Part shown: piece by piece, positions 1 to 64,000 of the stretch
Layout: the number at the start of each line of letters is the position of its first letter
How positions within the stretch are numbered: position 1 is the first letter of the stretch
The notes under the pieces: model-generated
Databases searched by the model: none
What the model was told of the DNA's origin: nothing
Seen by the model: only the letters and a program-made list of their open reading frames with translations
Source: Actinoallomurus purpureus
Lineage (GTDB): Bacteria > Actinomycetota > Actinomycetes > Streptosporangiales > Streptosporangiaceae
NCBI RefSeq assembly: GCF_024055795.1
Contig: NZ_JAMXMY010000001.1
Span: 682,001 to 746,000, forward strand
Length of the DNA stretch: 64,000 nucleotides
Reading direction: 5' to 3'
Translations under genes and position numbers: made by a program

Positions 1-603
1 TCCCACGCCGCGCGGCAGTACCAGGGCGGTGATCGCCGATCCGAGCGCGAAGCAGCCGGCGTTGAGCACGAGCCCGGTCAGCGGACCCAGCAGCGCCACC
101 AGGGCACCTCCGGCCGCTGGGCCGAGCGTGGAGGCGAGCCGCGCGGTCGCTCCGGCCAGGCCCGTGGCCTTCTCCATCGGTATGCGGCTGCGCTCGGCCG
201 CCGCCGGGACCATGATCTCCTTGGCCAGGTCGCCGGGGCCGCGTGCCGCGCCGATCAGCGCGACCAGGGCCAGCAGCACCGGAAAGGTGAGCCGGCCCCA
301 GGAGTGGAGCAGGGGAATCGCGGCGGCGGCGCTCGCGCTGGCCAGGTCGGTGCTCCAGGAGACGACCCGCGGGCCCGCCCGGTCCACCAGCGGCCCGGTC
401 AACGCCTTGACCAGCACGTACGGGGCCATCTCGCAGAACGACACCAACCCGGTCCGCGTGGCGCTACCGGTCGTGACGAGCACGAACCACGGTAGTGCGA
501 TGGCCGATACCCGGGTGCCGGTCAACGACACCGCCATCGCCGCGAGCAGCCCACCCAGCGGCCGCAACGGCCGCTTTCCCGATACGCCGTCGGCGCCCGT
601 CAC
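1..603 (-). CDS. MFS transporter, N-terminal part (cut by window edge)
   Basis: The minus strand is open from a GTG at 603 to the window edge, giving about 200 residues with no stop. The residues after an arginine/proline-rich start form alternating hydrophobic segments (AAMAVSLTGTRVSAIALPW, then PYVLVKALTGPLVDRAG). The second holds the cytoplasmic loop 2-3 pattern G-x-x-x-D-R-x-G typical of major facilitator permeases. The hydrophobicity continues to the edge, about half of a usual 400-residue MFS protein. An in-frame TGA lies eight codons before the GTG and there is no other start between, so this start is firm; a GGGGAG sits just upstream. Substrate cannot be told. A multidrug or macrolide-type exporter is typical of this family, as inference only. 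Confidence 0.85.
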   Translation of the reverse strand, partial: MTGADGVSGKRPLRPLGGLLAAMAVSLTGTRVSAIALPWFVLVTTGSATRTGLVSFCEMAPYVLVKALTGPLVDRAGPRVVSWSTDLASASAAAAIPLLHSWGRLTFPVLLALVALIGAARGPGDLAKEIMVPAAAERSRIPMEKATGLAGATARLASTLGPAAGGALVALLGPLTGLVLNAGCFALGSAITALVLPRGVG

Positions 604-968
604 GATCTCCCCGTCGCCGCCGCTTCAGTCTTGGTGATCACCGTAGATCACTGCGGCAATGTCCCTCAATTGACCGGTTCCTGAACAAGGTGGCAGGGGA
701 TCGGCCGTCGACCAGGCAGATCGGCGAGGGTCTGCGAAGTCCGCCGGAGATCCGCCGGGACCAAGGGGCCACGGCCAGGAGCGCCCAGGCGTTGCCCTTG
801 GCCCTCCACTCGGGTCCGTGCGACCAAGTGAAAAGTAGCTCTGCATAGTCGCGGTTACTGTGGGTCGTCGGTTGCGCCCAGCAGGTCGGCCACAGCTCGC
901 ATTAGGGGTCCAGCCAAGGTGCGTGCAAAAGGGGCCATGACGTGATCTTGGAGCGGTGACACACCAGT
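604..968. other. Gene-free stretch between MFS gene and recombinase relic
   Basis: About 365 bases with no convincing reading frame on either strand. It must contain the promoter of the leftward MFS gene. The inner part may be non-coding debris next to the serine recombinase relic, but I could not match any translated segment to a known family. Confidence 0.4.
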
Positions 969-1354
969 TCACGGCCGTTCTTGGGCCTGTAGTCGGTCGC
1001 GCTGGTCGCGGGTGAGAGGCTGGAGCACGCGGGCCGGGCGAGGGCGGGGGATCTCTTCGGTTTGGAGGACGCCGAAGTCGGCGTTGGCCTGGGCGACGGC
1101 TTCGGGGTATGCCTGGCGCTTCTCGTGTTCGGCGAGCGCCCGGTAGATGCTGGCGAGGCCCCGTTCTGACCCTTGCGCTTGCCGGTGGGAATGATCAGAT
1201 CGGGGCGGATCTGCTCGACGGACTCGCCGTTCGCGCGGCGCCGCAGCACGGTGTAGAGCATGTCGTCAGTGATGACGGATGGTCGGCCGCCGTGCTTGCC
1301 CTTGCGGGCGGCGGCGTCGAGTCCTTCGAGGGTGGCTTCGCGGATGTTCTCGCT
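969..1354 (-). pseudogene. Serine recombinase (resolvase) C-terminal relic, frameshifted
   Basis: Read leftward from 1354 the frame gives SENIREATLEGLDAAARKG, then GGRPSVITDDMLYTVLRRR, the end of the catalytic domain and start of the DNA-binding tail of actinobacterial resolvases. After the KRKGQ codons (near 1165) one base is out of phase. The next frame continues with ASIYRALAEHEKRQAYPEAV and ends at a TGA at 969-971. The N-terminal catalytic serine region is absent. The relic begins immediately at the stop codon of the BTAD regulator, so the junction looks like an insertion or deletion scar. It cannot make a working recombinase. Confidence 0.75.
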
Positions 1355-4300
1355 TCAGCGTTCCTGTGGGGGCGAAACATGGACGCCGAGGGCAAGATCG
1401 GCGTGTGTTCGGGCGTCGGCGGACCAGTGGGGGGCGTTCCACTGGTCGGCGATGGCGGCGGCCTGGGCGAAGTGGGCGGCGGCCTCGTCGTCGCGGCCGA
1501 GGAGGAGGGCGAGTTCGGCGAGCGTGTGGGCGACCGGACGCAGGGCCAGCGACAGGCTCTCCGTGCCGGCCGGGGGACCGTCGCGGTGGGGGAGCAGGTC
1601 CGCGTAGATCTCCGCGGCGGCGTCGCGGTCGTTCAGTGCGACGATCGCCATCGCGCGCAGGCTAGTCAGGAAGGTGAAGAAGAAGTCGGGCCGGATCGGG
1701 CTCGGTGACGTGCGGGCCCGGCGTGCCTCGTCGCTGCGGCCGGCGGCGTGGAGGGCGAGCGCGAGCAGGTCGGCGACCATCGGGCCGAGCGCCTCGTGGA
1801 GAGCGCGCACGTCGTCCAGGTGGTCGCCGAGCGTGCCGTCGTTCAGCCAGATCGCCGCCAGCGCGAGGCGGAGGAAGCCAGCGTGCACCGATCCGGCGCG
1901 TTCCATGTGTGCGGTGGCCTCGGTGTAGAGGCGCTGGGCGTCGGTGAACCGGCCCTCGATGAGCACCAGGGTCGCCAGCGCGATCTCGGTGGCGCTGATC
2001 GCCTCCGGCATCCGGTAGGCGCGGGCGAGGTCGAGCGCCTCCCCGGTCACGCGGCGCATGGTCGCGGGGTCGTTGGCCGCGGCGGCGTTCGCGGCCTGGT
2101 CGATCAGCCCGGTCACGTGGTAGACGGGCAGGTCGTGCTCGACGCCGATCTCCACCAGCTCGCGGGCGTACTCCTCCCGCCCGGGGTCGCTGGCCAGGAC
2201 CAGGAGCGCTGCGGCCCGGAGGCGGGGATCGGTGGCGAGGTCGAGTGCTTCCCGCGCCGCCGCCATGACCGTCGGATCGTCCTCGCCCACCAGCTCGTTG
2301 GCGTACGCGATGAGCAGCCGGGACCGCACGTCGGGGGCGAGACCGGTCCGCTTGAGCAGGCGGCTGAGGCGGCCGACGATGGGACGGTCGACCGTGCCGT
2401 ACGTGCGGGCCTGCCAGGGGGTGGGCTCGGTCCAGGCGGTGAACGCGGCGATCATCAGGTCGTCGCGGCCGATCGACTCGGCGTACTCCACGGCCTGCTC
2501 GCGTGTGTCCCTGGCCGCAGCGACGGCCCCGGCCCTGATCTGCGCGCGCAGCAGCCTGCCGAGCAGGCCGACGCGCTCGTCCGGTTCGCTGGAGTTGGTG
2601 ACGGCGTCGGTGAGGAGTGCGGCCGCCACGTCGTGGGCGTAGCGCGCCTCGGCCAGTTCGGCGGCCCGTACGCAATAAGCGACGGCCTTCGGTGATCCCG
2701 CTCGCGCATAGTGATGGGCGAGCGCCGCGACGTCGCCGGTGCCCTCCAGGGCGGCGGCGATCCGGGCGTGCATCCTGGTGGCCCGCAACCGGGTGAGGTC
2801 GGTGACCAGCGTGTCCCTGACCAGCGCGTGAACGAACCGGACGCGCCCGGGCCCGGGTTCGTCGAGCAACCCGGCGATGACGCCCGCGTCCAGCGCGTCC
2901 AGCACGCCGTCCTCGTCGGAGTCGGCGGCCTGCACGAGCACGTCCACCGAACTCTCCCGGCCGGCCACCGCCGCCAGCCGCAGGACGGACACGCCGCTCT
3001 CGGGGAGCCGTGCCAGCCGGCGCCGCAGCACGTCCCGTACGCCCTCGGGGACCTCGGAGAGCGCGACCAGCGTGCCCTCGCCGGTCAGCAGCCGCGCGCT
3101 CTCCCGCACATAGAACGGGTTGCCGCCGGTCCGCTCGGCGATCCCGGCCACGGTCGCGTCGTCGGCCTCACACTCGGCACGTACGAGCTCCGCGACGGCG
3201 TCGCCTTTCAGTCCGGGCAAGTCCAGCCGGAGGGGCACGGTGCGGGCGAGGGACCCGAGCGTTTCGGTGAGGCGCTCGCTCTCGTCCGCGCGGTACGCCG
3301 CGACGACCAGGATCGGGGCCCGCGCGCCGACGCCGCCGCCGAGCAGTTCCAGCGTGGCGGCGTCCGCCCAGTGGAGGTCGTCCAGGACGACGGCGACCGG
3401 CCGGTCGGCGGCGGCCGCCGCGAGCCAGTTCCACACGGCCTGCCGGAGCCGGAACCGCCCGGCCGCCGCGTCATCGTCCACCGGCGCGGAGTCGGAGAGC
3501 AGCGGCGCCAGGTCGTCCGCGAACTCTCCCGGAGGAACGCTCACGGCCACCTTCCGCAGCGCCTCGACCCACGCCCACGCGGGCGGCGCGCCGTCCACCT
3601 CGGGACAGCGCCCGGCGGCCACGAGCCACCCGTCCTGTCCGAGTCGCGCGCCGAGGTGCTCCAGCAGCGTCGACTTGCCGAGCCCCGCCTCCCCGGTGAC
3701 GAGCGCGACGCGCGCCCCATCGGCGGTGGCCTCCCCGGCGGCCGCCACCAGTGCCGCGAGCTCGCCCTCCCGCCCCACGAACGTTGTCGCGCGGGGCCCG
3801 TTGTTCGGAGGCGGCGGCGCGGTTGCCCAGGGCCGGGGCGTGTCCGCGGGGGGCGGAGGGACGGCCGCGCGGAGGACGTCCGTGCGCTGGGTGAGGATCG
3901 CCTCTTCCAGGGCCACCAGGTGCGGGCCGGGGTCGAGGCCCAGCTCGTCGGCGAAGGTGGCGCGGGCGCGGCGGAGCGCGGCCAGCGCGTCGGCCTGGCG
4001 GCCGCTGCTCCACAGCGCGAGAGCGTGCATGCGCCAGCCCTCCTCGCGCAGGGGAGCGTCGCGGGTGAGGCCCTCCGCCTCGGGTACCACCGCCCCGGGG
4101 TCGCCGAGCCGCAGTCCCGCGGCGATGTGCAGTTCGCGGGCGACCAGGCACAGCTCGTTCAGCCGGGCGGTCTCGGCGGCGGCCCACGGCTCGTCGGCGA
4201 CCTCGGCGAACGCGGGTCCGCGCCACAGCGCCAGCGCCTCGTCCAGCCGGGCGCGGGTGTCACGGGGATCGGTGAGCGTACGGGCCTCGTCGAGCAGCTC

Positions 4301-4627
4301 CTCGAAGCGCCATGCGTCCACCGCCCCCGGCGGCAGCCGCAGTGCGTAGCCGGGCGACGCGCTCACCAGCAGGCGGGCCGGGGTCCGCGGCGGGCGGCCG
4401 GGTTCCAGCAGGCGGCGCAGGTTCGACACGTACGCCTGCAACGACGCCAGGGCGCGCGACGGCGGTTCGCCGCGCCACAGGTCCTCGACCATCCGGTCGA
4501 CCGGCACGACTTGCCCGCGCGCCGCCACCAGCAGGGCCAGCACGCCGCGCTGCCGCGGTCCGCCGAGGGGAACGGGCTCGCCGCCGGCCTCGGCCGCGAA
4601 CGAGCCCAACACCCTGATCAAGACCAT
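1355..4627 (-). CDS. BTAD-domain AAA regulator (AfsR/SARP-like)
   Basis: 1090 residues. The first 95 form an OmpR-type winged helix (RVLGSFAAEAGGEPVPLGG), followed by a bacterial transcriptional activation domain to about residue 250 (ELGLDPGPHL). A proline-rich linker follows, then an AAA/NB-ARC-like ATPase with Walker A GEAGLGKST at 312-320 and Walker B VVLDDLHWAD near 415. The C-terminal half is alanine-rich helical repeats like a TPR sensor. Such proteins activate specialised-metabolism or stress genes; the target is unknown. The start at 4627 begins the winged helix directly; in-frame starts at 4639 and 4714 add residues unlike the family. The last ten residues read into the neighbouring recombinase relic, so the native C-terminus was probably replaced. 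Divergent from the hemerythrin gene. Confidence 0.88.
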   Translation of the reverse strand: MVLIRVLGSFAAEAGGEPVPLGGPRQRGVLALLVAARGQVVPVDRMVEDLWRGEPPSRALASLQAYVSNLRRLLEPGRPPRTPARLLVSASPGYALRLPPGAVDAWRFEELLDEARTLTDPRDTRARLDEALALWRGPAFAEVADEPWAAAETARLNELCLVARELHIAAGLRLGDPGAVVPEAEGLTRDAPLREEGWRMHALALWSSGRQADALAALRRARATFADELGLDPGPHLVALEEAILTQRTDVLRAAVPPPPADTPRPWATAPPPPNNGPRATTFVGREGELAALVAAAGEATADGARVALVTGEAGLGKSTLLEHLGARLGQDGWLVAAGRCPEVDGAPPAWAWVEALRKVAVSVPPGEFADDLAPLLSDSAPVDDDAAAGRFRLRQAVWNWLAAAAADRPVAVVLDDLHWADAATLELLGGGVGARAPILVVAAYRADESERLTETLGSLARTVPLRLDLPGLKGDAVAELVRAECEADDATVAGIAERTGGNPFYVRESARLLTGEGTLVALSEVPEGVRDVLRRRLARLPESGVSVLRLAAVAGRESSVDVLVQAADSDEDGVLDALDAGVIAGLLDEPGPGRVRFVHALVRDTLVTDLTRLRATRMHARIAAALEGTGDVAALAHHYARAGSPKAVAYCVRAAELAEARYAHDVAAALLTDAVTNSSEPDERVGLLGRLLRAQIRAGAVAAARDTREQAVEYAESIGRDDLMIAAFTAWTEPTPWQARTYGTVDRPIVGRLSRLLKRTGLAPDVRSRLLIAYANELVGEDDPTVMAAAREALDLATDPRLRAAALLVLASDPGREEYARELVEIGVEHDLPVYHVTGLIDQAANAAAANDPATMRRVTGEALDLARAYRMPEAISATEIALATLVLIEGRFTDAQRLYTEATAHMERAGSVHAGFLRLALAAIWLNDGTLGDHLDDVRALHEALGPMVADLLALALHAAGRSDEARRARTSPSPIRPDFFFTFLTSLRAMAIVALNDRDAAAEIYADLLPHRDGPPAGTESLSLALRPVAHTLAELALLLGRDDEAAAHFAQAAAIADQWNAPHWSADARTHADLALGVHVSPPQER

Positions 4628-4746
4628 GAGGTGACACATCGTACGCGCGGCCGCCGCACGCGTTCCAAGTCGGCTCCAAGTGCCTTCCAAACCCCCGGGA
4701 GCAGTCTTGAGCACGTCGAACAGAACAGATGAGGGGGCAGGAACAG

Positions 4747-5388
4747 ATGAGCGTCAACACCCAGGACATGGAGATCGTCCACCGCGCCTTCCGCCGCGAG
4801 TCGCGGCTGCTGATGGAGCTCGTCGCGGCGGTCGCCCCGGGCGACACCGCTCGCGCCAAGGTGATCGCCGACCACTTCCGCGACTACCGGCTGGGACTGA
4901 AGAACCACCACGAGGGCGAGGACGAGTTGCTGTGGCCGCCGCTCCTGTCCCGGGTAGATCTGGAGGCGGACATCGTCCTGCGCATGGAGGCCCAGCACGA
5001 GCGCGTCGCGGCCACGCTGACCAGGCTGGACGCCGCAGTCCCGGCGTGGGAGGCCACCGCCGGAGCCGACGAGCGCGACACCCTCGTGGCGGTCCTCGCC
5101 GATCACCGGGCGGTCCTGCTCGAACACCTCGACGACGAGGAGGCCACTCTTCTTCCGCTCGCGGCCGAGCACATCACCGAGCAGGAGTGGGCCGCACAGG
5201 GCGACCACTTGGTGGCCAACACGCCCAAGCTCACCCTGCTCACGCTCTTCGGCCTCGTCCTGGAGGACGCGAACCCGGCCGAGCGCGCCACGCTCCTCTC
5301 CGCCCTCCCCGCGCCGGTGCGCGGCATCTGGCACGTCATCGGCCGCCCCCGCTACGCCCGCCACATCCGCCGCGTCCGCGCGGCCTGA
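4747..5388 (+). CDS. Hemerythrin HHE-domain protein
   Basis: 213 residues, all-helical. It carries hemerythrin-type iron ligand patterns: H-F-x-D-Y near 43, H-H-E-G-E-D at 57-62 and a later pair DHRAVLLEHLDDEEATLLP near 120-138, matching the H...HxxxE...H...HxxxD layout. The family binds a di-iron centre and senses or carries oxygen or nitric oxide; the role here is inferred only. The start at 4747 has AGGA five bases upstream; an earlier in-frame ATG at 4729 is less well spaced. It is divergent from the BTAD regulator, with 119 bases between them holding both promoters, and heads a rightward run with the DUF4267 gene, a membrane micro-ORF and an FAD oxidase. Confidence 0.85.
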   Translation: MSVNTQDMEIVHRAFRRESRLLMELVAAVAPGDTARAKVIADHFRDYRLGLKNHHEGEDELLWPPLLSRVDLEADIVLRMEAQHERVAATLTRLDAAVPAWEATAGADERDTLVAVLADHRAVLLEHLDDEEATLLPLAAEHITEQEWAAQGDHLVANTPKLTLLTLFGLVLEDANPAERATLLSALPAPVRGIWHVIGRPRYARHIRRVRAA

Positions 5389-5450
5389 CCAGACCCCAAA
5401 CCCCACGCACGACTCACCAAGCTCACCGAAGACTCGCAAGGAGAAGAACA

Positions 5451-5876
5451 ATGTCGCTAAAGAAGATCAACACCGTCCTGGCCGCCGCCTTCATCCTCTT
5501 CATCCTCTGGTTCGGGATGGAGTTCATCCTGAGCCCGGAGACGACCGCGCCGGGCTTCGGCCTGCCGAGCTGGCCGTCCGGCGACGGCGACGGCTTCCTG
5601 ATCATCAAGGGAATCCGCGACGTCGTCTTGGCCCTGGTCCTGGGCATCCTGCTGGTGACGGGCCACCGCCGGGCGCTGGGCTGGGTGCTGCTGGTGGAGG
5701 CCCTCGCCGCGTACGGCGACATGACCAACGTGCTGGCCCACCACGGCTCCGTGGCCACCGCGCTCGGCGTCCACGGCCTGACCGCGACGCTGATGGTGGT
5801 CAACGGCCTGCTGATGATGCGCGAGACCCGCAAGGTCGCGGCCGCTCCGGCGACGCCCGCCCCGCAGCCCGCCTGA
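5451..5876 (+). CDS. DUF4267 small membrane protein
   Basis: 141 residues with four predicted membrane segments: residues 8-25 (LAAAFILFILWFGMEFIL), about 55-75, 80-95 and 105-122. The pattern GFGLPSWPSGDGDGFLIIKGIRDVVLALVLG followed by GHRRALGWVLLVEAL is the DUF4267 signature. Function is unknown; the family often sits beside flavin or quinone oxidoreductases. An AAGGAGA Shine-Dalgarno lies six bases before the ATG. It is 62 bases after the hemerythrin gene in the same direction and probably cotranscribed. Confidence 0.82.
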   Translation: MSLKKINTVLAAAFILFILWFGMEFILSPETTAPGFGLPSWPSGDGDGFLIIKGIRDVVLALVLGILLVTGHRRALGWVLLVEALAAYGDMTNVLAHHGSVATALGVHGLTATLMVVNGLLMMRETRKVAAAPATPAPQPA

Positions 5877-5922
5877 TTCCATCGCCCCGCAGAGGGCCAA
5901 TAGGGGATTGAGGGGACAACTC

Positions 5923-6009
5923 ATGCTCAGCAACATCGCCACTGTGCTCGCCGGACTGATCGGCGCCGTGGTGATGCTGGCGATCAGTGTGCTCCTGCTC
6001 GTCGCGTAA
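5923..6009 (+). CDS. 28-residue single-span membrane peptide
   Basis: ATG at 5923 to TAA at 6007-6009, coding for 28 residues. Nearly the whole peptide is one hydrophobic helix (VLAGLIGAVVMLAISVLLLVA). A GAGGGGAC sits at a suitable distance before the ATG, and the gene lies in a 184-base gap between DUF4267 and the FAD oxidase on the same strand, so it may belong to that operon. It is too short for most gene callers. I do not recognise it. The strong ribosome site and clean membrane helix argue for a real product, but composition alone could mislead. Confidence 0.5.
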   Translation: MLSNIATVLAGLIGAVVMLAISVLLLVA

Positions 6010-6060
6010 ACCGCGCGGTCCGGCAGGTGCATTTCCGAGAACTTGAAGAGGGAGACGACT

Positions 6061-7371
6061 ATGACGATCAACGATGTGCGCGGTGTCCTCAAGGGGCGCG
6101 TGCTCCTGCCTGATGACGACGGCTTTGGGCAGGCGGCCACTGCGTGGAACCTCACCGTCAGGCAGCCGGTCGCGGCTGTGGTGGAGGCCGCGGACGCCGA
6201 TGACGTGGCGGCGCTCGTGCGATACGCACGGCGGGCGGGTATGACGGTGACCGCGCAGCCGAGCGGGCATGGCGCCTCCGGTGATGTGGAAGGCCTGATT
6301 CTGCTGCGTACCGGCCTGCTGAACGAGGTGGAGGTACGCGCGGAGGAGCGCGTGGCTCGGGTGGGCGCGGGCGTGAAGTGGGGGCAGGTACTGGCGGCGG
6401 CCGGACCGCTGGGTCTGACCGGCCTGTCCGGCAGCGCGCCGGGAGTCAGCGTGACCGGCTACACCCTGGGTGGTGGGGTCGGCTGGTTCAGCCGCAAGTA
6501 CGGCTTCGCCTCCGACAGCGTGCGGGCCATCGACATCGTGGACGCCGATGGCGAGCCCGGCCGGGTGACCGCCGAGTCCGATCCCGAGCTGTTCTGGGCG
6601 CTGCGCGGCGGTGGCGGGGACTTCGCGGTGGTGACCGCCCTCGAACTCGAACTGTACCCCGTGCCCACCATGTACGGCGGGCGCGTCATCTGGCCGGACC
6701 ACCTGACCAGAGAGGTGTACGACGCATTCCTGGAGATCACCGCCGAGGCGCCGCGTGAACTCAGTGTCTGGATCAACCGGCTCCAGCCACCTGGTGCGCC
6801 GCCGATGGTCACGCTGGATCTGGCCTACCTGGGTGAGGCGGCTCAGGGGGAGGACCTGCTGGCTCGCCTCGACAAGATCGAGGGCGCGATCTCCGACAGC
6901 CGCGGCGTCGTCCCGGTTGCCGACCTGGGTGACATCACCGCCGAGCCCACCGACCCGGCCCCCACCATCACTCGTGCCGAGCTGCTCACCGGCCTGGACA
7001 CGGACGCGGTGGAGCTCCTGCTGGCCAAGCCGGTCGAACCACTCATCAGCATGCAGATCAGGCACCTGGGCGGAGCGCTCGCCGAGCCGGGCGGCGGGGC
7101 CGGTGCGAGCGGCGCGGTGGCTGAGCCGTACCTGCTCGGCCTGCTGGGCCTCGGCCTGCCGCACGCGGCCGATGCGACGCGCGCCAAGCAGGCCGAGGTC
7201 GTGGCCGACCTGGAGGCATACATCAGCGGCCGCAAGCCGTACACCCTGCTGTCCCCCGGTGACACGGCGGCGAAGTCCTTCTCCGGCAGCGCGCTCGCGC
7301 GGCTGCGGGAGATCAAGCGGGCCCGCGACCCGCACAACGTGTTCCGCGCCAACTACCCGGTGCTCGTCTAG
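6061..7371 (+). CDS. FAD-linked oxidoreductase (PCMH/BBE family)
   Basis: 436 residues. The N-terminal half is a PCMH-type FAD domain: QPSGHGASGDVEG near 75 holds the histidine that commonly carries covalent FAD, followed by GVKWGQVL, GVSVTGYTLGGGVGW and the long FAD-binding sheet. The C-terminus ends in the berberine-bridge-enzyme signature DPHNVFRANYPV. Such enzymes oxidise alcohols, sugars or secondary metabolites with oxygen as acceptor. The ATG at 6061 has GAGGGAG eight bases upstream and is preferred over a TTG at 6043. It is the last gene of the rightward hemerythrin/DUF4267 group. No signal peptide, so cytoplasmic. Substrate unknown. Confidence 0.88.
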   Translation: MTINDVRGVLKGRVLLPDDDGFGQAATAWNLTVRQPVAAVVEAADADDVAALVRYARRAGMTVTAQPSGHGASGDVEGLILLRTGLLNEVEVRAEERVARVGAGVKWGQVLAAAGPLGLTGLSGSAPGVSVTGYTLGGGVGWFSRKYGFASDSVRAIDIVDADGEPGRVTAESDPELFWALRGGGGDFAVVTALELELYPVPTMYGGRVIWPDHLTREVYDAFLEITAEAPRELSVWINRLQPPGAPPMVTLDLAYLGEAAQGEDLLARLDKIEGAISDSRGVVPVADLGDITAEPTDPAPTITRAELLTGLDTDAVELLLAKPVEPLISMQIRHLGGALAEPGGGAGASGAVAEPYLLGLLGLGLPHAADATRAKQAEVVADLEAYISGRKPYTLLSPGDTAAKSFSGSALARLREIKRARDPHNVFRANYPVLV

Positions 7372-7417
7372 ACCGGCTCCGCCGTTGCGCCGTCGACGGC
7401 CAGGACGATCCACAAGC

Positions 7418-8137
7418 TCACCTGTCCTCAAGGGTGGTCAGGTGAGCTGTGACGTCGTCGGCGAAGCGGCCCAGCAGGCGGCCGAGGTCTGCACGGTCGG
7501 GGGCGGACCAGTGGGCGATTGCGCCGGTGAACCAGGGCGATGGAGCCCGCGCGGCCACCGACCGGATCTGGCAGAACCTCACCCAGCGCCCGGGCGGTGG
7601 AGCGGTCGTCGGCCGGTCCTGCTCCTCGGTACGCAGCCCGGTCGACGTCACGGGGTGCCTCCTCAGCTGGAAGAACAGGTGACGCCCGGACAGCGCCCGT
7701 GCAACGGGCTCGCCATACTCCAGCGGAAGGATCACGTCCCGGACGCCGGAGCCGTCCCGGTAGGTGAACCGGAAGGTCAGCGACGTGCCGTGCACCGGAC
7801 AGGTGCCCGGCGAGGTGCCGGCCTGCCCGACGCCGCGCAGGAGGATCCGGAAACCCTGCCCGGGCGGCCGGTCGGGCATCGGCTCCGGGTCGATCCGCTC
7901 ACCGTTCTCGGCGAACACCGCGCAGGTCAGCTCCAGGCATTCCTCGACGATGAGGGAGACACCACAGCCGTCCGGGAGCAGGCCGTCTCCGGGGGCAGTC
8001 CAGTGGCTCAGCCCGTAGAACCCCAGCCAGGCCCCGGCGTCGACCGGCAACGTGATCAGGTGCCGGTCCCGGTGACCGGCCGGCTCGGCCGGGTCGTGGT
8101 CGATCGCTTCGGCCGCCGACGGCAGGACCGGTTCCAT
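7418..8137 (-). CDS. Hypothetical protein, 239 aa
   Basis: Begins at an ATG with a textbook GGAGGAGA seven bases upstream. The protein is acidic, soluble and without repeats. It contains a cysteine-rich middle (CGVSLIVEECLELTCAVF; later TCPVHG) and a tryptophan-rich end (SPWFTGAIAHWSAPDRADLG). No signal peptide or membrane helix. I do not recognise the family. It is convergent with the FAD oxidase (46 bases between stops) and stands alone on its strand. Confidence 0.65.
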   Translation of the reverse strand: MEPVLPSAAEAIDHDPAEPAGHRDRHLITLPVDAGAWLGFYGLSHWTAPGDGLLPDGCGVSLIVEECLELTCAVFAENGERIDPEPMPDRPPGQGFRILLRGVGQAGTSPGTCPVHGTSLTFRFTYRDGSGVRDVILPLEYGEPVARALSGRHLFFQLRRHPVTSTGLRTEEQDRPTTAPPPGRWVRFCQIRSVAARAPSPWFTGAIAHWSAPDRADLGRLLGRFADDVTAHLTTLEDR

Positions 8138-8309
8138 GTCTTCTCCTCCCGCGGGATGCCATCTGAGGCACATCCTCGACGGGCGACCCCCCGCCCGACC
8201 ATCCGGGAGAACACTGACAGCCGGTGAGCGAACCGCCCGGTAAGTCCTCGAGTCACCACGGCGACTCCGGGGAACACGCGAGCCGGCTCCGTTGAGCCGA
8301 CGTCATGTC

Positions 8310-8347
8310 GGGGTCCCGGTAGTCCTACCGATCGCTACCGGGACCCC
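8310..8347. terminator. Strong GC hairpin with a competing inner hairpin
   Basis: A perfect 13-bp stem (GGGGTCCCGGTAG at 8310-8322 with CTACCGGGACCCC at 8335-8347) closes a 12-base loop. The left arm can instead pair with the loop through CGGTA at 8317-8321 and TACCG at 8326-8330, so two structures exclude each other. It lies in the 444-base gap (8138-8581) upstream of the rightward secreted-protein gene, 235 bases before its ATG, with nothing else recognisable in the gap. It could be a stray terminator or part of a leader; there is no T-run. Confidence 0.5.
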
Positions 8348-8581
8348 TTGAACGAACGCACCAGCCCCCGGCCGGCACCTCGCCACCAGGCCTATCCCCG
8401 AACACATTGCAATGCCCGCAATGCGCCGCCAGACCAACCAGCGGGGGCCCGCACTGCGTCTAGCCGCTCGCGGCCGATTTGTCCACCCTTGCAATAATCC
8501 ATTTCATCATGCAAAGTCGCGATCATGGGCCCTGCGCGACGTATGCGGGGGATCGACACGGAGCCTAACTGGGAGAACCCA

Positions 8582-9016
8582 ATGATGAAACTGCTGCGGC
8601 GGGTAAGCGTTATCGCACCTGTAGCAGGCGTGCTGGCTCTGGGCCTGGCGCTTCCTGCCCTCGCAGACAGCGGCGTCGTGTCCACCACCGGGGCGTATGC
8701 CGCCGCGAGCTGGGACTGGAGCGGAGACAACAAACTCATCAACGTGAGCTACTCCATCCAGGACACGGCCTGCGATGACAACCCGGTGTTCGCGCAGCTC
8801 CTGGTGCAGACGAACTCGGGGAGAGTCGGCACGACGAAACGTTACAACTACAACGGCTGTGGTAACTGGCAGGGCTATTCAGGACTGTCCTTCACTTCGA
8901 ATAACGGCCCCATTCACGGGGTCTACGTCTATGTCTGCACGGACGGCTATCCGCACGGTCTAGGCGGCGGCGATGTATGTGCCGCAAGCGGCTACATCAA
9001 CAACCCGAACGACTAA
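8582..9016 (+). CDS. Small secreted protein, unknown function
   Basis: 144 residues. A basic start (MMKLLRR) leads into a hydrophobic stretch and a signal peptidase site near LPALADS, residues 22-29. The mature part is about 115 residues, rich in Asn, Gly and Tyr, with four cysteines (TACDD, NGCGN, YVCTD, DVCAA) that could form two disulfides. The pattern resembles small extracellular proteins of streptomycetes, but I cannot name a family. GGGAGA lies six bases before the ATG. A remnant reading frame follows directly downstream. Lower GC and wider codon choice than its neighbours hint at later acquisition. Confidence 0.75.
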   Translation: MMKLLRRVSVIAPVAGVLALGLALPALADSGVVSTTGAYAAASWDWSGDNKLINVSYSIQDTACDDNPVFAQLLVQTNSGRVGTTKRYNYNGCGNWQGYSGLSFTSNNGPIHGVYVYVCTDGYPHGLGGGDVCAASGYINNPND

Positions 9017-9018
9017 CC

Positions 9019-9153
9019 CTGATCATTCACCCCCGGCTGACGGCTGAAGAGCGGCGGTTCACGGCCGCGCTCAAGCCCGTGCCGGAGTTCGGCGAGGGCT
9101 ACCAGATGGCCGTATGGCCCGGCACCGGCCGCTACTACCTGGTGCAGGCCTGA
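9019..9153 (+). pseudogene. C-terminal remnant of an unidentified gene
   Basis: The plus frame from 9019 to the TGA at 9151-9153 reads LTAEERRFTAALKPVPEFG followed by GYQMAVWPGTGRYYLVQA, which looks like authentic coding sequence. There is no start codon: upstream the frame runs out of phase into the secreted-protein gene. It is likely the tail of a gene whose front was lost. The family is not recognised. It fills the gap before the convergent cupin gene. Confidence 0.35.
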
Positions 9154-9215
9154 CGCCGTGAACGCGGGGTGGATCTGGGTCTTGACGGCCCCATTCTTGG
9201 GAGGGGCCGGCCTTC

Positions 9216-9638
9216 CTACTTTGGCGGATCGTCGACCTTGAGCTTGTCTCCCGTGTTGGAGATGAAGATGACCAGCAGCTTCGTCGATTTCGTCCGGCTG
9301 GTGTTCTCCGTGAGCAGGTGGTGGGCGCCGGGCTGCTCGACCCAGTTCTGTCCTTGGTGGTACGTACGAACGGGCCCGCCGGCGAGTTGGCTGCGCACAG
9401 TGCCCTGGAGTACGTAGGCGTAAACGAATGCCGAGCCGTGCCGATGCGGCACCGCGCGCGCGTTGGGCGGGAAGTCCACGATCGCCGAGGTGAACGTCTT
9501 GCCCTTGACATTCGGAAGCGCCTGTTCGAGCAGAGGCGTTAGCGTCTCGGACGGTTGTTTCGAAACCGTGGTATCAGCGGCCACACTGCCGGTCGCACGC
9601 TGTGCTGCTGGGGCGCATGCGGTGGCCGTAGCCACCAT
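9216..9638 (-). CDS. Cupin-domain protein, probable damaged start
   Basis: From the first ATG (9638) 140 residues, with the cupin core PPNARAVPHRHGSAFVYAYVLQG (metal ligands H-x-H and a later histidine in GAHHLL). That ATG has no ribosome site. A perfect GGAGGAG lies 45 bases upstream, followed by TAATC: TAA is the stop of the oxidoreductase gene ahead and ATC (9683-9681) is exactly where a coupled ATG would be. From ATC the frame adds TIRIRLACGFLAAD, which with the next residues makes a plausible secretion or lipoprotein signal ending at ATAC. So the ancestral start was probably ATG, now ATC. Expression may be reduced or start internally. Small cupins of this kind bind a metal; their substrates vary. 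Confidence 0.75.
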   Translation of the reverse strand: MVATATACAPAAQRATGSVAADTTVSKQPSETLTPLLEQALPNVKGKTFTSAIVDFPPNARAVPHRHGSAFVYAYVLQGTVRSQLAGGPVRTYHQGQNWVEQPGAHHLLTENTSRTKSTKLLVIFISNTGDKLKVDDPPK

Positions 9639-9680
9639 GTCGGCAGCCAGAAAGCCGCAGGCAAGCCGTATTCGGATCGT

Positions 9681-9698
9681 GATTACTCTCCTCCTCGG
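9681..9698 (-). promoter_or_regulatory. Strong Shine-Dalgarno followed by ATC in place of ATG
   Basis: On the minus strand GGAGGAG is followed by AG and then TAATC. TAATG would be a normal one-base stop/start overlap between the oxidoreductase and cupin genes. The third base of the start codon is C, so translation coupling is weakened or depends on a non-AUG start. Confidence 0.55.
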
Positions 9699-10615
9699 TC
9701 TTCGGTGACTTGGATGATCGTCTTGCCGGGGGTGCGCTGGTCGGGGGCGAACGCGGAGGGCGCTTCGCGGAGCGTCCGCACGGCCCCGACGATCGGCTTG
9801 AGCCGTCCGTCCCGGAGCCGTTGGGCGAGGTCCGCGAGCCGGGCGCGATCGGGTTCGACGACGAAGAAGATCGCCTGCCCGTTCTTGGGCTGGACCTTGG
9901 GTGGCGTGGCGATGGTGACGAGCGTGCCGCCGGCGCGCACCAGCGCGGCCGAGCGGTCGAGGATCTCGCCGCCGATCACGTCGAACACCACGTCGACCTC
10001 ACCGGCATCTTCCAGTTGATCGGCCTGCAGGTCCAGGAAGAGATCCACGCCGAGACCGAGTGCGGTGTCCCGGTCGGCGGCACGGCCCGTGCCGATCACT
10101 CGGGCTCCCACCTCGCGCGCGAGCTGCGCCGCGATCGAACCCACACCGCCTGCGGCGCCGTGGATCAGGACGGTCTGGCCCGCTGCGAGGCGGCCGTGGT
10201 CGAACAGGCCCTGCCACGCGGTCAGCCCGGAGATCGGCAGTGCGGCGGCCACGGTGTGGTCGACGTCCGCCGGAAGCGGGGCAAGGTTGCGGGCCTCCAC
10301 CGCGGCGTACTCGGCCAGGGAGCCGTTGCGCGTCCAGTCGGCCAGTCCGAACACCCGCTGGCCGACGCTAAGGCCGGTGGTTCCGTAACCCAGCGCGGCG
10401 ACGACACCCGACAGCTCATGTCCGGGCACGCTCGGCGTCCGGTCACGGCCGGCGCGATCGGACCACGTACCCGGCCAGTCGAGCTCTCCGGGGGTGAACC
10501 CCGCGGCATGCACCCGCACGATGACGTCGTTCTCGGCGGCGTGAGGGTACGGCATTTCCGTCAGGGAGAGTCCGCCGATACCAGCGGCGCGGTCTCGGAC
10601 GGTGATGGCTCGCAT
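9683..10615 (-). CDS. NAD(P)H:quinone oxidoreductase-type MDR dehydrogenase
   Basis: 310 residues of the medium-chain dehydrogenase family. The N-terminal GroES-like domain contains VRVHAAGFTPGELDW and VPGHELSGVV. The Rossmann fold follows with AAGGVGSIAAQLAREVGARVIGTG near 148-171. The zinc-binding cysteines of alcohol dehydrogenases are absent, so it belongs to the zinc-free quinone oxidoreductase branch, which reduces quinones or enones with NADPH. GAGAGGAA sits six bases before the ATG. It lies directly upstream of the cupin gene on the same strand, stop and ancestral start overlapping by one base, so the two are one operon. Confidence 0.88.
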   Translation of the reverse strand: MRAITVRDRAAGIGGLSLTEMPYPHAAENDVIVRVHAAGFTPGELDWPGTWSDRAGRDRTPSVPGHELSGVVAALGYGTTGLSVGQRVFGLADWTRNGSLAEYAAVEARNLAPLPADVDHTVAAALPISGLTAWQGLFDHGRLAAGQTVLIHGAAGGVGSIAAQLAREVGARVIGTGRAADRDTALGLGVDLFLDLQADQLEDAGEVDVVFDVIGGEILDRSAALVRAGGTLVTIATPPKVQPKNGQAIFFVVEPDRARLADLAQRLRDGRLKPIVGAVRTLREAPSAFAPDQRTPGKTIIQVTEDRGGE

Positions 10616-10836
10616 GGCAGTTCCTCTCGTGGTGGGGTTGTGGAGCTCACATCAACCCGTCATCGTGAGGCCGGCAGGTTGACTCCGCCGCCACGACCGC
10701 CGGGCCGTCGTCGCCCGGCCGGGCCATGGTGACGTCCCCTTTCGCCGGTCCCGCTCTGGGTCGTCATTAGGGAGACGAGGCAGGTGAAGGAGCGGACCGA
10801 CAGCGCCGTCCGCGGCTCCGCGGGCGGAAAGCTCCC

Positions 10837-11526
10837 TTAAAGGACCTTGAGCAGTCGTTCGGCCAAGACGCCTGCCGAGGCAGGGTTCTGTCCGGTGAAC
10901 AGGTTGCGGTCGACCACCGTGTAGGGCTTCCACATCTCGCCCTTGGTGAAGTCGACGCCCAGGTCGATGAGCTCGTCCTCCAGCAACCAGCGGGCCTTCG
11001 GGCCGAGCCCGACCGCGTTCTCCTCCTCGTTGGTGAACGCAGTGACCCGGTAGCCGGCGAAGGGCGATACGCCGTGGATCCTGGTCGCCAGCATCGCGGC
11101 CGGGGCGTGGCAGACGATGGCGAGGGGCTTGCCGGAGGCGAGCGCCGCGGTCAGCAACCGGCCGGCGTCCGCGTCGACGCACAGGTCTTCCATGGGGCCG
11201 TGGCCGCCCGGGAGGTAGACGGCGTCGTAATCCTCCAGGCGGGCGTTCGCCAGTTGGATCGGCCGCCGCATCACCTCCGCGGAACGGATGATCGCTTCCA
11301 GTTCGAGAGCGATCTGAGCGCTGCCGGCCATCTCGGGGCGCAGGCTCATCATGTCCACGTTCGGGACCACCCCGTTGGGGGTCGCGACCACGACCTGGTG
11401 GTCGGCCTCGGTGAGCGCCTTGTACGGGGCCGCGAACTCCTCGGCCCAGTAACCCGTCGCATGCCTGGTGCCGTCCTTCAGCGTCCAGTACGTCGCCCCG
11501 GTCATCACGAAAAGTAGCTTCGCCAT
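10837..11526 (-). CDS. DJ-1/PfpI-superfamily protein (Hsp31-like)
   Basis: 229 residues. The catalytic nucleophile elbow AIVCHAPAAM places Cys139-His140; GYWAEEFAAPY near 25-35 supplies the conserved glutamate, and PGGHGPMED is at 107-114. Length and the NGVVPNVDMMS segment fit the Hsp31/glyoxalase-III-like branch rather than short PfpI proteases. Members act as chaperones or remove methylglyoxal; which applies here is not visible. GGGGGGTGG precedes the ATG by about seven bases. 221 bases separate its stop from the oxidoreductase start, so it is probably its own unit. Confidence 0.88.
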   Translation of the reverse strand: MAKLLFVMTGATYWTLKDGTRHATGYWAEEFAAPYKALTEADHQVVVATPNGVVPNVDMMSLRPEMAGSAQIALELEAIIRSAEVMRRPIQLANARLEDYDAVYLPGGHGPMEDLCVDADAGRLLTAALASGKPLAIVCHAPAAMLATRIHGVSPFAGYRVTAFTNEEENAVGLGPKARWLLEDELIDLGVDFTKGEMWKPYTVVDRNLFTGQNPASAGVLAERLLKVL

Positions 11527-11676
11527 CGGACAACCACCCCCCGGTCTGCATCTGATGCGGTTAGCGCACATCTGCTCCAAGAAGCATCTTATGTCCGAGT
11601 GTGATCGAGGCCACATGGCGGTGGTGCACACCGCACCGCCGGGCGCCCCGGACGCCGAGCCGGACAACCGAGGACG

Positions 11677-11847
11677 TCAGCCGCCGTCCGTGGCCGAGAA
11701 CACGGCCACCTCGACACACTCGCCTTCGTCTCCGCCGCTACGGCTGCTCTTACGCCACACGGCGGCGGCCTCGACGCAGTTCCCTTCATAGCCGCCGCTG
11801 TAAGGGCTCTTGCGCCACAAAACGTCCGTCGACTCTGGGATGCTCAT
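11677..11847 (-). CDS. DUF397 small protein with duplicated motif
   Basis: 56 residues, too short for many callers. The DUF397 pattern WRKSPYSGGYEGNCVE is followed by a second copy, WRKSSRSGGDEGECVEVA, so the domain's N-terminal motif is duplicated in tandem. The ATG overlaps the TGA of the HTH gene by the ATGA tetranucleotide, so the two are translationally coupled. In actinomycetes DUF397 proteins (BldB/WhiJ-type partners) act with DUF5753 HTH regulators in developmental and antibiotic control; direct binding is inferred. Confidence 0.82.
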   Translation of the reverse strand: MSIPESTDVLWRKSPYSGGYEGNCVEAAAVWRKSSRSGGDEGECVEVAVFSATDGG

Positions 11848-12698
11848 ACCCGCGACGCTAGCCGTTCGATGAGCTTCAGAGAAGCGTCTTCGTCCAGCGA
11901 TGCGTCCAGGAGCAGAGAAAAGATCTCTTCATTCAGCGCGATCTTCTTATCGTCATCGACGAACAGACTCTTGGTGAGTTGCTCGATGACCGACACGGTG
12001 AGGTTTCCGGGAGGCCGTAGGGATAGCAGGTGGAACGGTCCCGCCAGCCACAGGTAGGCGGCAGCGGAGTTCGGCAGCACGTGCAGCGCCACGTTCTCCA
12101 GCTCGGCCGTCTCGGAGAGCCGACGGAGCTGGGCGTACATGAGATCGGGGCCGCCGACCCGATGATGGAGCACCGACTCGCTGATCACAGCTACGTAGTG
12201 CGGCGGGTCGGGGCGTGCCAGCACCTTTTGGCGGGCCATCCGGAATGCGACCAGCACGCCGGTATTGCGGACTGGCCGGGCCGGTCCAACTCGCGTAAGG
12301 GCCCGAGCGTACTCCGGAGTCTGCAAGAGGCCCGGCACTACGCACGGCTCGAAATTGCGGATCAATTCTGCGTCCTCCTCAAGGCTGGCCAAGTCGAGGG
12401 CGGCGGCGGAGATGCGACCCTCATAAGCGCGCTCCCAGCTCTTTCCTGGCCTGTGGGCGGCCAGATGGAGCAGGGACTGACGGAGTGGGCCCTCGGGAAC
12501 CTGGTAAAAGTCGAGGAGGTCGGCCAGTTCCTGGCAGTTGATCGAGTGCAGGCCGTTCTCCAGGGTGCTGAGCCAGCCCTTGGACCGGCCATAGCGGCGG
12601 CAGGCGGTGTCCATCGTCATCCCGCTGTCCTCGCGGGCCTTGCGCAGCGCCGAGCCGATCCGGCGCAAGCGGACCGACGGAATGTTCCGGGAGGGCAT
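11844..12698 (-). CDS. HTH regulator with DUF5753 domain
   Basis: 284 residues. An Xre-type helix-turn-helix occupies about residues 14-68 (LRKAREDSGMTMDTACRRYG...GWLSTLENG). The rest is the DUF5753 ligand/partner domain (FEPCVVPGLLQTPEYARAL, then SVLHHRVGG, HVLPN). Such WhiJ-like proteins pair with a DUF397 partner, here the overlapping downstream gene. Divergent from the small protein/ATPase pair at 12.85 kb, another common neighbour set. Confidence 0.88.
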   Translation of the reverse strand: MPSRNIPSVRLRRIGSALRKAREDSGMTMDTACRRYGRSKGWLSTLENGLHSINCQELADLLDFYQVPEGPLRQSLLHLAAHRPGKSWERAYEGRISAAALDLASLEEDAELIRNFEPCVVPGLLQTPEYARALTRVGPARPVRNTGVLVAFRMARQKVLARPDPPHYVAVISESVLHHRVGGPDLMYAQLRRLSETAELENVALHVLPNSAAAYLWLAGPFHLLSLRPPGNLTVSVIEQLTKSLFVDDDKKIALNEEIFSLLLDASLDEDASLKLIERLASRV

Positions 12699-12858
12699 CC
12701 CTTCACAATGTCACTATCCGTGTCTCCGTGCGCACGGAACGAGGTTGGATGAACGTTCATCCGGCGAACATTCGGCCCAGGTCAGCGACTGTTGCGTCCT
12801 GCCGCGGTCGATGGCGAGGGTGGCTCCCGACACTGGGGAAGGGAGCCGTCGGGTGCAG

Positions 12859-13110
12859 ATGTCCAAGACGCGGTACGCGCTGCTGGTCCGGCTGGCGTGG
12901 GAGCTGCGGGCCACACCCGTGACCTCACTGCTCGTCGTACCCGGCCACGGCGAGGCGGTGCTGTGGGTGCTGGGGCGGGGCGGCCGCAAGGAGGCCGTTC
13001 TGGCCGTACCGCGCCCGGACCGGTGGCGGCTGCTGTGGCGCGGCACCGAGCTGGACGCCTCGTCGGTGCCGGAGGCGGCCCGGCGGATCGCGGCGGCGGT
13101 CGCGGCGTGA
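12859..13110 (+). CDS. Small hypothetical protein upstream of anti-sigma-like ATPase
   Basis: 83 residues, basic and hydrophobic (RYALLVRLAWELRATPVTSLLVV, then DRWRLLWRGTELDASSVPEAARRIAAAVAA). A GTG at 12853 with GGGAG seven bases upstream is an alternative start. Its TGA overlaps the GTG of the next gene by two bases, so the pair is translationally coupled. The family is not recognised by name; similar short ORFs precede RsbW-like ATPases in actinomycetes. Together with the ATPase it faces away from the HTH/DUF397 pair. Confidence 0.65.
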   Translation: MSKTRYALLVRLAWELRATPVTSLLVVPGHGEAVLWVLGRGGRKEAVLAVPRPDRWRLLWRGTELDASSVPEAARRIAAAVAA

Positions 13111-13553
13111 CCGTCCTGGACGGGGCGGCCGAGGAGCCGGTCGTTCTCGGCGAGATCACGCTGCCGGGCGGGCGGCGGTCGGTCGCGCACGCCCGTACGT
13201 TCCTGCGCGACCTGCTGCCGTGCGGTCATCCGATCCTCGCCGACCTGGTCACGGTGGGGAGCGAGACGGTCTGTAACGCCGTCACCCACACCGCGTCGGG
13301 ACGTGCGGGCGGACAGGTGAGGGTCGTGCTCCTCGCCGAGCGCGGCGCGTACCGGCTGGAGGTCACCGACGACGGCGCCGGCGGCGCCCGCCCGCGCCTG
13401 AAGCCCGAGGACGGAGGCGAGAGCGGGCGCGGAATGCGGATCGTCGACGCGCTCGCCCGGCGATGGGGCTACCGGCAGGACGGCGCTCGTACGGTCGTCT
13501 GGGCCGAGTTCCCCTCCGAGCACGGCCCTGAGGTCGGCCGGGTCAGGTGGTGA
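13107..13553 (+). CDS. ATP-binding protein, RsbW/anti-sigma-like
   Basis: 148 residues of the GHKL HATPase_c_2 family. The N box is at VGSETVCNAVTHT (residues near 50-63), followed by VTDDGAGGARP (G1) and GRGMRIVDALARRWG (G2). It has the size of actinomycete serine kinases related to RsbW/SpoIIAB, which bind sigma or anti-anti-sigma factors; no partner STAS gene is nearby. Its 3' end overlaps the convergent NmrA gene by 11 bases. Confidence 0.82.
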   Translation: MTVLDGAAEEPVVLGEITLPGGRRSVAHARTFLRDLLPCGHPILADLVTVGSETVCNAVTHTASGRAGGQVRVVLLAERGAYRLEVTDDGAGGARPRLKPEDGGESGRGMRIVDALARRWGYRQDGARTVVWAEFPSEHGPEVGRVRW

Positions 13554-14406
13554 CCGGCGGCTGGAAGGCGGTGGCGTTGCGGGCGCACCAGTCGGCGAAG
13601 GTGCGGGGCGCGCGGCCGAGCAGTCGCCGTACCGTGTCGGTCCGGAATCCGGTCGTGTCGGCGCGCATGAGCGTGAACCCTTCGATGATGGCGTCGGCGA
13701 GAGCTGGGGGAGCACCGCCCGGGAAGCGGGCGCGTACGGCCTCGTCCGGTGCGGTCGCCTCACGGACCTCGATCGGCCGGCCGATCTCCTGAGAGAGGAC
13801 CTGCACCTGCTCGGCGAAGGTGAACGTCTCCTCGCCGGTGAGGACGTACTCCTTGCCCTGGTGGCCGTCCTCGGTGAGGGCGAGAGCGGCGACGGCTGCG
13901 ATGTCGGCGGGATCGATCGGCGCGTAGCGGCCGGGGCCGACCGGGTCCAGCACGAAGCCCTCCTCATGGATGGTGGGCAGCCAGTCGAGGGCGTTGGTCA
14001 TGAAGCCGCCGGGCCGCAGGAACGTGGCGGGGATGCCGGAGGCGCGGATCATCTCCTCGCGCTCGTGGTGCCAGCGGCCCATGGCCGGCATCGGATCGCC
14101 CAGGACGTTGAACGAGGACAGGTGGACGATGCGGCCGACCCCGGTGGCCTGGGCGGCGGCGACCGCATGGGCGGTGTGGGCGGTGCCGATGCCGGGCGTG
14201 AGGAGGAAGAGCCGGTCGACGCCGTCGAAGGCGGGCGTCAGAGTCGCCGGATCGTCCAGGTCCGCGACGACGCGCTCGGCCCGGCCGGGCAGCGTGGCGG
14301 CGCGGGCGGGGTCACGGACGAGAACGCGGAACTCGGCGTCTTTCGCCGTGAGCTCGTGGACGAGCTCACGGCCGACGTTTCCGGTGGCACCGGTGACCAG
14401 TATCAT
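13543..14406 (-). CDS. NmrA-like NAD(P)-binding protein
   Basis: 287 residues with the N-terminal dinucleotide fold MILVTGATGNVGRELV, then VVADLDDPATL and RIVHLSSFNVLGD. The catalytic Tyr-x-x-x-Lys of SDR oxidoreductases is not in its usual place (WHHEREEM instead), as in NmrA/HSCARG-type redox sensors. Its stop side overlaps the ATPase gene. Divergent from a MarR regulator that may control it; a 13-bp near-repeat lies between them. Confidence 0.85.
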   Translation of the reverse strand: MILVTGATGNVGRELVHELTAKDAEFRVLVRDPARAATLPGRAERVVADLDDPATLTPAFDGVDRLFLLTPGIGTAHTAHAVAAAQATGVGRIVHLSSFNVLGDPMPAMGRWHHEREEMIRASGIPATFLRPGGFMTNALDWLPTIHEEGFVLDPVGPGRYAPIDPADIAAVAALALTEDGHQGKEYVLTGEETFTFAEQVQVLSQEIGRPIEVREATAPDEAVRARFPGGAPPALADAIIEGFTLMRADTTGFRTDTVRRLLGRAPRTFADWCARNATAFQPPVTT

Positions 14407-14426
14407 CAGGATTCCCTAAGTCGTTT

Positions 14427-14484
14427 GCCGTCTAGCGATTACCTCGCGGAACGTTAGCCGGTAAATGATTAGCCGTCAATCGAT
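14427..14484. promoter_or_regulatory. Two 13-bp near-identical repeats between nmrA-like and marR-like genes
   Basis: GCCGTCTAGCGAT (14427-14439) and GCCGTCAATCGAT (14472-14484) are direct repeats with two differences, 45 bp apart, about four helical turns. They lie between the divergent starts at 14406 and 14547. Binding by the MarR protein is inference. Confidence 0.45.
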
Positions 14485-14546
14485 CTCGCTGGAGGATCGG
14501 CCGGTCACCCGCATCGGCCGGTTCGGCCGCGTCACCGGAGGCCGCG

Positions 14547-14993
14547 ATGCCCGAGTTCCTGGACCTTCACGGCAGGACGAACAAGGTGGTCCGGGCCGCG
14601 GCAGAGGCCGTCCTGAGACGCCACGGCCTGCGCCTCGGCCAGGACCATCTGCTCGCGGTGCTGTGGGAACACGACGGCAGCACCCCCGGGGAGGTCGCCG
14701 CCGCGCTCAACGTCACCACCCCCACGGTCGTCAAGATGGCCACCCGAATGACCGCGGCCGGGCTGCTCACCCGGCGCCGGGACGACCGGGACAGCCGCCT
14801 CGTACGGCTCTGGCTCACCGAGACGGGCCGCGCGCTGCGTGAGCCGATCGAAGCCGAACGACGGCTCCTGGAGGAGAAGATCACCGCGGACCTCACCGAG
14901 ACCGAACGACGGCACCTGATGAGCGCGCTCGCGAAGATCCACCGATCGGCGAGCGACGTGCTGGGCGGCGCGCCCATCGACCCCGCCGACTGA
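14547..14993 (+). CDS. MarR-family regulator
   Basis: 148 residues. Winged helix-turn-helix at about 45-100: TPGEVAAALNVTTPTVVKMATRMTAAGLLTRRRDDRDSRLVRLWLT, with the MarR wing D-x-R/D-S-R. Helical dimerisation segments flank it. GGAGG is five bases before the ATG. It most likely controls the divergent NmrA-like gene and itself. Confidence 0.87.
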   Translation: MPEFLDLHGRTNKVVRAAAEAVLRRHGLRLGQDHLLAVLWEHDGSTPGEVAAALNVTTPTVVKMATRMTAAGLLTRRRDDRDSRLVRLWLTETGRALREPIEAERRLLEEKITADLTETERRHLMSALAKIHRSASDVLGGAPIDPAD

Positions 14994-15061
14994 CATCTCG
15001 TTTGAGACGCCCACCATCCCCTGGCCCATCCGGCTACCGCCGAAGAGGAGAACGTCCCGAC

Positions 15062-15169
15062 GTGCTGCTGTGCCTGTTCGATGCGGTGCCTGAAGAAATC
15101 ACCCTTCGCGAGCCGGAGGAGGGCATCTTCTTCGGGTCCGATTCGAGTGAGGCCATCCGCTTGGGCTGA
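15062..15169 (+). CDS. Possible 35-residue ORF
   Basis: A GTG at 15062 with AGAGGAGAA about nine bases upstream opens a 35-codon frame ending just before a hairpin. The product (FDAVPEEITLREPEEGIFFG in the middle) is acidic and resembles the end of a larger protein more than a free peptide. It may be a remnant. The family is not recognised. Confidence 0.3.
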   Translation: MLLCLFDAVPEEITLREPEEGIFFGSDSSEAIRLG

Positions 15170-15177
15170 CCGGTTCT

Positions 15178-15207
15178 GCGGTCTCGCCCCGGACCGGGCG
15201 AGACCGC
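15178..15207. terminator. 12-bp perfect hairpin
   Basis: GCGGTCTCGCCC pairs with GGGCGAGACCGC around a six-base loop (CGGACC). There is no T-run, typical of GC-rich actinobacterial terminators. It lies after the MarR gene and the small ORF. Confidence 0.6.
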
Positions 15208-15254
15208 GGCCATGCCCTTTCACTCTTCGAAAGCTGTGTCACGTCCCCTTGCGG

Positions 15255-15293
15255 TCACCGCTCCCCGGCACGGTGCGGGCCGGGGAGCGGTGA
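15255..15293. terminator. 15-bp perfect hairpin between convergent genes
   Basis: TCACCGCTCCCCGGC (15255-15269) pairs fully with 15279-15293 around a nine-base loop. It lies about 45 bases beyond the stop of the leftward I36-like gene, so it can end that transcript and rightward transcripts from MarR. Confidence 0.7.
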
Positions 15294-15339
15294 CGGGAGT
15301 GGTACCCCTGGGTGAGGGCCGTCGAGGGCGGCTGCCGGG

Positions 15340-16065
15340 TCAGCCCAGTTGCTGGGCGTGCAGGCCTGTGAGGCGTTTGTAGGCGTGGTCCTGGTTGGGA
15401 TAGAGGACCTGGACGTCGATGAGGAGGGCCGTTCCAGGTTCGACGCCGTGTCCTTCTTTGGAGCCGAGCAGGACGGCGCCGCTGGTGCCGTCCTTGATGA
15501 TCTCGCCCCAGAAGACGTCGGTGAAGCCTTTGGCCAGCGAGGTTCCTTCGGGCAGACCGCCGAAGCCCACGGCCCACTTCATGACGCGGGTTTCCGCGGC
15601 GTGCATCGTGAGCCGGTAGGAGTAGATGTGCCCCTGGCCTTCCGACCAGTCGCTCCGGAATTCTTGTTCAATGCGGAGATTTCCCTCGAAGGGGGACGCC
15701 AGGGCGGACTGGGCCTGGTCGTTCCAGGAGCCGTTGGGGCTGCCGGCCATGGGGATGTGCCGCAGGTCGGCGATCGAGGTGCCCGCGTCCACCGGCAGCG
15801 AGTGGCCCTGCTGGTCGGCGGCGGAGAACAGCGTGTTGTCCTCGATGGTGTTGTTGACGACGGAGCTCACCCCGTCGCCGCTGTGGTCGAACCCGTACGC
15901 GGAGAAGTCGTTGATGTGCGCGCCCACCGGGATGGCCAGGATCTTGTCGCCGCGTCCCGGGGTCTGGCCGGCGTTGAAGCCGCTGCCCCGGTAGAGGCAG
16001 AAGGTGCCCTCGGGGCACGCGTCGGCCCCCTGGCCGTAGATCAGCTTCGGTTCGTTGTCGCTCAC
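15340..16065 (-). CDS. Peptidase-inhibitor-I36-like protein, cytoplasmic form
   Basis: 241 residues from a GTG at 16065 with AGGGAG eight bases upstream. The N-terminus (residues 15-60) holds ACPEGTFCLYRGSGFNAG followed by ILAIPVGAHINDFSAYGFD, a beta/gamma-crystallin-like I36 pattern with its two cysteines. The following 170 residues (DWSEGQGHIYSYRLTMHAAE, then GFTDVFWGEIIKDG) look like a separate beta-rich domain I do not recognise. I36 proteins are normally secreted, yet no signal peptide precedes the domain; upstream in-frame codons do not provide one. Single gene closed by a strong terminator. Confidence 0.7.
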   Translation of the reverse strand: MSDNEPKLIYGQGADACPEGTFCLYRGSGFNAGQTPGRGDKILAIPVGAHINDFSAYGFDHSGDGVSSVVNNTIEDNTLFSAADQQGHSLPVDAGTSIADLRHIPMAGSPNGSWNDQAQSALASPFEGNLRIEQEFRSDWSEGQGHIYSYRLTMHAAETRVMKWAVGFGGLPEGTSLAKGFTDVFWGEIIKDGTSGAVLLGSKEGHGVEPGTALLIDVQVLYPNQDHAYKRLTGLHAQQLG

Positions 16066-16441
16066 TGCACTCCCTTGACAGTTAACGGCTGGCACGGCTG
16101 CTCGGGTCCAGCAGACCCGGGCTGTCCCGTGCTGCTGGCAGGTGGAGCCCAGCGCATCACCGGGACCGAGGTGGCACAGGCATCCGACCGATACACTATG
16201 CGACCTATCGGCTACTCAGCGTAGCGACACGGCGCATGACGTGTCGCGCCTGATCGGTGGCGTCCCGATCACGCAGCGGCCGCAGGCGGTCCGAGAACCC
16301 TCATCCTTCACCTGGTTCTCCGTGGTCGGCCGCGGTGTGGTGAGACGTTGTATCGCCGCAGGTAGGGCTACGTTCTACCTCGCGTCTCTGAGGCTGTCGT
16401 GTTCGCAGCGGCATGTTGCATGACGAGATTCGGGGTGGGAT
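16066..16441. other. Intergenic stretch before integrase relic
   Basis: About 375 bases between the divergent I36-like gene and the integrase relic. Several poly-stop segments and no coding pattern I trust; it includes the upstream regions of both. Confidence 0.4.
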
Positions 16442-17092
16442 GTGCGGGCGTTCCCTGTTCGGCTGCCGTCTGGAGTCGGGTACTGGACGGTGCTGGATGA
16501 CGAGCTGGCCGTGGTGCCGGAGGCAGATGCCTCCCTGCGGCATGTCAGGTTCGGCCGGGGCCAGGCCGAGCTGACGACCCGGGCGTACGCCGGGCACGTC
16601 GCGCTGTTCCTGCGGTGGTGCGCCCGTACGGGGCGGGAGTGGCGGACGGCGGCCGCGGAGCTGGCGCTGTTCGTCACCTTTCTGAAGTACGGGTCGAAGG
16701 AGACGACGGGCATCGACTGGCCGTCGGGGGCGGGGCTGGTGCTGGCCGGTCCGAACGCTGAGCAGGCGCGTAAGGAGGCCCGGATCGAGAACGTGCTGAC
16801 CGGGGTACGGCAATTCCTCTGCCACGGCATCACGGCCAAGACGGTCCCGCCGGAGGTACTGGCGCAGCTGTATGAGGTGGCGGCGGCGGGCTGGGAGCTG
16901 CCGCCGGAGGCCCGCGGCACGGGGATTGGGGTACCGGATGAAGGCCCGACACCGGGTCCGATCAGGCGCCGGATGCAGGTACAGGGTGCTGCAGGCGACC
17001 CGGGAGTGCCGCGCCGGCGCGTCCCGAATCCGCCCGGCGGTGAAGCGACGGACCATCGTATCCAGTGCGCCACCCCTAGGCGGGCCACATAA
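16442..17092 (+). pseudogene. Tyrosine integrase N-terminal relic
   Basis: The frame from GTG 16442 reads VRAFPVRLPSGVGYWTVLDD, ELTTRAYAGHVALFLRWCARTGREW and QLYEVAAAGWELPPEARG, the SAM-like DNA-binding N-terminus of actinobacterial site-specific integrases. Near 16930 one extra G shifts the phase; the other frame continues with YRMKARHRVR. The catalytic domain with its Arg-His-Arg-Tyr residues is missing. An integrase C-terminal relic of the same general type lies at 25.8-26.0 kb on the other strand. Confidence 0.75.
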
Positions 17093-17165
17093 TGGTATCG
17101 CATAGTAAATATGCAACTACGGACCGTAACGCACGTGCCCGTCCCCCGAGAAAAAGGAGAGTTGC

Positions 17166-17342
17166 ATGCGCAGCCTCATCATCGGCGCGGGTGCGCTGGC
17201 CACCGCCGCGTTGGCGCTGACGGCGGTTCCCCTCCCCTCGCGCAGCAGTTGGAAGACGAGGTCGAGCTTCGGGCGGGACGCCTTCGCGCCGCTCGCCTTG
17301 TCGACGTGGATGTTGTCGCGGTCGACGCCGGCCCGCAACTAG
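17166..17342 (+). pseudogene. Signal-peptide start of a lost secreted protein
   Basis: AAAAAGGAG is six bases before the ATG. The frame reads MRSLIIGAGALATAALALTA, a clean Sec signal, but after about 20 codons (near 17230) the sequence becomes the antisense of a resolvase relic and the frame soon stops. So the 5' end of a secreted-protein gene survives and its body was replaced by mobile-element sequence. A functional 58-residue fusion is unlikely. Confidence 0.55.
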
Positions 17343-17404
17343 GCGTCGATCTGATGATCGGGGTTCTGGCCGGCGGTCGAGACCCACGCGTAGCCGATAA
17401 GCAT
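17236..17404 (-). pseudogene. Serine resolvase N-terminal relic with amber stop
   Basis: ATG 17404 opens MLIGYAWVSTAGQNPDHQIDA, the resolvase N-terminus with the catalytic serine in VST. A TAG then interrupts the frame, after which RAGVDRDNIHVDKASGAKAS and PKLDLVFQLLREG follow, ending abruptly near 17236. About 60 residues remain. This matches the missing front of the C-terminal relic at 969-1354, though the central part is absent from both. Confidence 0.75.
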
Positions 17405-17526
17405 GTGTCGGAATCTATCGACCGGACCGTTCACCGACGTTGATTTCCGACGCGAGTTGCCGACGCTGCCCACCTGCGGGTTCGTGATCACGGGCCGAGT
17501 GTCGGCAGACGAGGGTTTGCCGACAC

Positions 17527-18501
17527 TCATGCCGTGGTGGTGCCGCTACCTGCTGAGCTTGGGTGCTGGGTGAACGCGGCGCGGTAGGCGCTGGGGGTGA
17601 GTCCGGTCCGTCTCGAGAGGTGTTGGCGCAGTGAGTCGGTGGTGGCGAGGCCGCTGAGCCGGGCGACCTGGTCCATCGGCAGGTCGGTGGTTTCGAGTAG
17701 TTCCTGCGCGCGGAGCACTCGCTGGTGGAGAAGCCATTGGAGCGGGGTGAGGCCGGTCTCCGCGTGGAATCTGCGGGTCAGGGTGCGGACGCTGGTGCGG
17801 GCGTGGGCGGCGAGGTCGGCGCGGGTGAGCGGTTCGTGCAGGCGGTCCAGTGCCCAGGTGCGGGTCTCGGTGAGTGAGGTTCCGGTCTCGGGTGGTAGGG
17901 GCGTGTTGATGAACTGGGCCTGCCCGCCGGGTCGTACGGGTGCCGCTACGACCAGGCGGGCGACGGCGTTGGCCGTCGCGGCGCCGTAGTCGGTGCGTAC
18001 CAGGTGCAGGCACAGGTCGATGCCGGCGGAGAGTCCGGCGGAGGTCAGGACGTTGCCGTCCTCGACGTACAGCACGTCCGGGCGCAGCTTGACGGCGGGG
18101 AAGCGGGTGGAAAACTCCTCGGACTTGGCCCAGTAGGTGGTGGCGCTGCGTCCGTCGAGCAGGCCGGCTTGGGCGAGGACGAAGGCGCCCGTACAGATTG
18201 AGGCGACACGTCTGCCTGCGGCTGACGCGCGGCGCAGGACTGAAAGGACGCGCGGGTCGACGTCTTCGCGGGCGCCGGTTCCGGTGACGATGACGGTGTC
18301 GGCGTCGTCGATGGCCTCCAGCCCGTGGGTGACGGTGATTTCCAGGCTGCTACTGGTGGCGACCGGCCCGGGACGGGCCGTGCAGACGCGTACCTGGTAG
18401 CCGGCGTGTCCGTCGATGGTCGTCTCCCCGAGTACCAGCTCGGGGATGGACAGGTCGAACGTGGTGGCAGGGGGGACGGCGATGACCGCGACCCGATGCA
18501 T
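17527..18501 (-). CDS. GlxA-type AraC regulator (DJ-1 domain plus AraC HTH)
   Basis: 324 residues. Residues 1-175 are a DJ-1/PfpI-like sensor (VIVTGTGAREDVDPRV, ASICTGAFVLAQAGLLDGR). Residues about 215-310 hold the double AraC helix-turn-helix (LAAHARTSVRTLTRRFHAETG and QVARLSGLATTDSLRQHLSRR followed by GLTPSAYRAAF). Such regulators sense metabolites or stress. Divergent from an NAD(P)-binding protein gene with 124 bases between, its likely target. Confidence 0.88.
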   Translation of the reverse strand: MHRVAVIAVPPATTFDLSIPELVLGETTIDGHAGYQVRVCTARPGPVATSSSLEITVTHGLEAIDDADTVIVTGTGAREDVDPRVLSVLRRASAAGRRVASICTGAFVLAQAGLLDGRSATTYWAKSEEFSTRFPAVKLRPDVLYVEDGNVLTSAGLSAGIDLCLHLVRTDYGAATANAVARLVVAAPVRPGGQAQFINTPLPPETGTSLTETRTWALDRLHEPLTRADLAAHARTSVRTLTRRFHAETGLTPLQWLLHQRVLRAQELLETTDLPMDQVARLSGLATTDSLRQHLSRRTGLTPSAYRAAFTQHPSSAGSGTTTA

Positions 18502-18625
18502 GGCCCGAACCTCCGGATGTTTGGCATTCGGGCCACTACCTTACCGACCATCTGGGGTGAAAGGTAGAGCCGTCGCCGCGGCAGTCGGGGCGACAGTCCC
18601 CTCTTTCCGATCAGGGAGTGCACGC

Positions 18626-19555
18626 GTGTCCTTGTACGTCATCGTTGGATCCGGAGCCACTGGATCGGCTACCGCGCGTCAACTGGCCGACGCCGGCGAG
18701 CAGGTTCGGCTCATCAGCCTCCAAGGCGCCGGGCCGGCGCACGAACGGATCGAACTCGTAGCTGCCGACGCGACCGACACCGCCCGGCTCATCGAGCTGA
18801 CCACCGGAGCAGTGACCTTGTTCAACTGCGCCATGCCGCCGTACGACCGCTGGCCGTCCGAATTCCCGCCTCTGGCCGCCGCTTTGCTCACCACGGCAGA
18901 GCGCAGCGGCGCGGACTACGTCATGCTCAGCAACACCTACGGCTACGGTCCCGTCGACGGACCCATCACCGAAGACCTTCCCCTGGCACCCACCAGCGTC
19001 AAGGGCCGGGTACGAGCCCAGCTGTGGCACGACGCGCGCGCCGCTCATGAGGCCGGCCGGGTGCGGGTGACCGAAGTCCGGGCCTACGACTACCTCGGAG
19101 CGGGCGCGCTCTCGCCGTTCACCATCATGGTGGGGGCGCAGGTGTTGAGTGGCGAGCCCGTCTTCTATCCCGGCGATCTCGACGCGCCGCACAGTTGGAC
19201 CTACACCGAAGACGCGGCCCGCACGCTGATCGCCGCAGCGCGCCACGCGGACTCCTGGGGCCGGGCCTGGCACGTGCCCTCCACCTCGGAGGCCCCGGTT
19301 CGCGAACTGGCCGAGCGCCTGGCTTCAGCCGCCTCCGCGCCCACCCCGAAGCTGGGCCACATGACGGTGGCCGAACTCGAGGAGATCGGGCGGACCAACT
19401 CGGTTATGGCGGAATTCCCGGAGATGCTGTACTTGTACGACCGGCCCAACATCCTCGACGCATCATTCACCGTGTCGGTCCTGAACATCGCCCCCACACC
19501 GATTGATGTGGTCCTCAGCGAAATGGCCACGGCGCACGGCCAGCCCCAAGCCTGA
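18626..19555 (+). CDS. NAD(P)-binding epimerase/reductase-like protein
   Basis: 309 residues from GTG 18626 with AGGGAG seven bases upstream; the longer in-frame extension overlaps the divergent promoter and is not protein-like. Rossmann start LYVIVGSGATGSATARQLADAG, then ADATDTARLIEL and YVMLSNTYGYGPVDGPITED. The SNTYGYG region with PLAPTSVKGRVRAQLW is the pattern of atypical/extended SDRs acting on sugar or terpenoid substrates. Paired with the divergent GlxA-like regulator. Confidence 0.8.
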   Translation: MSLYVIVGSGATGSATARQLADAGEQVRLISLQGAGPAHERIELVAADATDTARLIELTTGAVTLFNCAMPPYDRWPSEFPPLAAALLTTAERSGADYVMLSNTYGYGPVDGPITEDLPLAPTSVKGRVRAQLWHDARAAHEAGRVRVTEVRAYDYLGAGALSPFTIMVGAQVLSGEPVFYPGDLDAPHSWTYTEDAARTLIAAARHADSWGRAWHVPSTSEAPVRELAERLASAASAPTPKLGHMTVAELEEIGRTNSVMAEFPEMLYLYDRPNILDASFTVSVLNIAPTPIDVVLSEMATAHGQPQA

Positions 19556-19612
19556 CGAACCGCCGGTAGGCCGCGCCCGGGGTGCTGTGAAATACCTGGG
19601 GATCACTCGGGG

Positions 19613-21123
19613 TCATGCGGAGGTGGACACGAACGAGTCCGCGTCGTCCGCCGCTGGGCCTGTGCCCGGCGCACCCGTACTGAACCCCAGGTCCAGCCGC
19701 TTGTCCATGTCGAGCCGGAAGGTGCTGTACGGGTTGATGTTCGACCAGAACAGCGCAGTCAGCCCGCGACGATCTTCATCTGAGAGCTTCTTCACCCAGG
19801 CCGGCACGGCGAGGACTCGCTGCAACAGCAGGGTATTGACGTGCACGAGCGCGGACTGGAGCAGGTGCAAGGCGAGCAGGAGGCGGCGCTGGAGGACAGC
19901 CCGGTCGATGCGCTCGTATGCGGCCACGGAGACGAACTCGTCGGTGAAGCCGGTGAGGAAGTCGGCGTTCTGCAGGCGTCCAGCAGGTCGAGCACGCCCC
20001 AGCGGCGTACGACCTCGTCCTTGAGCGCCGCCAGGCCGGTGGGCTCATCCAGCTTGTCCAGCTTCGGAACGCTGATCCACGACTCGCCGTGGCGGCTGGT
20101 CACCCGCACCCCGCCCGCCGAGCCATCCGCCAATGCGGCCGTGATGCGGTCCAGGCCGGCGGTCATCCGCTGCTTCAGGTCGGCGATGAACGCCTCGGCA
20201 TCCAGGGGCTGGCGGATTGCCGCGTAGTACACAGTGCGGGTGGCCTCGTGCGGGTGGCCTCGAAGTCGCCGGGCAGGTCGTCCTCCGGATTGCGCCACCG
20301 GGCTGCGCCCTCGATGTAGATCTCCCGGCGCCGGATCGCGTCCCGCAGCGCCACCAGCACGCACAGCTCGTACGGGATCCGCTCGACCTTGCCCTTGTCG
20401 TCCACGACGGCCTCGCGCCAGTCTTTCCGTACGACGCCGTCCATCGGCGCCGTGTCGGCCGGGTCGTAGAAACGGGTCTTGCCGTCAACCTCCGCGTATT
20501 TCTCCAGCAGCGCGAGCGTGTCCATCACCGGCCTGTAGGCGGTGTTGTTGCACTTGAAGCCAAGCGTGCGCAGCAGCGGCGGCAGCATCTGCCGGTAGTA
20601 CGAGCTGTAGGAGGAGCGCAGTGTGGTGCGGACCTTGGCCTTGAACGCCTTTTCGTTCGCCTTCGCCTCCGCTACCAGGTCGTGCAGCGTCTTCTCCCCG
20701 ACCACCGGTACAAGCACCGTGCGCACGGTCCCCTCGGGCTGGCCGATCGCCGCGTCAGCGAGCCGGAAGAGGATGCCCTCCTTGCCGCGGACCTTCTTCA
20801 GCTCCGCCGTCAGTTGCTTCTCCACCCGCCGCTCGGCGCGAGCGTTGATCTTCAGCACCAAGGCGATCAGCAGATCCACCAGGGCATCGGTGATCTCCGC
20901 CTGCCGGGAGGAGCACAGCGCCGCGAGCAACGTGATCCGAACGTTCTTGGCGGTGTCGCGAAAGTCCGAGGGGTACATCTTGATCGCCCGTGCCCGCCAC
21001 GCGGCAACCAGCTTCTCCGAACAGTCCGCGAACGCCCTCCGCCAGCGTCCAACTCGCCAACAACTCTTCCGGAGACCACTCCTGTCGCAAGCCTCGCCCC
21101 TCCCGTGCCGATCCTCGAATCAC
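19613..21123 (-). pseudogene. Tn3-family transposase relic with two core deletions
   Basis: Read leftward: RQEWSPEELLASWTL (DUF4158 start), then a phase change and a jump to KLVAAWRARAIKMYPSDFRD and about 240 good residues (KCNNTAYRPVMDTLALLEKY; YELCVLVALRDAIRRREIY). A frameshift falls at a 14-bp tandem duplication (20234-20261), a single-base loss near 19985, then DFLTGFTDEFVSVAAYERID runs through RRLLLAL straight into HLLQSALVHVNTLLLQRVLA and the true C-terminus (LFWSNINPYSTFRLDMDKRL). Most of DUF4158 and the roughly 250-residue DDE catalytic core are gone. It cannot transpose by itself. Confidence 0.85.
20234..20261. repeat. 14-bp perfect tandem duplication inside the Tn3 relic
   Basis: GTGCGGGTGGCCTC occurs twice back to back (20234-20247, 20248-20261). 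Fourteen is not a multiple of three, so it causes the frameshift after the DLPGDFEAT residues of the transposase. Confidence 0.85.
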
Positions 21124-21732
21124 TCGATCAGCCCAACGAAGCGGCCGAGGCGGAAACGGCCATCTGGCGACACAAAAACGACCCGCCGGTTACCTTGCGG
21201 CTGGTGTCTGAGCTAGGACTCCGGGGCCTACTTCGCCGTATGAAGGCCCCGCCGGGCCGCACGATGCACGGCGATTCCCCAGCCCGAGGTGCCTGCTCCA
21301 CCGTTCAAGATCATCTCAATGTCTCGCGGGGGGGGCGCCAGTCGTCGGCGAGGCCAGCCGCTACACCTTCTGACCGTGACCAAGACGGCCCCGCCGACGT
21401 CCGCGTGTCTCGTCGGCACCGGCCTGCAGCGGACCGCACGGCCCGGCGACATGGCGGGCCGCGGCGCTCCCGCGCGGCTCGGGCAGCGGGGAGGGTTGCG
21501 GCCCTCGCCTCCCGGCGGCGATCGCGGCAGGCGAGGACCCGTGACGGCACCGCGAAGGATCAAGCTTCACGCGGCACGGTGATTCAAGGCCGGGACCAGC
21601 CCTTGATGCTGGCGCGTTTGCGTCCCGCGCGGTCCTCGGCCGGGTGCTGCGGCGTGATGATCAAGGACGTGAACGGTCGCGGACCCGGCGGCCGGTCAGT
21701 TCACAGCGCGTGCACCCAGAGCGCGCCCGCCT
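21124..21732. other. Gene-free stretch beside the Tn3 relic
   Basis: About 600 bases between the Tn3 relic and the leftward secreted protein. I find only shadow frames rich in Arg/Pro/Gly, and a run of eight G near 21328. No inverted repeat typical of Tn3 ends was recognised. It may be degraded element sequence. Confidence 0.4.
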
Positions 21733-23163
21733 TCACCGGCTGGTCGTGATCGGGCACGTCGGCGTTTGGAACACCACACCGTCCACCAGGTTGCCGGTCG
21801 CCGGGCTGCCACCCGCGGCCGACACCGAGCGGAGCTCGAATCGGGTGAGGGTCTGCCCCGGCGGGACGACGTACGTTCCGGTGTAGTGCCGCCAGGCGGT
21901 GTTGCCGTCGGAGATGTTCGGAGAGGAGGCCCCGGCAGGGACTTGCGCCACGGTCGCGCCCGGTGCGCCGATGAGCACCTGCATCACGTCGGTGCCCAAG
22001 ACGCCTCGGTGATATAGCGACCAGGTCATCACTGTTCCGGGAACGGTGGGCACCTTTTGGTAGAGCGTGGAGACCTCGTTGGCGTTGAGTTCGGCGAACT
22101 GCCGGCCGTCGGCTGCCGGGACTCCGTTAACGCCGCTCCGCCAGAACTCCAGCTTCTTGTCGGAGGCTTCGGTGTGCCAGCCGACGCTCGGATTGGAGGA
22201 GGCGTCGGGAAGGAGGTCCCAGCCGGCCGCCGTGGCCACGGGCGGCGTCTCGAAGCTGCCGTTGACCAGATTGACCGCTGGGGGACAGAGGACTGTGACG
22301 GTGACCGTGGCGGTGCTGGTCCCGCAGGCGGTGGTGATGGTGTAGGTGAAGGTGTCGGTACCGGCGAAGCCCGCGGCCGGCGTGTAGGTCACGTTGCCGC
22401 CGGAGATCGTCGCGGTGCCATGGCCGGGCGTGGTGACGTTGCTGATCGTCGGTGCGGTCGCGGTGTCGTTGGCCAGCACGGGCACGCTGACGGCGCTGCC
22501 CTGCCGGGTGGTGGCGGTGTCATCGACCGCCCGGGTGGGCGAGATGGACTGCCCGTTCACGATCTGGATCGGCGGGGCGGGTGTGTTGTTGCCGAGCTGG
22601 CCCGGAGCGGCGATGACGCTGCTGATCCCACTCGGCCGGATCGTCATGCTCCGCCCGATGGTGCCCTGCCTGACCCGGAAGGTGATGACCGTCGGGGGCG
22701 GGTCGGTCTTGCTGCCCACCGAGGGGATCGACAGGGTGGTGCCGTTGATGGTGCCGGTCCCCGACCGGCCGATGACGTCGGCGTTGGCCAGCAGGGACGA
22801 CACGTCCCACATGGTGGTGTAGCTGCGAACCAGGAACGGCCACTGGGCCGTGCGGTGCGTCAGCGTGAGGGTGAAGGTGCCGCCCGGGGTGATCTGCCCG
22901 CCCCACAGCGACGGGGACGTGTTGACCGAGATCGACCCGCTGCCCAGCCTCATGCCGAGCGCGTTCTTCCAGTAGTACTCGACGGGGTAGGTCGCCTGCC
23001 CGTGCCGGACACAGGGCGGGTAGGCGGCTCGCGTGACGGCCCGCCGCGCGGTGGGACCGGCGTGCGCAGCGGCACCGGCGGCCACCTGCACCGCGAGCGC
23101 GGCCAGCAAGGCCAACACAGCGCAGGCCGGCGCCGTGAGCGCGGATCTGGATCGTTGTGACAT
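21733..23163 (-). CDS. Large secreted protein with Ig-like and CBM-like domains
   Basis: 476 residues. Signal peptide at 1-35 (LTAPACAVLALLAALAVQVA...AHAG). The first 190 residues are beta-rich. Residues about 205-290 form a VCBS/Big-type Ig domain (AVDDTATTRQGSAVSVPVLA with ND, then GTDTFTYTITTACGTSTATV). The C-terminal 180 residues (NLVNGSFETPPVATAAGWD ... GNLVDGVVFQT) look like a jelly-roll DUF642 or carbohydrate-binding module. No catalytic domain seen. Probably an extracellular adhesin or glycan-binding protein. Its own transcription unit. Confidence 0.8.
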   Translation of the reverse strand: MSQRSRSALTAPACAVLALLAALAVQVAAGAAAHAGPTARRAVTRAAYPPCVRHGQATYPVEYYWKNALGMRLGSGSISVNTSPSLWGGQITPGGTFTLTLTHRTAQWPFLVRSYTTMWDVSSLLANADVIGRSGTGTINGTTLSIPSVGSKTDPPPTVITFRVRQGTIGRSMTIRPSGISSVIAAPGQLGNNTPAPPIQIVNGQSISPTRAVDDTATTRQGSAVSVPVLANDTATAPTISNVTTPGHGTATISGGNVTYTPAAGFAGTDTFTYTITTACGTSTATVTVTVLCPPAVNLVNGSFETPPVATAAGWDLLPDASSNPSVGWHTEASDKKLEFWRSGVNGVPAADGRQFAELNANEVSTLYQKVPTVPGTVMTWSLYHRGVLGTDVMQVLIGAPGATVAQVPAGASSPNISDGNTAWRHYTGTYVVPPGQTLTRFELRSVSAAGGSPATGNLVDGVVFQTPTCPITTSR

Positions 23164-23464
23164 CAGTACTGAACTCCCGCTCTGTCGTGAGGGACGCCCT
23201 CGTAGATCGACTTCACGGCGACGTTACTCTGCGCATTTGATCGGCAACGGTAAGTGCCGGACCATGCGATCTCCGTGTCGCGGTTCGATGGCAACGGAAC
23301 GGCGGCGGGGATGTCGGTCGGGCGGAACAAGCGAGTGAGGGCGCGGCCGAGGCCGCTCCCCTCCTGAGCGCCGGTGGGCATTGCGGGCTTGGCAACTTAA
23401 TGTAATCATTTGATTGCGAAGGGTAGTCAATGGTTTTCGCTCGACTCATCCCCAGGAGGCCCCC
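23164..23464. promoter_or_regulatory. Divergent promoter region, locally AT-rich
   Basis: 301 bases between two divergent secreted-protein genes. The part at 23390-23425 is unusually AT-rich for this DNA and holds AATCATTTGATT (an imperfect inverted repeat), so the rightward promoter is likely there. No exact -35/-10 call is secure. Confidence 0.4.
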
Positions 23465-23866
23465 ATGCCGTCCACCGCCACCACCATCACCATCACCGCC
23501 GCCGCGCTGGCCGCCGGGGCCGGACTGTCGGTCGCCGTCCCCGCCCTGGCCGGCATCGGCGGCGCCCACACCCCCGGCGCCCGCGCCGCCGCCAACGTCA
23601 ACGCCGACGGCACCGTCGTACGCTCCACGGGCGTCACCAACGTCCGCAAGATCCACACCGGCGACTACTGCATCGACCTGGACCCCCACATCAACGCCGC
23701 CACCGCCGTGCCCGTCGCCACCGCACGCGGAGGCGCCCCCTGGGACACCATCGTCCTCGTCACCGACAACACCGGATGCGGCGACGCGAGCAGAACCTTC
23801 CGCGTCCTGACCGGCAAGACCTCCGGCGGATACAGGGACGCCCAGTTCCACGTCGTCGTCGACTGA
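23465..23866 (+). CDS. Small secreted protein with two cysteines
   Basis: 133 residues. Signal peptide at 1-29 (ITITAAALAAGAGLSVAVPALA). The mature part has one YCIDLD and one GCGDASRTF cysteine, probably a disulfide, and a beta-rich pattern (WDTIVLVTDNTG; GYRDAQFHVVVD). Family unknown. AGGAGG lies six bases before the ATG. Followed by a hairpin terminator at 23915. Confidence 0.72.
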   Translation: MPSTATTITITAAALAAGAGLSVAVPALAGIGGAHTPGARAAANVNADGTVVRSTGVTNVRKIHTGDYCIDLDPHINAATAVPVATARGGAPWDTIVLVTDNTGCGDASRTFRVLTGKTSGGYRDAQFHVVVD

Positions 23867-23914
23867 CCCCACCACCCCGACCTACGGCGAGTCGGGTACC
23901 GGCCGCACGCTCCT

Positions 23915-23949
23915 GCGAGGCCCTCACCGCCCGGCGGCGAGGGCCTCGC
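23915..23949. terminator. 11-bp hairpin after the small secreted protein
   Basis: GCGAGGCCCTC (23915-23925) pairs with GAGGGCCTCGC (23939-23949), 13-base loop, 48 bases after the stop codon. No T-run, as usual in GC-rich actinobacteria. Confidence 0.6.
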
Positions 23950-24061
23950 CCGTTCAGCCCGTCCGGTTCTCGGGCGTGCTACTCGCCCTGCCCACCCTGG
24001 TCGACGTCGCCGGGCCCGCCCAGCCGGTTGCCGAGCTGACTCCGGGCGCGCGGGGCCGGGT

Positions 24062-24184
24062 TCAGCACTCCAGCATGCGCATGCCGGCTTCGGTGTGGGT
24101 GTGCCGGTGGCCGGGGGAGGCAGTGTGCTTGGCGAGCTGCTCATCGGTCAGCTGTTCGATGTTCTGCCGTCGGTGTCCGCCTGG
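24062..24184 (-). pseudogene. Possible remnant of a small protein gene
   Basis: The minus frame ending at TGA 24062-24064 reads GHRRQNIEQLTDEQLAKHT, then SPGHRHTHTEAGMRMLEC, which has a natural coding look, but no ATG, GTG or TTG precedes it in phase before the divergent HTH promoter. It may be a broken small gene or chance. The rest of the 23867-24281 gap holds the terminator and the HTH promoter. Confidence 0.25.
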
Positions 24185-24281
24185 CGACAGACCGCATGGT
24201 TCGGGGGAATGGGGTTCGGGGGAGTGACAGGGCCCCTCACCTGCGATCGGGTCCCGTCACACCGGTGACACACTGGAGGAC

Positions 24282-25187
24282 ATGGCTTCCGACCAGCGCA
24301 GCAGCGATACCGAGCTGGGCCGATTCCTGCGCGCCCGCCGCACCCAGACCAGCCCCGACCGGGTCGGCCTTCCCATCGGGACCGGCCTGCGCCGCACGCC
24401 CGGACTGCGCCGCGAGGAGTTGGCCACCCTGTCCGGGATCAGCATCGACTATTACGTGCGGCTGGAGCGCGGCAAAGAGACCCGCCCCAGCCCCGCCGTG
24501 ATCGACGCCCTCGCCCGCGCCCTGCGGCTGGACGACCGTGAGCACCAGCACCTGCGCGAACTCGCCGCCCGCGCCGCGCGGTACGCCCCCGAACCCCCGC
24601 CTCCGCCCAGCGGCACGGTGCGCCCCCACCTGAAACTGCTGCTGGAGACGATGCGCCCGAACCCGGCCTACATCATCAGCCGGAGCATGGACCTCCTCGC
24701 CTACAACCCTGGCGGGCTCGCCCTGTACGCGGGATTGGACGACTGGCCGGCAGAACACCGCAATGTCGCCCGGTACCTGTTCCTGCACCCCACGGCCCGC
24801 GACCTTTTCCCCGACTGGGACACCCAGGTCCGCGGCTGTGTCGCCCGCCTGCGCGCCCAGGCCGGCACCGCCCCCGACGCGCCCGACCTGACCGGCCTGG
24901 TGGGCGAACTGCTGCTCAAAAGCCCTGACTTCGCCAAACTCTGGGAACGCTACGAGGTGACCGGCCGCAAGCCCGACCGTAAGACCTTCCACCACCCCCG
25001 CGTCGGCGTCCTCACCCTCAGTCCCCAGTCCATGCAACTGGAGGGCACCCCCGGCCAGCGCCTGGGCGCCTACGTTGCCGAGCCCGGCACCCCCGACTAC
25101 GACGCGATGCTCCTGCTGGACATGACCGCTCCTCAGCCCGCCACTCCGGCCCCCCAAGACCAGGGACGGCCACCCGCACGGCACTGA
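24282..25187 (+). CDS. HTH regulator, MmyB-like ligand-binding domain
   Basis: 301 residues. Xre helix-turn-helix at about 33-90 (LRRTPGLRREELATLSGI with DYYVRLERGKETRPS). The C-terminal MmyB-like domain (ISRSMDLLAYNPGGLALYAGL; SMQLEGTPGQRLGAYVAEPG) is PAS-like and binds fatty-acid-type ligands in relatives. The stop codon TGA (25185-25187) lies inside the first copy of a 51-bp repeat. A second member of the same family is at 32454-33314. Confidence 0.88.
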   Translation: MASDQRSSDTELGRFLRARRTQTSPDRVGLPIGTGLRRTPGLRREELATLSGISIDYYVRLERGKETRPSPAVIDALARALRLDDREHQHLRELAARAARYAPEPPPPPSGTVRPHLKLLLETMRPNPAYIISRSMDLLAYNPGGLALYAGLDDWPAEHRNVARYLFLHPTARDLFPDWDTQVRGCVARLRAQAGTAPDAPDLTGLVGELLLKSPDFAKLWERYEVTGRKPDRKTFHHPRVGVLTLSPQSMQLEGTPGQRLGAYVAEPGTPDYDAMLLLDMTAPQPATPAPQDQGRPPARH

Positions 25188-25234
25188 TCGGCGGCCGGTC
25201 CCGCTCAGCCGGGCCGGTTGTCGATGGGCGACAA
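25184..25234. repeat. 51-bp direct repeat, left copy
   Basis: The 51 bases starting CTGATCGGCGGCCGG and ending GGGCGACAA recur without mismatch at 26047-26097. The copy covers the stop codon of the HTH gene and contains an imperfect hairpin (CCGG-T-CCCG against CGGGCCGG), so it may be the gene's terminator. Confidence 0.9.
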
Positions 25235-25407
25235 ACGATCCCAACCTTGCCCCTCACCGGAGCTTCGGGAGTCCTGGGCACACGGCGGCGCTACCCGGGC
25301 TGCTCGTCGTACCGCGCACGCTACGAGTGGCCAGCTCGCCTTCGAGACAGACGATCTTCCTTAAGCAGTCTCGCGGATCCCGCGAGACCCAATCGAGGGA
25401 GAATCGG

Positions 25408-25605
25408 ATGACCACGCAGGAGGAAAAGAACGACGCGATCGCCCGCTTCGTAGAGAGCGGGAAGCAGAAGCCGAGGGACACCCGCTCTGGCCCGTCCTCG
25501 AACCCGTCCTCGACGAGCCGGTCCTCACGGTCGGCTTCGGGTGGCTCGGCTCTGGGCGGTGTCGCCGCGAAGCTCCTGGATGTCGCCGGCGACCTCCTGC
25601 CCTGA
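25408..25605 (+). CDS. Small serine-rich hypothetical protein
   Basis: 65 residues from ATG 25408 with GAGGGAG five bases upstream. Charged helix at 3-25 (TTQEEKNDAIARFVESGKQK), a serine/arginine linker, then a small amphipathic end (ALGGVAAKLLDVAGDLLP). No known family. It lies between the two 51-bp repeats and ends 37 bases before a terminator, so it may be cargo of a lost element. Confidence 0.6.
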   Translation: MTTQEEKNDAIARFVESGKQKPRDTRSGPSSNPSSTSRSSRSASGGSALGGVAAKLLDVAGDLLP

Positions 25606-25642
25606 GGGTCAGCTGGCGGTGATCCACTGCCATCCTGAACGC

Positions 25643-25672
25643 AGGGGCCCGGCCATCGCGCCGGGCCCCTTT
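25643..25672 (+). terminator. 11-bp hairpin with short T-run
   Basis: AGGGGCCCGGC pairs with GCCGGGCCCCT around six bases (CATCGC), followed by TT. It lies 37 bases after the small serine-rich gene. Confidence 0.75.
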
Positions 25673-25840
25673 GCTCTCGGACGGCAACGGCAGCCGACTC
25701 GTGATGATCACGAACCGCAACCGTGATCTAGCCCATCGCTACATGGCGGCTGGGGACACGTTCGGGAGAAGGAGGCCGAGATTTCCCAGAGTTCGCGCGA
25801 ACTGATGGGTCTTCACGATGAACCGGAGGGTCGTCAGGCT

Positions 25841-26015
25841 CTATAGATGGTTCTGACCCTTGGGCTCGTCGGAACCGGCGGGGTCTTGTTCCTCGGCGGC
25901 GGTCGTCAGGAGCGCTCGGGCGTTCTCGGCGTAGCGGATGGCGGTCTTGGGGTCGATGCCGAAGACCGCGGCCGGGCCCGAGGGCGAGCGCTTCGTCGAG
26001 CTGGCGGTGCATGCG
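25841..26015 (-). pseudogene. Integrase C-terminal relic, frameshifted
   Basis: The leftward frame begins MHRQLDEALALG and, after one phase change, continues VFGIDPKTAIRYAENARALL and AAEEQDPAGSDEPKGQNHL to a TAG. This is the C-terminal tail of actinobacterial tyrosine integrases (the ...DPKTAIRYAENAR region). The catalytic part is missing. It lies 31 bases inside the right copy of the 51-bp repeat, the usual position of an integrase next to an attachment site. Confidence 0.6.
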
Positions 26016-26046
26016 TAGGCGGGGACTGTACGGACTGGACAGACCC

Positions 26047-26097
26047 CTGATCGGCGGCCGGTCCCGCTCAGCCGGGCCGGTTGTCGATGGGCGACAA
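26047..26097. repeat. 51-bp direct repeat, right copy
   Basis: Perfect copy of 25184-25234, same orientation, 863 bp to the right. The flanking bases differ on both sides, so the repeat has sharp edges. Confidence 0.9.
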
Positions 26098-26200
26098 CGG
26101 AGCCCTGCGACGTTGGCGGCGATGATCTGTGCGGCGGCGCGCGCCGTACTCAGACTTGACGCGGTGCCGTAGTGACGGCGGCGGTTCGTGAGGAGACGCG

Positions 26201-27388
26201 ATGCCCGGCAGGAGATTCAGAGCCCTGATGATCTGCGCGGCGACGGCCGCGGCGTTGTCCGTTCCGGTGAGCCAGGCCGGTGCGGCCGGGCTGCGGGACG
26301 TGTTGTTGGTCGGCAACAGCCAGTCCGGCAGCGTCAGCTTCATCGACGGGCGCACGTACCAGAACCTCGGGTCGTTCAACGTGATCGGGGACCTGCAGCA
26401 GCGGCTCGACGAGATGGACCCGATCCAGCGGGCCGGGTACGAGACGGTCAAGCAGATCGAGGGCGGTGACCGGTTCGTCGACGACGTGCAGCTGTCCCCG
26501 GACGGGAGGGCGCTGTACGTCTCGCGCGGCAACATCGACGACGCGGCGGCGTTCGACCTGGTGTCGGGGCGGCAGCTGTGGCACACCCGGCTGGACGGCT
26601 TCCACGCCGACCACGCGGCGCTGTCCCCGGACGGCGGGAAGTACGTGATCTCGGCGACGACGGCGCAGGTCGCCGAGGTGCTGGACACCGCGACCGGGGC
26701 GGTGCTCGGGAAGTTCGGCACCGGCACCTATCCGCACCAGAACGACTACACCGCCGACGGGAAGTACATCTACAACTCCAGCATCGGGGTGACGTCGCTG
26801 CCGCAGGCGCTGGAGGGCCTCAAGGGCACGTTCCAGCTGACGAAGGTGGACGCGTCCACGCTCAAGGTCGTCAAGACCTGGCTGTTCCCGCACGGGGTCC
26901 GGCCGAACCTCATCGCGCCGGACGGCAACACCTTCTACGCCCAGCAGTCGTACCTGAACGGCTTCATCAAGTACGACCTGGCGCAGTCGAAGATCGTCGC
27001 GACGGTCACCATGCCGTACAGCGCACACGGCAAGGCGCTGAAGCCGGACGACTACCCGCAGAACTCCGCGCACCACGGCCTGGCGTTGTCCGGGGACGGC
27101 GCGAAGCTGTGCGACGTGGGGACGATCGACGACTACACGGCGATCGTGAACACGTCGGACCTGTCCACGAGGGGGATCTTCAACTATCCGACGGACAGCC
27201 TGCCGTACTGGGGGACCAGCAGCGTCGACGGCAACCGCTGCTTCGTCTCGCTCAGCAAGGCCAACGCCGTGTCGGTGATCGACTACGCGACGGCCACGGA
27301 GGTCGCCCGGATTCCGGTCGGGGTGTTCCCGCAGCGGGAACGGATCGGCCAGGCCGCCCCGGAGGCGATCGCGGCCCTCACGGGCTGA
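26201..27388 (+). CDS. Secreted YncE-like beta-propeller protein
   Basis: 395 residues. Signal peptide at 1-29 (RALMICAATAAALSVPVSQAGA). Repeated blades follow: LLVGNSQSGSVSFIDGRT, DVQLSPDGRALYVSRGN, ALSPDGGKYVISAT, RPNLIAPDGNTFYAQQSY, SVDGNRCFVSLSKANAVSVID. The DGRxLYVS and VSVID motifs mark the YVTN/YncE propeller family, extracellular proteins of mostly unknown role. Start has GAGGAGAC upstream. A terminator-like hairpin separates it from the PucR-type gene 68 bases on. Confidence 0.85.
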   Translation: MPGRRFRALMICAATAAALSVPVSQAGAAGLRDVLLVGNSQSGSVSFIDGRTYQNLGSFNVIGDLQQRLDEMDPIQRAGYETVKQIEGGDRFVDDVQLSPDGRALYVSRGNIDDAAAFDLVSGRQLWHTRLDGFHADHAALSPDGGKYVISATTAQVAEVLDTATGAVLGKFGTGTYPHQNDYTADGKYIYNSSIGVTSLPQALEGLKGTFQLTKVDASTLKVVKTWLFPHGVRPNLIAPDGNTFYAQQSYLNGFIKYDLAQSKIVATVTMPYSAHGKALKPDDYPQNSAHHGLALSGDGAKLCDVGTIDDYTAIVNTSDLSTRGIFNYPTDSLPYWGTSSVDGNRCFVSLSKANAVSVIDYATATEVARIPVGVFPQRERIGQAAPEAIAALTG

Positions 27389-27400
27389 TCCGGTTCACAC

Positions 27401-27434
27401 TGGGCGTCGCGGGAGAGCCTTTCCGCGACGCCCA
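27401..27434 (+). terminator. 12-bp hairpin between propeller and PucR-type genes
   Basis: TGGGCGTCGCGG (27401-27412) pairs fully with CCGCGACGCCCA (27423-27434) across a ten-base loop. It sits 13 bases after the propeller stop codon and can end or attenuate transcription before the regulator. Confidence 0.65.
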
Positions 27435-27455
27435 TCGCCGTACCGGGAGACGACC

Positions 27456-28574
27456 ATGACGGAACGCGCCGTCCTCCGCCGCCTCATGGAGAAGATGCGC
27501 GCCGACCCGCGGACCCTCGAAGCGGTGGTCGAGGCCGCCCGCGCCGAGTCCCCGCCGATCGCGGCACTGCCCGTGCAGGAGGTCCGGCGGCACATCGCGG
27601 CGCTCCTGGCGGTGGTGTCGGCGGCGTTCATCGACGAGTCGGGGCTGAACGAGGACGACGCGCGCGTCGCGGACCGGCTGGCCACCGACCGGGCGTTGCA
27701 GGGGGTTCCGCTGGCGGCGCTGCTGGACGGGTTCCAGGCGGCGCGCTCGCACATCATGAAACGGCTGCTGAACGAGGCCCGTTCGGCGGGGGTTTCCCTC
27801 GACGCGCTGATCGAGGAGATCATGGAGCTCGACGCGTACGCGAACGGGCTGCAGAACCGCCTCATCCACGCGTTCCGGGAGACCGAGCTGAGCCTGGCGC
27901 ACTCCGCGCACGCCACCCGTCTGCAGGCGCTGCGGGACCTGCTCGCCGGGGGCCCGGTCGCGGGGGCCGCCGACGCCGGGCTGGACGTGCGGCGCCGCTA
28001 CCACTGCCTGGTCACCGACATCGGCGATCCGCGGGAGGCGCGGCGGGCCGAGGCGGCGCTGGGCCTGCCGGACGGGGTGTCGGGGCTGGTCGACGGCCGG
28101 TTGTGCGCGGTGACGACCCGGCTTCCGGCCGAGAGCGCGACGCTGACGGTCGCCGGTCCGGCGGTGCGGCCAGGGGAGCTGGCCGAGGTGTACCGGCTGT
28201 GCCGGACCGCGCTGGCCTCGGCGCGGTGCCGGGGCCTGGACGGGTTGTGGGAGCTGACGGCGCTGGCGGTGCCGGTGGCGTTCGACGCGCATCCCCTGCT
28301 CGGTGAACTGCTGGCCCGCGACTACCTGGCGGGGCTGGAGGCGGCCGATGAGTTCCATCGGCTGCTGGCCGAGACGGCGCTCGCGTACCTGGACCACGGT
28401 GGCCGCGCGGACCACACCGCCGCGGCGCTGCATGTCCATCCGAACACGGTCAAGCACCGTCTGCGGCGGCTGGCCGCGCTGACGCCGTTCGGTGATCCGG
28501 TGCCGGCGGGGGAGGCCCTCGCGGGCGCGCTGCGGTGGCGGTGGGCGTTGCAGGCCTGGCTCGCCTCCCGCTGA
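27456..28574 (+). CDS. PucR-type helix-turn-helix regulator
   Basis: 372 residues. A long helical N-terminal sensor (RsbRD-like, residues 10-150), a GGDEF-like middle, and the PucR C-terminal HTH: ETALAYLDHGGRADHTAAAL and HVHPNTVKHRLRRLAAL. GGGAGACGACC precedes the ATG. The family controls purine, amino-acid or carbohydrate catabolism. It follows the propeller gene and is convergent with an SDR gene three bases away. Confidence 0.85.
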   Translation: MTERAVLRRLMEKMRADPRTLEAVVEAARAESPPIAALPVQEVRRHIAALLAVVSAAFIDESGLNEDDARVADRLATDRALQGVPLAALLDGFQAARSHIMKRLLNEARSAGVSLDALIEEIMELDAYANGLQNRLIHAFRETELSLAHSAHATRLQALRDLLAGGPVAGAADAGLDVRRRYHCLVTDIGDPREARRAEAALGLPDGVSGLVDGRLCAVTTRLPAESATLTVAGPAVRPGELAEVYRLCRTALASARCRGLDGLWELTALAVPVAFDAHPLLGELLARDYLAGLEAADEFHRLLAETALAYLDHGGRADHTAAALHVHPNTVKHRLRRLAALTPFGDPVPAGEALAGALRWRWALQAWLASR

Positions 28575-28577
28575 GGG

Positions 28578-29345
28578 TCAGTGGACGGAGAACCCTCCGT
28601 CGACGAAGATCGACTGGCCGGTGACGTAGGCCGACGCGGGGCCCGCGAGGAACACGGCCGCGCCGGCGAAGTCGGCGGGCTCGCCGTTGCGCCCGATGAA
28701 GGTGCGCTCGGCCATCGCGGCGTGCCGTTCGGCGGGGATGTGGGCGGCCAGCGGGGTGATGACGTAGCCGGGGACGAGGGCGTTGGCGCACACGCCGCGG
28801 GAGGACCAGGCCTCGGCCTGGGAACGGGTCAGGGCGACGAGCCCGGCCTTGGAGGCGCCGTAGGCCCCGCTGTTGCTGAACGCCCGGAAGGACTGCTGTG
28901 AGGCGATGTTGATGATGCGGCCGTGACCGCGGCGGGCCATGCCCGGCCCGAACCGCCGGCCCAGCAGGTACGGGGCGTCGAGGTTGACCGCCATGGTCCG
29001 GTCCCAAGTGTCCTCGTCGAGCTCGTCCATCGGGGGGCGCAGGTTGATACCGGCGCAGTTGACGAGGATGTCCGGCTCGCCGAACGGGACGACCGCGTCC
29101 TCGGCCGCGCGGTGCACCTGGGCGCGGTCGGCCAGATCCGCCGAGACGTACGCGGCGGGGCGGCCATAAGATTCCAGCTCGGCGGCCGTCTCCCGCAGTT
29201 CGGGTTCGCGCCGGGCGATGAGCACCACCCGCGCGCCCGCCCGGGCCAGGGCGGTCGCGATGGCCCGGCCGATGCCGGAGCTGCCGCCGGTCACCACCGC
29301 GACCCGATCGTCGAGGGAGAAAAGACCGTCCAGGTAGCTGATCAC
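28578..29345 (-). CDS. Short-chain dehydrogenase/reductase
   Basis: 255 residues from GTG 29345; the longer in-frame extension is proline/arginine-rich and not protein-like. Classical SDR: VVTGGSSGIGRAIATALARAG at 16-36, LVNCAGINL near 92, active-site serine in NIASQQSFR, YGASKAGLVALTRS (Tyr-x-x-x-Lys), and the ending FVDGGFSVH. Substrate unknown; gluconate/2-deoxygluconate 5-dehydrogenase-like proteins look similar. The start has a weak ribosome site. Confidence 0.85.
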   Translation of the reverse strand: MISYLDGLFSLDDRVAVVTGGSSGIGRAIATALARAGARVVLIARREPELRETAAELESYGRPAAYVSADLADRAQVHRAAEDAVVPFGEPDILVNCAGINLRPPMDELDEDTWDRTMAVNLDAPYLLGRRFGPGMARRGHGRIINIASQQSFRAFSNSGAYGASKAGLVALTRSQAEAWSSRGVCANALVPGYVITPLAAHIPAERHAAMAERTFIGRNGEPADFAGAAVFLAGPASAYVTGQSIFVDGGFSVH

Positions 29346-29412
29346 GGGTGAAAACGGTACCGGGGGCCGGGCCGAACGCGGCGATGGGGGCGGTGCCGCC
29401 CGGCTGAGGGCG

Positions 29413-30144
29413 TCAGCGGTCCGCGGCGGCCTCTGCGTGGTCCGCGGGTTCGGCGGCGGCCGGCTCGGCGCGGGCGTCACGGCGGGCGCGGACGCCGCGT
29501 ACGAGCAGGACGGCGGCGACCAGGCCGATCGAGGCCCACGTGCCGTAGCGGGAGATGGTCTTGGCGACGTCGACGGCGTCCTGGCCGAGGTAGTAGCCCA
29601 GGCCCGTCAGCATGCCGATCCACAGCAGCGCGCCGACGGCGTCGAGCAGCACGAACGTCACCAGGCGCATCCCCGTCCAGCCCGCGATGACGAACAGCAG
29701 CGCCGCCGGGACGGGAAGGTAGTAGGCGATGACGACGCCGACCCAGCCGAGCCGGTGACCGAGGCGCTCGGAACGGGCGATCAGCCGCTCACCGCGGGCG
29801 CCGCGACCGGCCACCATCGTGAGCATGCCCCGGCCCCACAGGCGTCCCGCCCACCAGAAGAACGGGTCGAACATGATCATTCCGGGGACGGCCGCGGCGA
29901 CCGCCAGGACCAGGGACACCTGGCCGACCCGGGCGAACGCCCCGGCGGTGACGATCGAGGTCATGCTGCCCGTCAGCAGCTCCAGCAGCACGGGGTTCCG
30001 GCCGATGAGCAGCGGGCGCAGCGGGATGAGGGCCAGGGCGTACAGGCCGCTCAGCGCGATTCCGGCCCAGCAGATCAGGTCGGCGCGGCGCGGCCGGCCC
30101 GTCCAGGGCAGGCCGGGCTGTGATCCATCCCCCGTGACCGACAT
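29413..30144 (-). CDS. DedA-family membrane protein
   Basis: 243 residues from ATG 30144. Segments at about 25-45, 85-110, 135-160, 165-185 and 200-215 are hydrophobic. The DedA/SNARE-associated motif region is FDPFFWWAGRLWGRGM and later YYLPVPAALLFVIAGWTGM with GYYLGQ. DedA proteins act in phospholipid flipping and membrane homeostasis. The C-terminus is a charged Ala/Glu tail. An adjacent GGAGG touches the ATG, closer than usual, so the exact start is uncertain. Confidence 0.82.
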   Translation of the reverse strand: MSVTGDGSQPGLPWTGRPRRADLICWAGIALSGLYALALIPLRPLLIGRNPVLLELLTGSMTSIVTAGAFARVGQVSLVLAVAAAVPGMIMFDPFFWWAGRLWGRGMLTMVAGRGARGERLIARSERLGHRLGWVGVVIAYYLPVPAALLFVIAGWTGMRLVTFVLLDAVGALLWIGMLTGLGYYLGQDAVDVAKTISRYGTWASIGLVAAVLLVRGVRARRDARAEPAAAEPADHAEAAADR

Positions 30145-30417
30145 CCTCCGATGGTAGGCCGTCGGCGCCGGGGCCCGGCGCACCGACGGCCCGCCGGCGC
30201 CCAGGCATGGCCGCGGGCGAGGCCCGGCTCGGTGACCCGTGGCCGGGCGGGGACCGGGCAGGCCGGGGCGTGGCCGTGTTCCCTCGTGGGCGGCATCCTC
30301 AGGTGGTGACGGGGGGTCGGCTGAGCAGCCCCGCGCCGCCGGGCCCCCTGGCGGCCCACAGGATGATGTCGGATTTCCGCGAGCGTGACGCGGTGCGCAC
30401 CGGCGATGCTTGTCGGT

Positions 30418-31887
30418 ATGCATGAGGACGTGGAACGCTGCGTACGCGCCGTGCAGTCGAAGGACGCACGGTTCGACGGATGGTTCTTCACCGCGGTGCT
30501 GACCACCGGGATCTACTGCCGGCCCAGCTGCCCGGTGGTGCCGCCGAAGGCCGAGAACATGCGGTTCTTTCCCAGCGCCGCGGCGGCCCAGCAGGCCGGG
30601 TTCCGGGCGTGCAAGCGGTGCCGCCCGGACGCCAGCCCCGGCTCCCCGCAGTGGAACGAACGCGCGGACCTCGTCGCCCGCGCGATGCGGTTGATCGCCG
30701 ACGGCGTGATCGACCGGGAGGGGGTGCCGGGCCTGGCCGCCCGGCTCGGCTACAGCACCCGCCAGATCGAACGCCAGTTGCGCGCCGAGCTCGGCGCCGG
30801 CCCGCTCGCGCTCGCCCGTGCGCAGCGCGCCCAGACCGCGCGGCTGCTGATCGAGACCAGTTCCCTGCCGATGAGCGACGTGGCGTTCGCCGCCGGGTTC
30901 GCCAGCGTGCGGGCGTTCAACGACACCGTGCGGCAGGTGTTCGCGCTGTCCCCGACCGAGCTGCGCGACCGGGTCGCCCGCGGGCACCCCGCAGCGACCT
31001 CCGGGGCCCTGTCGGTGCGGCTGCCCTTCCGCGCACCGCTGTGCCCGGACAACCTGTTCGGGCACCTGGCGGCGACCGGAGTGCCCGGCGTCGAGGAGTG
31101 GCGCGACGGCGCGTACCGGCGCACCCTGCGTCTGCCCCACGGGCACGGCGTCGTTTCGCTGCGGCCGGCACCCGACCACATCGCCTGCCGTCTGCACCTG
31201 ACCGACCTGCGGGACCTGTCCATCGCGATCAGCCGCTGCCGGTGGCTGCTGGACCTGGACGCCGACCCGGTGGCCGTCGACGACCTGCTCGGCGCCGACC
31301 CGCTGCTGGCTCCGCACGTGGACAAGGACCGCGGCCGCCGCGTGCCGCGCACCGTCGACCCCGCCGAGTTCGCGGTGCGCGCCGTGCTCGGCCAGCAGGT
31401 GTCGACCGAGGCGGCCCGCACCCACGCGGCCCGCCTGGTCACCGCCCACGGCGAACCCGTCGATGATCCCGAAGGCGGCCTGACCCATCTGTTCCCCGGA
31501 ATGGACGCCCTCGCGGCGCTGGACCCGGAGACACTGGCGTTTCCCCGGGCACGCCGTACGACCCTGACCACGCTGATCGGCGCACTGGCCGACGAGCAGG
31601 TCGACCTGGGCGCCGGCAGCGACTGGGGGCGGGCCCGGGAGCTGCTGACGGACCTGCCGGGGCTGGGACCCTGGACCGTCGAGATGATCGCGATGCGCGC
31701 GCTCGGCGACCCGGACGCGTTCGTCCCCGGCGACCTGGGAGTGCGCACCGCGGCGCGGGAACTCGGCCTGCCGGTCACCCCCGCCGCCCTCACCCGGCAC
31801 GCCGCGGCCTGGCGCCCCTGGCGCGCGTACGCGGTGCAGTACCTGTGGGCGACCGGGCGGCACGCCATCAACCGGCTGCCCGCCTGA
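30418..31887 (+). CDS. alkA: Ada-AlkA fusion: methyl-sensing regulator and 3-methyladenine DNA glycosylase
   Basis: 489 residues. The Ada N-terminal zinc domain has Cys34, Cys38, Cys65 and Cys68 (GIYCRPSCPVVPPK, ACKRCRPD), where Cys34 is the expected methylphosphotriester acceptor. An AraC helix-turn-helix follows (ARLGYSTRQIERQLRAELG; DVAFAAGFASVRAFND). The AlkA N-terminal domain comes next, then the HhH-GPD glycosylase (AVLGQQVSTEAARTHA; DLPGLGPWTVEMIAMRALGD with the catalytic Asp in VPGDLG). It senses methylation damage, activates transcription and excises alkylated bases. Ogt follows 19 bases on, same strand. Confidence 0.92.
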   Translation: MHEDVERCVRAVQSKDARFDGWFFTAVLTTGIYCRPSCPVVPPKAENMRFFPSAAAAQQAGFRACKRCRPDASPGSPQWNERADLVARAMRLIADGVIDREGVPGLAARLGYSTRQIERQLRAELGAGPLALARAQRAQTARLLIETSSLPMSDVAFAAGFASVRAFNDTVRQVFALSPTELRDRVARGHPAATSGALSVRLPFRAPLCPDNLFGHLAATGVPGVEEWRDGAYRRTLRLPHGHGVVSLRPAPDHIACRLHLTDLRDLSIAISRCRWLLDLDADPVAVDDLLGADPLLAPHVDKDRGRRVPRTVDPAEFAVRAVLGQQVSTEAARTHAARLVTAHGEPVDDPEGGLTHLFPGMDALAALDPETLAFPRARRTTLTTLIGALADEQVDLGAGSDWGRARELLTDLPGLGPWTVEMIAMRALGDPDAFVPGDLGVRTAARELGLPVTPAALTRHAAAWRPWRAYAVQYLWATGRHAINRLPA

Positions 31888-31906
31888 CGAGAAGAAGGAG
31901 TACCTG

Positions 31907-32476
31907 ATGCGGCATCGTACGCACACGGTGATGGACAGTCCCGTCGGCCCGCTCACCCTGGTCGCGGCGGACGGCGTCCTCACCGGCCTGTACATGGACC
32001 GGCAGCGCCACCGGCCCGAGGAGCACACCTTCGGTGAGCGTGATCACGCGCCGTTCGGTGCGGCGATCCGGCAGCTGGAGGAGTACTTCGCCGGTCGGCG
32101 GACCGTGTTCGACCTGCCGCTGGCGCTGACCGGCACGGCGTTCCAGGAGCGCGTCTGGGCGGCTCTGCGGGAGATTCCGTTCGGTGAGACCGTCTCCTAT
32201 GGCGAGCTGGCCGAGCGGATCGGCCGGCCGACCGCAGCCCGCGCCGTCGGACTGGCCAACGGCAAGAACCCGGTCGGGATCATCGTGCCCTGCCATCGCG
32301 TCGTGGGCTCCACCGGCGACCTGACCGGGTACGGCGGCGGCCTGTCCTGCAAACGGCACCTGCTCGCCTTCGAGCGGCGCACCGGCGCGCATCCGATGGC
32401 GGCGCTGCCCCCGGAGGCTCCGGAGCCGGCTCAGCGCGGCGCGGAACCGCTGTTCACGATGGACCCCGCACGGTGA
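31907..32476 (+). CDS. ogt: Methylated-DNA--protein-cysteine methyltransferase (Ogt)
   Basis: 189 residues. Active site IIVPCHRVVG with methyl-acceptor Cys129, and the helix-turn-helix GETVSYGELAERIGRPTAARAVG with the arginine finger. It repairs O6-methylguanine by transferring the methyl to its own cysteine, once per protein. AAGGAG lies seven bases before the ATG. Directly behind the Ada-AlkA gene and so in its operon. A 25-residue low-complexity tail (LPPEAPEPAQ) is unusual. Its last 23 bases overlap the end of the convergent HTH gene. Confidence 0.93.
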   Translation: MRHRTHTVMDSPVGPLTLVAADGVLTGLYMDRQRHRPEEHTFGERDHAPFGAAIRQLEEYFAGRRTVFDLPLALTGTAFQERVWAALREIPFGETVSYGELAERIGRPTAARAVGLANGKNPVGIIVPCHRVVGSTGDLTGYGGGLSCKRHLLAFERRTGAHPMAALPPEAPEPAQRGAEPLFTMDPAR

Positions 32477-33314
32477 GGTCCTGGGTGCCGACGACCTTGA
32501 GCAGGCGCAGCGCCTCCTGCGAAGGGCTCCCCGGCGCGGCGGTGTAGAAGATCGTCCACTGGTCGCGGTGCGGGTCGTGCAACGCCTCGCAGTCCAGGTC
32601 GAGCCATCCGACGAGCGGGTGGCGCAGCCGCTTGCTCGCCGAGCGGCGGACCTGGACGTCGTGCTCGGCCCACAGGCCGCGGAACTCGGGGCTGGCCGCC
32701 CGGAGCCGCTCGACCAGGCGGCGGACGCCCGCGTCGTGGGGGTAGAGGGCCGCCGCCGCGCGCAGGTCGGCGACCGACTCACGGGCGAACCGCCGGGCGC
32801 CGTCGGCGTCGTGGCGGGCGCGGGCCTTGGAGTCGGTGAAGAACCGCAGGATCAGGTTGCGCTCGCCGGGCGGCAGGCGGGAGAAGTCCCCCAGCAGGGC
32901 GGCCGCCATCGCGTTCCACGCCAGGACCTCATACGTCGCGTCGCACACCATGGCGGGGGTGTCGTCGAGCCGGTCCAGTAGGTGCAGTACCCCGGGCCGT
33001 ACGTCGCGGGCCGGTCCCGGCGGCGGCCCGGGCACCTCCCCGGCCAGGTGGTACAGGTGGTCGCGTTCGTCGTCGGACAGGCGCAACGCCCGGCCGATCG
33101 CGGAGAGCATCTGCCGGGACGGCCGTGGCCCCCGGCCCTGTTCCAGGCGGATGTAGTAGTCCACCGACATGCGGGCCAGCTGCGCGACCTCCTGCCGGCG
33201 CAGGCCGGGAGTGCGCCGCCGCGGCCCGGCCTCCAGCCCGACGTCGCCCGGGCGCACGCGGGCGCGGCTGCGTCGCAGGAAGGCGGCCAGCTCCTTCCGG
33301 TCGAGTTCGCTCAC
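32454..33314 (-). CDS. HTH regulator, MmyB-like ligand-binding domain
   Basis: 286 residues from GTG 33314. Xre HTH near 30-85 (PGLRRQEVAQLARMSVDYYI, RLEQGRGPRPS), then the MmyB-like domain (LDRLDDTPAMVCDATYEVLA with AWNAMAAALLGDF; GWLDLDCEALHDPHRDQW). Same family as the gene at 24282. Ends inside the ogt gene, tail to tail. Divergent from the SDR gene at 33418, which this family often regulates. Confidence 0.87.
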   Translation of the reverse strand: MSELDRKELAAFLRRSRARVRPGDVGLEAGPRRRTPGLRRQEVAQLARMSVDYYIRLEQGRGPRPSRQMLSAIGRALRLSDDERDHLYHLAGEVPGPPPGPARDVRPGVLHLLDRLDDTPAMVCDATYEVLAWNAMAAALLGDFSRLPPGERNLILRFFTDSKARARHDADGARRFARESVADLRAAAALYPHDAGVRRLVERLRAASPEFRGLWAEHDVQVRRSASKRLRHPLVGWLDLDCEALHDPHRDQWTIFYTAAPGSPSQEALRLLKVVGTQDLTVRGPS

Positions 33315-33417
33315 ACGTGCCAGGGTGCCGGATCGATGCCGCCGTGACCACGGGACCGCCGGTACCAGGCTCCATGGGGCTCTCCCGGCCGCGCCGGATG
33401 ACGGCCACGGTGAGGGC

Positions 33418-34161
33418 ATGACGAACTCGAACCCCAGCAAGATCGTTCTGATCACCGGAGCGAACAAGGGCATCGGCTTCGCCGCCGCACGCGAGCTCGC
33501 CGTGGCCGGGCACACCGTCCTGCTCGGCGCCCGCGACCCCGGGCGCGGGACCGCGGCCGCGGCGGAGCTGGCCGCGCAGGGCCTGGCCGTACGCTTCGTG
33601 CACCTGGACGTGACCGAGCCGGACACGATCGAGGCGGCGGCCCGGCTGATCTCCGAGACCCACGGCCGGTTGGACATCCTGATCAACAACGCCGGCATCA
33701 GCCGCGACCGGCCCCACCCGCCGACCGAGCTGCCCGTCGCGGCGCTGCGCGAGGTGTATGAGACCAACGTGTTCGGCGTCGTGGCCGTCACGAACGCGAT
33801 GCTGCCGCCGCTGCGCAGGTCACCGGCCGCGTACGTCGGCAACGTGTCCAGCGGGCTGGGCACCGTCGCGTTCCTCACCGACCCGGACGCGCCGTTCTGG
33901 CAGTACGCGAACCTGCTCGCCTACAACTCTTCCAAGGCCGCGATGAACGCGATCACCCTGATCTACGCGCACACACTGCGGGACAGCGGGATCATGGTCA
34001 ACGCCCTGTCCCCGGGGTTCTGCGCGACCGACCTGAACAATCACACCGGTCACCTCAGTGCGGACGAGGGCGGGGCGCACATCGCCCGCCAGGTCACCCT
34101 GCCCGGCGACGGGCTCACCGGTGTGTTCCTCAACGAGAACGGCGGCACCCACCCGTGGTGA
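33418..34161 (+). CDS. Short-chain dehydrogenase/reductase (carbonyl-reductase-like)
   Basis: 247 residues. LITGANKGIGFAAARELA at 11-28, HLDVTEPDTIEAA, ILINNAGISRDRP near 90, NVSSGLGTV (catalytic Ser) and LAYNSSKAAMNAITLIYA (Tyr-Asn-x-x-Lys). The ending GDGLTGVFLNENG is typical of the carbonyl reductase-like SDRs paired with MmyB-type regulators. The divergent HTH gene is 103 bases away. Confidence 0.87.
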   Translation: MTNSNPSKIVLITGANKGIGFAAARELAVAGHTVLLGARDPGRGTAAAAELAAQGLAVRFVHLDVTEPDTIEAAARLISETHGRLDILINNAGISRDRPHPPTELPVAALREVYETNVFGVVAVTNAMLPPLRRSPAAYVGNVSSGLGTVAFLTDPDAPFWQYANLLAYNSSKAAMNAITLIYAHTLRDSGIMVNALSPGFCATDLNNHTGHLSADEGGAHIARQVTLPGDGLTGVFLNENGGTHPW

Positions 34162-34216
34162 ACGGCCCGTGGTCCGATCAGCTCGTGACAGGTGGCCGGG
34201 CGGCTGGGAGTGGGTG

Positions 34217-34630
34217 TCAGTGGGCGGGGGCGAGTTCGGCCAGCAGTTCGCGGACGCGCCGGTCGATCTCGTCCCGGATGGGGCGGACCTGCTCGGCGGC
34301 TTCGCCGGCCGGGTCGGGCAGCTCCCAGTCCAGGTAGCGCTTGCCGGGGAACACCGGGCAGACGTCCCCGCAGCCCATGGTGATGACCACGTCGGCGCCC
34401 TGGACGGCCTCGCCGGTCAGCGGCTTGGGGAACTCCTTGGACAGGTCGATGCCGAGCTCGTCCATCACGGCGACCACGGCGGGGTTGATCTCGTCGGCAG
34501 GTGCGGATCCGGCGGAGCGGACACGCACCTGCCCGGCGGCGTGGTGGTCGAGCAGGGCGGCGGCCATCTGCGAACGTCCGGCGTTGTGGACGCAGACGAA
34601 CAGGACCTCCGGGACGTGGGTCACGCTCAC
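34217..34630 (-). CDS. arsC: Arsenate reductase, LMW-phosphatase type
   Basis: 137 residues. FVCVHNAGRSQMAAALL carries the P-loop CX5R (Cys13, Arg19), and RVRSAGSAPADEINPAVV is conserved in thioredoxin/mycothiol-linked ArsC enzymes. ITMGCGDVCPVFPGKRYLDWELPDPAG gives the later redox cysteines. It reduces arsenate to arsenite. GAGGA precedes the GTG start. Third gene of the leftward arsR-aquaporin-arsC group, 108 bases after the aquaporin stop. Confidence 0.92.
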   Translation of the reverse strand: MSVTHVPEVLFVCVHNAGRSQMAAALLDHHAAGQVRVRSAGSAPADEINPAVVAVMDELGIDLSKEFPKPLTGEAVQGADVVITMGCGDVCPVFPGKRYLDWELPDPAGEAAEQVRPIRDEIDRRVRELLAELAPAH

Positions 34631-34738
34631 TCCTCGGGTTCGAGCGGCTGCGGTGAGCCGTTCGGTTGCGGATCTCAGGGCCAGGACCTGTGGGTGGTCA
34701 TCGATGCGGGCGGACTTATCGAGCAGGCGAGGGCGGGT

Positions 34739-35500
34739 TCACGCGGAGGCGGGCTGCTGAGCGCCGGCCGCCGGTTCCGCGTGCGGGACGACGACGTCAT
34801 CGGCACCCGAGCCTGTCCCGGCGGCCGGGTACAGGACGAGCACGAGGGCGGCGCCGATGAGGGCGCCGGCGAGTTGTGCGGCGATGAAGGGGGCGACCGA
34901 GGCGGGGGCGATGCCGGCGAAGGTGTCGCTGAAGGCGCGGGCGATGGTGACGGCGGGGTTGGCGAAGGAGGTGGAGGAGGTGAACCAGTACGCGGCACCG
35001 ATGTAGGCGCCGACCGCAGCCGGGGCGAGCCGGGCCCGATCGGTGCGGGCCAAGGCGAAGATGAGGGCGACCAGCCCCGCGGTGGCCACCACCTCACTCA
35101 GCCACAGGTGGCCGCTGGAGCGATCCTTGGACGCGGTGGATACCGCAGGCAGGGCGAACATCAGATTCGCCAGCATCGCCCCGCCGATCCCCCCGGCGAT
35201 CTGGGCGGGCAGGTAGGCGAGCAGGTCTCGGCCGGGCAGACCTGAGGCGGCCTTGCGGCCGAGCGCCCAGTCCACGATCGAGACGACCGGGTTGAAGTGA
35301 GCGCCGGAAACCGGCCCGAACAACACGATGAGGACCGTCAGCCCGGCCGCGGTCGCCACGGCGTTCTCCAGCAGCTCCAGCCCGACATCGCGTGGGGACA
35401 GCTGCGCGGCCATGATGCCCGAGCCGACCACCACGGTCACCAGTAGACCCGTGCCGATGAACTCGGCGAGCGCCCGCCGCGCCAACGGCGGGGCGGTCAC
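34739..35500 (-). CDS. aqpS: Aquaporin-family (MIP) arsenite channel
   Basis: 253 residues with six membrane segments and both channel half-helices: GAHFNPVVSIVDW (NPV variant) and TSFANPAVTIARAF (NPA). The GTG start overlaps the TGA of arsR by the GTGA tetranucleotide, so it is coupled to arsR. In Sinorhizobium meliloti an aquaporin in the ars operon, AqpS, lets arsenite leave the cell down its gradient after ArsC reduction; the same arrangement here suggests the same role. No ArsB or Acr3 pump gene is in the window. The name is given by analogy. Confidence 0.85.
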   Translation of the reverse strand: MTAPPLARRALAEFIGTGLLVTVVVGSGIMAAQLSPRDVGLELLENAVATAAGLTVLIVLFGPVSGAHFNPVVSIVDWALGRKAASGLPGRDLLAYLPAQIAGGIGGAMLANLMFALPAVSTASKDRSSGHLWLSEVVATAGLVALIFALARTDRARLAPAAVGAYIGAAYWFTSSTSFANPAVTIARAFSDTFAGIAPASVAPFIAAQLAGALIGAALVLVLYPAAGTGSGADDVVVPHAEPAAGAQQPASA

Positions 35501-35883
35501 CGGGCCCCCACCAGCGCCTGGGCCTGCGGGCCCAGCAGGGCCGACAGTCGCGCCAGGACGCCCGGGTTGATCCAGTAGTACACCCATGTGCCCCGGCGCT
35601 CGGAGTCGATCAGCCCGGCCTGCTTGAGCACCTTCAGGTGGTGGGAGATCGTGGGCGCCGTCAGGTCGAAGGCCGCGGTCAGGTCGCACACGCACGCCTC
35701 GCCGCCCTCATGGCAAGCGATCAGCGACAGCAGCCGCAGCCGCACCGGATCGCCGATCGCCTTGAACAGCGGCGCCAGCTCCTCGGCCTCCGCGACGCCC
35801 AGCGGCTCACAGACCAGCGGCGCGCAGCACGCCCCGGCATCAACGGCTGCGTCGTCGACCAGCGGCAACACTTGCTTCGACAT
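35497..35883 (-). CDS. arsR: ArsR-family arsenical repressor
   Basis: 128 residues. Winged helix with LFKAIGDPVRLRLLSLIA, then the arsenic site CVCDL (ACVCDLTAAFDLTAPTISHH) and LKQAGLIDSERRGTWVYYWI. Extra cysteines near the N-terminus (GACCAPLVC) may add metalloid ligands. The start at 35883 follows a GAGA; the longer ORF start at 35919 is not needed. Controls its own operon and probably the divergent arsI through the sites at 35893-35948. Confidence 0.93.
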   Translation of the reverse strand: MSKQVLPLVDDAAVDAGACCAPLVCEPLGVAEAEELAPLFKAIGDPVRLRLLSLIACHEGGEACVCDLTAAFDLTAPTISHHLKVLKQAGLIDSERRGTWVYYWINPGVLARLSALLGPQAQALVGAR

Positions 35884-35892
35884 GTCTCTAAT

Positions 35893-35948
35893 TTGACATC
35901 CATCTAGGCAAGGACGCAAGCTGAGTTCACACTACTTAGACATTCATC
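35893..35948. promoter_or_regulatory. Candidate ArsR operators, two copies
   Basis: TTGACATCCATC (35893-35904) and TAGACATTCATC (35937-35948) share the core GACAT-C/T-CATC. They lie between the divergent arsR and arsI genes, 44 bp apart. Each could serve one promoter. ArsR/SmtB binding is inferred from position and repetition. Confidence 0.5.
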
Positions 35949-36054
35949 GAATCAGAGAGCCTTTGGTTCGGGCCCGTACCGCCGCCGTCGCGGCAAGCCT
36001 CGGCTACCGCCTTCGACCAACCCCGTCCGGCATCGTTCGATCGAGGAGGAAGTC

Positions 36055-36567
36055 ATGTCACGTGTTCAGCTCGCCCTGCGCGTCGCCGACCTGGAAGGTT
36101 CCATCGCCTTCTACTCCAAGCTGTTCGGCACCGAGCCCACCAAGCGCCGCCCCGGCTACGCCAACTTCGCCATCACCGAACCGCCGCTCAAGCTCGTCCT
36201 GATCGAAGGCGAGGCCGGCGAGACGACCCGCCTGGACCACCTGGGTGTCGAGGTCGAAGACACCGGCCAGGTGAGCGCGGCGACCCAGCGGCTCAGGGAC
36301 GCCGGCCTGGCCACCTTCGAGGAGAACGACACCTCCTGCTGCTACGCCCTCCAAGACAAGGTCTGGGTCCACGGCCCCGGCCAGGAGCCCTGGGAGGTCT
36401 ACGTCGTGAAGGCCGACGCCGGCACCCTCGGCAAGAGCGCCGCCCCTGCCGCCGACGGCGCTTGCTGCGGCACGACCGCCTGCTGCACCCCCGACGAGAA
36501 GGCCCTTGACCCGGCCCAGACCACCGCTGAGGCCAAAGCCGCCGCCGGGTGCGGCTGCAGCAGCTGA
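36055..36567 (+). CDS. arsI: ArsI-type carbon-arsenic lyase (VOC family)
   Basis: 170 residues. A vicinal-oxygen-chelate fold with the candidate metal ligands Gln5 (RVQLALRVADLEGS), His62 (RLDHLGVEVE) and Glu114 (EPWEVYVVKA), and the vicinal cysteines Cys95-Cys96 (NDTSCCYALQDK) that bind trivalent arsenicals in ArsI. ArsI removes methyl or aryl groups from trivalent organoarsenicals using Fe(II) and oxygen. The tail (ACCGTTACCTP ... GCGCSS) is cysteine-rich and may help bind metalloid. GAGGAGGA precedes the ATG. Divergent from arsR. Confidence 0.9.
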   Translation: MSRVQLALRVADLEGSIAFYSKLFGTEPTKRRPGYANFAITEPPLKLVLIEGEAGETTRLDHLGVEVEDTGQVSAATQRLRDAGLATFEENDTSCCYALQDKVWVHGPGQEPWEVYVVKADAGTLGKSAAPAADGACCGTTACCTPDEKALDPAQTTAEAKAAAGCGCSS

Positions 36568-36588
36568 CCCGCACCGGCGGAGGGATCC

Positions 36589-37446
36589 TCAGGCCGGATG
36601 CCCCGCTGCGGTCTCGGCGGCGAAGCGGGCGGTGAAGGCCGCGCGGTTGGCCGATTCCGGTTTGCGGTCCCAGACCGCGAAGACCACGTGGTCGAAGACG
36701 GTGGAGAACTCCCCATCCGCCGTGAGGTGGGCGTGGAACGCCTCGGCGACCTGGCGCGGATCGTTGCGGAACACCCCGCACCCCCACGCGCCGAGGACCA
36801 GCCGATCTGCGCCATGGTGGGCGGCCACGGCCAGCACCCGCCGCGCCCGGTCCCGGAGCACTCCGGGGATCCGGTCCCGTACGGCCGGGTCCCGGCGCAG
36901 CGCCTCCCCGGTGTTGGGGGCGGGGCAGGTCAGGAACGACACCGGATACGGCTCGGCCAGCAGCTCCCCGTCATCGCCGCGGTGCACCGGGACGTCGGGG
37001 GACCAGATGACGCGGTCGCTGTAGAGCAGGTCGGGGGAGGCGCGGTGCGCCTCGTAGTAGTCACGGGCCCGCAGCAGGCACGGGTACAGGAAGGAGTGCC
37101 GGCACAGATCCTCCTCCTGCGCGCGGGCGCCGCCGACGTATCCGCCGCCGGGGTTGCGCGCCGAGGCGAAGTTCAGCACGGCGATCCGGCCGGTGCCGGT
37201 GAGGTGGAGCCTCCGGGCCGCGCGCAGGCTGCCCTCGGCGGTCACCTCGAAGCGCGTACGGTGACCGGGCCCGGCCGGGGGCGGCGCGATGGTCGCGTCC
37301 GGGGGATGGCTGACCGTGGCCGCCATCGCGGCGTCCAGCGCCGGACCGACGACAACGACGGTGCCGTCCGGAAGGGCGTACTCGCCGTCGGCGACGATCT
37401 GTGCGTTGTCGGCCGCGTACCGGCGCAATCGGGTACTCACGGGCAT
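36589..37446 (-). CDS. Bacterial-type poly(ADP-ribose) glycohydrolase (TIGR02452)
   Basis: 285 residues, macrodomain-like. The PARG signature is clear: NPGGGYVGGARAQEEDLC with GGG at 100-102 and the catalytic pair QEE at 110-112. RHSFLYPCLLR and VLGAWGCGVFRNDPRQVAEAF follow as in the family. It hydrolyses poly(ADP-ribose) chains. No ADP-ribosyltransferase is visible in the window, so the substrate source is unknown. Convergent with arsI, tail to tail; the acetyltransferase gene on the same strand is 68 bases upstream. Confidence 0.9.
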   Translation of the reverse strand: MPVSTRLRRYAADNAQIVADGEYALPDGTVVVVGPALDAAMAATVSHPPDATIAPPPAGPGHRTRFEVTAEGSLRAARRLHLTGTGRIAVLNFASARNPGGGYVGGARAQEEDLCRHSFLYPCLLRARDYYEAHRASPDLLYSDRVIWSPDVPVHRGDDGELLAEPYPVSFLTCPAPNTGEALRRDPAVRDRIPGVLRDRARRVLAVAAHHGADRLVLGAWGCGVFRNDPRQVAEAFHAHLTADGEFSTVFDHVVFAVWDRKPESANRAAFTARFAAETAAGHPA

Positions 37447-37514
37447 GGGATCGTACGGGGCTCGGGCAGGCCCGATCGAACGGTTTTACCGGCCGAGACC
37501 CGTAGGCCGGCGGG

Positions 37515-38081
37515 CTATCCGGCCTGGCGGGCCCGCCATTCGTCCTCGAGCATCGCGTAGACCACCTCGTCGGTCCACTCGCCCTTGACGAGCTCGTTCT
37601 GCACCAGGTGCGCCTCGCGGCGCATCCCGATGCGTTCGAGCACCCGTGCCGAGGCGGTGTTGCGGCCGTCGAGGCGCCCGACGACACGATGCAGGCCGAG
37701 CCCCTCGAACCCCAGGCGGAGCATCGCCTCGGAGGCCTCGGTCGCATAGCCGCGGCCGCCGTGGCCGGGGTGGAACACGTAGCCGATCTCGCCCTGGCGG
37801 TGTTCGCGGCTGGTCCAGATCAGCAAGGCGTCGCCGATGAGCGTGCTGGACTCCGGCAGGACCACCGCCAGCTGCAGGGAGCCGCCCTCATCGGCCAGCA
37901 CCGAAGAGTGGATCTTCTTCTCCAGCGCCTCGCGGACCTCGTCGCGGTCGCGGGCCTCCCAGTACAGGTACTGGGTGACCTCCGGCCGCGACTGGATCTC
38001 GTGGAGGGCGTCGAGGTCGTCGGGAGTGTAAGGGCGCAGGTGAAGGCGTTCGGTGATGATCGGGTAATCGGGCTTCAGCAC
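37515..38081 (-). CDS. GNAT N-acetyltransferase (RimJ/RimL-like)
   Basis: 188 residues from GTG 38081. RLHLRPYTPDDLDAL at the start, the acetyl-CoA loop GHGGRGYATEASEAMLRLGF near 105-124, and VVGRLDGRNTASARVLERIGMR after it. The pattern fits acetyltransferase_3 (RimJ-like) enzymes that acetylate small molecules or N-termini. AGGA lies eight bases upstream. In the same direction as the PARG gene. Confidence 0.88.
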   Translation of the reverse strand: MLKPDYPIITERLHLRPYTPDDLDALHEIQSRPEVTQYLYWEARDRDEVREALEKKIHSSVLADEGGSLQLAVVLPESSTLIGDALLIWTSREHRQGEIGYVFHPGHGGRGYATEASEAMLRLGFEGLGLHRVVGRLDGRNTASARVLERIGMRREAHLVQNELVKGEWTDEVVYAMLEDEWRARQAG

Positions 38082-38163
38082 CGGTCGATCCTATGGGCCG
38101 CCATCCCCGCGCCGGATCGCGTCGCAGCGGACACAGGAGATCCCACGCGACCTGCTCGAGCCG

Positions 38164-38589
38164 TCAGCGGTAGAAGCCCTCGACCGGGACGCGTGCCTCC
38201 TCGAAGAGCGCCGGGCCCTCCTGGGGCACCACCGGCCAGCCGCCGCCCGGTTTGAGCGCGACGAGCTGCTCGTTGGACAGCGCGAACACCACGCGTCCCA
38301 GGCCGGAACGCTCGATGGCGCCCGAGCACATCGTGCACGGCTGGCAGCTGGTGTACATGGTGGTGGCCGCCGCCGTGGCGGAATCCAGCTCGCGGGCCGC
38401 CCACCGGGCCAGCTTCAGCTCCGGGTGGGCGGAGATGTCACGGTCACTGGTGACCGTGTTGTGCTCCTCGGCCAGCACGTCGCCGTCGGGGCCGACCAGC
38501 AGCGAGCCGAACGGGGCGTCCCCGCTCGCGCGTGCCTTGGCGGCCAGTTCGACGGCCCTGCGCAGGAATCGCTCGTCCTCAGGTGTCAC
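38164..38589 (-). CDS. Nucleoside (guanine/cytosine-type) deaminase
   Basis: 141 residues. Zinc ligands and catalytic Glu in ISAHPELKLARWA (H-P-E replacing H-A-E) and SCQPCTMCSGAIERSG (P-C-x-x-C). DAPFGSLLVGPDG at the N-terminus completes the deaminase fold. It hydrolyses an amino group from a purine or pyrimidine base. Same direction as the GNAT gene with 82 bases between. GTG start at 38589. Confidence 0.87.
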   Translation of the reverse strand: MTPEDERFLRRAVELAAKARASGDAPFGSLLVGPDGDVLAEEHNTVTSDRDISAHPELKLARWAARELDSATAAATTMYTSCQPCTMCSGAIERSGLGRVVFALSNEQLVALKPGGGWPVVPQEGPALFEEARVPVEGFYR

Positions 38590-38760
38590 TGTCGCTCCGT
38601 TCGTCGTGGTGTGTGTCCAGGTCCCAGCGATCGGCCACGGTCGCGAGCGCCCGCCAGGCCCTCTGGGGATGAGGGCGGGCGCGCGTGCCCTGGGGCCGGT
38701 CCGCCGTACTTCGGCTCGGCTCCAGGGCGCCCTCTGCGCTGTCGTCGACGAGCGAAGGAC

Positions 38761-38791
38761 TTGATCTAGAGTCGGCTCTAGCTCCTAAGGT
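38761..38791 (+). promoter_or_regulatory. MerR-type promoter with palindromic operator
   Basis: TTGATC (38761-38766), a 19-bp spacer and TAAGGT (38786-38791) form the stretched -35/-10 pair typical of MerR-family control. The spacer carries the palindrome CTAGAG-tcgg-CTCTAG (38766-38781). It faces the aldo/keto reductase, whose TTG is 111 bases on. No MerR gene is visible nearby. Confidence 0.6.
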
Positions 38792-38901
38792 ACGGCGCGT
38801 GGCCGGACCTTCCGCCGCCCGCGCCCGTGGCAGCACCGGCGCCGCGATCATCGGCCGACGAGCCGCGTGATCACCCCGTATTCACGAGAAGGAGCACGAC
38901 C

Positions 38902-39951
38902 TTGCGCTACCGCGTTCTCGGCGGCACCGGCATCCAGGTGAGCGTCCACTGCCTGGGAGCCATGATGTTCGGCGCCGTGGGCAACCCCGACCACGACGAG
39001 TGCGTCCGCATCATCCACGCGGCCCTCGACCAGGGCATCAATTTCGTCGACACCGCCGACATGTACTCCGCCGGTGAGTCGGAGGAGATCGTGGGCAAGG
39101 CGCTGAAGGGCCGCCGCGACGACGTGGTGCTGGCCACCAAGGTGCACTTCCCGATGGGGGAGGGGCCCAACCGGGGCGGCAACTCGCGGCGCTGGATCAT
39201 CAAGGAGGTCGAGGAGAGCCTGCGGCGCCTGCGGACCGACTGGATCGACCTGTACCAGATCCACCGCCCCGACCACACCACCGACATCGAGGAGACCCTC
39301 TCGGCGCTCAGCGACCTGGTGCAGCAGGGGAAGATCCGGGCCTTCGGCTGCTCCACGTTCCCCGCCGATGAGATCGTTGAGGCCTACCACGTCGCCGAGC
39401 GCTACGGCCTGCGGCGTTTTCGGACCGAGCAGCCGCCGTACTCGCTCCTCGCCCGTGGCATCGAGGGCTCGGCGCTCCCTGTCTGCCGGCGTCTCGGGAT
39501 GGGCGTGCTGACGTGGAGCCCGCTCGCGTCCGGCTTCCTGACCGGCAGGTACCGCAAGGGCCGGCCCATCGACCTGTCCACCGGCCGCGCCTCGCTCACG
39601 CCGGCGCGCTTCGACCCCGCCCTCCCGCAGAACGCGAGGAAGTACGAGGCCGTCGAACAACTCATCGAGCTCGCCGCGGACCTCGGCTGCACCCTGCCCG
39701 AGCTCGCCGTCGCCTTCCCCATCGCCCACCCCGCGGTGACCTCGGTGATCATCGGTCCTCGGACGATGGAACAGCTGCAGAACAGCCTCAAGGGCGCCTC
39801 GCTCACCCTCGACGACGCGACCCTCGACCGGATCGACGAGATCGTGCCCCCGGGGACCGACCTGTACCGGGCGGACGGCGCCTGGCAGGCCCCTTCGCTG
39901 ACCGACACCTCGGCGCGGCGCCGCCCGCTCACCGACCGCGCCGCCGGCTGA
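38902..39951 (+). CDS. Aldo/keto reductase
   Basis: 349 residues from a TTG at 38902 with AAGGAG eight bases upstream; the longer in-frame ORF crosses the leader and is not protein-like. AKR tetrad pattern: FVDTADMYSAGESEEIVGKA (Asp, Tyr), VVLATKVHFP (Lys) and LYQIHRPDHTTD (His). SVIIGPRTMEQLQNSLKG near 300 binds the cofactor phosphate. NADPH-dependent reduction of carbonyls. The MerR-type promoter ahead suggests induction by a xenobiotic or oxidant; the leader also holds a 23-codon GTG frame (38799) that could be a leader peptide. Confidence 0.87.
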   Translation: MRYRVLGGTGIQVSVHCLGAMMFGAVGNPDHDECVRIIHAALDQGINFVDTADMYSAGESEEIVGKALKGRRDDVVLATKVHFPMGEGPNRGGNSRRWIIKEVEESLRRLRTDWIDLYQIHRPDHTTDIEETLSALSDLVQQGKIRAFGCSTFPADEIVEAYHVAERYGLRRFRTEQPPYSLLARGIEGSALPVCRRLGMGVLTWSPLASGFLTGRYRKGRPIDLSTGRASLTPARFDPALPQNARKYEAVEQLIELAADLGCTLPELAVAFPIAHPAVTSVIIGPRTMEQLQNSLKGASLTLDDATLDRIDEIVPPGTDLYRADGAWQAPSLTDTSARRRPLTDRAAG

Positions 39952-40073
39952 GCGCCGGAACCCAGGCGGCGTTCGGGCGGCCTGGCCGAACGCCGTCCGA
40001 CGGGTCCATCGGGTGTGGAGGGCGTTTCGCTACGCTCAGCGCTATTTGATGATCCGGCTGGAGTTGACAACGC

Positions 40074-43000
40074 ATGACGTCGGTCGACGATACGGTCCTC
40101 ACCGCCATACGCTGCGCTGATACGGACCGGCTTTCAGCCAGCCTCGATCCATTGAAGTGTCCGCCAGCCGTCCTCCAGCTTCTTATCAGGCATGAGGATC
40201 CACGACTGCGGGGATTGGGCCTCGTATGCCTTGCCGAACGCCTTGATGCGAGACGAGATGAAGACCGATCCGAGCTGGCCGAATTCGCGGCGTCGTTGCC
40301 GGGCTCACTCAATGGTCCGCCGGAGGCAGCGCTGGCCCTGGCGCACCTTTATCTCCAGCTGCGGGCCTACGTCCGGCCCCGGCTGCCCTGGCCGCAGTGG
40401 CGTAAGGCGGATCTGCCGACCCGGGTCCAAATCGCGTGGCTGAGCGCCGAGATCGCTGACCGGCCTGAGACCCTGCGGGACGAGCCTGCGGGCGAACTGC
40501 TCTACCAGGCGGTCCGCGGGATCGGCGCCGCTAATGTAGACGAACCGGAAAGCTTCGCCCGGGAGTTGTCGGACCGGCTCGATCCTGTGTTGCGGGCAGA
40601 GGCTCTGCGGGTTACTCGCGAGGCCGTGCACGCCGGCCTGCTGGCACCGGAACGAGCCCGGACGCTCGTGGTGGGGCTCGCCGGATCGATCGCAGGGCAA
40701 CCCGCCACGGACGCCTCCGCAGCCGACCTCGCCGCGGCGGCGCTGCGTGAGCTGTCAGAGCCCTGGGCCGCGTTGGATCCGCTGCCACAAGAGCACCTGT
40801 ACCGGCTCCTCGAGACCGGGCCCGGCGCCACCGTCTGCGCAGTGGCCGCCGCAGCGATCGAAGCCGCAGCCCACCACGGGCATCAGGACGTGCTCCGCGA
40901 CGTGGCCGCCGACCGAAATCGGCCCCCAGCGCTCCGACGACGCGCACTGGAGCTGCTGGGGGACTTTGCGAGCCGCGATGACGTCCACGACCTCGCGGGC
41001 ATTGCCGCTACCGACCCCCTTTTGCTCGCTGGGCCGGTCATCCGGTGCCTACGTGGGCTACACCGGCGTGGGCACTTCCCATCGGGCGACGATGCCCCGG
41101 CGATCGTGCGCTTGGCCATCGCCGACCATTCGGTGCCCGCGGACGAGGTCGCCACCATCTTGTTCACGTGCCGGCGCGCGACGCTCCAGGAGCTGACGAC
41201 GGCGGCTGCGAACGATCCGCACTGGCCGCGGCGGCTGGAACTTCTGGTCGCCCTGGCCGCTCAGGGCACAGGGGACCTACCGGTGGGTAAGAAGGTCACT
41301 GACCTGCTGCGCGCCGCGCCGGATCCGCGACCGTTCTTGCGAGCGATCCGCGCGCTGCGCCATACGGCCGCCGAGGAGGCCGTCATCGCCGCGCTACCAC
41401 GGTCACCTGCGGCAGCGCTGGGCGCTCTTGAAGCCGTGGGCGGAGCCCGGACGGTCACGGCGCTGCGAGACGGGCTGGGCCTGGACGGGTCAGATGGCAG
41501 AGACGCTGCCGGCGCTGTGGCGTCCTACCTGCGGCCGGTTCGCCACCGGGCCCTGGAAGTGCTGTGGCATCTCACCGAGGACCCCGACCGGCGACAGTCG
41601 ATCCTCGTTCGGCTCGACCCGCAGGATCTGCCTCGCCGGATCGCCGCCGATCTCGGCGGCCCGGACGAACGGGAACTGGCGTTGCTCCGCGCGGGCCTGG
41701 ACCCGGATAAGCCCGTGGCTGCCCTGTGCAAGCTGGCGCGCAACGGCAGCTCCAGCACAGTGCCGGCCATCGCCGACCTTCTGCTGCGGGTCGTGTCCGA
41801 CCTCGCGGCATCCTGGGCGCCGGGAGCGTCCGGCGGCACCAGCGAACCGACAGTGCCGCAGGAAGTCGTTGCGGCCATTCGTGACCTCGGCGGTCGCCTC
41901 CACGAAAGAGCGAAGATCCGGCCGAACTGTCTTTTGGACGCCGCAGACGCGCGAGAGGCCGGCGACGCGCTCGTCGCGAGCATCGCGCTCGATCTACTGG
42001 ACCGCCCCACGCTCACGGCGGCCGAGCAAATGATCCTGCTCGACCTGCTCCTCCAGACTTCCCATCGCGAAATCCGGGCACGAGTACATCCGCTGCTTCG
42101 CCACCGTGACCGCCACGTCCGCAAGCACGTGATCGCGCTATTCGCCCGCGACGCCGACGGCGAGGACGCACAGGCATTGTCGGCAAGCCTGATCCCGCTC
42201 ACCGCCGCCCCCGACGTGCAGACCGTACGCCAAGCGCTGCTCGCGCTCGGACACGCGCGCGCGTGCTGGGCCGCGGCTGCGGTCGCGGCCTGCCTCGACC
42301 ATCCCAACATGAACGTCAAGAAGACCGCCGCGGCCGCGCTGATCCACGCCGGAACCGCGGTGGCTGTGCCGAAGCTGCTGTTGTGGCTCGGCAGGCACGA
42401 CAACCCGGGCCTGCGCGCCGCGCTCATCGAGGCGTTGCGGACGATCCTCGGTGACGCGTACGCCGCCACCGTCGTCGCCGCGGCCGACCGCGCCGGCGAC
42501 GACCGTACCCGTGCCCTGCTGCTGACCGGCCTCGATGGCTCACTGTCCGCCCGTGCCGTCGGCGCTCTGGCCGACCAGGGGTCACCGGCCGGATCCACCC
42601 TGTTCTCGCTCGTCGCCGCAGGCCGACTCACCCTTGGTTCGGGTACGGCTGCGGACCTGACGGACCAGATGGCGGCCCACGGCATCACGCCGCCAGCCGG
42701 TCAAGGACCGCCAGCCGCCCGGCCGGACGCCGAACTCGACGCCCTGGCGAGGCACGGCTGGAACACCGAGATCGCACGGTGCCTTGCGGAAAGGTTCGAC
42801 CGGGATCCCGACGAGCTAACCGCCGAACGGCTAAGCCGGCTCCGGCCGATGCTGGCACGTTGGCTGGAACTGGCCGCCGAAGGTCCAGAACATCGCGGCC
42901 GGGTCCTGCGGTTCATGTTGCAGCTCTGCCCCCCGCCGTGGACAGCCGGTGAGACGGAGACCTTCGCCCGGTCGGTACGGACGCTGGTCGCAGGGCTGGC

Positions 43001-44891
43001 CGACGTCGGCGATGCTCATCGCGACCGTCTCCTCACACTGCTTGAGGACACGGTCGTACGGCTGCCCTCCACCGACATGTTCGACATCGCCGCCCGGATT
43101 CGCGCGCTGCCGCCGGAAGCCGCGGGGAGCCGGTCCGCGCTGGTGCTGCTGCGCCGATGCGGCGCAGTGCTGACCCGCACCGACCTCGGGCGGGCGCTGG
43201 CCGCCGCCCGCGCGGGCGCGAACCCGTGGCTGGCTGAGGAGGAAGTGTTGCGGGAGGCATTCGGGCTGCCAGGACCGGTCGCCGCCGCATCGAGCGGCAG
43301 CGCTGAGGCGCCCGAGCGCCCTGCCGTACGCCGATGGCGGGAGGCCATCGCTGCGGCCGTCCGCACACCCGACGCCCTCCGGCGATTCCGCGTCGCCGAC
43401 CGGCCCGTAGACGGCCTCGACTCCCAAGACCCTGACGAGGCCGCCCACCGACACCTCGCCCATGCTGGTCGCGACGGACGCCCGACGGATTCACGGGACC
43501 GGCTCAACGCACTGATCGGCGTCTTCGGCAACGCCGACACCAAGGTGCGCGACGTCCTGCTGGACTGGATGATCGAGCTGCAGCCACTCGACGCACCATC
43601 GTGGACCATCGCGGAGGACGCCCGCCGATCCATGTCAACCGGCCGCGTACCTCGTCCCGGTGATCGGGACCAGCCCCGCTCAGCGGCCCTGCATGAGCGC
43701 CTGCTGAAGATGCTGGACGATCCCGTGCAGGATCAACGCGAAGCCGCGGCCCGCGCCTTGCTGAGCTGGCCCGAACCCCAGTTCCGGCTTACGGTGCTGC
43801 GTGCCTTCCTCGACGGCCGGGTCGACCTCGCCGTCACCGCGGATCTCGCGCATGTCCTGACCCTCATGAGCGAGACCGAACTGCGCGAGGCCGGCGAGCA
43901 TGGCTCCGGCGGCGACGCGGCTTGCGAACGGATCGCCCGCGTCGCCGCCCATCTGCACCCACCGGACGTGGACCGATTCATCCCCCTGTTGTTGGCATGG
44001 TGGGAACACGGCGGACCCCCCCTTCACGCGTCAGCCGAGCGGGCGTTGCGCAAGGCGGCCCCCGATGTCCTGGCCGAGACCCTGTCCGGCCGCCTCGAAA
44101 CCGGAGCCTGGGGCCTGCTCGATCTCATCTCCGACGTCGCGCTGCTGCGTACCCCCACGCTGGCGCGGGCGCATCGGCGACTACGCGACGAAGGACGCGA
44201 CGACCTCGCGGACAAGATCGTGCTGGTGGAAGGGCCGCTGCGCCATCCCAACGCGGCCCAGCAGGACTCCGCCGCTCTCTCGGCGCTCCGCAGCCGAACC
44301 CGTGTCCCGGAAGCGGTCGCTCGGGAACAACGGGCGCCCCGGGCGGAACTGCTCCACCTGGCCCGTACCGGCGGCCCCGAGCAGATCCGCCGGGCGCTGA
44401 CCCTGCTCGCCGAGCGTCACGACGACGACCCCGCCCGCGTGCGCCGACACGGCGCGGGCCGGCCGGCGGATCGCGATCCCGAGCTTAAGGAACTACTCGC
44501 CGAGTCGCTCGGCCATCCCGAGGCGAGAGTCCGGCTGCACGCCCATCGGATCTCCCGCAAGGTGATGAACCACGGGGACTACCTGGAACAGACCTTGCTA
44601 CTCCTGGACGACCGGCAACCCGACATCGTGCGCTCGGCGGTCAAGACCTTGTGCCACGCGGCGTGGAAGCCAGCCATCCCAGCACTGGTCGACCTGCTCA
44701 CGCACTCCCACGCCGCCGTCCGAAGGGCTACCTCCGACGGGCTCGTGCTCCTCGGTGCGCCGGCGTGCCCTGCACTCAGGCACGCCGCCGGCAGGGCACG
44801 CCCGGACAAACGACACCTCTACACCACCGTGCTCGAGGGGATCACATCCACGACTACCGCTGACCTGGAACCCAACGGCCGACCAGGGTGA
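40074..44891 (+). CDS. Giant HEAT-repeat protein, 1605 aa
   Basis: 1605 residues of alpha-helical repeats, no signal peptide and no membrane segment. HEAT/PBS-lyase-like units are clearest at about 675-790 (HRDRHVRKHVIALFARD; AACLDHPNMNVKKTAAAALIHAG; WLGRHDNPGLRAALIEALR) and at the C-terminus near 1520-1590 (AVKTLCHAAWKPAIPALVDL, THSHAAVRRATSDGLVLLG). The front (SLDPLKCPPAVLQLLIRHEDPRLRG) fits too. No enzymatic motif found. Probably a large scaffold for protein-protein contact. It begins 122 bases after the aldo/keto reductase and stops seven bases before Tn3 debris. ATG 40074 has only a weak GGAG upstream. Confidence 0.85.
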   Translation: MTSVDDTVLTAIRCADTDRLSASLDPLKCPPAVLQLLIRHEDPRLRGLGLVCLAERLDARRDEDRSELAEFAASLPGSLNGPPEAALALAHLYLQLRAYVRPRLPWPQWRKADLPTRVQIAWLSAEIADRPETLRDEPAGELLYQAVRGIGAANVDEPESFARELSDRLDPVLRAEALRVTREAVHAGLLAPERARTLVVGLAGSIAGQPATDASAADLAAAALRELSEPWAALDPLPQEHLYRLLETGPGATVCAVAAAAIEAAAHHGHQDVLRDVAADRNRPPALRRRALELLGDFASRDDVHDLAGIAATDPLLLAGPVIRCLRGLHRRGHFPSGDDAPAIVRLAIADHSVPADEVATILFTCRRATLQELTTAAANDPHWPRRLELLVALAAQGTGDLPVGKKVTDLLRAAPDPRPFLRAIRALRHTAAEEAVIAALPRSPAAALGALEAVGGARTVTALRDGLGLDGSDGRDAAGAVASYLRPVRHRALEVLWHLTEDPDRRQSILVRLDPQDLPRRIAADLGGPDERELALLRAGLDPDKPVAALCKLARNGSSSTVPAIADLLLRVVSDLAASWAPGASGGTSEPTVPQEVVAAIRDLGGRLHERAKIRPNCLLDAADAREAGDALVASIALDLLDRPTLTAAEQMILLDLLLQTSHREIRARVHPLLRHRDRHVRKHVIALFARDADGEDAQALSASLIPLTAAPDVQTVRQALLALGHARACWAAAAVAACLDHPNMNVKKTAAAALIHAGTAVAVPKLLLWLGRHDNPGLRAALIEALRTILGDAYAATVVAAADRAGDDRTRALLLTGLDGSLSARAVGALADQGSPAGSTLFSLVAAGRLTLGSGTAADLTDQMAAHGITPPAGQGPPAARPDAELDALARHGWNTEIARCLAERFDRDPDELTAERLSRLRPMLARWLELAAEGPEHRGRVLRFMLQLCPPPWTAGETETFARSVRTLVAGLADVGDAHRDRLLTLLEDTVVRLPSTDMFDIAARIRALPPEAAGSRSALVLLRRCGAVLTRTDLGRALAAARAGANPWLAEEEVLREAFGLPGPVAAASSGSAEAPERPAVRRWREAIAAAVRTPDALRRFRVADRPVDGLDSQDPDEAAHRHLAHAGRDGRPTDSRDRLNALIGVFGNADTKVRDVLLDWMIELQPLDAPSWTIAEDARRSMSTGRVPRPGDRDQPRSAALHERLLKMLDDPVQDQREAAARALLSWPEPQFRLTVLRAFLDGRVDLAVTADLAHVLTLMSETELREAGEHGSGGDAACERIARVAAHLHPPDVDRFIPLLLAWWEHGGPPLHASAERALRKAAPDVLAETLSGRLETGAWGLLDLISDVALLRTPTLARAHRRLRDEGRDDLADKIVLVEGPLRHPNAAQQDSAALSALRSRTRVPEAVAREQRAPRAELLHLARTGGPEQIRRALTLLAERHDDDPARVRRHGAGRPADRDPELKELLAESLGHPEARVRLHAHRISRKVMNHGDYLEQTLLLLDDRQPDIVRSAVKTLCHAAWKPAIPALVDLLTHSHAAVRRATSDGLVLLGAPACPALRHAAGRARPDKRHLYTTVLEGITSTTTADLEPNGRPG

Positions 44892-44897
44892 CCGAGT

Positions 44898-45029
44898 CCA
44901 CGCCTTGGTCACCGCCGTGACCCGCCGCCGCAGCGCCGGGTCCGCAAGGCATCGAAGGAGCGCAACGGTGCGTACGGACCGGCCGGCCTCCCGGAATGCC
45001 TTGTAGATCTCGCCCTTGCGAGAGTGTGA
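44898..45029 (-). pseudogene. Tn3 transposase internal fragment
   Basis: The minus frame reads SRKGEIYKAFREAGRSVRT followed by VALLRCLADPALRRRVTAVT, matching the C-terminal third of the DDE domain of Tn3-family transposases (SRKxxIYKAFREVGR...IRTxxLLRYLxDxxLRRRVTAATNK). Only about 44 residues remain and neither end has a start or stop. Seven bases after the HEAT gene. Confidence 0.7.
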
Positions 45030-45040
45030 ACCCAGCCGGC

Positions 45041-45160
45041 GCAGCAGTACGGCGCACACTCCAGTACAGCGCAGATCGGCTCCACACCGAACTGCTCCCG
45101 GTGAGCATCGATGAACTCGACTAGTGCGGCAGTTTCGGGGTCGAGTTCCCGGGCGAAATA
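45041..45160 (-). pseudogene. IS3-type transposase fragment
   Basis: The minus frame reads ARELDPETAALVEFIDAHRE then QFGVEPICAVLECAP, the beginning of IS3-family OrfB (FIDxHRxxFGVEPICxVL). Only about 35 residues. It abuts the Tn3 fragment with no spacer, so one element was inserted in or deleted against the other. Confidence 0.65.
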
Positions 45161-45256
45161 GGGGTGCCGGTAAGAAACGTGTCATGAGCCCCAAACGGCG
45201 TTGATCTTGTTGTGACTTGCCTGGTCAATGCTGGGCGGACATGACGCACCCCCCCG

Positions 45257-45833
45257 ATGCATATCGACGAGTTGGTCGAGCACTGGACGATCCTGGACGA
45301 AGAGCGCGACCTCATCGTTGGCAAGCGCGGCGCCACGCGCCTCGCCTTCGCGATCTTGCTGATGTTCTACACCCAGTACGGCCGTTTCCGCGCGGACGCT
45401 CGGAGCTGCCCGACCAGGTCGTCGAACACGTGGCCAAGCAGGTCCAGGTCCCCGCCTCGGAGCTCGGCTTCTACGAGTGGTCCGGCTCCACCATCGAGTA
45501 CCACCGCAATCAGATCCGCACGCACCTCGGTTTTCGTACCTGCACAACCGCTGACGCGACGAAGGTGACGGTGTGGCTGGCCGAGAACGTCGCACACGCT
45601 GAGCGACGGCCCGAGCGGGTACGGGAGGAACTCCTCAAGCACCTGCGGGAGGAGAGGATCGAGCCGCCCACTGATGCTGCAAGACGTCCTGGCCGATCCG
45701 GAGTGGGCCAGGCTGCTCAAGCCCGCCGACCGGCGCGGGCTGACGCCGCTGTTCTGGCAGCACGTCCAGCCCTACGGCGAGGTACGGCTGGACGTCGCCA
45801 AGCGACTGGCGCTGAGCGGGGATGTCGCGCAGC
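45257..45833 (+). pseudogene. Tn3 transposase deletion derivative (N-terminus joined to extreme C-terminus)
   Basis: MHIDELVEHWTILDEERDLI and GKRGATRLAFAILLMFYTQY start the DUF4158 domain. A one-base loss near 45393 shifts frame; then GRSELPDQVVEHVAKQVQVP, YEWSGSTIEYHRNQIRTHLG and ERRPERVREELLKHLREERI follow to about 45670. There the sequence jumps to LMLQDVLADPEWARLLKPAD, GLTPLFWQHVQPYGEVRLDV and AKRLAL, the transposase's last 50 residues. Some 800 residues including the DDE core are missing. A different Tn3 subgroup from the relic at 19.6-21.1 kb. Confidence 0.8.
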
Positions 45834-45864
45834 CGGGCAGCCCTGCACAATCCCTGCGGTCTGA

Positions 45865-46548
45865 TCACGGCGGGAGGTCGCGCCAGCGTTCGGCCGACGC
45901 CAGACCATCCAGGCTGATCCGCTCCAGGAACGCACCGCCCCTGGTCAGGCGGCGTCCCACGGGCGTGTCGAGCCCGAGCGTCTGCCCCGCCGCCTTAGCG
46001 ATTTCAGCCGCCGCGAGCGTCTGCCGCAAGCTGATCACCGTCGAGTGGTACCAGGCGTCGTCGTCGACCACGTAGATGTCGTGCCGCCGCTGCGGATCAC
46101 GTTCGCGCCTGATCAGCCCCTGCTGGGTCAGGTAGCCCACCGCCATGGAGATCGAGGCGGGACTGACTTTCAGCCCGCGCGACAGCTCGGCCGCAGTGAG
46201 CCTGCCGTCCTCGCTCAGCCACAGGCCGATGAGCACGCGCGCCACCATTTTCGGCACGCCCATCCCGATCGCCATCTCGACGGCTCCCTCTTCCACCTCG
46301 AAGACCTTGCGGTCCTGGGGTTCGGCCTCGGGCGAACGTGCCGGGGTGCCGCGCCGCGCCCGCCGCGCTGTCGCCTGGTGCGCCCGCTCGGGGCGGTAGT
46401 CGCTGGGGCCGCCGTTGCGGCCGACCTCACGGCTGATCGTCGAGGTCGGCCGGTCCAGCCGCCTGGCGATCTGGGCGTAGGAGCGGCCTTCGGCGAGGCC
46501 GGTCGCGATGCGCTGGCGGTCCTGCAGGGTCAACCTTCCTTCTGACAT
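45865..46548 (-). CDS. Regulator: IS30-like HTH fused to GbsR/MarR-like winged helix
   Basis: 227 residues from ATG 46548. Residues 5-45 (RLTLQDRQRIATGLAEGRS, IARRLDRPTSTISREVGRNG) are the HTH_38 of IS30 transposases. Residues about 70-150 (AIGMGVPKMVARVLIGLWLS; TAAELSRGLKVSPASISMAV; LTQQGLIRRERDPQRRHDIY) are a GbsR/MarR winged helix. No DDE residues, so this is a regulator. Divergent from the P450 gene with three palindromes between. Its end abuts the Tn3 derivative. Confidence 0.82.
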   Translation of the reverse strand: MSEGRLTLQDRQRIATGLAEGRSYAQIARRLDRPTSTISREVGRNGGPSDYRPERAHQATARRARRGTPARSPEAEPQDRKVFEVEEGAVEMAIGMGVPKMVARVLIGLWLSEDGRLTAAELSRGLKVSPASISMAVGYLTQQGLIRRERDPQRRHDIYVVDDDAWYHSTVISLRQTLAAAEIAKAAGQTLGLDTPVGRRLTRGGAFLERISLDGLASAERWRDLPP

Positions 46549-46576
46549 GACACCACTATTGCGTTCGGCGCCACAC

Positions 46577-46597
46577 AATGCAATGTTTCATTGCATT
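46577..46597. promoter_or_regulatory. 21-bp palindrome near regulator start
   Basis: AATGCAATG (46577-46585), TTT, CATTGCATT (46589-46597): perfect nine-base arms. It lies 29 bases before the regulator's start on its strand, the usual autoregulatory position. Confidence 0.7.
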
Positions 46598-46630
46598 TAG
46601 CTTCAGCGTCAACGCATCAATTTATTGGTG

Positions 46631-46691
46631 TTGACCTGCACCTATGTGCATCGATTGATTGACGGAATTTCTGAAAGCAACGTAGCTTTCA
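46631..46691 (+). promoter_or_regulatory. P450-operon promoter with two inverted repeats
   Basis: TTGACC (46631-46636), 17 bases, ATTGAT (46654-46659) form a fair sigma-70-like promoter. The spacer contains TGCAC-ctat-GTGCA (46637-46650). Past the -10 lies TGAAAGC-aacgta-GCTTTCA (46672-46691), ending four bases before the GTG/ATG. No ribosome site is seen, so the P450 message may be nearly leaderless. Confidence 0.55.
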
Positions 46692-46697
46692 ATCGTG

Positions 46698-47903
46698 ATG
46701 AACACGTTCTATCGCGATGAGCCGGTCACTCCGTCCCTCGACCGCGCACCCGCCTGCCCCTTCGATCCCGCCCCTTCACTCACCGCCCTGCGCGCAGAGC
46801 AGCCAATCGCCCGTGTGGCCGCGCCCGAGGGCGCCCCCGGCGTCTGGATGATCACCGGATACGACCTGGTCCGCCAGATCCTCGCCGACCCGCGGTTCAG
46901 CTCCCGCTACGAAACCCACTACCACCCCCTGGCGGGCGGGCACCTGCCGCCCGCCCCCGTCGGCGACCTGACCGGCATGGACGCACCCCAGCACACTCGC
47001 TTCCGCAAGCTGCTGGCGGGCAAGTTCACCGTCCGCAGGATGAACCTGCTCACCGAGCGGGTCACCGAGATCACCCGTGAGCGGCTCGACGCGATGCAGC
47101 GGCAGGGTCCGCCCGCCGACCTCGTCGAGGTCTTCGCGCAGCCGGTTCCAGCGCTGATGATCTGTGAGCTGCTCGGCGTGCCGCACGAGGACCGCGACCA
47201 GTTCCAGAGCTCCACCCGGGCCCTGCCGGAGGCCGGGACCGCTGAGGCGCAGTACGCCGCCTTCGTCGAGCTCGGCACGTACCTGCGGGAGCTCGCGCTC
47301 GTCAAGCGGGCCAAGCCGACCGACGACCTGCTCAGCGACCTGGCCACCGGCGGCGACCTGACCGACGAGGAGCTCGGCGGCGTGGCCGCGTTCCTGCTCG
47401 GCGCCGGTTTCGACACCACCGCCAACATGCTCGCGCTCGGCACCTTCGCCCTGCTGCGCAACCCGGCCCAGCTCACCGCCCTGCGCGGCGATCCCGACCT
47501 GGCCGTCGGCGCCGTGGAGCAGCTGCTGCGTTACCTGTCTGTCGCCGCCACCGGTATGCGCGGCGTGCTGGAGGACGTGGAGCTCGGCGGCAGGCAGCTC
47601 AAGGCGGGCGACACGGTCGTCATCGCGATCAACGCCGCCAACAGGGACCCGGCCAGGTTCTCCGACCCCGACGTGCTCGATCTGCGCCGCTCGGCCGCCG
47701 GGCATCTGGCCTTCGGTCACGGCGTCCATCAGTGCCTCGGTCAGCAGCTTGCCCGCATCGAGATGCGTGTCGCGTTTCCCGCGCTGCTCATCCGCTTCCC
47801 GACGCTGCGGCTCGCCGTACCGGCTGAAGAGCTGTCGCTGCGTACCGACCCCTCGCAGGTGTACGGCGTGCACAGCCTGCCCGTCACCTGGGATCGAGGG
47901 TGA
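46698..47903 (+). CDS. Cytochrome P450
   Basis: 401 residues from ATG 46698 (GTG at 46695 possible). Heme loop FGHGVHQCLGQQLAR with Cys346, ExxR in EQLLRY (274-279), and the I-helix oxygen motif LLGAGFDTTANM near 233-244. MDAPQHTRFRKLLAGKFT is the C-helix signature of bacterial class I P450s (CYP105/107-like). Needs ferredoxin partners from elsewhere. The ABC ATPase gene overlaps or follows at once, linking this oxidase to an exporter: either a biosynthetic tailoring step or drug modification. The divergent regulator probably controls it. Confidence 0.92.
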   Translation: MNTFYRDEPVTPSLDRAPACPFDPAPSLTALRAEQPIARVAAPEGAPGVWMITGYDLVRQILADPRFSSRYETHYHPLAGGHLPPAPVGDLTGMDAPQHTRFRKLLAGKFTVRRMNLLTERVTEITRERLDAMQRQGPPADLVEVFAQPVPALMICELLGVPHEDRDQFQSSTRALPEAGTAEAQYAAFVELGTYLRELALVKRAKPTDDLLSDLATGGDLTDEELGGVAAFLLGAGFDTTANMLALGTFALLRNPAQLTALRGDPDLAVGAVEQLLRYLSVAATGMRGVLEDVELGGRQLKAGDTVVIAINAANRDPARFSDPDVLDLRRSAAGHLAFGHGVHQCLGQQLARIEMRVAFPALLIRFPTLRLAVPAEELSLRTDPSQVYGVHSLPVTWDRG

Positions 47904-47908
47904 ACGCG

Positions 47909-48853
47909 ATGCGAACCTTCGTCTCGGTGACGGGGCTGCGTAAGTCCTACGGCGCCCACCGCGTCCTGGACGGCATCGACCTCACGATCCCGCAGGGCAC
48001 CGTCTTCTCGCTGCTCGGCCCCAACGGCGCGGGCAAGACCACCACAGTGCAGATCCTGTCCACCCTGATCAAGGCCGACGCGGGCGAGATCTGGGTCGCC
48101 GGGCACGACCTGGCCAAGGAACCCGACAAGGTGCGAGCCGCAATCGGCGTCACCGGCCAGTTCGCCGCGGTCGACAGCTTCCTCACCGGCGAGGAGAACC
48201 TGCGACTCATGGCCGACCTGCTCCACCTCGGCCGCGCCAAGGGCCGCAGGCGCGTCCGCGAACTGCTGGAGCGCTTCGACCTCACCGATGCCGCACGCAA
48301 GCCCGCGGTCACCTACTCGGGCGGCATGCGCCGCCGGCTCGACCTCGCCATGACCATGGTCGGCACGCCCAGGCTCATCTTCCTCGACGAACCGACCGCA
48401 GGCCTGGACCCGCGCAGCCGCCGCACGATGTGGCAGATCGTCCGGGACCTCGTCCAGCAGGACGGCGTGACCATCTTCCTGACCACCCAATACCTGGAGG
48501 AGGCCGACGTACTCGCCGACCGCATCGCGCTGCTCAGCCAGGGCCGGTTGGTGGCCGAGGGCACCCCTGAGGAGCTCAAGCGAATGGTGCCCGGCGGCCA
48601 CATCGTCGTGCGCTTCGCCGACCCCGACGGGTACCGCAGGGCGGCCGGCCACGTCGGCGCCACCTCCAGCAACGACGCGGCGCTCACCGTCCAGATCCCC
48701 GACTCCGGCGGAGTCAGGACGCTGAGGAAGCTCCTGGAATGGCTGGACACGCATGCCATCGACGTCGCCGAGCTGTCGATGCACACCCCCGACCTGGACG
48801 ACGTCTTCCTCACACTGACCCAGGAGCCCTCGACCAAGGAGCCCTCCCGATGA
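47909..48853 (+). CDS. ABC exporter ATP-binding protein (DrrA-like)
   Basis: 314 residues. Walker A LLGPNGAGKTTTVQIL, signature YSGGMRRRLDLAMTM, Walker B RLIFLDEPTAGLDPRS. The switch region reads TTQYLEEADVLADRI, glutamine in place of histidine, a feature of DrrA-type drug exporters. A C-terminal DrrA domain follows. ATG 47909 has GAGGG upstream; GTG 47900 overlapping the P450 stop is an alternative. It energises the permease that follows, with a four-base ATGA overlap. Confidence 0.92.
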   Translation: MRTFVSVTGLRKSYGAHRVLDGIDLTIPQGTVFSLLGPNGAGKTTTVQILSTLIKADAGEIWVAGHDLAKEPDKVRAAIGVTGQFAAVDSFLTGEENLRLMADLLHLGRAKGRRRVRELLERFDLTDAARKPAVTYSGGMRRRLDLAMTMVGTPRLIFLDEPTAGLDPRSRRTMWQIVRDLVQQDGVTIFLTTQYLEEADVLADRIALLSQGRLVAEGTPEELKRMVPGGHIVVRFADPDGYRRAAGHVGATSSNDAALTVQIPDSGGVRTLRKLLEWLDTHAIDVAELSMHTPDLDDVFLTLTQEPSTKEPSR

Positions 48854-49608
48854 GAGCGATCACCGACTCGGCGACGATGCTGCGGCGCCAGGTCAAACAC
48901 ATCTGGCGCTACCCCACGCTGATCCTCACGTTCGCGTCCGTGCCCGTGGTGTTCCTGCTGCTGTTCGTCTACGTCTTCGGCGGCACCATGGGCGCGGGCA
49001 TCGGCGCCGACCGCGCCGCCTACGTCGGTTACCTCACCCCCGGCATCATGATCACGACGATCGTCGGGGCAGCGCAGGGGACCGCGATCTCGGTGGCGAC
49101 CGACATGACCGAGGGCATCATCGCCAGGTTCAAGACCATGGCCATCGCCCGCGTATCGGTGCTCACCGGTCACGTACTCGGGGCGATGGTGCAGACGTTC
49201 CTCGCGATTGCCATGGTGACCGTGGTGGCGTTGCTGATCGGGTTCCGCCCGTCCGCCTCGGTGCTGGACTGGCTCGGCGTGGTCGGTGTGCTGGCCATGT
49301 TCACCTTCGCGATCACCTGGCTGTCGGTCGCGCTCGCCATGGTCACCAAGAACGTGGCCACGGCCAGCAACCTGCCGATGCCGCTGATGCTGCTGCCGTT
49401 CCTCGGCAGCGGCTTCGTCCCGACCGAGTCGATGCCGGCTGGTTTGCGCTGGTTCGCCGAGCACCAGCCGGCCACCCCTGTCATCGAGACGCTGCGCGCG
49501 CTGCTGGCCGGGCGTCCGGCCGGGTCCAGCTTCCTGGAGGCGGCTGTGTGGAGCGCGGGCATCGCCCTGGTCAGTTATCTGTCGGCACGCCGGCTCTACA
49601 ACCGGTGA
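48850..49608 (+). CDS. ABC-2 type permease (DrrB-like)
   Basis: 252 residues, six hydrophobic segments (about 25-45, 60-80, 105-135, 142-165, 172-190, 228-246). GTMGAGIGADRAAYVGYLTPGI and the later PFLGSGFVPTESMPAGLRW are ABC2_membrane/DrrB features. Start overlaps the ATPase stop (ATGA). With the ATPase it exports a hydrophobic compound, perhaps the P450 product or substrate. Its 3' end overlaps a truncated DNA methylase on the other strand. Confidence 0.9.
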   Translation: MRAITDSATMLRRQVKHIWRYPTLILTFASVPVVFLLLFVYVFGGTMGAGIGADRAAYVGYLTPGIMITTIVGAAQGTAISVATDMTEGIIARFKTMAIARVSVLTGHVLGAMVQTFLAIAMVTVVALLIGFRPSASVLDWLGVVGVLAMFTFAITWLSVALAMVTKNVATASNLPMPLMLLPFLGSGFVPTESMPAGLRWFAEHQPATPVIETLRALLAGRPAGSSFLEAAVWSAGIALVSYLSARRLYNR

Positions 49609-49912
49609 GGTTCACTGGATTCGGTCCAGGATCGGACAGGTCACCGTAGGCCGCCTCCAGCTCGGCGCGTGAATGCGGTGTCAAGGCGCACACGCGGGTC
49701 AGGTCGGCGGGGCGCTCGCGCAGGACCTTCCAAAAGATCATCAGGTCACGGTCCAGGTCGTTGACCGTCTCCAGCCGGGACGGCTTCTTCGCCAGCAGCA
49801 CGGACAGGGACCCGGCGAACGGTTCCACGTAGTGCGTGTGCTCGGGCAGCATGACGGCGATCTCGTCGGTCAGCTTGGCCTTGTCGCCGTAGTGGGTGAC
49901 CGGGAGCAGCAC
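49571..49912 (-). pseudogene. DNA adenine methylase (D12 class), N-terminal fragment
   Basis: GTG 49912 with AGGAGAA upstream opens LLPVTHYGDKAKLTDEIAVM, HTHYVEPFAGSLSVLLAK and LETVNDLDRDLMIFWKVLRE, the FxGxK-like and SAM-binding front of D12 N6-adenine methylases. Likeness stops near 49615 and the frame then closes. Normal enzymes are about 270-300 residues with a DPPY motif; here only 100 remain and DPPY is absent. The junction coincides with the end of the ABC permease, so the P450-ABC block probably replaced the rest. Confidence 0.72.
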
Positions 49913-49922
49913 CGTGCTTCTC

Positions 49923-50087
49923 CTACGCCGAGACCGGCTTGTCGGGATCGAGGTGGCGGTAGATCGTGGCGCGGCTGACGCCGAGCCGGTCGGCGATCTG
50001 CTGGACGGTGTAGCGGCGCTTGCCGTCATCGCCCTTCATCTCGTACAGCGCGCGGGCCATCTCCACCCCGTGAGCGTCCAGGGCCAA
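49923..50087 (-). pseudogene. Resolvase C-terminal HTH fragment
   Basis: Minus frame LDAHGVEMARALYEMKGDDG and YTVQQIADRLGVSRATIYRH, ending in TAG at 49923-49925: the DNA-binding tail of serine resolvases. It is in frame behind an IS3 fragment, so the two form a chimeric ORF. The resolvase catalytic part is absent. Confidence 0.65.
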
Positions 50088-50159
50088 CCCCAAATAAGCG
50101 CTTGCGGCCTTCAGGATCTCGTTCGCCCGCCGCAACTCGCGGTTCTCCCGCTCCAGCAA
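50088..50159 (-). pseudogene. IS3 OrfA coiled-coil fragment
   Basis: LLERENRELRRANEILKAAS is the leucine-zipper-like end of IS3 OrfA proteins (LRRENxxLRRANEILKxAS). It is fused in frame to the resolvase tail; the ORF from ATG 50267 holds both. Evidence of one element landing in another. Confidence 0.65.
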
Positions 50160-50357
50160 GCCTGACAGCACATGCCCCGGCCGGGGTACGGCCGGGGCCA
50201 CAAACGGGGCGCAGATGGGCCTTTGGCGGCCCGCCCGCGCTCTCTCGTTCACAGACTGATGTATCACACAGCTACTTTGGGGCTGGGGTCAGCTTCGGGA
50301 GTATGACGCCGGTTCGACGAGGAACTCGACGTGCCTGTGCGGCGATCATCCGCCGCC

Positions 50358-50990
50358 TCAGTGCGAGGCGATGAGAAGGTTCAGGGCCAGGGCGGTGACG
50401 ACGGTGCTGGAGACGATCGCGGTGACGAGCCGCCCACGGACGCCGGTCAGGGCGCGGCCGAGGAGCGCGCCGCCGCCCGCCAGCAGCAGCTGCCAGCTCG
50501 CGGACGCGGCGAAGGCGGCGAGGACGAACACGGTCTGCCGCGGGTGGTCCGGAGCCACCGTTCTCTGGCCGGCCAGCACGAGCGCCCCAAAGTAGACGAC
50601 GGTGGTGGGGTTCAGCATCGTGATCGCCAGCAGACCCAGGTAGGCCCGTCCGGGACCGACCGGGGAGTCCTCGGCCAGGGTGGGCGTCTGGCGCCGGCGG
50701 TATCGGGCGATCGCCACCGTCGCACCGCGGACGGCCAGCGCGATCAGTACCAGGGCCGAGCACCATCGCAGGGGAAGCAGGACGGGCCGGATCACGGATG
50801 CCACGGCGGAACCGCCCACCATCGCGATCAGCGCGTACAGCCCGTCAGCGGTTGCGACACCGAACGCGGCGGAGACACCGGTCGTCAAGGACGTGCGGGC
50901 GGTCAGTGTGATGAGGTAGGTGGCGACCGCCCCCACCGGCACCGCGATGCCGTAGCCGGCGACCAGGCCCGCGACCAGCGCGGCGATCAC
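50358..50990 (-). CDS. LysE-family exporter
   Basis: 210 residues from GTG 50990. Six hydrophobic segments; the N-terminus IAALVAGLVAGYGIAVPVGA matches the LysE/RhtB start, with G-x-x-x-P-x-P-G-like spacing, and TMLNPTTVVYFGAL is the conserved fourth segment. Exports amino acids or homoserine lactones. The GTG overlaps the stop of a 34-codon leader ORF by the GTGA tetranucleotide; GTG itself has only a distant GAGG, so it may depend on coupling. Confidence 0.82.
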   Translation of the reverse strand: MIAALVAGLVAGYGIAVPVGAVATYLITLTARTSLTTGVSAAFGVATADGLYALIAMVGGSAVASVIRPVLLPLRWCSALVLIALAVRGATVAIARYRRRQTPTLAEDSPVGPGRAYLGLLAITMLNPTTVVYFGALVLAGQRTVAPDHPRQTVFVLAAFAASASWQLLLAGGGALLGRALTGVRGRLVTAIVSSTVVTALALNLLIASH

Positions 50991-51091
50991 GGTCGTGCGG
51001 CGGTCGGCCTCCGTGGTCGGCCCGGCTGCTGGTGGACCCGCACCGGTCGGACGGCGGTGGTCGGCGGCAGCACGGCGTTGATCGTGGTCAT
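50987..51091 (-). CDS. 34-residue leader ORF before lysE-like gene
   Basis: ATG 51091 has AGGA seven bases upstream and runs 34 codons, ending in a TGA that overlaps the LysE GTG. The peptide (MTTINAVLPPTTAVRPVRVH ...) is rich in Pro, Arg and Thr, with no membrane segment. It could be a leader for translational coupling, or the relict of a longer N-terminus. Unsupported by family knowledge. Confidence 0.4.
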   Translation of the reverse strand: MTTINAVLPPTTAVRPVRVHQQPGRPRRPTAARP

Positions 51092-51276
51092 GGCCGGATC
51101 CTGCCTGCTGTCCGCAGAGCCCGGCAACCCTATTTCGGCCCGGCCCGGGGTAACGCATCGCTGAACGCCGTACTTCCTGCAGCGGTTCATATCGTGTTCC
51201 GGTGGAGTGGATGATCCGACCCGCCACTCGCACTACCCCCTGACCTGCGGCACCCGTGCGCAGGGACGGGATGGTG

Positions 51277-51879
51277 TCACAGGCGGTCGGGGTGCAGGGT
51301 GCCGACGCCGCGGAGCAGGGTGTCCACGACGAGCGTCGCGAGGGCGTCGGTGTCCTTCTCGTCCCTGCTCTGTGCGGCCTCGTGGATGAGGGCGTAGTAG
51401 ACGCGGCGAGTCCATGGAATGTCGACGTCGGCGCGCAGGACGCCCGCCTCCCGGGCCCGGCGGAACAACCGTTCGCACGTGTCCCGTACATCGGTGTGGA
51501 CGCGCGCCACCTCCGGGTTGGCCGAGGAGGCCCGGCTCATCGCGAATCCCCAGCTGACCTTGACGCCCAGGACGTTCGCGGTCGTCTGGTAGAGGGCGAC
51601 CAGCGGCGGAGCCGTGTCCGGGTGGGCGGCATCCACCGCCGCGGCGAACTGCCGGGTGGCCCACACCGCCAAGGCGTCGATGAGTGCCTCGCGGGTGGCA
51701 AAGCGCCGGTGCACGGTGGTGCGGGCGACGCCGGCGGCTTCGGCGATCTGCTCCATCGTGGCCGCCGGATCGCGGCTGAGGGTGCGTTCGGCCGCCTCCA
51801 GGATCGTCGTCATCGTCCGCTCGGCGTCCGCACGCAGCGGCCGAGCGCCGAGATGCGTCGACTGCCGCTGTGTCGTCAT
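51277..51879 (-). CDS. TetR-family regulator
   Basis: 200 residues. HTH at about 25-70: TILEAAERTLSRDPAATMEQ and IAEAAGVARTTVHRRFATRE. All-helical ligand domain with TetR_C-like end. Divergent from the aldo/keto reductase at 52046; the 24-bp palindrome at 51916-51939 lies between the two starts. Ends about 290 bases from the LysE leader. Confidence 0.88.
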   Translation of the reverse strand: MTTQRQSTHLGARPLRADAERTMTTILEAAERTLSRDPAATMEQIAEAAGVARTTVHRRFATREALIDALAVWATRQFAAAVDAAHPDTAPPLVALYQTTANVLGVKVSWGFAMSRASSANPEVARVHTDVRDTCERLFRRAREAGVLRADVDIPWTRRVYYALIHEAAQSRDEKDTDALATLVVDTLLRGVGTLHPDRL

Positions 51880-51915
51880 GGGTAAAGCATACGGCAGCGT
51901 CGCGGTTCACCACAG

Positions 51916-51939
51916 ACTTGCATCATCGATGTTGCAAGT
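51916..51939. promoter_or_regulatory. 24-bp near-perfect palindrome, TetR operator candidate
   Basis: ACTTGCA at 51916-51922 and TGCAAGT at 51933-51939 flank a CATCGATG core; 11 of 12 base pairs match. It is 37 bases before the TetR start and 107 before the reductase start, a typical TetR operator place. Confidence 0.72.
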
Positions 51940-52045
51940 TGTAGCTTCATCGCATCCTGATTGACGCGACTAGCGGCCCGGATCGGCTGACCGAGACGGC
52001 GCTGACCGGGTCGACACCCCTGACAGCCCTGAAAGGTTGGAACAC

Positions 52046-53038
52046 GTGGAGTACACCCGCCTCGGCCGCAGCGGCCTGTCGGTGTCCCGGCTCGTCCTCG
52101 GCACCATGAACTTCGGGTCGCGAACGTCCGAAGAGGACAGTCACGCGATCATGGACCGTGCACACGAGCACGGCATCAACTTCTTCGACACGGCCAACGT
52201 GTACGGCGAGAAGGAGGGCGAAGGCGTCACCGAACAGATCCTCGGCCGGTGGTTCGCCCAGGGCGGGGGCCGGCGCGACAAGACCATCCTCGCCACCAAG
52301 GTCTACCTTCCGATGGGCGACCGGCCGAACGAGAGCGGGTTGTCCGCGCTGCACATCCGGCGCGCGTGTGACGCGTCGCTCAAGCGCTTGCAGACCGACC
52401 ACATCGACCTGTACCAGATGCACCACATCGACCGCAGCACGCCGTGGGAGGAGATCTGGGAGGCGTTCAGCATCCTTCGCCAGCAGGGAAAGGTGCTCTA
52501 CTATGGCTCGTCCAACTTCGCCGGCTGGCACATTGCGCAGGCGCAGGAGGCCGCGCGGTCCCGGCATTTCCTCGGACTGGTCAGCGAACAGTCGATCTAC
52601 AACCTGATGTCGCGCTGGGTCGAACTGGAAGTGCTGCCCGCCGCGCGGCACTACGGGCTGGGCGTGATCCCGTGGTCGCCGCTGCACGGCGGAGTGCTCA
52701 GCGGCGTCCTGCGCAAGCAGCGTGAGGGTATCGCCGCCCGCAGCGGCTCGGGACTCTGGGCCGCCGCGTTCGCCGGACATCGGGAATCCGTTGAGGCGTA
52801 TGAGAAGCTGTGCGCCGATATCGGCGAGGACCCGGCCCACGTCGGACTGGCGTGGCTGCTCGCGCAGGAGGGGGTGACCGGGCCGGTCATCGGGCCGCGG
52901 ACGGTCGAGCAACTCGACGGCTCGCTGCGCGCACTGCAGATCACGCTCGACGACGGCACGCTCGCCAAGCTGGACGAGCTGTTCCCGCCGCCCGCGCCGA
53001 ACGGGGCCAAGCCCGCGCCCGAGGCGTACGCCTGGTGA
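52046..53038 (+). CDS. Aldo/keto reductase (TetR-linked)
   Basis: 330 residues from GTG 52046 (GAAAGG nine bases upstream). AKR11/Tas-like: YTRLGRSGLSVSRLVLGTMN, NFFDTANVYGEKEGEG (Asp, Tyr), TILATKVYLP (Lys), LYQMHHIDRSTPW (His), and VIGPRTVEQLDGSL near 295. NADPH-dependent carbonyl reduction. Regulated by the divergent TetR. Ends with a hairpin between it and the hydrolase. Confidence 0.88.
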   Translation: MEYTRLGRSGLSVSRLVLGTMNFGSRTSEEDSHAIMDRAHEHGINFFDTANVYGEKEGEGVTEQILGRWFAQGGGRRDKTILATKVYLPMGDRPNESGLSALHIRRACDASLKRLQTDHIDLYQMHHIDRSTPWEEIWEAFSILRQQGKVLYYGSSNFAGWHIAQAQEAARSRHFLGLVSEQSIYNLMSRWVELEVLPAARHYGLGVIPWSPLHGGVLSGVLRKQREGIAARSGSGLWAAAFAGHRESVEAYEKLCADIGEDPAHVGLAWLLAQEGVTGPVIGPRTVEQLDGSLRALQITLDDGTLAKLDELFPPPAPNGAKPAPEAYAW

Positions 53039-53044
53039 TCACGC

Positions 53045-53071
53045 CCGGGTGCTGATCGCCAGAACACCCGG
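53045..53071. terminator. 7-bp hairpin between convergent genes
   Basis: CCGGGTG (53045-53051) pairs with CACCCGG (53065-53071) over a 13-base loop, between the stops of the rightward reductase and the leftward hydrolase. Modest strength. Confidence 0.4.
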
Positions 53072-53112
53072 CGATCGGCGCCCGGCGCGCCGGCGGTCTT
53101 CTCGTTCCGCTG

Positions 53113-54051
53113 CTACATCGTCCCCGTGTCCGGCCCGCCGAGTCTGCCGAGCAGGTCCTGGATCGCTTGGAAAACGGCGTCGGGATGGCGGAAGACGACA
53201 GAGGCGTGTCCGGCATCGTCGATGACACGGTTCTCGCCGTGCGAAACCGATTCGGCCAGCGCGGTGTAGAGCCGCGCCTTGGCTTCGGCCTCCTCATGGA
53301 GGAGTGACGTGGGTATGCCCTGGGTCACCGCTTTTTTGAAGGGGTCGATCGCCGTGGCGGTGAGCACGATCAGCGGCACATCGGGCATCGGTCCCGCCTG
53401 GCGTACCTCGTCATGGAGCTGGTCGCGGTTGGCCGCCTCCCGGCCGCCGACCCTCAGCCAATCCAGGCTGACGTGCCGTTCGATCAGCGGCTCGCGGATC
53501 TCCTCCGGCCAGTCGGCCATCTCCCGCGCGAACAGATCGCGGTAGAACTGGATGACTTCATCGGGCAACTCGTCAGGCAACGCCTCGTCGGGGTCCCATG
53601 CCTGGTAGAGCTCGTTCAGTTTCTGAGGCATGTAGGAGTCGTAGTCCTCGTGTTCGGGCTCCACCAGGACCAGGCCCGCCACCTCGCCGGGGAAACGCTG
53701 CGCATAGTGGCGCGCGTAGAGGCCGCCGAGGGAATGGCCGACCAGCAGGTAGGGAGCGGGCACACCGGCGACCCGCAGCAGCTCGCGCAGTTCGTCGGTG
53801 ACCTGGGCGGAGGTGCGCGGCAGTTCGCCCCGGTCACTCCACCCCGTTCCGGCCCGATCGTAGAGCACGCTGGTGGTGAGGACAGCGGCTCGCTGCTGAA
53901 CGATGAAACCGTCCATGCCGGACGAGCCGGCCCCGGCCAGGAACACCACCGCCGGGCTCCCGCTGCCCGATCGGTGGAGGAACAACCTCCGGCCCCCGAC
54001 CTCGTAGTGCCGTCCCACGGGCGGCGTCGCCTCGGCCGCTTGGTGTTGCAT
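53113..54051 (-). CDS. Alpha/beta hydrolase
   Basis: 312 residues from ATG 54051 with GAAGGAG seven bases upstream. Oxyanion strand PAVVFLAGAGSSGMDGF, nucleophile elbow LLVGHSLGGLYARHYAQ and a late catalytic His in DDAGHASVVF. Family members are esterases, lipases or epoxide hydrolases. No signal peptide. Divergent from the winged-helix gene at 54185, with an inverted repeat between, so it is the likely target. Confidence 0.86.
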   Translation of the reverse strand: MQHQAAEATPPVGRHYEVGGRRLFLHRSGSGSPAVVFLAGAGSSGMDGFIVQQRAAVLTTSVLYDRAGTGWSDRGELPRTSAQVTDELRELLRVAGVPAPYLLVGHSLGGLYARHYAQRFPGEVAGLVLVEPEHEDYDSYMPQKLNELYQAWDPDEALPDELPDEVIQFYRDLFAREMADWPEEIREPLIERHVSLDWLRVGGREAANRDQLHDEVRQAGPMPDVPLIVLTATAIDPFKKAVTQGIPTSLLHEEAEAKARLYTALAESVSHGENRVIDDAGHASVVFRHPDAVFQAIQDLLGRLGGPDTGTM

Positions 54052-54148
54052 CGCTGACTCCTTCGCTGTTGGTGTTCGCCGACACGGCGTAGGCGGAGCT
54101 TGAGCATCCGGCCGCCACCCCACCGCGCCACCACCTGTGCATTCCTAA

Positions 54149-54168
54149 GTTTGGGAACAGTACCAAAC
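54149..54168. promoter_or_regulatory. Inverted repeat between hydrolase and winged-helix regulator
   Basis: GTTTGG (54149-54154) and CCAAAC (54163-54168) with an eight-base spacer, in the 133 bases between divergent starts and 16 bases before the regulator's ATG. Candidate operator. Confidence 0.55.
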
Positions 54169-54184
54169 ATGGGAATATCGGGAG

Positions 54185-54754
54185 ATGGACACCCTCGAGC
54201 TGCTCCTGCATCCGGTGCGGCTGCGCATCGTGCACGCCATGTCCGGCGGGCGCACCCGCACGACCTCCGACCTGTGCGCTCGCCTGCCCGACGTCCCCAA
54301 GACCACCGTGTACCGGCACGTCGGCCTGCTGGCCGAGGCGGGACTGCTGGAAGTCGCCGACGAGCAGCGCGTTCACGGCGCCGTCGAACGCCACTACCGG
54401 CTGAGCCGCGAGCGGGCGACGATCGACGCCGACGCGGCCGCGTCGATGTCGCTGGACGACCACCGTCAGGGCTTCACCGCGGCCATGGCCGCCCTGCACG
54501 CCGAGTTCAACACCTACCTCGACCGCGACGGAGCCGACCCCACCGCCGACTCCGTGGGTTACCGGCAGGGCACCATCTGGCTGAACCCCGACGAACTCAC
54601 CGAGATGATCGGGGCGCTGAGTGACGTGTTCGCGTCAAGGGCGGCCAACGAACCCGCACCGGGCCGCAGCCCCCACCTGCTGAGCATGATCCTGTTCCCG
54701 ACCGAGAAACCACCACGGCACGGGAGCGATCCGCAGGCCGACGCCCACCGATGA
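54185..54754 (+). CDS. Winged-helix (ArsR/HTH_20-like) regulator
   Basis: 189 residues. N-terminal winged helix TLELLLHPVRLRIVHAMSGG followed by TTVYRHVGLLAEAGLLEVAD. The remainder is a helical domain (SLDDHRQGFTAAMAALHAEF) found in actinobacterial helix-turn-helix proteins next to hydrolases. No metal-binding cysteine pair, so not metalloid-sensing. CGGGAG touches the ATG. Confidence 0.82.
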   Translation: MDTLELLLHPVRLRIVHAMSGGRTRTTSDLCARLPDVPKTTVYRHVGLLAEAGLLEVADEQRVHGAVERHYRLSRERATIDADAAASMSLDDHRQGFTAAMAALHAEFNTYLDRDGADPTADSVGYRQGTIWLNPDELTEMIGALSDVFASRAANEPAPGRSPHLLSMILFPTEKPPRHGSDPQADAHR

Positions 54755-54847
54755 GTCCATACACGGCTTCGACGAGCTGATCGGACCCGCCGCCGCGCCT
54801 CATGGAACTCACCGCCGGCTCGCGTTCGACCGTCCTTGTCCCGTGCG

Positions 54848-55507
54848 ATGCTGTCCGCCGTGGAAGGCCATGGAGGACACGACTCCGTCCGCCACGGCTA
54901 CGACGCCGTGGCCGAGCACTACGCCGCCGGTTTCCGCGACGAGCTCGCCGGCAAGCCGCTGGACCGGGCGCTGCTGGCGTGTCTGATCGAGCAGACCGAG
55001 CCGGACGCCCCGATCGCCGACCTGGGGTGCGGTCCGGGGCATGTGGCGGGCTGGCTCGCCGAACGCGGCGTGCGTACGGTCGGCGTCGACCTGTCCGCCG
55101 CCATGGTCGCGGTCGGCCACCAGGACCATCCGGCCGTGGAGTTCCGCGAAGGGGACCTGCTGGCGCTGCCCGCCGCGGACGGTGAGTTCGGGTCGGCCGT
55201 GGCGTTCTATTCGATCATCCATCTGCACCCCTCCGAACTGCGTGGCGCCTTCCAGCAGGCCCATCGGGCGCTGTGCCCCTCCGGCCTGTTCCTCGTCTCC
55301 TTCCACATCGGCTCGGAGGTGAGGCACATGAACGAATGGTGGGGTCACGAGGTGAGCATCGACTTCCGGTTCCTCGAGCCCGCCCACGTGGTCGATGTCC
55401 TCGAGAAGACCGGATTCCGCGTGGAGATGCGAACCGAGCGCATGCCCTACGCCGGCGAGGTCGACACGCGCCGGGCCTATCTGCTGGCCCGCCGGACAGG
55501 GGCGTGA
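54848..55507 (+). CDS. Class I SAM-dependent methyltransferase
   Basis: 219 residues from ATG 54848 (weak ribosome site; GTG 54860 possible). Motif I IADLGCGPGHVAGWLAERG, VGVDLSAAMVAVG and DLLALPAADGEFGSAVAFYS make the SAM-binding Rossmann fold (Methyltransf_11/25). PYAGEVDTRRAYLLARR ends it. Substrate unknown; small-molecule acceptors are usual. It stands 93 bases after the winged-helix gene. Confidence 0.84.
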   Translation: MLSAVEGHGGHDSVRHGYDAVAEHYAAGFRDELAGKPLDRALLACLIEQTEPDAPIADLGCGPGHVAGWLAERGVRTVGVDLSAAMVAVGHQDHPAVEFREGDLLALPAADGEFGSAVAFYSIIHLHPSELRGAFQQAHRALCPSGLFLVSFHIGSEVRHMNEWWGHEVSIDFRFLEPAHVVDVLEKTGFRVEMRTERMPYAGEVDTRRAYLLARRTGA

Positions 55508-55517
55508 GGCGCGTCGT

Positions 55518-56198
55518 TCAATGTGAGCGGGCGAGCCGGAACCCCAGGTCATCGATGCGGAGGGTCGGATGGCTCTTACGCCGGGAGGAGGCCCGGCATC
55601 CCCAGGAACGGTCGTGCGCGCCTCCTCCGCGGAAGACGCGGTAGGGGCCGTAGACATCCGGATCGTAGACGTCCCAGCACCACTCCCACACATTGCCGAT
55701 CATGTCGTAGAGGCCCCACGCGTTCGGCTTCCTGGTCGCGACCTCGTGCACCTTGCCGCCGGAGTTCTTCCGATACCAGGCGATCTCGTCCAGCTCGCCG
55801 TAGCGGACGCCCGAGCTCCCGGCCCGGCAGGCGTACTCCCACTCCGCCTCGGTCGGCAGGCGATAACCGTCGGCGTCCCGGTCCCAGACGACGTCCTGCC
55901 CGTCGACGTCGTCGCCTCCCGAGTAGCACGGCCGAAGCCCGGTCGCCCGCGAGAGCCGATTGCAGAACCGGACGGCCTCGCGCCAGGAGACGTCGGTCAC
56001 CGGCGCGCGCCGCTCGGCCGTCTCCCCGGATGTCTCGCCGACGACGTCGCGATACAGGGCGCGGGTGACGGCGCATGCGGCCAGCTGGAAGGCCGCCACC
56101 TCGACCTTCCAGCTTCGGTCCGTGCCCTCGTCCCGCAGCGCGACCTCTCCGCCGGGGATCTCCACCATGCCCTCGCCGACCACCGCTTCGAGATCCAT
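55518..56198 (-). CDS. FGE/SUMF1-fold protein, likely not a true formylglycine generator
   Basis: 226 residues. FGE-sulfatase fold: MVEIPGGEVAL, VTDVSWREAVRFCNRLSRAT, YRLPTEAEWEYACRAGSS, MIGNVWEWCWDVYDPD, and the RVFRGGGAHDRSWGCRASSR end with DLGFRLARSH. True FGEs have a copper-binding cysteine pair five residues apart in the RGGSxxCHxSYC region; here only one cysteine (GC) is present and an alanine/histidine sits at the other site. No sulfatase gene is nearby. Substrate unknown. Confidence 0.78.
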   Translation of the reverse strand: MDLEAVVGEGMVEIPGGEVALRDEGTDRSWKVEVAAFQLAACAVTRALYRDVVGETSGETAERRAPVTDVSWREAVRFCNRLSRATGLRPCYSGGDDVDGQDVVWDRDADGYRLPTEAEWEYACRAGSSGVRYGELDEIAWYRKNSGGKVHEVATRKPNAWGLYDMIGNVWEWCWDVYDPDVYGPYRVFRGGGAHDRSWGCRASSRRKSHPTLRIDDLGFRLARSH

Positions 56199-56376
56199 AT
56201 CTCGGCAATCGTGGCACAGGTCCTGACGCCTGCTGTCACCGTCCTCAGCGAGCCGGCATCCCTGGCCGGACCCCCGGTTTGGACTGCGTGTCCATCGGCT
56301 GGACTGATTATCTATATCTTCGCTAGCATGCAGGCCGACGAGCGTTCCGACGATCAGTGCGGAGAAGGGGCGGGGA

Positions 56377-57072
56377 ATGGTCGTGGCGCAGCCGGCTGAT
56401 CGGGCCGGGGAACAGGATGCGATCATCGCCGCGCTCGCACCGGTGGTCGACGGCATCGCCGCGACGCTGGGTTCGTTCTGCGAGGTGGTGATCCACGACT
56501 TCCGTCGTCCGGAGACGTCCGTGGCAGCGATCGCCGGATCGGTCACCGGGCGCAGCGCCGGCGGAGCGATGAGCGAGATCGGCATGGGCATCCTCGCCCG
56601 CGGCGACGAGGCGAGAGACGAGCTCAACTACATCACCCGCACCGGAACCGGGAAGATGGTCAAGTCGTCCACGATGGTGCTGCGCGATTCGGCCGGGACG
56701 GTCTTCGGGGCCCTGTGCCTCAACCTCGACATCACCGCCGTCAACCAGGCACACGCCCTGATCGGCGAGATCGCCGGCGTCACCGGCCCGGCCGCCGTGC
56801 CGACCACCACCTTCGGCGACGATATCGGCTCCGTGGTGGACGCCATCGTCGACGACCACCAGCTGCGGCAGAACAAGTCCTGGGCCGACCTCAGCCGGGC
56901 CGAGCGCCTGAAGCTGTTCCGCAACCTGAACGACCGGGGTGTCTTCGCCGTACGGGGCGCCGCCCGGCAGGTCGCGGCGCGGCTCGGCATCTCCCGCGCC
57001 TCCGCCTACAACTACCTCGCCGAAGCCCGGGCCGCGTCCTCACCCGACGGCACCACCTCCACAGAAGGGTGA
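56377..57072 (+). CDS. YheO-like PAS/HTH regulator
   Basis: 231 residues. The N-terminal YheO PAS-like domain (LGSFCEVVIHDFRRPETSVA; TMVLRDSAGTVFGALCLNLD) is followed by a C-terminal HTH (GVFAVRGAARQVAARLGISR, ASAYNYLAEARA). GAAGGGGCGGGGA precedes the ATG. Three bases separate its stop from the dehydratase start, so the pair is coupled; it probably senses an amino acid or its product and controls the dehydratase. Confidence 0.84.
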   Translation: MVVAQPADRAGEQDAIIAALAPVVDGIAATLGSFCEVVIHDFRRPETSVAAIAGSVTGRSAGGAMSEIGMGILARGDEARDELNYITRTGTGKMVKSSTMVLRDSAGTVFGALCLNLDITAVNQAHALIGEIAGVTGPAAVPTTTFGDDIGSVVDAIVDDHQLRQNKSWADLSRAERLKLFRNLNDRGVFAVRGAARQVAARLGISRASAYNYLAEARAASSPDGTTSTEG

Positions 57073-57075
57073 AGC

Positions 57076-58044
57076 ATGACGAACTCACCACCGGTCACGC
57101 TCGACGACGTCCGTGACGCCGCCGCGCAGATCAAAGGCGTCGCACACCGCACGCCGGTGCTGCGCTCACGCACCCTCGACGCGCTCGTCGGCGCCGAGGT
57201 GTTCCTCAAGTGCGAGAACTTCCAGCGCGTCGGAGCGTTCAAGTTCCGCGGGGCCTACAACACCGCCTCCCGCCTGGCGCCCGAGCAGGCGGTCAAGGGC
57301 ATCGCCGCCTACTCCTCGGGCAATCACGCCCAGGCCGTCGCCCTCGCCGCGCGGGAACTCGGCACGACCGCGGTGATCCTCATGCCCCAGGACACCCCGC
57401 GATCCAAGATGGACGCCACCGCCGGGTATGGCGCTGAGATCGTCACGTACGACCGCTACAACGGCGATCGGGTCGCCATCGGCGAGGCCCTGGCCGCCGA
57501 CCGCGGCCTGGCGCTCATCCCGCCGTACGAGCATCCGCACGTCATCGCGGGCCAGGGCACCGCCGCGCTCGAACTCATCGAGGAGGTGGGGCACCTCGAC
57601 GCGCTCGTCGTTCCGGTCGGCGGCGGCGGGCTCATCGCCGGCAGCGCCACCGCCGCCAAGGCCCTGGACACGGGCATCCACGTGATCGGCGTGGAGCCGG
57701 AGGCGGGGGACGACACCAAGCGGTCCCTGGAGGCGGGCAGGCGTGTCTCCATACCCGTGCCCCGCACCATCGCCGACGGGCAGGCCGCGGGCATCCCCGG
57801 CGAGCTGACGTTCTCCATCAACCAGCGGCTGGTCGACGAGATCGCCCTGGTCACCGACGACCAGATCCGCGAAGCCATGCGGATGGCCTTCGAACGCCTG
57901 AAGATCGTCATCGAGCCCAGCGGCGCCACCGCGCTGGCCGCCCTGCTGTCCGGTCGCATCCACCGGATCCCTGCCCGCGTCGGAGTGATCATCTCGGGCG
58001 GCAACATCGACGCCCGGCGCTTCGCCGAGCTCTGCGGAACCTGA
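57076..58044 (+). CDS. PLP-dependent threonine/serine dehydratase-like (hydroxyaspartate lyase-like)
   Basis: 322 residues, fold type II. Lys56 in GAFKFRGAYN is the PLP lysine; SSGNHAQAVALAAR (79-92), VVPVGGGGLIAGSAT and IISGGNIDARRFAEL (serine/threonine racemase-like end) are typical. There is no C-terminal ACT regulatory domain, so it is catabolic rather than IlvA. It deaminates threonine, serine or 3-hydroxyaspartate. Cotranscribed with the YheO-like regulator. Confidence 0.86.
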   Translation: MTNSPPVTLDDVRDAAAQIKGVAHRTPVLRSRTLDALVGAEVFLKCENFQRVGAFKFRGAYNTASRLAPEQAVKGIAAYSSGNHAQAVALAARELGTTAVILMPQDTPRSKMDATAGYGAEIVTYDRYNGDRVAIGEALAADRGLALIPPYEHPHVIAGQGTAALELIEEVGHLDALVVPVGGGGLIAGSATAAKALDTGIHVIGVEPEAGDDTKRSLEAGRRVSIPVPRTIADGQAAGIPGELTFSINQRLVDEIALVTDDQIREAMRMAFERLKIVIEPSGATALAALLSGRIHRIPARVGVIISGGNIDARRFAELCGT

Positions 58045-58109
58045 CCGCCACGGCCGCCGCCCACATCTCACCAGGGGAGGGGGCCTTCGGCGTCGACGCC
58101 CGGCGAAGA

Positions 58110-59039
58110 TCAACCACTCTCGGGAGGGATGGGAGCCGTCAGTCCCGGAAGATCCGGATGGTGGCGGAGCGCGTCAAGGACGACGTTGACCGCCGCCCGT
58201 GGAGGCGAGCCGCGCCGGATCGCCGCGGTGATGGTCCGGGTGACGGGGGCGGCGAGTTCGCGGATGGCGACGCGGTACCGGCGGTCGACGGCCAGGCCCG
58301 GCAGCAGCGCGATCGAAAGACCGGCTTCGACGTGTTGCAGGGTCATCATGTAGTTGCTGAAGCGGCACACCACCCGTGGCTCGAACCCGGCTTCGCGGCA
58401 CAGGCGGGTCGCCAGGTTCGCCATGTACGACTGGGGCATGTCGAACGCCCACGGCTCGTCCGCGAGGGCGGCGAGGTCGGCCGGACCACGGGCCGAGGCG
58501 GGGTGGCCGGGCGGCACCACGAGCACGATCGGGTCGGTCGCCAGCGGCACGATGTCAAGGTCGGGGCCCAGCGGCTGCTCGACGAAGTCCGTGGTCGTGA
58601 TGATGACATCGGCGTCGCCCACGCGCAGGGCGGGCATGCTCTCGTGCGGTTCCAGTTCCAGCAGTTCCACGTCGAGGTGCGGGTGCGCCTCGGCGAGCCG
58701 GATGACCGCCGGGACGGCTAGGCTGTGGATCGCGCTCTGGAACGCGCCCAGCCGGACCAGCCCGGACGGCTCCTCGCCGAGGCTCCGCAGCTCCGCCTCG
58801 ACCGCGGCCATGTGATCGAGGATCGACCGCGCCCGGCGCGCGAGGATGAGCCCGGCCGGGGTGAGCCGCACCCGCCGCCCGGTGCGTTCGAGTAGCTGCG
58901 TGCGCGTCTCGGCTTCGAGCACGGAGAGCTGCTGCGACACACTCGACGCGCTCAGGTTCGCGGCCTGGGCGACCGCGCGCACGGTGCCCAGCGTGTCGAG
59001 CTGACTCAGCAGCCGTAGCCGCCACGGGTTGAGAGTCAC
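58110..59039 (-). CDS. dgdR: LysR-family regulator, DgdR-like
   Basis: 309 residues from GTG 59039. HTH at about 1-60 (LLSQLDTLGTVRAVAQAANL, SASSVSQQLSVLEAETRTQL), then the LysR substrate domain. It is divergent from dgdA with 87 bases between. In Burkholderia cepacia a LysR protein, DgdR, represses dgdA and is released by dialkylglycines; the arrangement here matches, but the name is by position and family. A palindrome near 59060 is the likely operator. Confidence 0.72.
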   Translation of the reverse strand: MTLNPWRLRLLSQLDTLGTVRAVAQAANLSASSVSQQLSVLEAETRTQLLERTGRRVRLTPAGLILARRARSILDHMAAVEAELRSLGEEPSGLVRLGAFQSAIHSLAVPAVIRLAEAHPHLDVELLELEPHESMPALRVGDADVIITTTDFVEQPLGPDLDIVPLATDPIVLVVPPGHPASARGPADLAALADEPWAFDMPQSYMANLATRLCREAGFEPRVVCRFSNYMMTLQHVEAGLSIALLPGLAVDRRYRVAIRELAAPVTRTITAAIRRGSPPRAAVNVVLDALRHHPDLPGLTAPIPPESG

Positions 59040-59050
59040 GAGAGCATTGT

Positions 59051-59069
59051 TGTGCGGTTCAACCGAACA
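59051..59069. promoter_or_regulatory. 19-bp near-palindrome between dgdR-like and dgdA
   Basis: TGTGCGGTT (59051-59059), C, AACCGAACA (59061-59069): eight of nine pairs match, with CGGTT-C-AACCG perfect. A central one-base axis and T-N11-A spacing fit a LysR box. It lies 12 bases before the LysR start and 58 before dgdA. Confidence 0.62.
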
Positions 59070-59087
59070 GGAAAGCCAGGATTGTGA

Positions 59088-60461
<1,374 letters not shown>

Positions 60462-60612
60462 CGAGGCGTGTTCCGGCACCCCGGGAATCGGCCCTCCGCT
60501 CGGGTCGTGCGATCAGGCCCGACGGTCTGGCGTGGCCGCGTCGTACCCGGGGGTCGGCGAACCCAGGAACACCGCCCGGCAACGGCTCGTCGGCCCGGAC
60601 CGTACGGCATCG

Positions 60613-61731
60613 TCATGGACGCGGCCTGACTCCGCGCAGGAACACCCTCAGCCGAGAGGCGACCTGGGGCGCGAACGGCCGACCGGCGTCGGGGTAGTCG
60701 GTGGCCGGGTTCGGCACCCCAGCGACCACCTTGAACAGATGGTCGGCATCGGGGATATCGGCGCGTACGGCGGCATGGTCGGCGGACAGACCGCTCATGA
60801 GATGGCCGATGTCGGAGGCGTCCACCTGGACGTCTTTGGTCCCGCGCAGGACGAGTACCGGGAGGCCGGGCGTCAGGCGGTGTGCCAGCGCAGCCGGATC
60901 CTGACGGTCGGCCTGCGCCAGGAACGCCACGTTCACCGGACTGAACAGCGACGCCAGCGCCGGATCGGCGAAGTGCTTCGGCGCGGCCCCGGTCTTCCGG
61001 ATCGTCGCGACGGCTGCCCGCATGTCGCGGATGTAGGCCGTCGCTGTCTGCGCGGTGAGCTTCCCCGACCTCTGCGCCTCGCGGTACTGCGCGGTGAGCT
61101 GCCGCGACAGTACGTCGAGGTAGCGACGGCCGAGCGGTGCGGCGAGGACCAGCCCGCAGACCGCCTCGCGCGAGCCCTTCAGCTTGACGGCCAACCAGAG
61201 CGCGAACAGCGCTCCCTCACTGTGACCCACCACGATGAGCCGACGCGGATCGACCCCGGGCTGGTCTGCGAGGGTCCGGTAGGCATCCAGCGCCTCCTGC
61301 GCGTACAGGTCGAAGTCGATCCCGCGTCCGCCCGGGTGGGCACCGAGGCCGGCGGCACCCGAGCCGATCTTGTCGTAACGGAGCGACGCGACACCGGCCC
61401 TGCCCAGTACGGTCGCGAAGTTGCGATTGGTGTCCAGGTGAGGGAACTGCGGATCATTGCCGTTACGGTCGGTCGGCCCGCTTCCTGACATGATCAGGGC
61501 GCCGGGGGCCTGGCCGCTGCTCTGGGAGGGCGACTCGAACGTCGCGGGCAGCGTGTCGGGACCGCTGCGGAAGCCGAGTTCCCGCGTGTCGGCGTCGACG
61601 GTACGGCTCACCTTCGTGACGCCTGTCCTGGCGACATCGCGGGGACCGGAGCAGGAGGCACAGGCGAGCACGGAGGCCGCCAGGAGCGCGATGGCGCTTC
61701 GGTGAACGGGTGAGGGGACCATCTGCGGCAT
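60613..61731 (-). CDS. Lipoprotein alpha/beta hydrolase
   Basis: 372 residues from ATG 61731, AAGGAG six bases upstream (a longer start at 61761 lacks one). N-terminal SAIALLAASVLACASCSGPR is a lipobox (C at SC or AC). Nucleophile LIVVGHSEGALFALWLA, acid ADHAAVRADIPD and a late His in DADHLFKVV. S9/DLH-type hydrolase of the cell surface. Third gene of the GntR operon: 32 bases after the DUF1648 stop. Confidence 0.84.
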   Translation of the reverse strand: MPQMVPSPVHRSAIALLAASVLACASCSGPRDVARTGVTKVSRTVDADTRELGFRSGPDTLPATFESPSQSSGQAPGALIMSGSGPTDRNGNDPQFPHLDTNRNFATVLGRAGVASLRYDKIGSGAAGLGAHPGGRGIDFDLYAQEALDAYRTLADQPGVDPRRLIVVGHSEGALFALWLAVKLKGSREAVCGLVLAAPLGRRYLDVLSRQLTAQYREAQRSGKLTAQTATAYIRDMRAAVATIRKTGAAPKHFADPALASLFSPVNVAFLAQADRQDPAALAHRLTPGLPVLVLRGTKDVQVDASDIGHLMSGLSADHAAVRADIPDADHLFKVVAGVPNPATDYPDAGRPFAPQVASRLRVFLRGVRPRP

Positions 61732-61763
61732 CGGGTTCTCCTTGAACGGATGACGGGACATCG

Positions 61764-62867
61764 CTAACGCGCGTACGAGCCGAGCAGGGGCCCGAGGGCG
61801 ACCGCCGCGACCGTGGCGGCGAGGAGCACCCATGCGAGCGGCCGGGCCATGTTGACGGTCCAGCCGACCCCGAACCGTTTGGGCACGAACAGAGCCGGGT
61901 CGTCGGGGTTGTAGTAGATCAAGCCCCACCGGTAGAGGTGGTCGTCGTCCCGGTTGACCACCCTGTCCCCGCCGCCCGCTCCGGTGGGGGTTCCGAGGCG
62001 CAGCCGGCTGCCGCCCTGGCCGGTGCGCAGAGCGACCGCGAGGACGACGGCCGTGCCGACCAGGACGGGCGCGACGGACGCCGCGACCAGGACGGATCCG
62101 GACACCGTGATCAGACCCCAGGTCACCAGCGCGGCGAACAGGAAGGTCACGTTCACGCAGACGGCCAGGACCAGCAGCGCCCGCGCGGTCGCCGAGACGA
62201 AACGGCGGTGCCGTACCGTCGCGCATGAACTCTCGGCGTCCAGTAGTGCCCTTCCGCGCAGGGCGACCTGCGGCAGGACGAGCAGCAGCGCCGTCACCAG
62301 GGCCTGCGTCAGGACGGGCCCGAACACCGAGCCGATCGACTTCGCCGCGTAGTGATCGGCGTGCCCGCCCTGCCCGAAGTGGGTCGCAAGCCGCGCGGGC
62401 ATTCGCGGGTACTCCACGACCCCCGCCACGACCGTGCCCGCCAGGAGCAGGACCAAGGGCACGGCCCAGGACGTCGGATAGCGTTCCGGATCGGTCCGGA
62501 GCGAGGTGTCTGCCGCCACGACCTGTCGGTGTCCGCCGAACCAGTCCTCGGACCTCTTGACCGCGATGATGCGCCCGCGCGCGAGACGGTATAGCCCGAC
62601 GCCCGCGACGACCTCGGCGCCGCCGGCGACCGCGCCCGACGCGGGGTGGCCGGCGGCGAGGATCACACCCGCGGCTGCGGCGGCGGTCACGATGGCCGTG
62701 CCGAGGCGGTATCGCCGCCGCTGCGCGGCGATGACCGGCGTGTCCGCCCGGTCGCCGGGGATACGGACGCCGAACGGCGTCGTGGCCGGGACGAGCGACG
62801 GCGTCAGCCACTGCAGAGCGCCGATCAGGAGAACGGGGAAGAGCGAGATGAGGATGGAAGTGATCAT
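61764..62867 (-). CDS. DUF1648-type membrane protein with DUF5808 end
   Basis: 367 residues with about six hydrophobic segments. DUF1648 signature RMPARLATHFGQGGHADHYA near 155-175 and the C-terminal DUF5808 pattern YYNPDDPALFVPKRFGVGWT with VNMARPLAWVLL. Members associate with GntR/YtrA regulators and cell-envelope stress; function unknown. Its ATG overlaps the GntR stop (ATGA), so it is coupled to the regulator. Confidence 0.84.
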   Translation of the reverse strand: MITSILISLFPVLLIGALQWLTPSLVPATTPFGVRIPGDRADTPVIAAQRRRYRLGTAIVTAAAAAGVILAAGHPASGAVAGGAEVVAGVGLYRLARGRIIAVKRSEDWFGGHRQVVAADTSLRTDPERYPTSWAVPLVLLLAGTVVAGVVEYPRMPARLATHFGQGGHADHYAAKSIGSVFGPVLTQALVTALLLVLPQVALRGRALLDAESSCATVRHRRFVSATARALLVLAVCVNVTFLFAALVTWGLITVSGSVLVAASVAPVLVGTAVVLAVALRTGQGGSRLRLGTPTGAGGGDRVVNRDDDHLYRWGLIYYNPDDPALFVPKRFGVGWTVNMARPLAWVLLAATVAAVALGPLLGSYAR

Positions 62868-63283
62868 GAACGGCTCTCAGTGATCGGCCGATCCGGTGAG
62901 GCGGCGGGGAAACGCTCGAGAATGGCCTGCACGCGCTGCCGGATCTGCTCCTGGGACAGTCCCTTGGCGGCGGCCTCGGCGAGGAGGGTTCGCGTCCGGG
63001 CCTCCCAGTCCTCGGTGACGCCCGCCGCCGGCGGCCCGCCGTCCGCGTCGCGGATGACGACCGCGCCCGTACGACGGCCCAGCCGGACGAGGCCCTCCTG
63101 ACGCAACAGGTCGTAGGCCTTGTTGACCGTGTGCATGTTGATGCCGAGATCGGCGGCGAGCTGACGCGTGGTGGGCAGCGAGTCGCCGGTCCGCAACCGA
63201 CCCTCCGCGATCGCCTCGACGATGCGGTCGCGAAGCTGCTGGTAGAGCGGCGTCTCGCCGTCCACGTTCAGCGTCAAGATCAT
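62864..63283 (-). CDS. GntR/YtrA-family repressor
   Basis: 139 residues. LYQQLRDRIVEAIAEGRLRT and LPTTRQLAADLGINMHTVNK followed by AYDLLRQEGLVRLGRR: GntR winged helix with the YtrA-type short C-terminus (AEAAAKGLSQEQIRQRVQAI). First gene of a leftward operon with the DUF1648 protein and the lipohydrolase. The 27-bp inverted repeat at 63303-63329, just upstream, is its probable operator. Confidence 0.88.
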   Translation of the reverse strand: MILTLNVDGETPLYQQLRDRIVEAIAEGRLRTGDSLPTTRQLAADLGINMHTVNKAYDLLRQEGLVRLGRRTGAVVIRDADGGPPAAGVTEDWEARTRTLLAEAAAKGLSQEQIRQRVQAILERFPAASPDRPITESRS

Positions 63284-63302
63284 CCAAACCCCCGGCCGGA
63301 GC

Positions 63303-63329
63303 TAGTTGCATTGATATATAACAACTAGA
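63303..63329. promoter_or_regulatory. 27-bp inverted repeat, YtrA-type operator
   Basis: CTAGTTG (63303-63309) and CAACTAG (63323-63329) flank a 13-base AT-rich spacer (ATTGATATATAA core) in otherwise GC-rich DNA. It sits 20 bases before the GntR start and overlaps a likely -10, which would allow autorepression. Confidence 0.72.
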
Positions 63330-63591
63330 ACATTCACGAGCGCAAGTCGGGACCGACCGAACCGATCTGGCGGCGTACGCGGGCTGCCACTCGTTCCGAT
63401 AGGCCATGCGTGCGGGTTCGGGCAGCGGGGCCGGCATGGTCGCGATGGTCTGCTCGCTTGCGCCGTCCAGCATCCGGTGATGGTGTCGGGCGAGGTGGTT
63501 CATTCACCGGGCGCCGGCGGCCCGTGGGGGCTGCGGGATCTCCGTCTCCTGCGGGGCTTGTACTGCTCGGGATATTGCGCCGCTGGGGCGG

Positions 63592-63951
63592 TCACCAGCT
63601 GTAGGGGCCGAATCGACCCCAGGCGACGAGCGCGGTGAGAACGAACAGGACGGCGGTGACCGCCACTCCGGACGGCTCTTTGCGGCGGATGTGCATGGCA
63701 GCGCCCAGGACCACAATGACCGCCAGCCCGGTCCAGGCGATCGGTGTCAAGACGGGTGCGATTCCGGTCGCGGCCGGCACGATCAGCCCGATCGCGCCGA
63801 GTAACTCCGTCACTCCGATGAACCGCACCGTCGACTGGGAGACGTCCTGCATCCACGGATACTTGCCGGCCAGCTTGTCCTTCGACTGGAGGACTTTCCC
63901 CAGGCCGGACATGGCGAACATGGCGGCCAGGATCGCCTGCACGATCCACAC
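63592..63951 (-). CDS. DoxX-family membrane protein
   Basis: 119 residues from GTG 63951. Four hydrophobic segments (about 2-18, 45-65, 68-85, 95-112) with SGLGKVLQSKDKLAGKYPWM and FIGVTELLGAIGLIVPAATG, the DoxX/DUF4267-like pattern. Function: quinone or thiosulfate-linked membrane oxidoreductase subunits in some relatives; unknown here. No clear ribosome site; the start is by homology-like position. The 63330-63591 gap before it holds nothing I recognise. Confidence 0.8.
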   Translation of the reverse strand: MWIVQAILAAMFAMSGLGKVLQSKDKLAGKYPWMQDVSQSTVRFIGVTELLGAIGLIVPAATGIAPVLTPIAWTGLAVIVVLGAAMHIRRKEPSGVAVTAVLFVLTALVAWGRFGPYSW

Positions 63952-64000
63952 GGGCCGGGGCGGATGCCGGCTGCGCGGCGTGAGCCTGCATCGAGGTACG

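Follow-up and report, generated by a model that had tools for sequence, protein, structure and literature searches.

An intact gene of Actinoallomurus purpureus encodes a solitary giant HEAT scaffold of an old, apparently unnamed family

The window analyzed here, a 64,000 nucleotide stretch of the Actinoallomurus purpureus genome, contains an intact forward-strand gene (40074..44891, ATG start, stop codon included) that encodes a 1605 amino acid protein with zero internal stops. The coding frame is real, as it has long relatives at 80-85% identity with an overall dN/dS of 0.32-0.38 (window gene against six near relatives). The protein scores above the Pfam cut-offs for HEAT_2 (PF13646; E 7.8e-13, 49 bits, cut-off 27.7) and HEAT (PF02985; E 7.1e-8, 32.4 bits, cut-off 23.5), and beyond these two models Pfam reports only Arm and HEAT_EZ at E ≤ 0.1. 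At this threshold the chain contains no catalytic or enzyme domain, and no NTPase, protease, or nuclease domain. Matches to NCBIfam are all below cut-off (CpcF 25.2 bits versus 220, CpcE 13.9 versus 330), PADLOC profiles do not match, and PHROGs gave one match of unannotated function (E 0.0087). There is no model specific to the giant HEAT family in Pfam, NCBIfam, or PADLOC, and no PDB chain is related by sequence at E ≤ 0.01. The protein is near neutral (net charge -14, pI 6.5) and has no membrane-type stretch; the top 19-residue Kyte-Doolittle mean is 1.63 and this peak falls within a conserved HEAT repeat. No signal peptide is apparent at the N terminus, as judged by eye.

AlphaFold2 was run on two overlapping pieces of the protein and not on the full length as one model. 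Both pieces are predicted to be helical all along (amino acids 1-1200, mean pLDDT 80, pTM 0.69; amino acids 700-1605, mean pLDDT 83, pTM 0.40), with 93 helices across the two helix lists and two thirds of residues helical. By profile match and by the stacked helical hairpins of the predicted models, the protein is a HEAT-repeat alpha-solenoid. The original prediction, made from the DNA letters, of a HEAT-repeat protein of this length that lacks a catalytic motif, a signal, and a membrane span is therefore borne out, and the structure prediction it had proposed returned a helical solenoid, while Pfam showed no enzyme domain. The top Foldseek matches of both models are CAND1, SF3B1, and karyopherins, and the lists also include mTOR, IP3 receptor, condensin, and TRRAP chains. 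Because TM-scores are only 0.07-0.23 among the 50 solved chains listed per search, the matches support the fold class (HEAT solenoid) and not a relative.

The short HEAT and HEAT_2 models capture the helical hairpins found throughout the protein but miss the family's own length and its family-specific conserved blocks. CAND1, SF3B1, and karyopherin-beta are, like the window protein, long solenoids without an enzyme domain, but the bacterial protein resembles them only at the TM-scores above and mostly at 10-14% identity, and this comparison gives no evidence of a common function. AlkC and AlkD have HEAT-like repeats in common with the giant family, a few loci of which have DNA-repair neighbors, whereas their DNA_alkylation domain is absent from the window protein (Pfam, E ≤ 0.1); AlkD is also several times shorter. 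The CpcE/CpcF phycobilin lyases show a weak HEAT-level NCBIfam match far below the equivalog cut-offs. STAND/NACHT-HEAT NTPases carry in the chain an NTPase domain that is missing from the window protein (Pfam). Cpc7 of Myxococcus xanthus is a HEAT protein that binds CheY7 (PMC11514114), and thus a bacterial HEAT protein acting as a protein-binding partner, as proposed here for the window protein. Compared by description only, Cpc7 has 27 helices versus about 90 in the window protein.

Downstream of the gene are decayed transposon pieces. A remnant of the N-terminal part of a Tn3-family transposase (DUF4158; profile match, 45266..45669, forward strand) lies in two frames; the best stretch is at about 45385-45669 (E 1.9e-16) and a weaker piece begins in the other frame at about 45266. 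An IS3-like transposase scrap on the reverse strand (45002..45145) is weakly supported by a match to the phrog_157 transposase (E 0.0025) and has no Pfam match. The original prediction placed Tn3/IS3 fragments seven bases past the gene. The Tn3 part is certain and the IS3 part weak, but the recognizable parts begin about 375 and about 110 bases, respectively, after the stop codon. The debris looks incidental to the HEAT gene and not part of a system.

The region 28575..44881 is partly syntenic with a genus mate (G006), and DNA similarity stops at the 3′ end of the HEAT gene (44881). The HEAT copy of this genus mate is identical to that of Actinomadura sp. DC4, and the closest relatives of the window copy are Actinomadura copies that sit at another locus (85% identity for L068). 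In the tree, the window copy clusters with four Actinomadura copies and not with the genus mate (98 SH-aLRT; 94/97 in a second tree). This would fit a transfer of the gene between Actinomadura and Actinoallomurus, but a topology test did not reject placing the window and genus-mate (L002) copies together (p-AU 0.078).

We searched for relatives at several depths. Scanning 84,980 species genomes with a pattern that detects close relatives only gave 21, comprising 14 in Actinomadura, three in Streptomyces, and one each in Dactylosporangium, Murinocardiopsis, an actinomycete MAG, and a Polyangia MAG. Counting its own genome, the gene occurs in two of eight genomes of its genus and at least three of 61 of its family; it is in at least two of 158 of its class. 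The genus of Actinomadura macra has it in at least 32 of 65 genomes at E ≤ 1e-3 (30 at E < 1e-50, and two weak repeat matches), and Streptomyces in at least 18 of 101, one of them weak, which leaves 17 clear. A shallower Streptomyces search found at least 29 of 256 genomes at E ≤ 1e-20, the same 17 and 12 more. In the class Polyangia, at least 11 of 116 genomes are positive at E ≤ 1e-10, ten with large open frames and one with a short frame containing a stop. Apart from that of its own genus, these rates are lower bounds, with 8-34 candidates scored per genome.

The ten Polyangia frames encode 1333-1771 amino acids (one is cut by a contig end) and all match the actinobacterial family profile at E 2e-55 or better. 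The best of these proteins spans positions 18-1442 of the 1443 in the profile and several others match in two stretches; the contig-cut L012, L016, and L195 were left out of the coverage counts. Family members are about 1320-1770 residues long, some measured stop to stop. No relatives were found in plasmids and the central block (below) was not found in viral contigs, so we rejected a plasmid or phage origin. Among the titles and abstract openings listed for bacterial, actinobacterial, and myxobacterial HEAT proteins, none describes the family, with subscription papers mostly outside this set. The window gene is an intact representative of an old and apparently unnamed group of giant HEAT scaffolds that stand alone.

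The giant HEAT gene is maintained under purifying selection. Values of dN/dS are 0.20-0.27 at amino acids 401-800 and 0.40-0.65 at amino acids 1001-1400. Two Actinomadura copies (L085 and L086) are split into two or more open frames, by decay or by draft errors. Since the gene is missing or broken in many relatives, the protein is not essential. The gene is accessory, as originally proposed, yet old and constrained. It is sometimes lost and is held in one neighborhood in some clades.

Residue conservation was counted in 68 members with open frames longer than 1250 amino acids (59 of the 65 actinobacterial loci and nine Polyangia). Lysine makes up 0.6% of their residues and arginine 12%. There are 61 columns with at least 80% arginine, and only three in which lysine is the majority residue (K750 in 66 of 68, K684 in 54, and K749 in 50, with arginine in 17). 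N777, W231, and E434 are each present in all 68, M746 in 65, and N747 in 60. Near-invariant residues are packed most densely at amino acids 719-793 (LDHPNMNVKK ... HDNPGLR), within a central conserved block (codons 676-793, 42099..42452, forward strand) that is a candidate binding groove. A second conserved block is in the C-terminal repeats (codons 1481-1583, VRLHAHR..R ... ARPD.R..Y, 44514..44822, forward strand). Further stretches dense in conserved residues are found at amino acids 281-335, 601-640, and 1201-1248, and therefore the central block is not the sole candidate site.

In the AlphaFold2 model the central run sits at the turns and helix starts of consecutive hairpins, with helix A and B roles assigned by reading the helix list. 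The central repeats display a ladder of arginine or lysine (R683 in 64 of 68, R719 in 65, K749, and R781 in 66), with an acidic or amide residue four to five positions before it (D679 in 61, D714 in 65, N745 in 50, D776 in 64, and N777). The position following the ladder residue is lysine or glutamine in three of the four repeats (K684, Q720 in 56 of 68, and K750); position 782 is variable. The ladder arginine and its aspartate are partly ordinary HEAT framework, and lysine at the following position is found in generic HEAT repeats too. N777 and the retained lysines are the family's own features, beyond that framework. Because charge varies across the family (pI 5.8-11.1, net charge -25 to +41), some members may have a role with nucleic acids.

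Gene neighborhoods were analyzed for 65 actinobacterial loci (up to 8 kb per side, less at contig ends) with home-made codon-model gene calls; those from the A. macra genus are part of the copies found there. Loci were grouped when they had at least two neighbors in common, giving 30 neighborhoods. Repeat genomes (L072, L073, L074, and L079), a frameshifted contig (L013), and the Polyangia loci were left out of these counts. As controls we used 40 hand-positioned 20-kb regions from 15 carrier genomes, from Actinomadura and Streptomyces only and none from other genera, taking the first 16 kb for neighbor-family counts and the whole 20 kb for the ligase count given below. Thirteen neighbor families recur in at least three groups. 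The lowest raw p values are 0.022 for oxidoreductases (six groups versus one control) and 0.030 for ArsR-like regulators (four groups versus no control), and none of the 13 is significant after correction for 13 tests. With no neighbor family significantly shared by the 30 neighborhoods over the 40 controls, we rejected a conserved linked partner.

In the largest group, 16 Actinomadura loci adjoin genes for a dUTPase and a DUF3710 protein (Pfam confirmed in L004). The original prediction was to be weighed against homologs that are core and syntenic in most related genomes; these 16 loci do share a neighborhood, but the gene is missing from roughly half of the genus. A second group is formed by 12 Streptomyces loci beside a gene for a LigD 3′-phosphoesterase (Pfam confirmed in L112) and a third by four Actinomadura loci beside Ser/Thr-kinase-type genes (Pkinase confirmed in L001). 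In L124, two genes downstream of the giant, there is a 332-residue protein (6449..7447) that appears HEAT-like by eye, with no Pfam match at E ≤ 0.001.

Of the ten Polyangia loci, two (L189 and L192) were miscalled by the gene finder and L195 is cut by its contig. Their callable neighbors include one family common to L188 and L190 and otherwise differ. In L017 (7781..14269, the same genome as L188), the HEAT gene probably starts immediately after the end of a radical SAM gene, and the two may form an operon. We set aside a radical SAM partner, with no radical SAM match among nine neighbors from six other Polyangia loci.

At the 5′ end of the gene, 49 of the 65 loci have a TANNWT hexamer followed, after 5-9 nt (mostly 6-7), by an in-frame ATG or GTG close to the N terminus. 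Applied to internal in-frame start codons, this test gave 0 of 1453, though this control is coding DNA of a composition unlike upstream DNA, and several N-terminal starts were allowed per locus. L014 and L019 also show a -10-like hexamer in a separate upstream listing. The other 14 loci are the six of the window clade (window, L001, L002, and L067-L069) and eight more. A -10 hexamer directly before the start codon is the leaderless promoter layout in actinobacteria. Judging from these upstream regions, the giant HEAT gene seems usually to carry its own leaderless promoter, with the window clade as the exception. In the window, a candidate -10 element of a leadered version (TACGCT, 40031..40036) and a candidate ribosome-binding site (CTGGAG, 40058..40063, 10 nt before the ATG) precede the gene on the forward strand, and these two elements suggest a short leader with a ribosome site in this clade. 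The upstream sequence TCGCTACGCT is common to the window, L001, and L002.

With no constant neighbor in the 30 neighborhoods and an apparent own promoter in most loci, nothing points to a linked partner that was lost, and the original idea that a partner disappeared as the transposon decayed is not supported. Our preferred reading, to which we give about even credence, is that the protein is a cytosolic, stand-alone HEAT adaptor with a central groove for a protein or peptide ligand. About 45 helical hairpins would build a long superhelix around a protein or an extended peptide. The specific contact surface may be the groove formed by four or five successive central repeats (amino acids 676-793), where D679, D714, N745, and D776/N777 recur together with K684, Q720, and K750, and the C-terminal repeats (amino acids 1481-1583) might assist. 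We would expect the partner to be a cell component encoded elsewhere in the genome, because the gene occurs at unrelated chromosomal positions. The long relatives in Actinomycetota and Polyangia, the lack of a shared neighbor, the gene's own promoter-like hexamer, the kept lysines, the low dN/dS at amino acids 401-800, the binding scaffolds that head the Foldseek lists, and the near-neutral charge of the window protein argue for an adaptor; that no partner gene is linked in the 30 neighborhoods counts against it, as do the low TM-scores, the variable charge of the family, and the other densely conserved stretches.

An unlikely alternative is a DNA-repair or other nucleic-acid HEAT protein, similar to AlkC/AlkD or to a DNA-clamping HEAT subunit, that aids in strand-break sealing. 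Ligase-class genes (NAD ligase, ATP ligase, and LigD phosphoesterase) are found in five of 30 neighborhoods versus none of 40 controls (Fisher p 0.012), but the category was picked post hoc and the trend is weak: LigA alone gives three of 30 versus none of 40 (p 0.074), the seven of 12 later loci with a ligase-class gene are all in neighborhoods already counted, and four new neighborhoods (L145, L148, L150, and L151) have none. Other repair-type genes occur near some copies, including an Ada metal-binding domain right upstream in L009, a UvrA-like ATPase (by eye; Pfam ABC_tran) directly downstream in L070 (4709..7120), an Ada-AlkA gene and an MGMT gene some 8 kb upstream of the window copy, and the adjacent dUTPase in the 16 dut-locus loci (confirmed in one). 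Some members are basic, with a pI as high as 11.1. The missing DNA_alkylation match argues against this role, as does the absence of a damage-type promoter motif upstream (by eye). A hidden enzyme that relies on the N/K/H/D residues kept in the central block seems barely plausible; these polar residues are near-invariant, but the model places them where hairpins of ordinary appearance turn or begin a helix, and the protein has neither a Pfam enzyme domain at E ≤ 0.1 nor a PDB sequence relative.

Membership in a defense or signaling system, which had been suggested for the gene, is not supported, as there is no PADLOC match for the protein and no significantly shared neighbor. Conflict systems of multicellular bacteria can contain HEAT repeats as scaffold modules (PMC7159879), and the patchy distribution of the gene would fit a role as sensor or receptor in conflict with phages or with other bacteria. 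We find this distinctly unlikely given that the chain has no NTPase, protease, or nuclease domain, that plasmid relatives and viral-contig matches to the central block are lacking, and that 16 Actinomadura loci lie in one shared neighborhood. A scaffold for a Ser/Thr kinase signaling pathway is very unlikely. Kinase-type genes flank the copies of the L001/L067/L068/L069 clade, on both sides in three of the four, and adjoin L111 and the Polyangia L017 (Pkinase confirmed in L001, L111, and L017), but they occur in five of 30 neighborhoods versus two of 40 controls (p 0.11), and Ser/Thr kinase genes are abundant in these bacteria.

Most known giant HEAT scaffolds are eukaryotic, and few of those in bacteria have a known partner (PMC11514114). 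A broader picture, which we regard as possible though doubtful, is that the family is the bacterial equivalent of these eukaryotic scaffolds. It would be an old and self-contained protein of mycelial Actinomycetota and Polyangia, usually with its own leaderless promoter, that clamps one conserved cellular partner or an extended peptide by a central Asn/Lys groove, and the lone gene could then function at nearly any chromosomal site. The family has clear boundaries, precise invariant residues, and culturable hosts, and therefore the partner can be sought directly. The gene is a case of a solitary accessory gene that, although found at unrelated positions, retains a promoter-like element by its start codon. 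It also cautions that a large orphan gene near transposon debris need not be a broken defense system.

The window encodes several other genes around the giant. An Ada-AlkA fusion gene is followed by an O6-methylguanine-DNA methyltransferase gene (30418..32476), in the same order as in the genus mate G006. Closer upstream of the HEAT gene are a gene with a microbial-type PARG domain (36589..37446) and a cytidine-deaminase-like gene (38164..38589). Downstream, a MarR/HTH_38 regulator on the reverse strand (45865..46548) adjoins a tight row of genes for a cytochrome P450, an ABC ATPase, and an ABC-2 permease (46815..49608).
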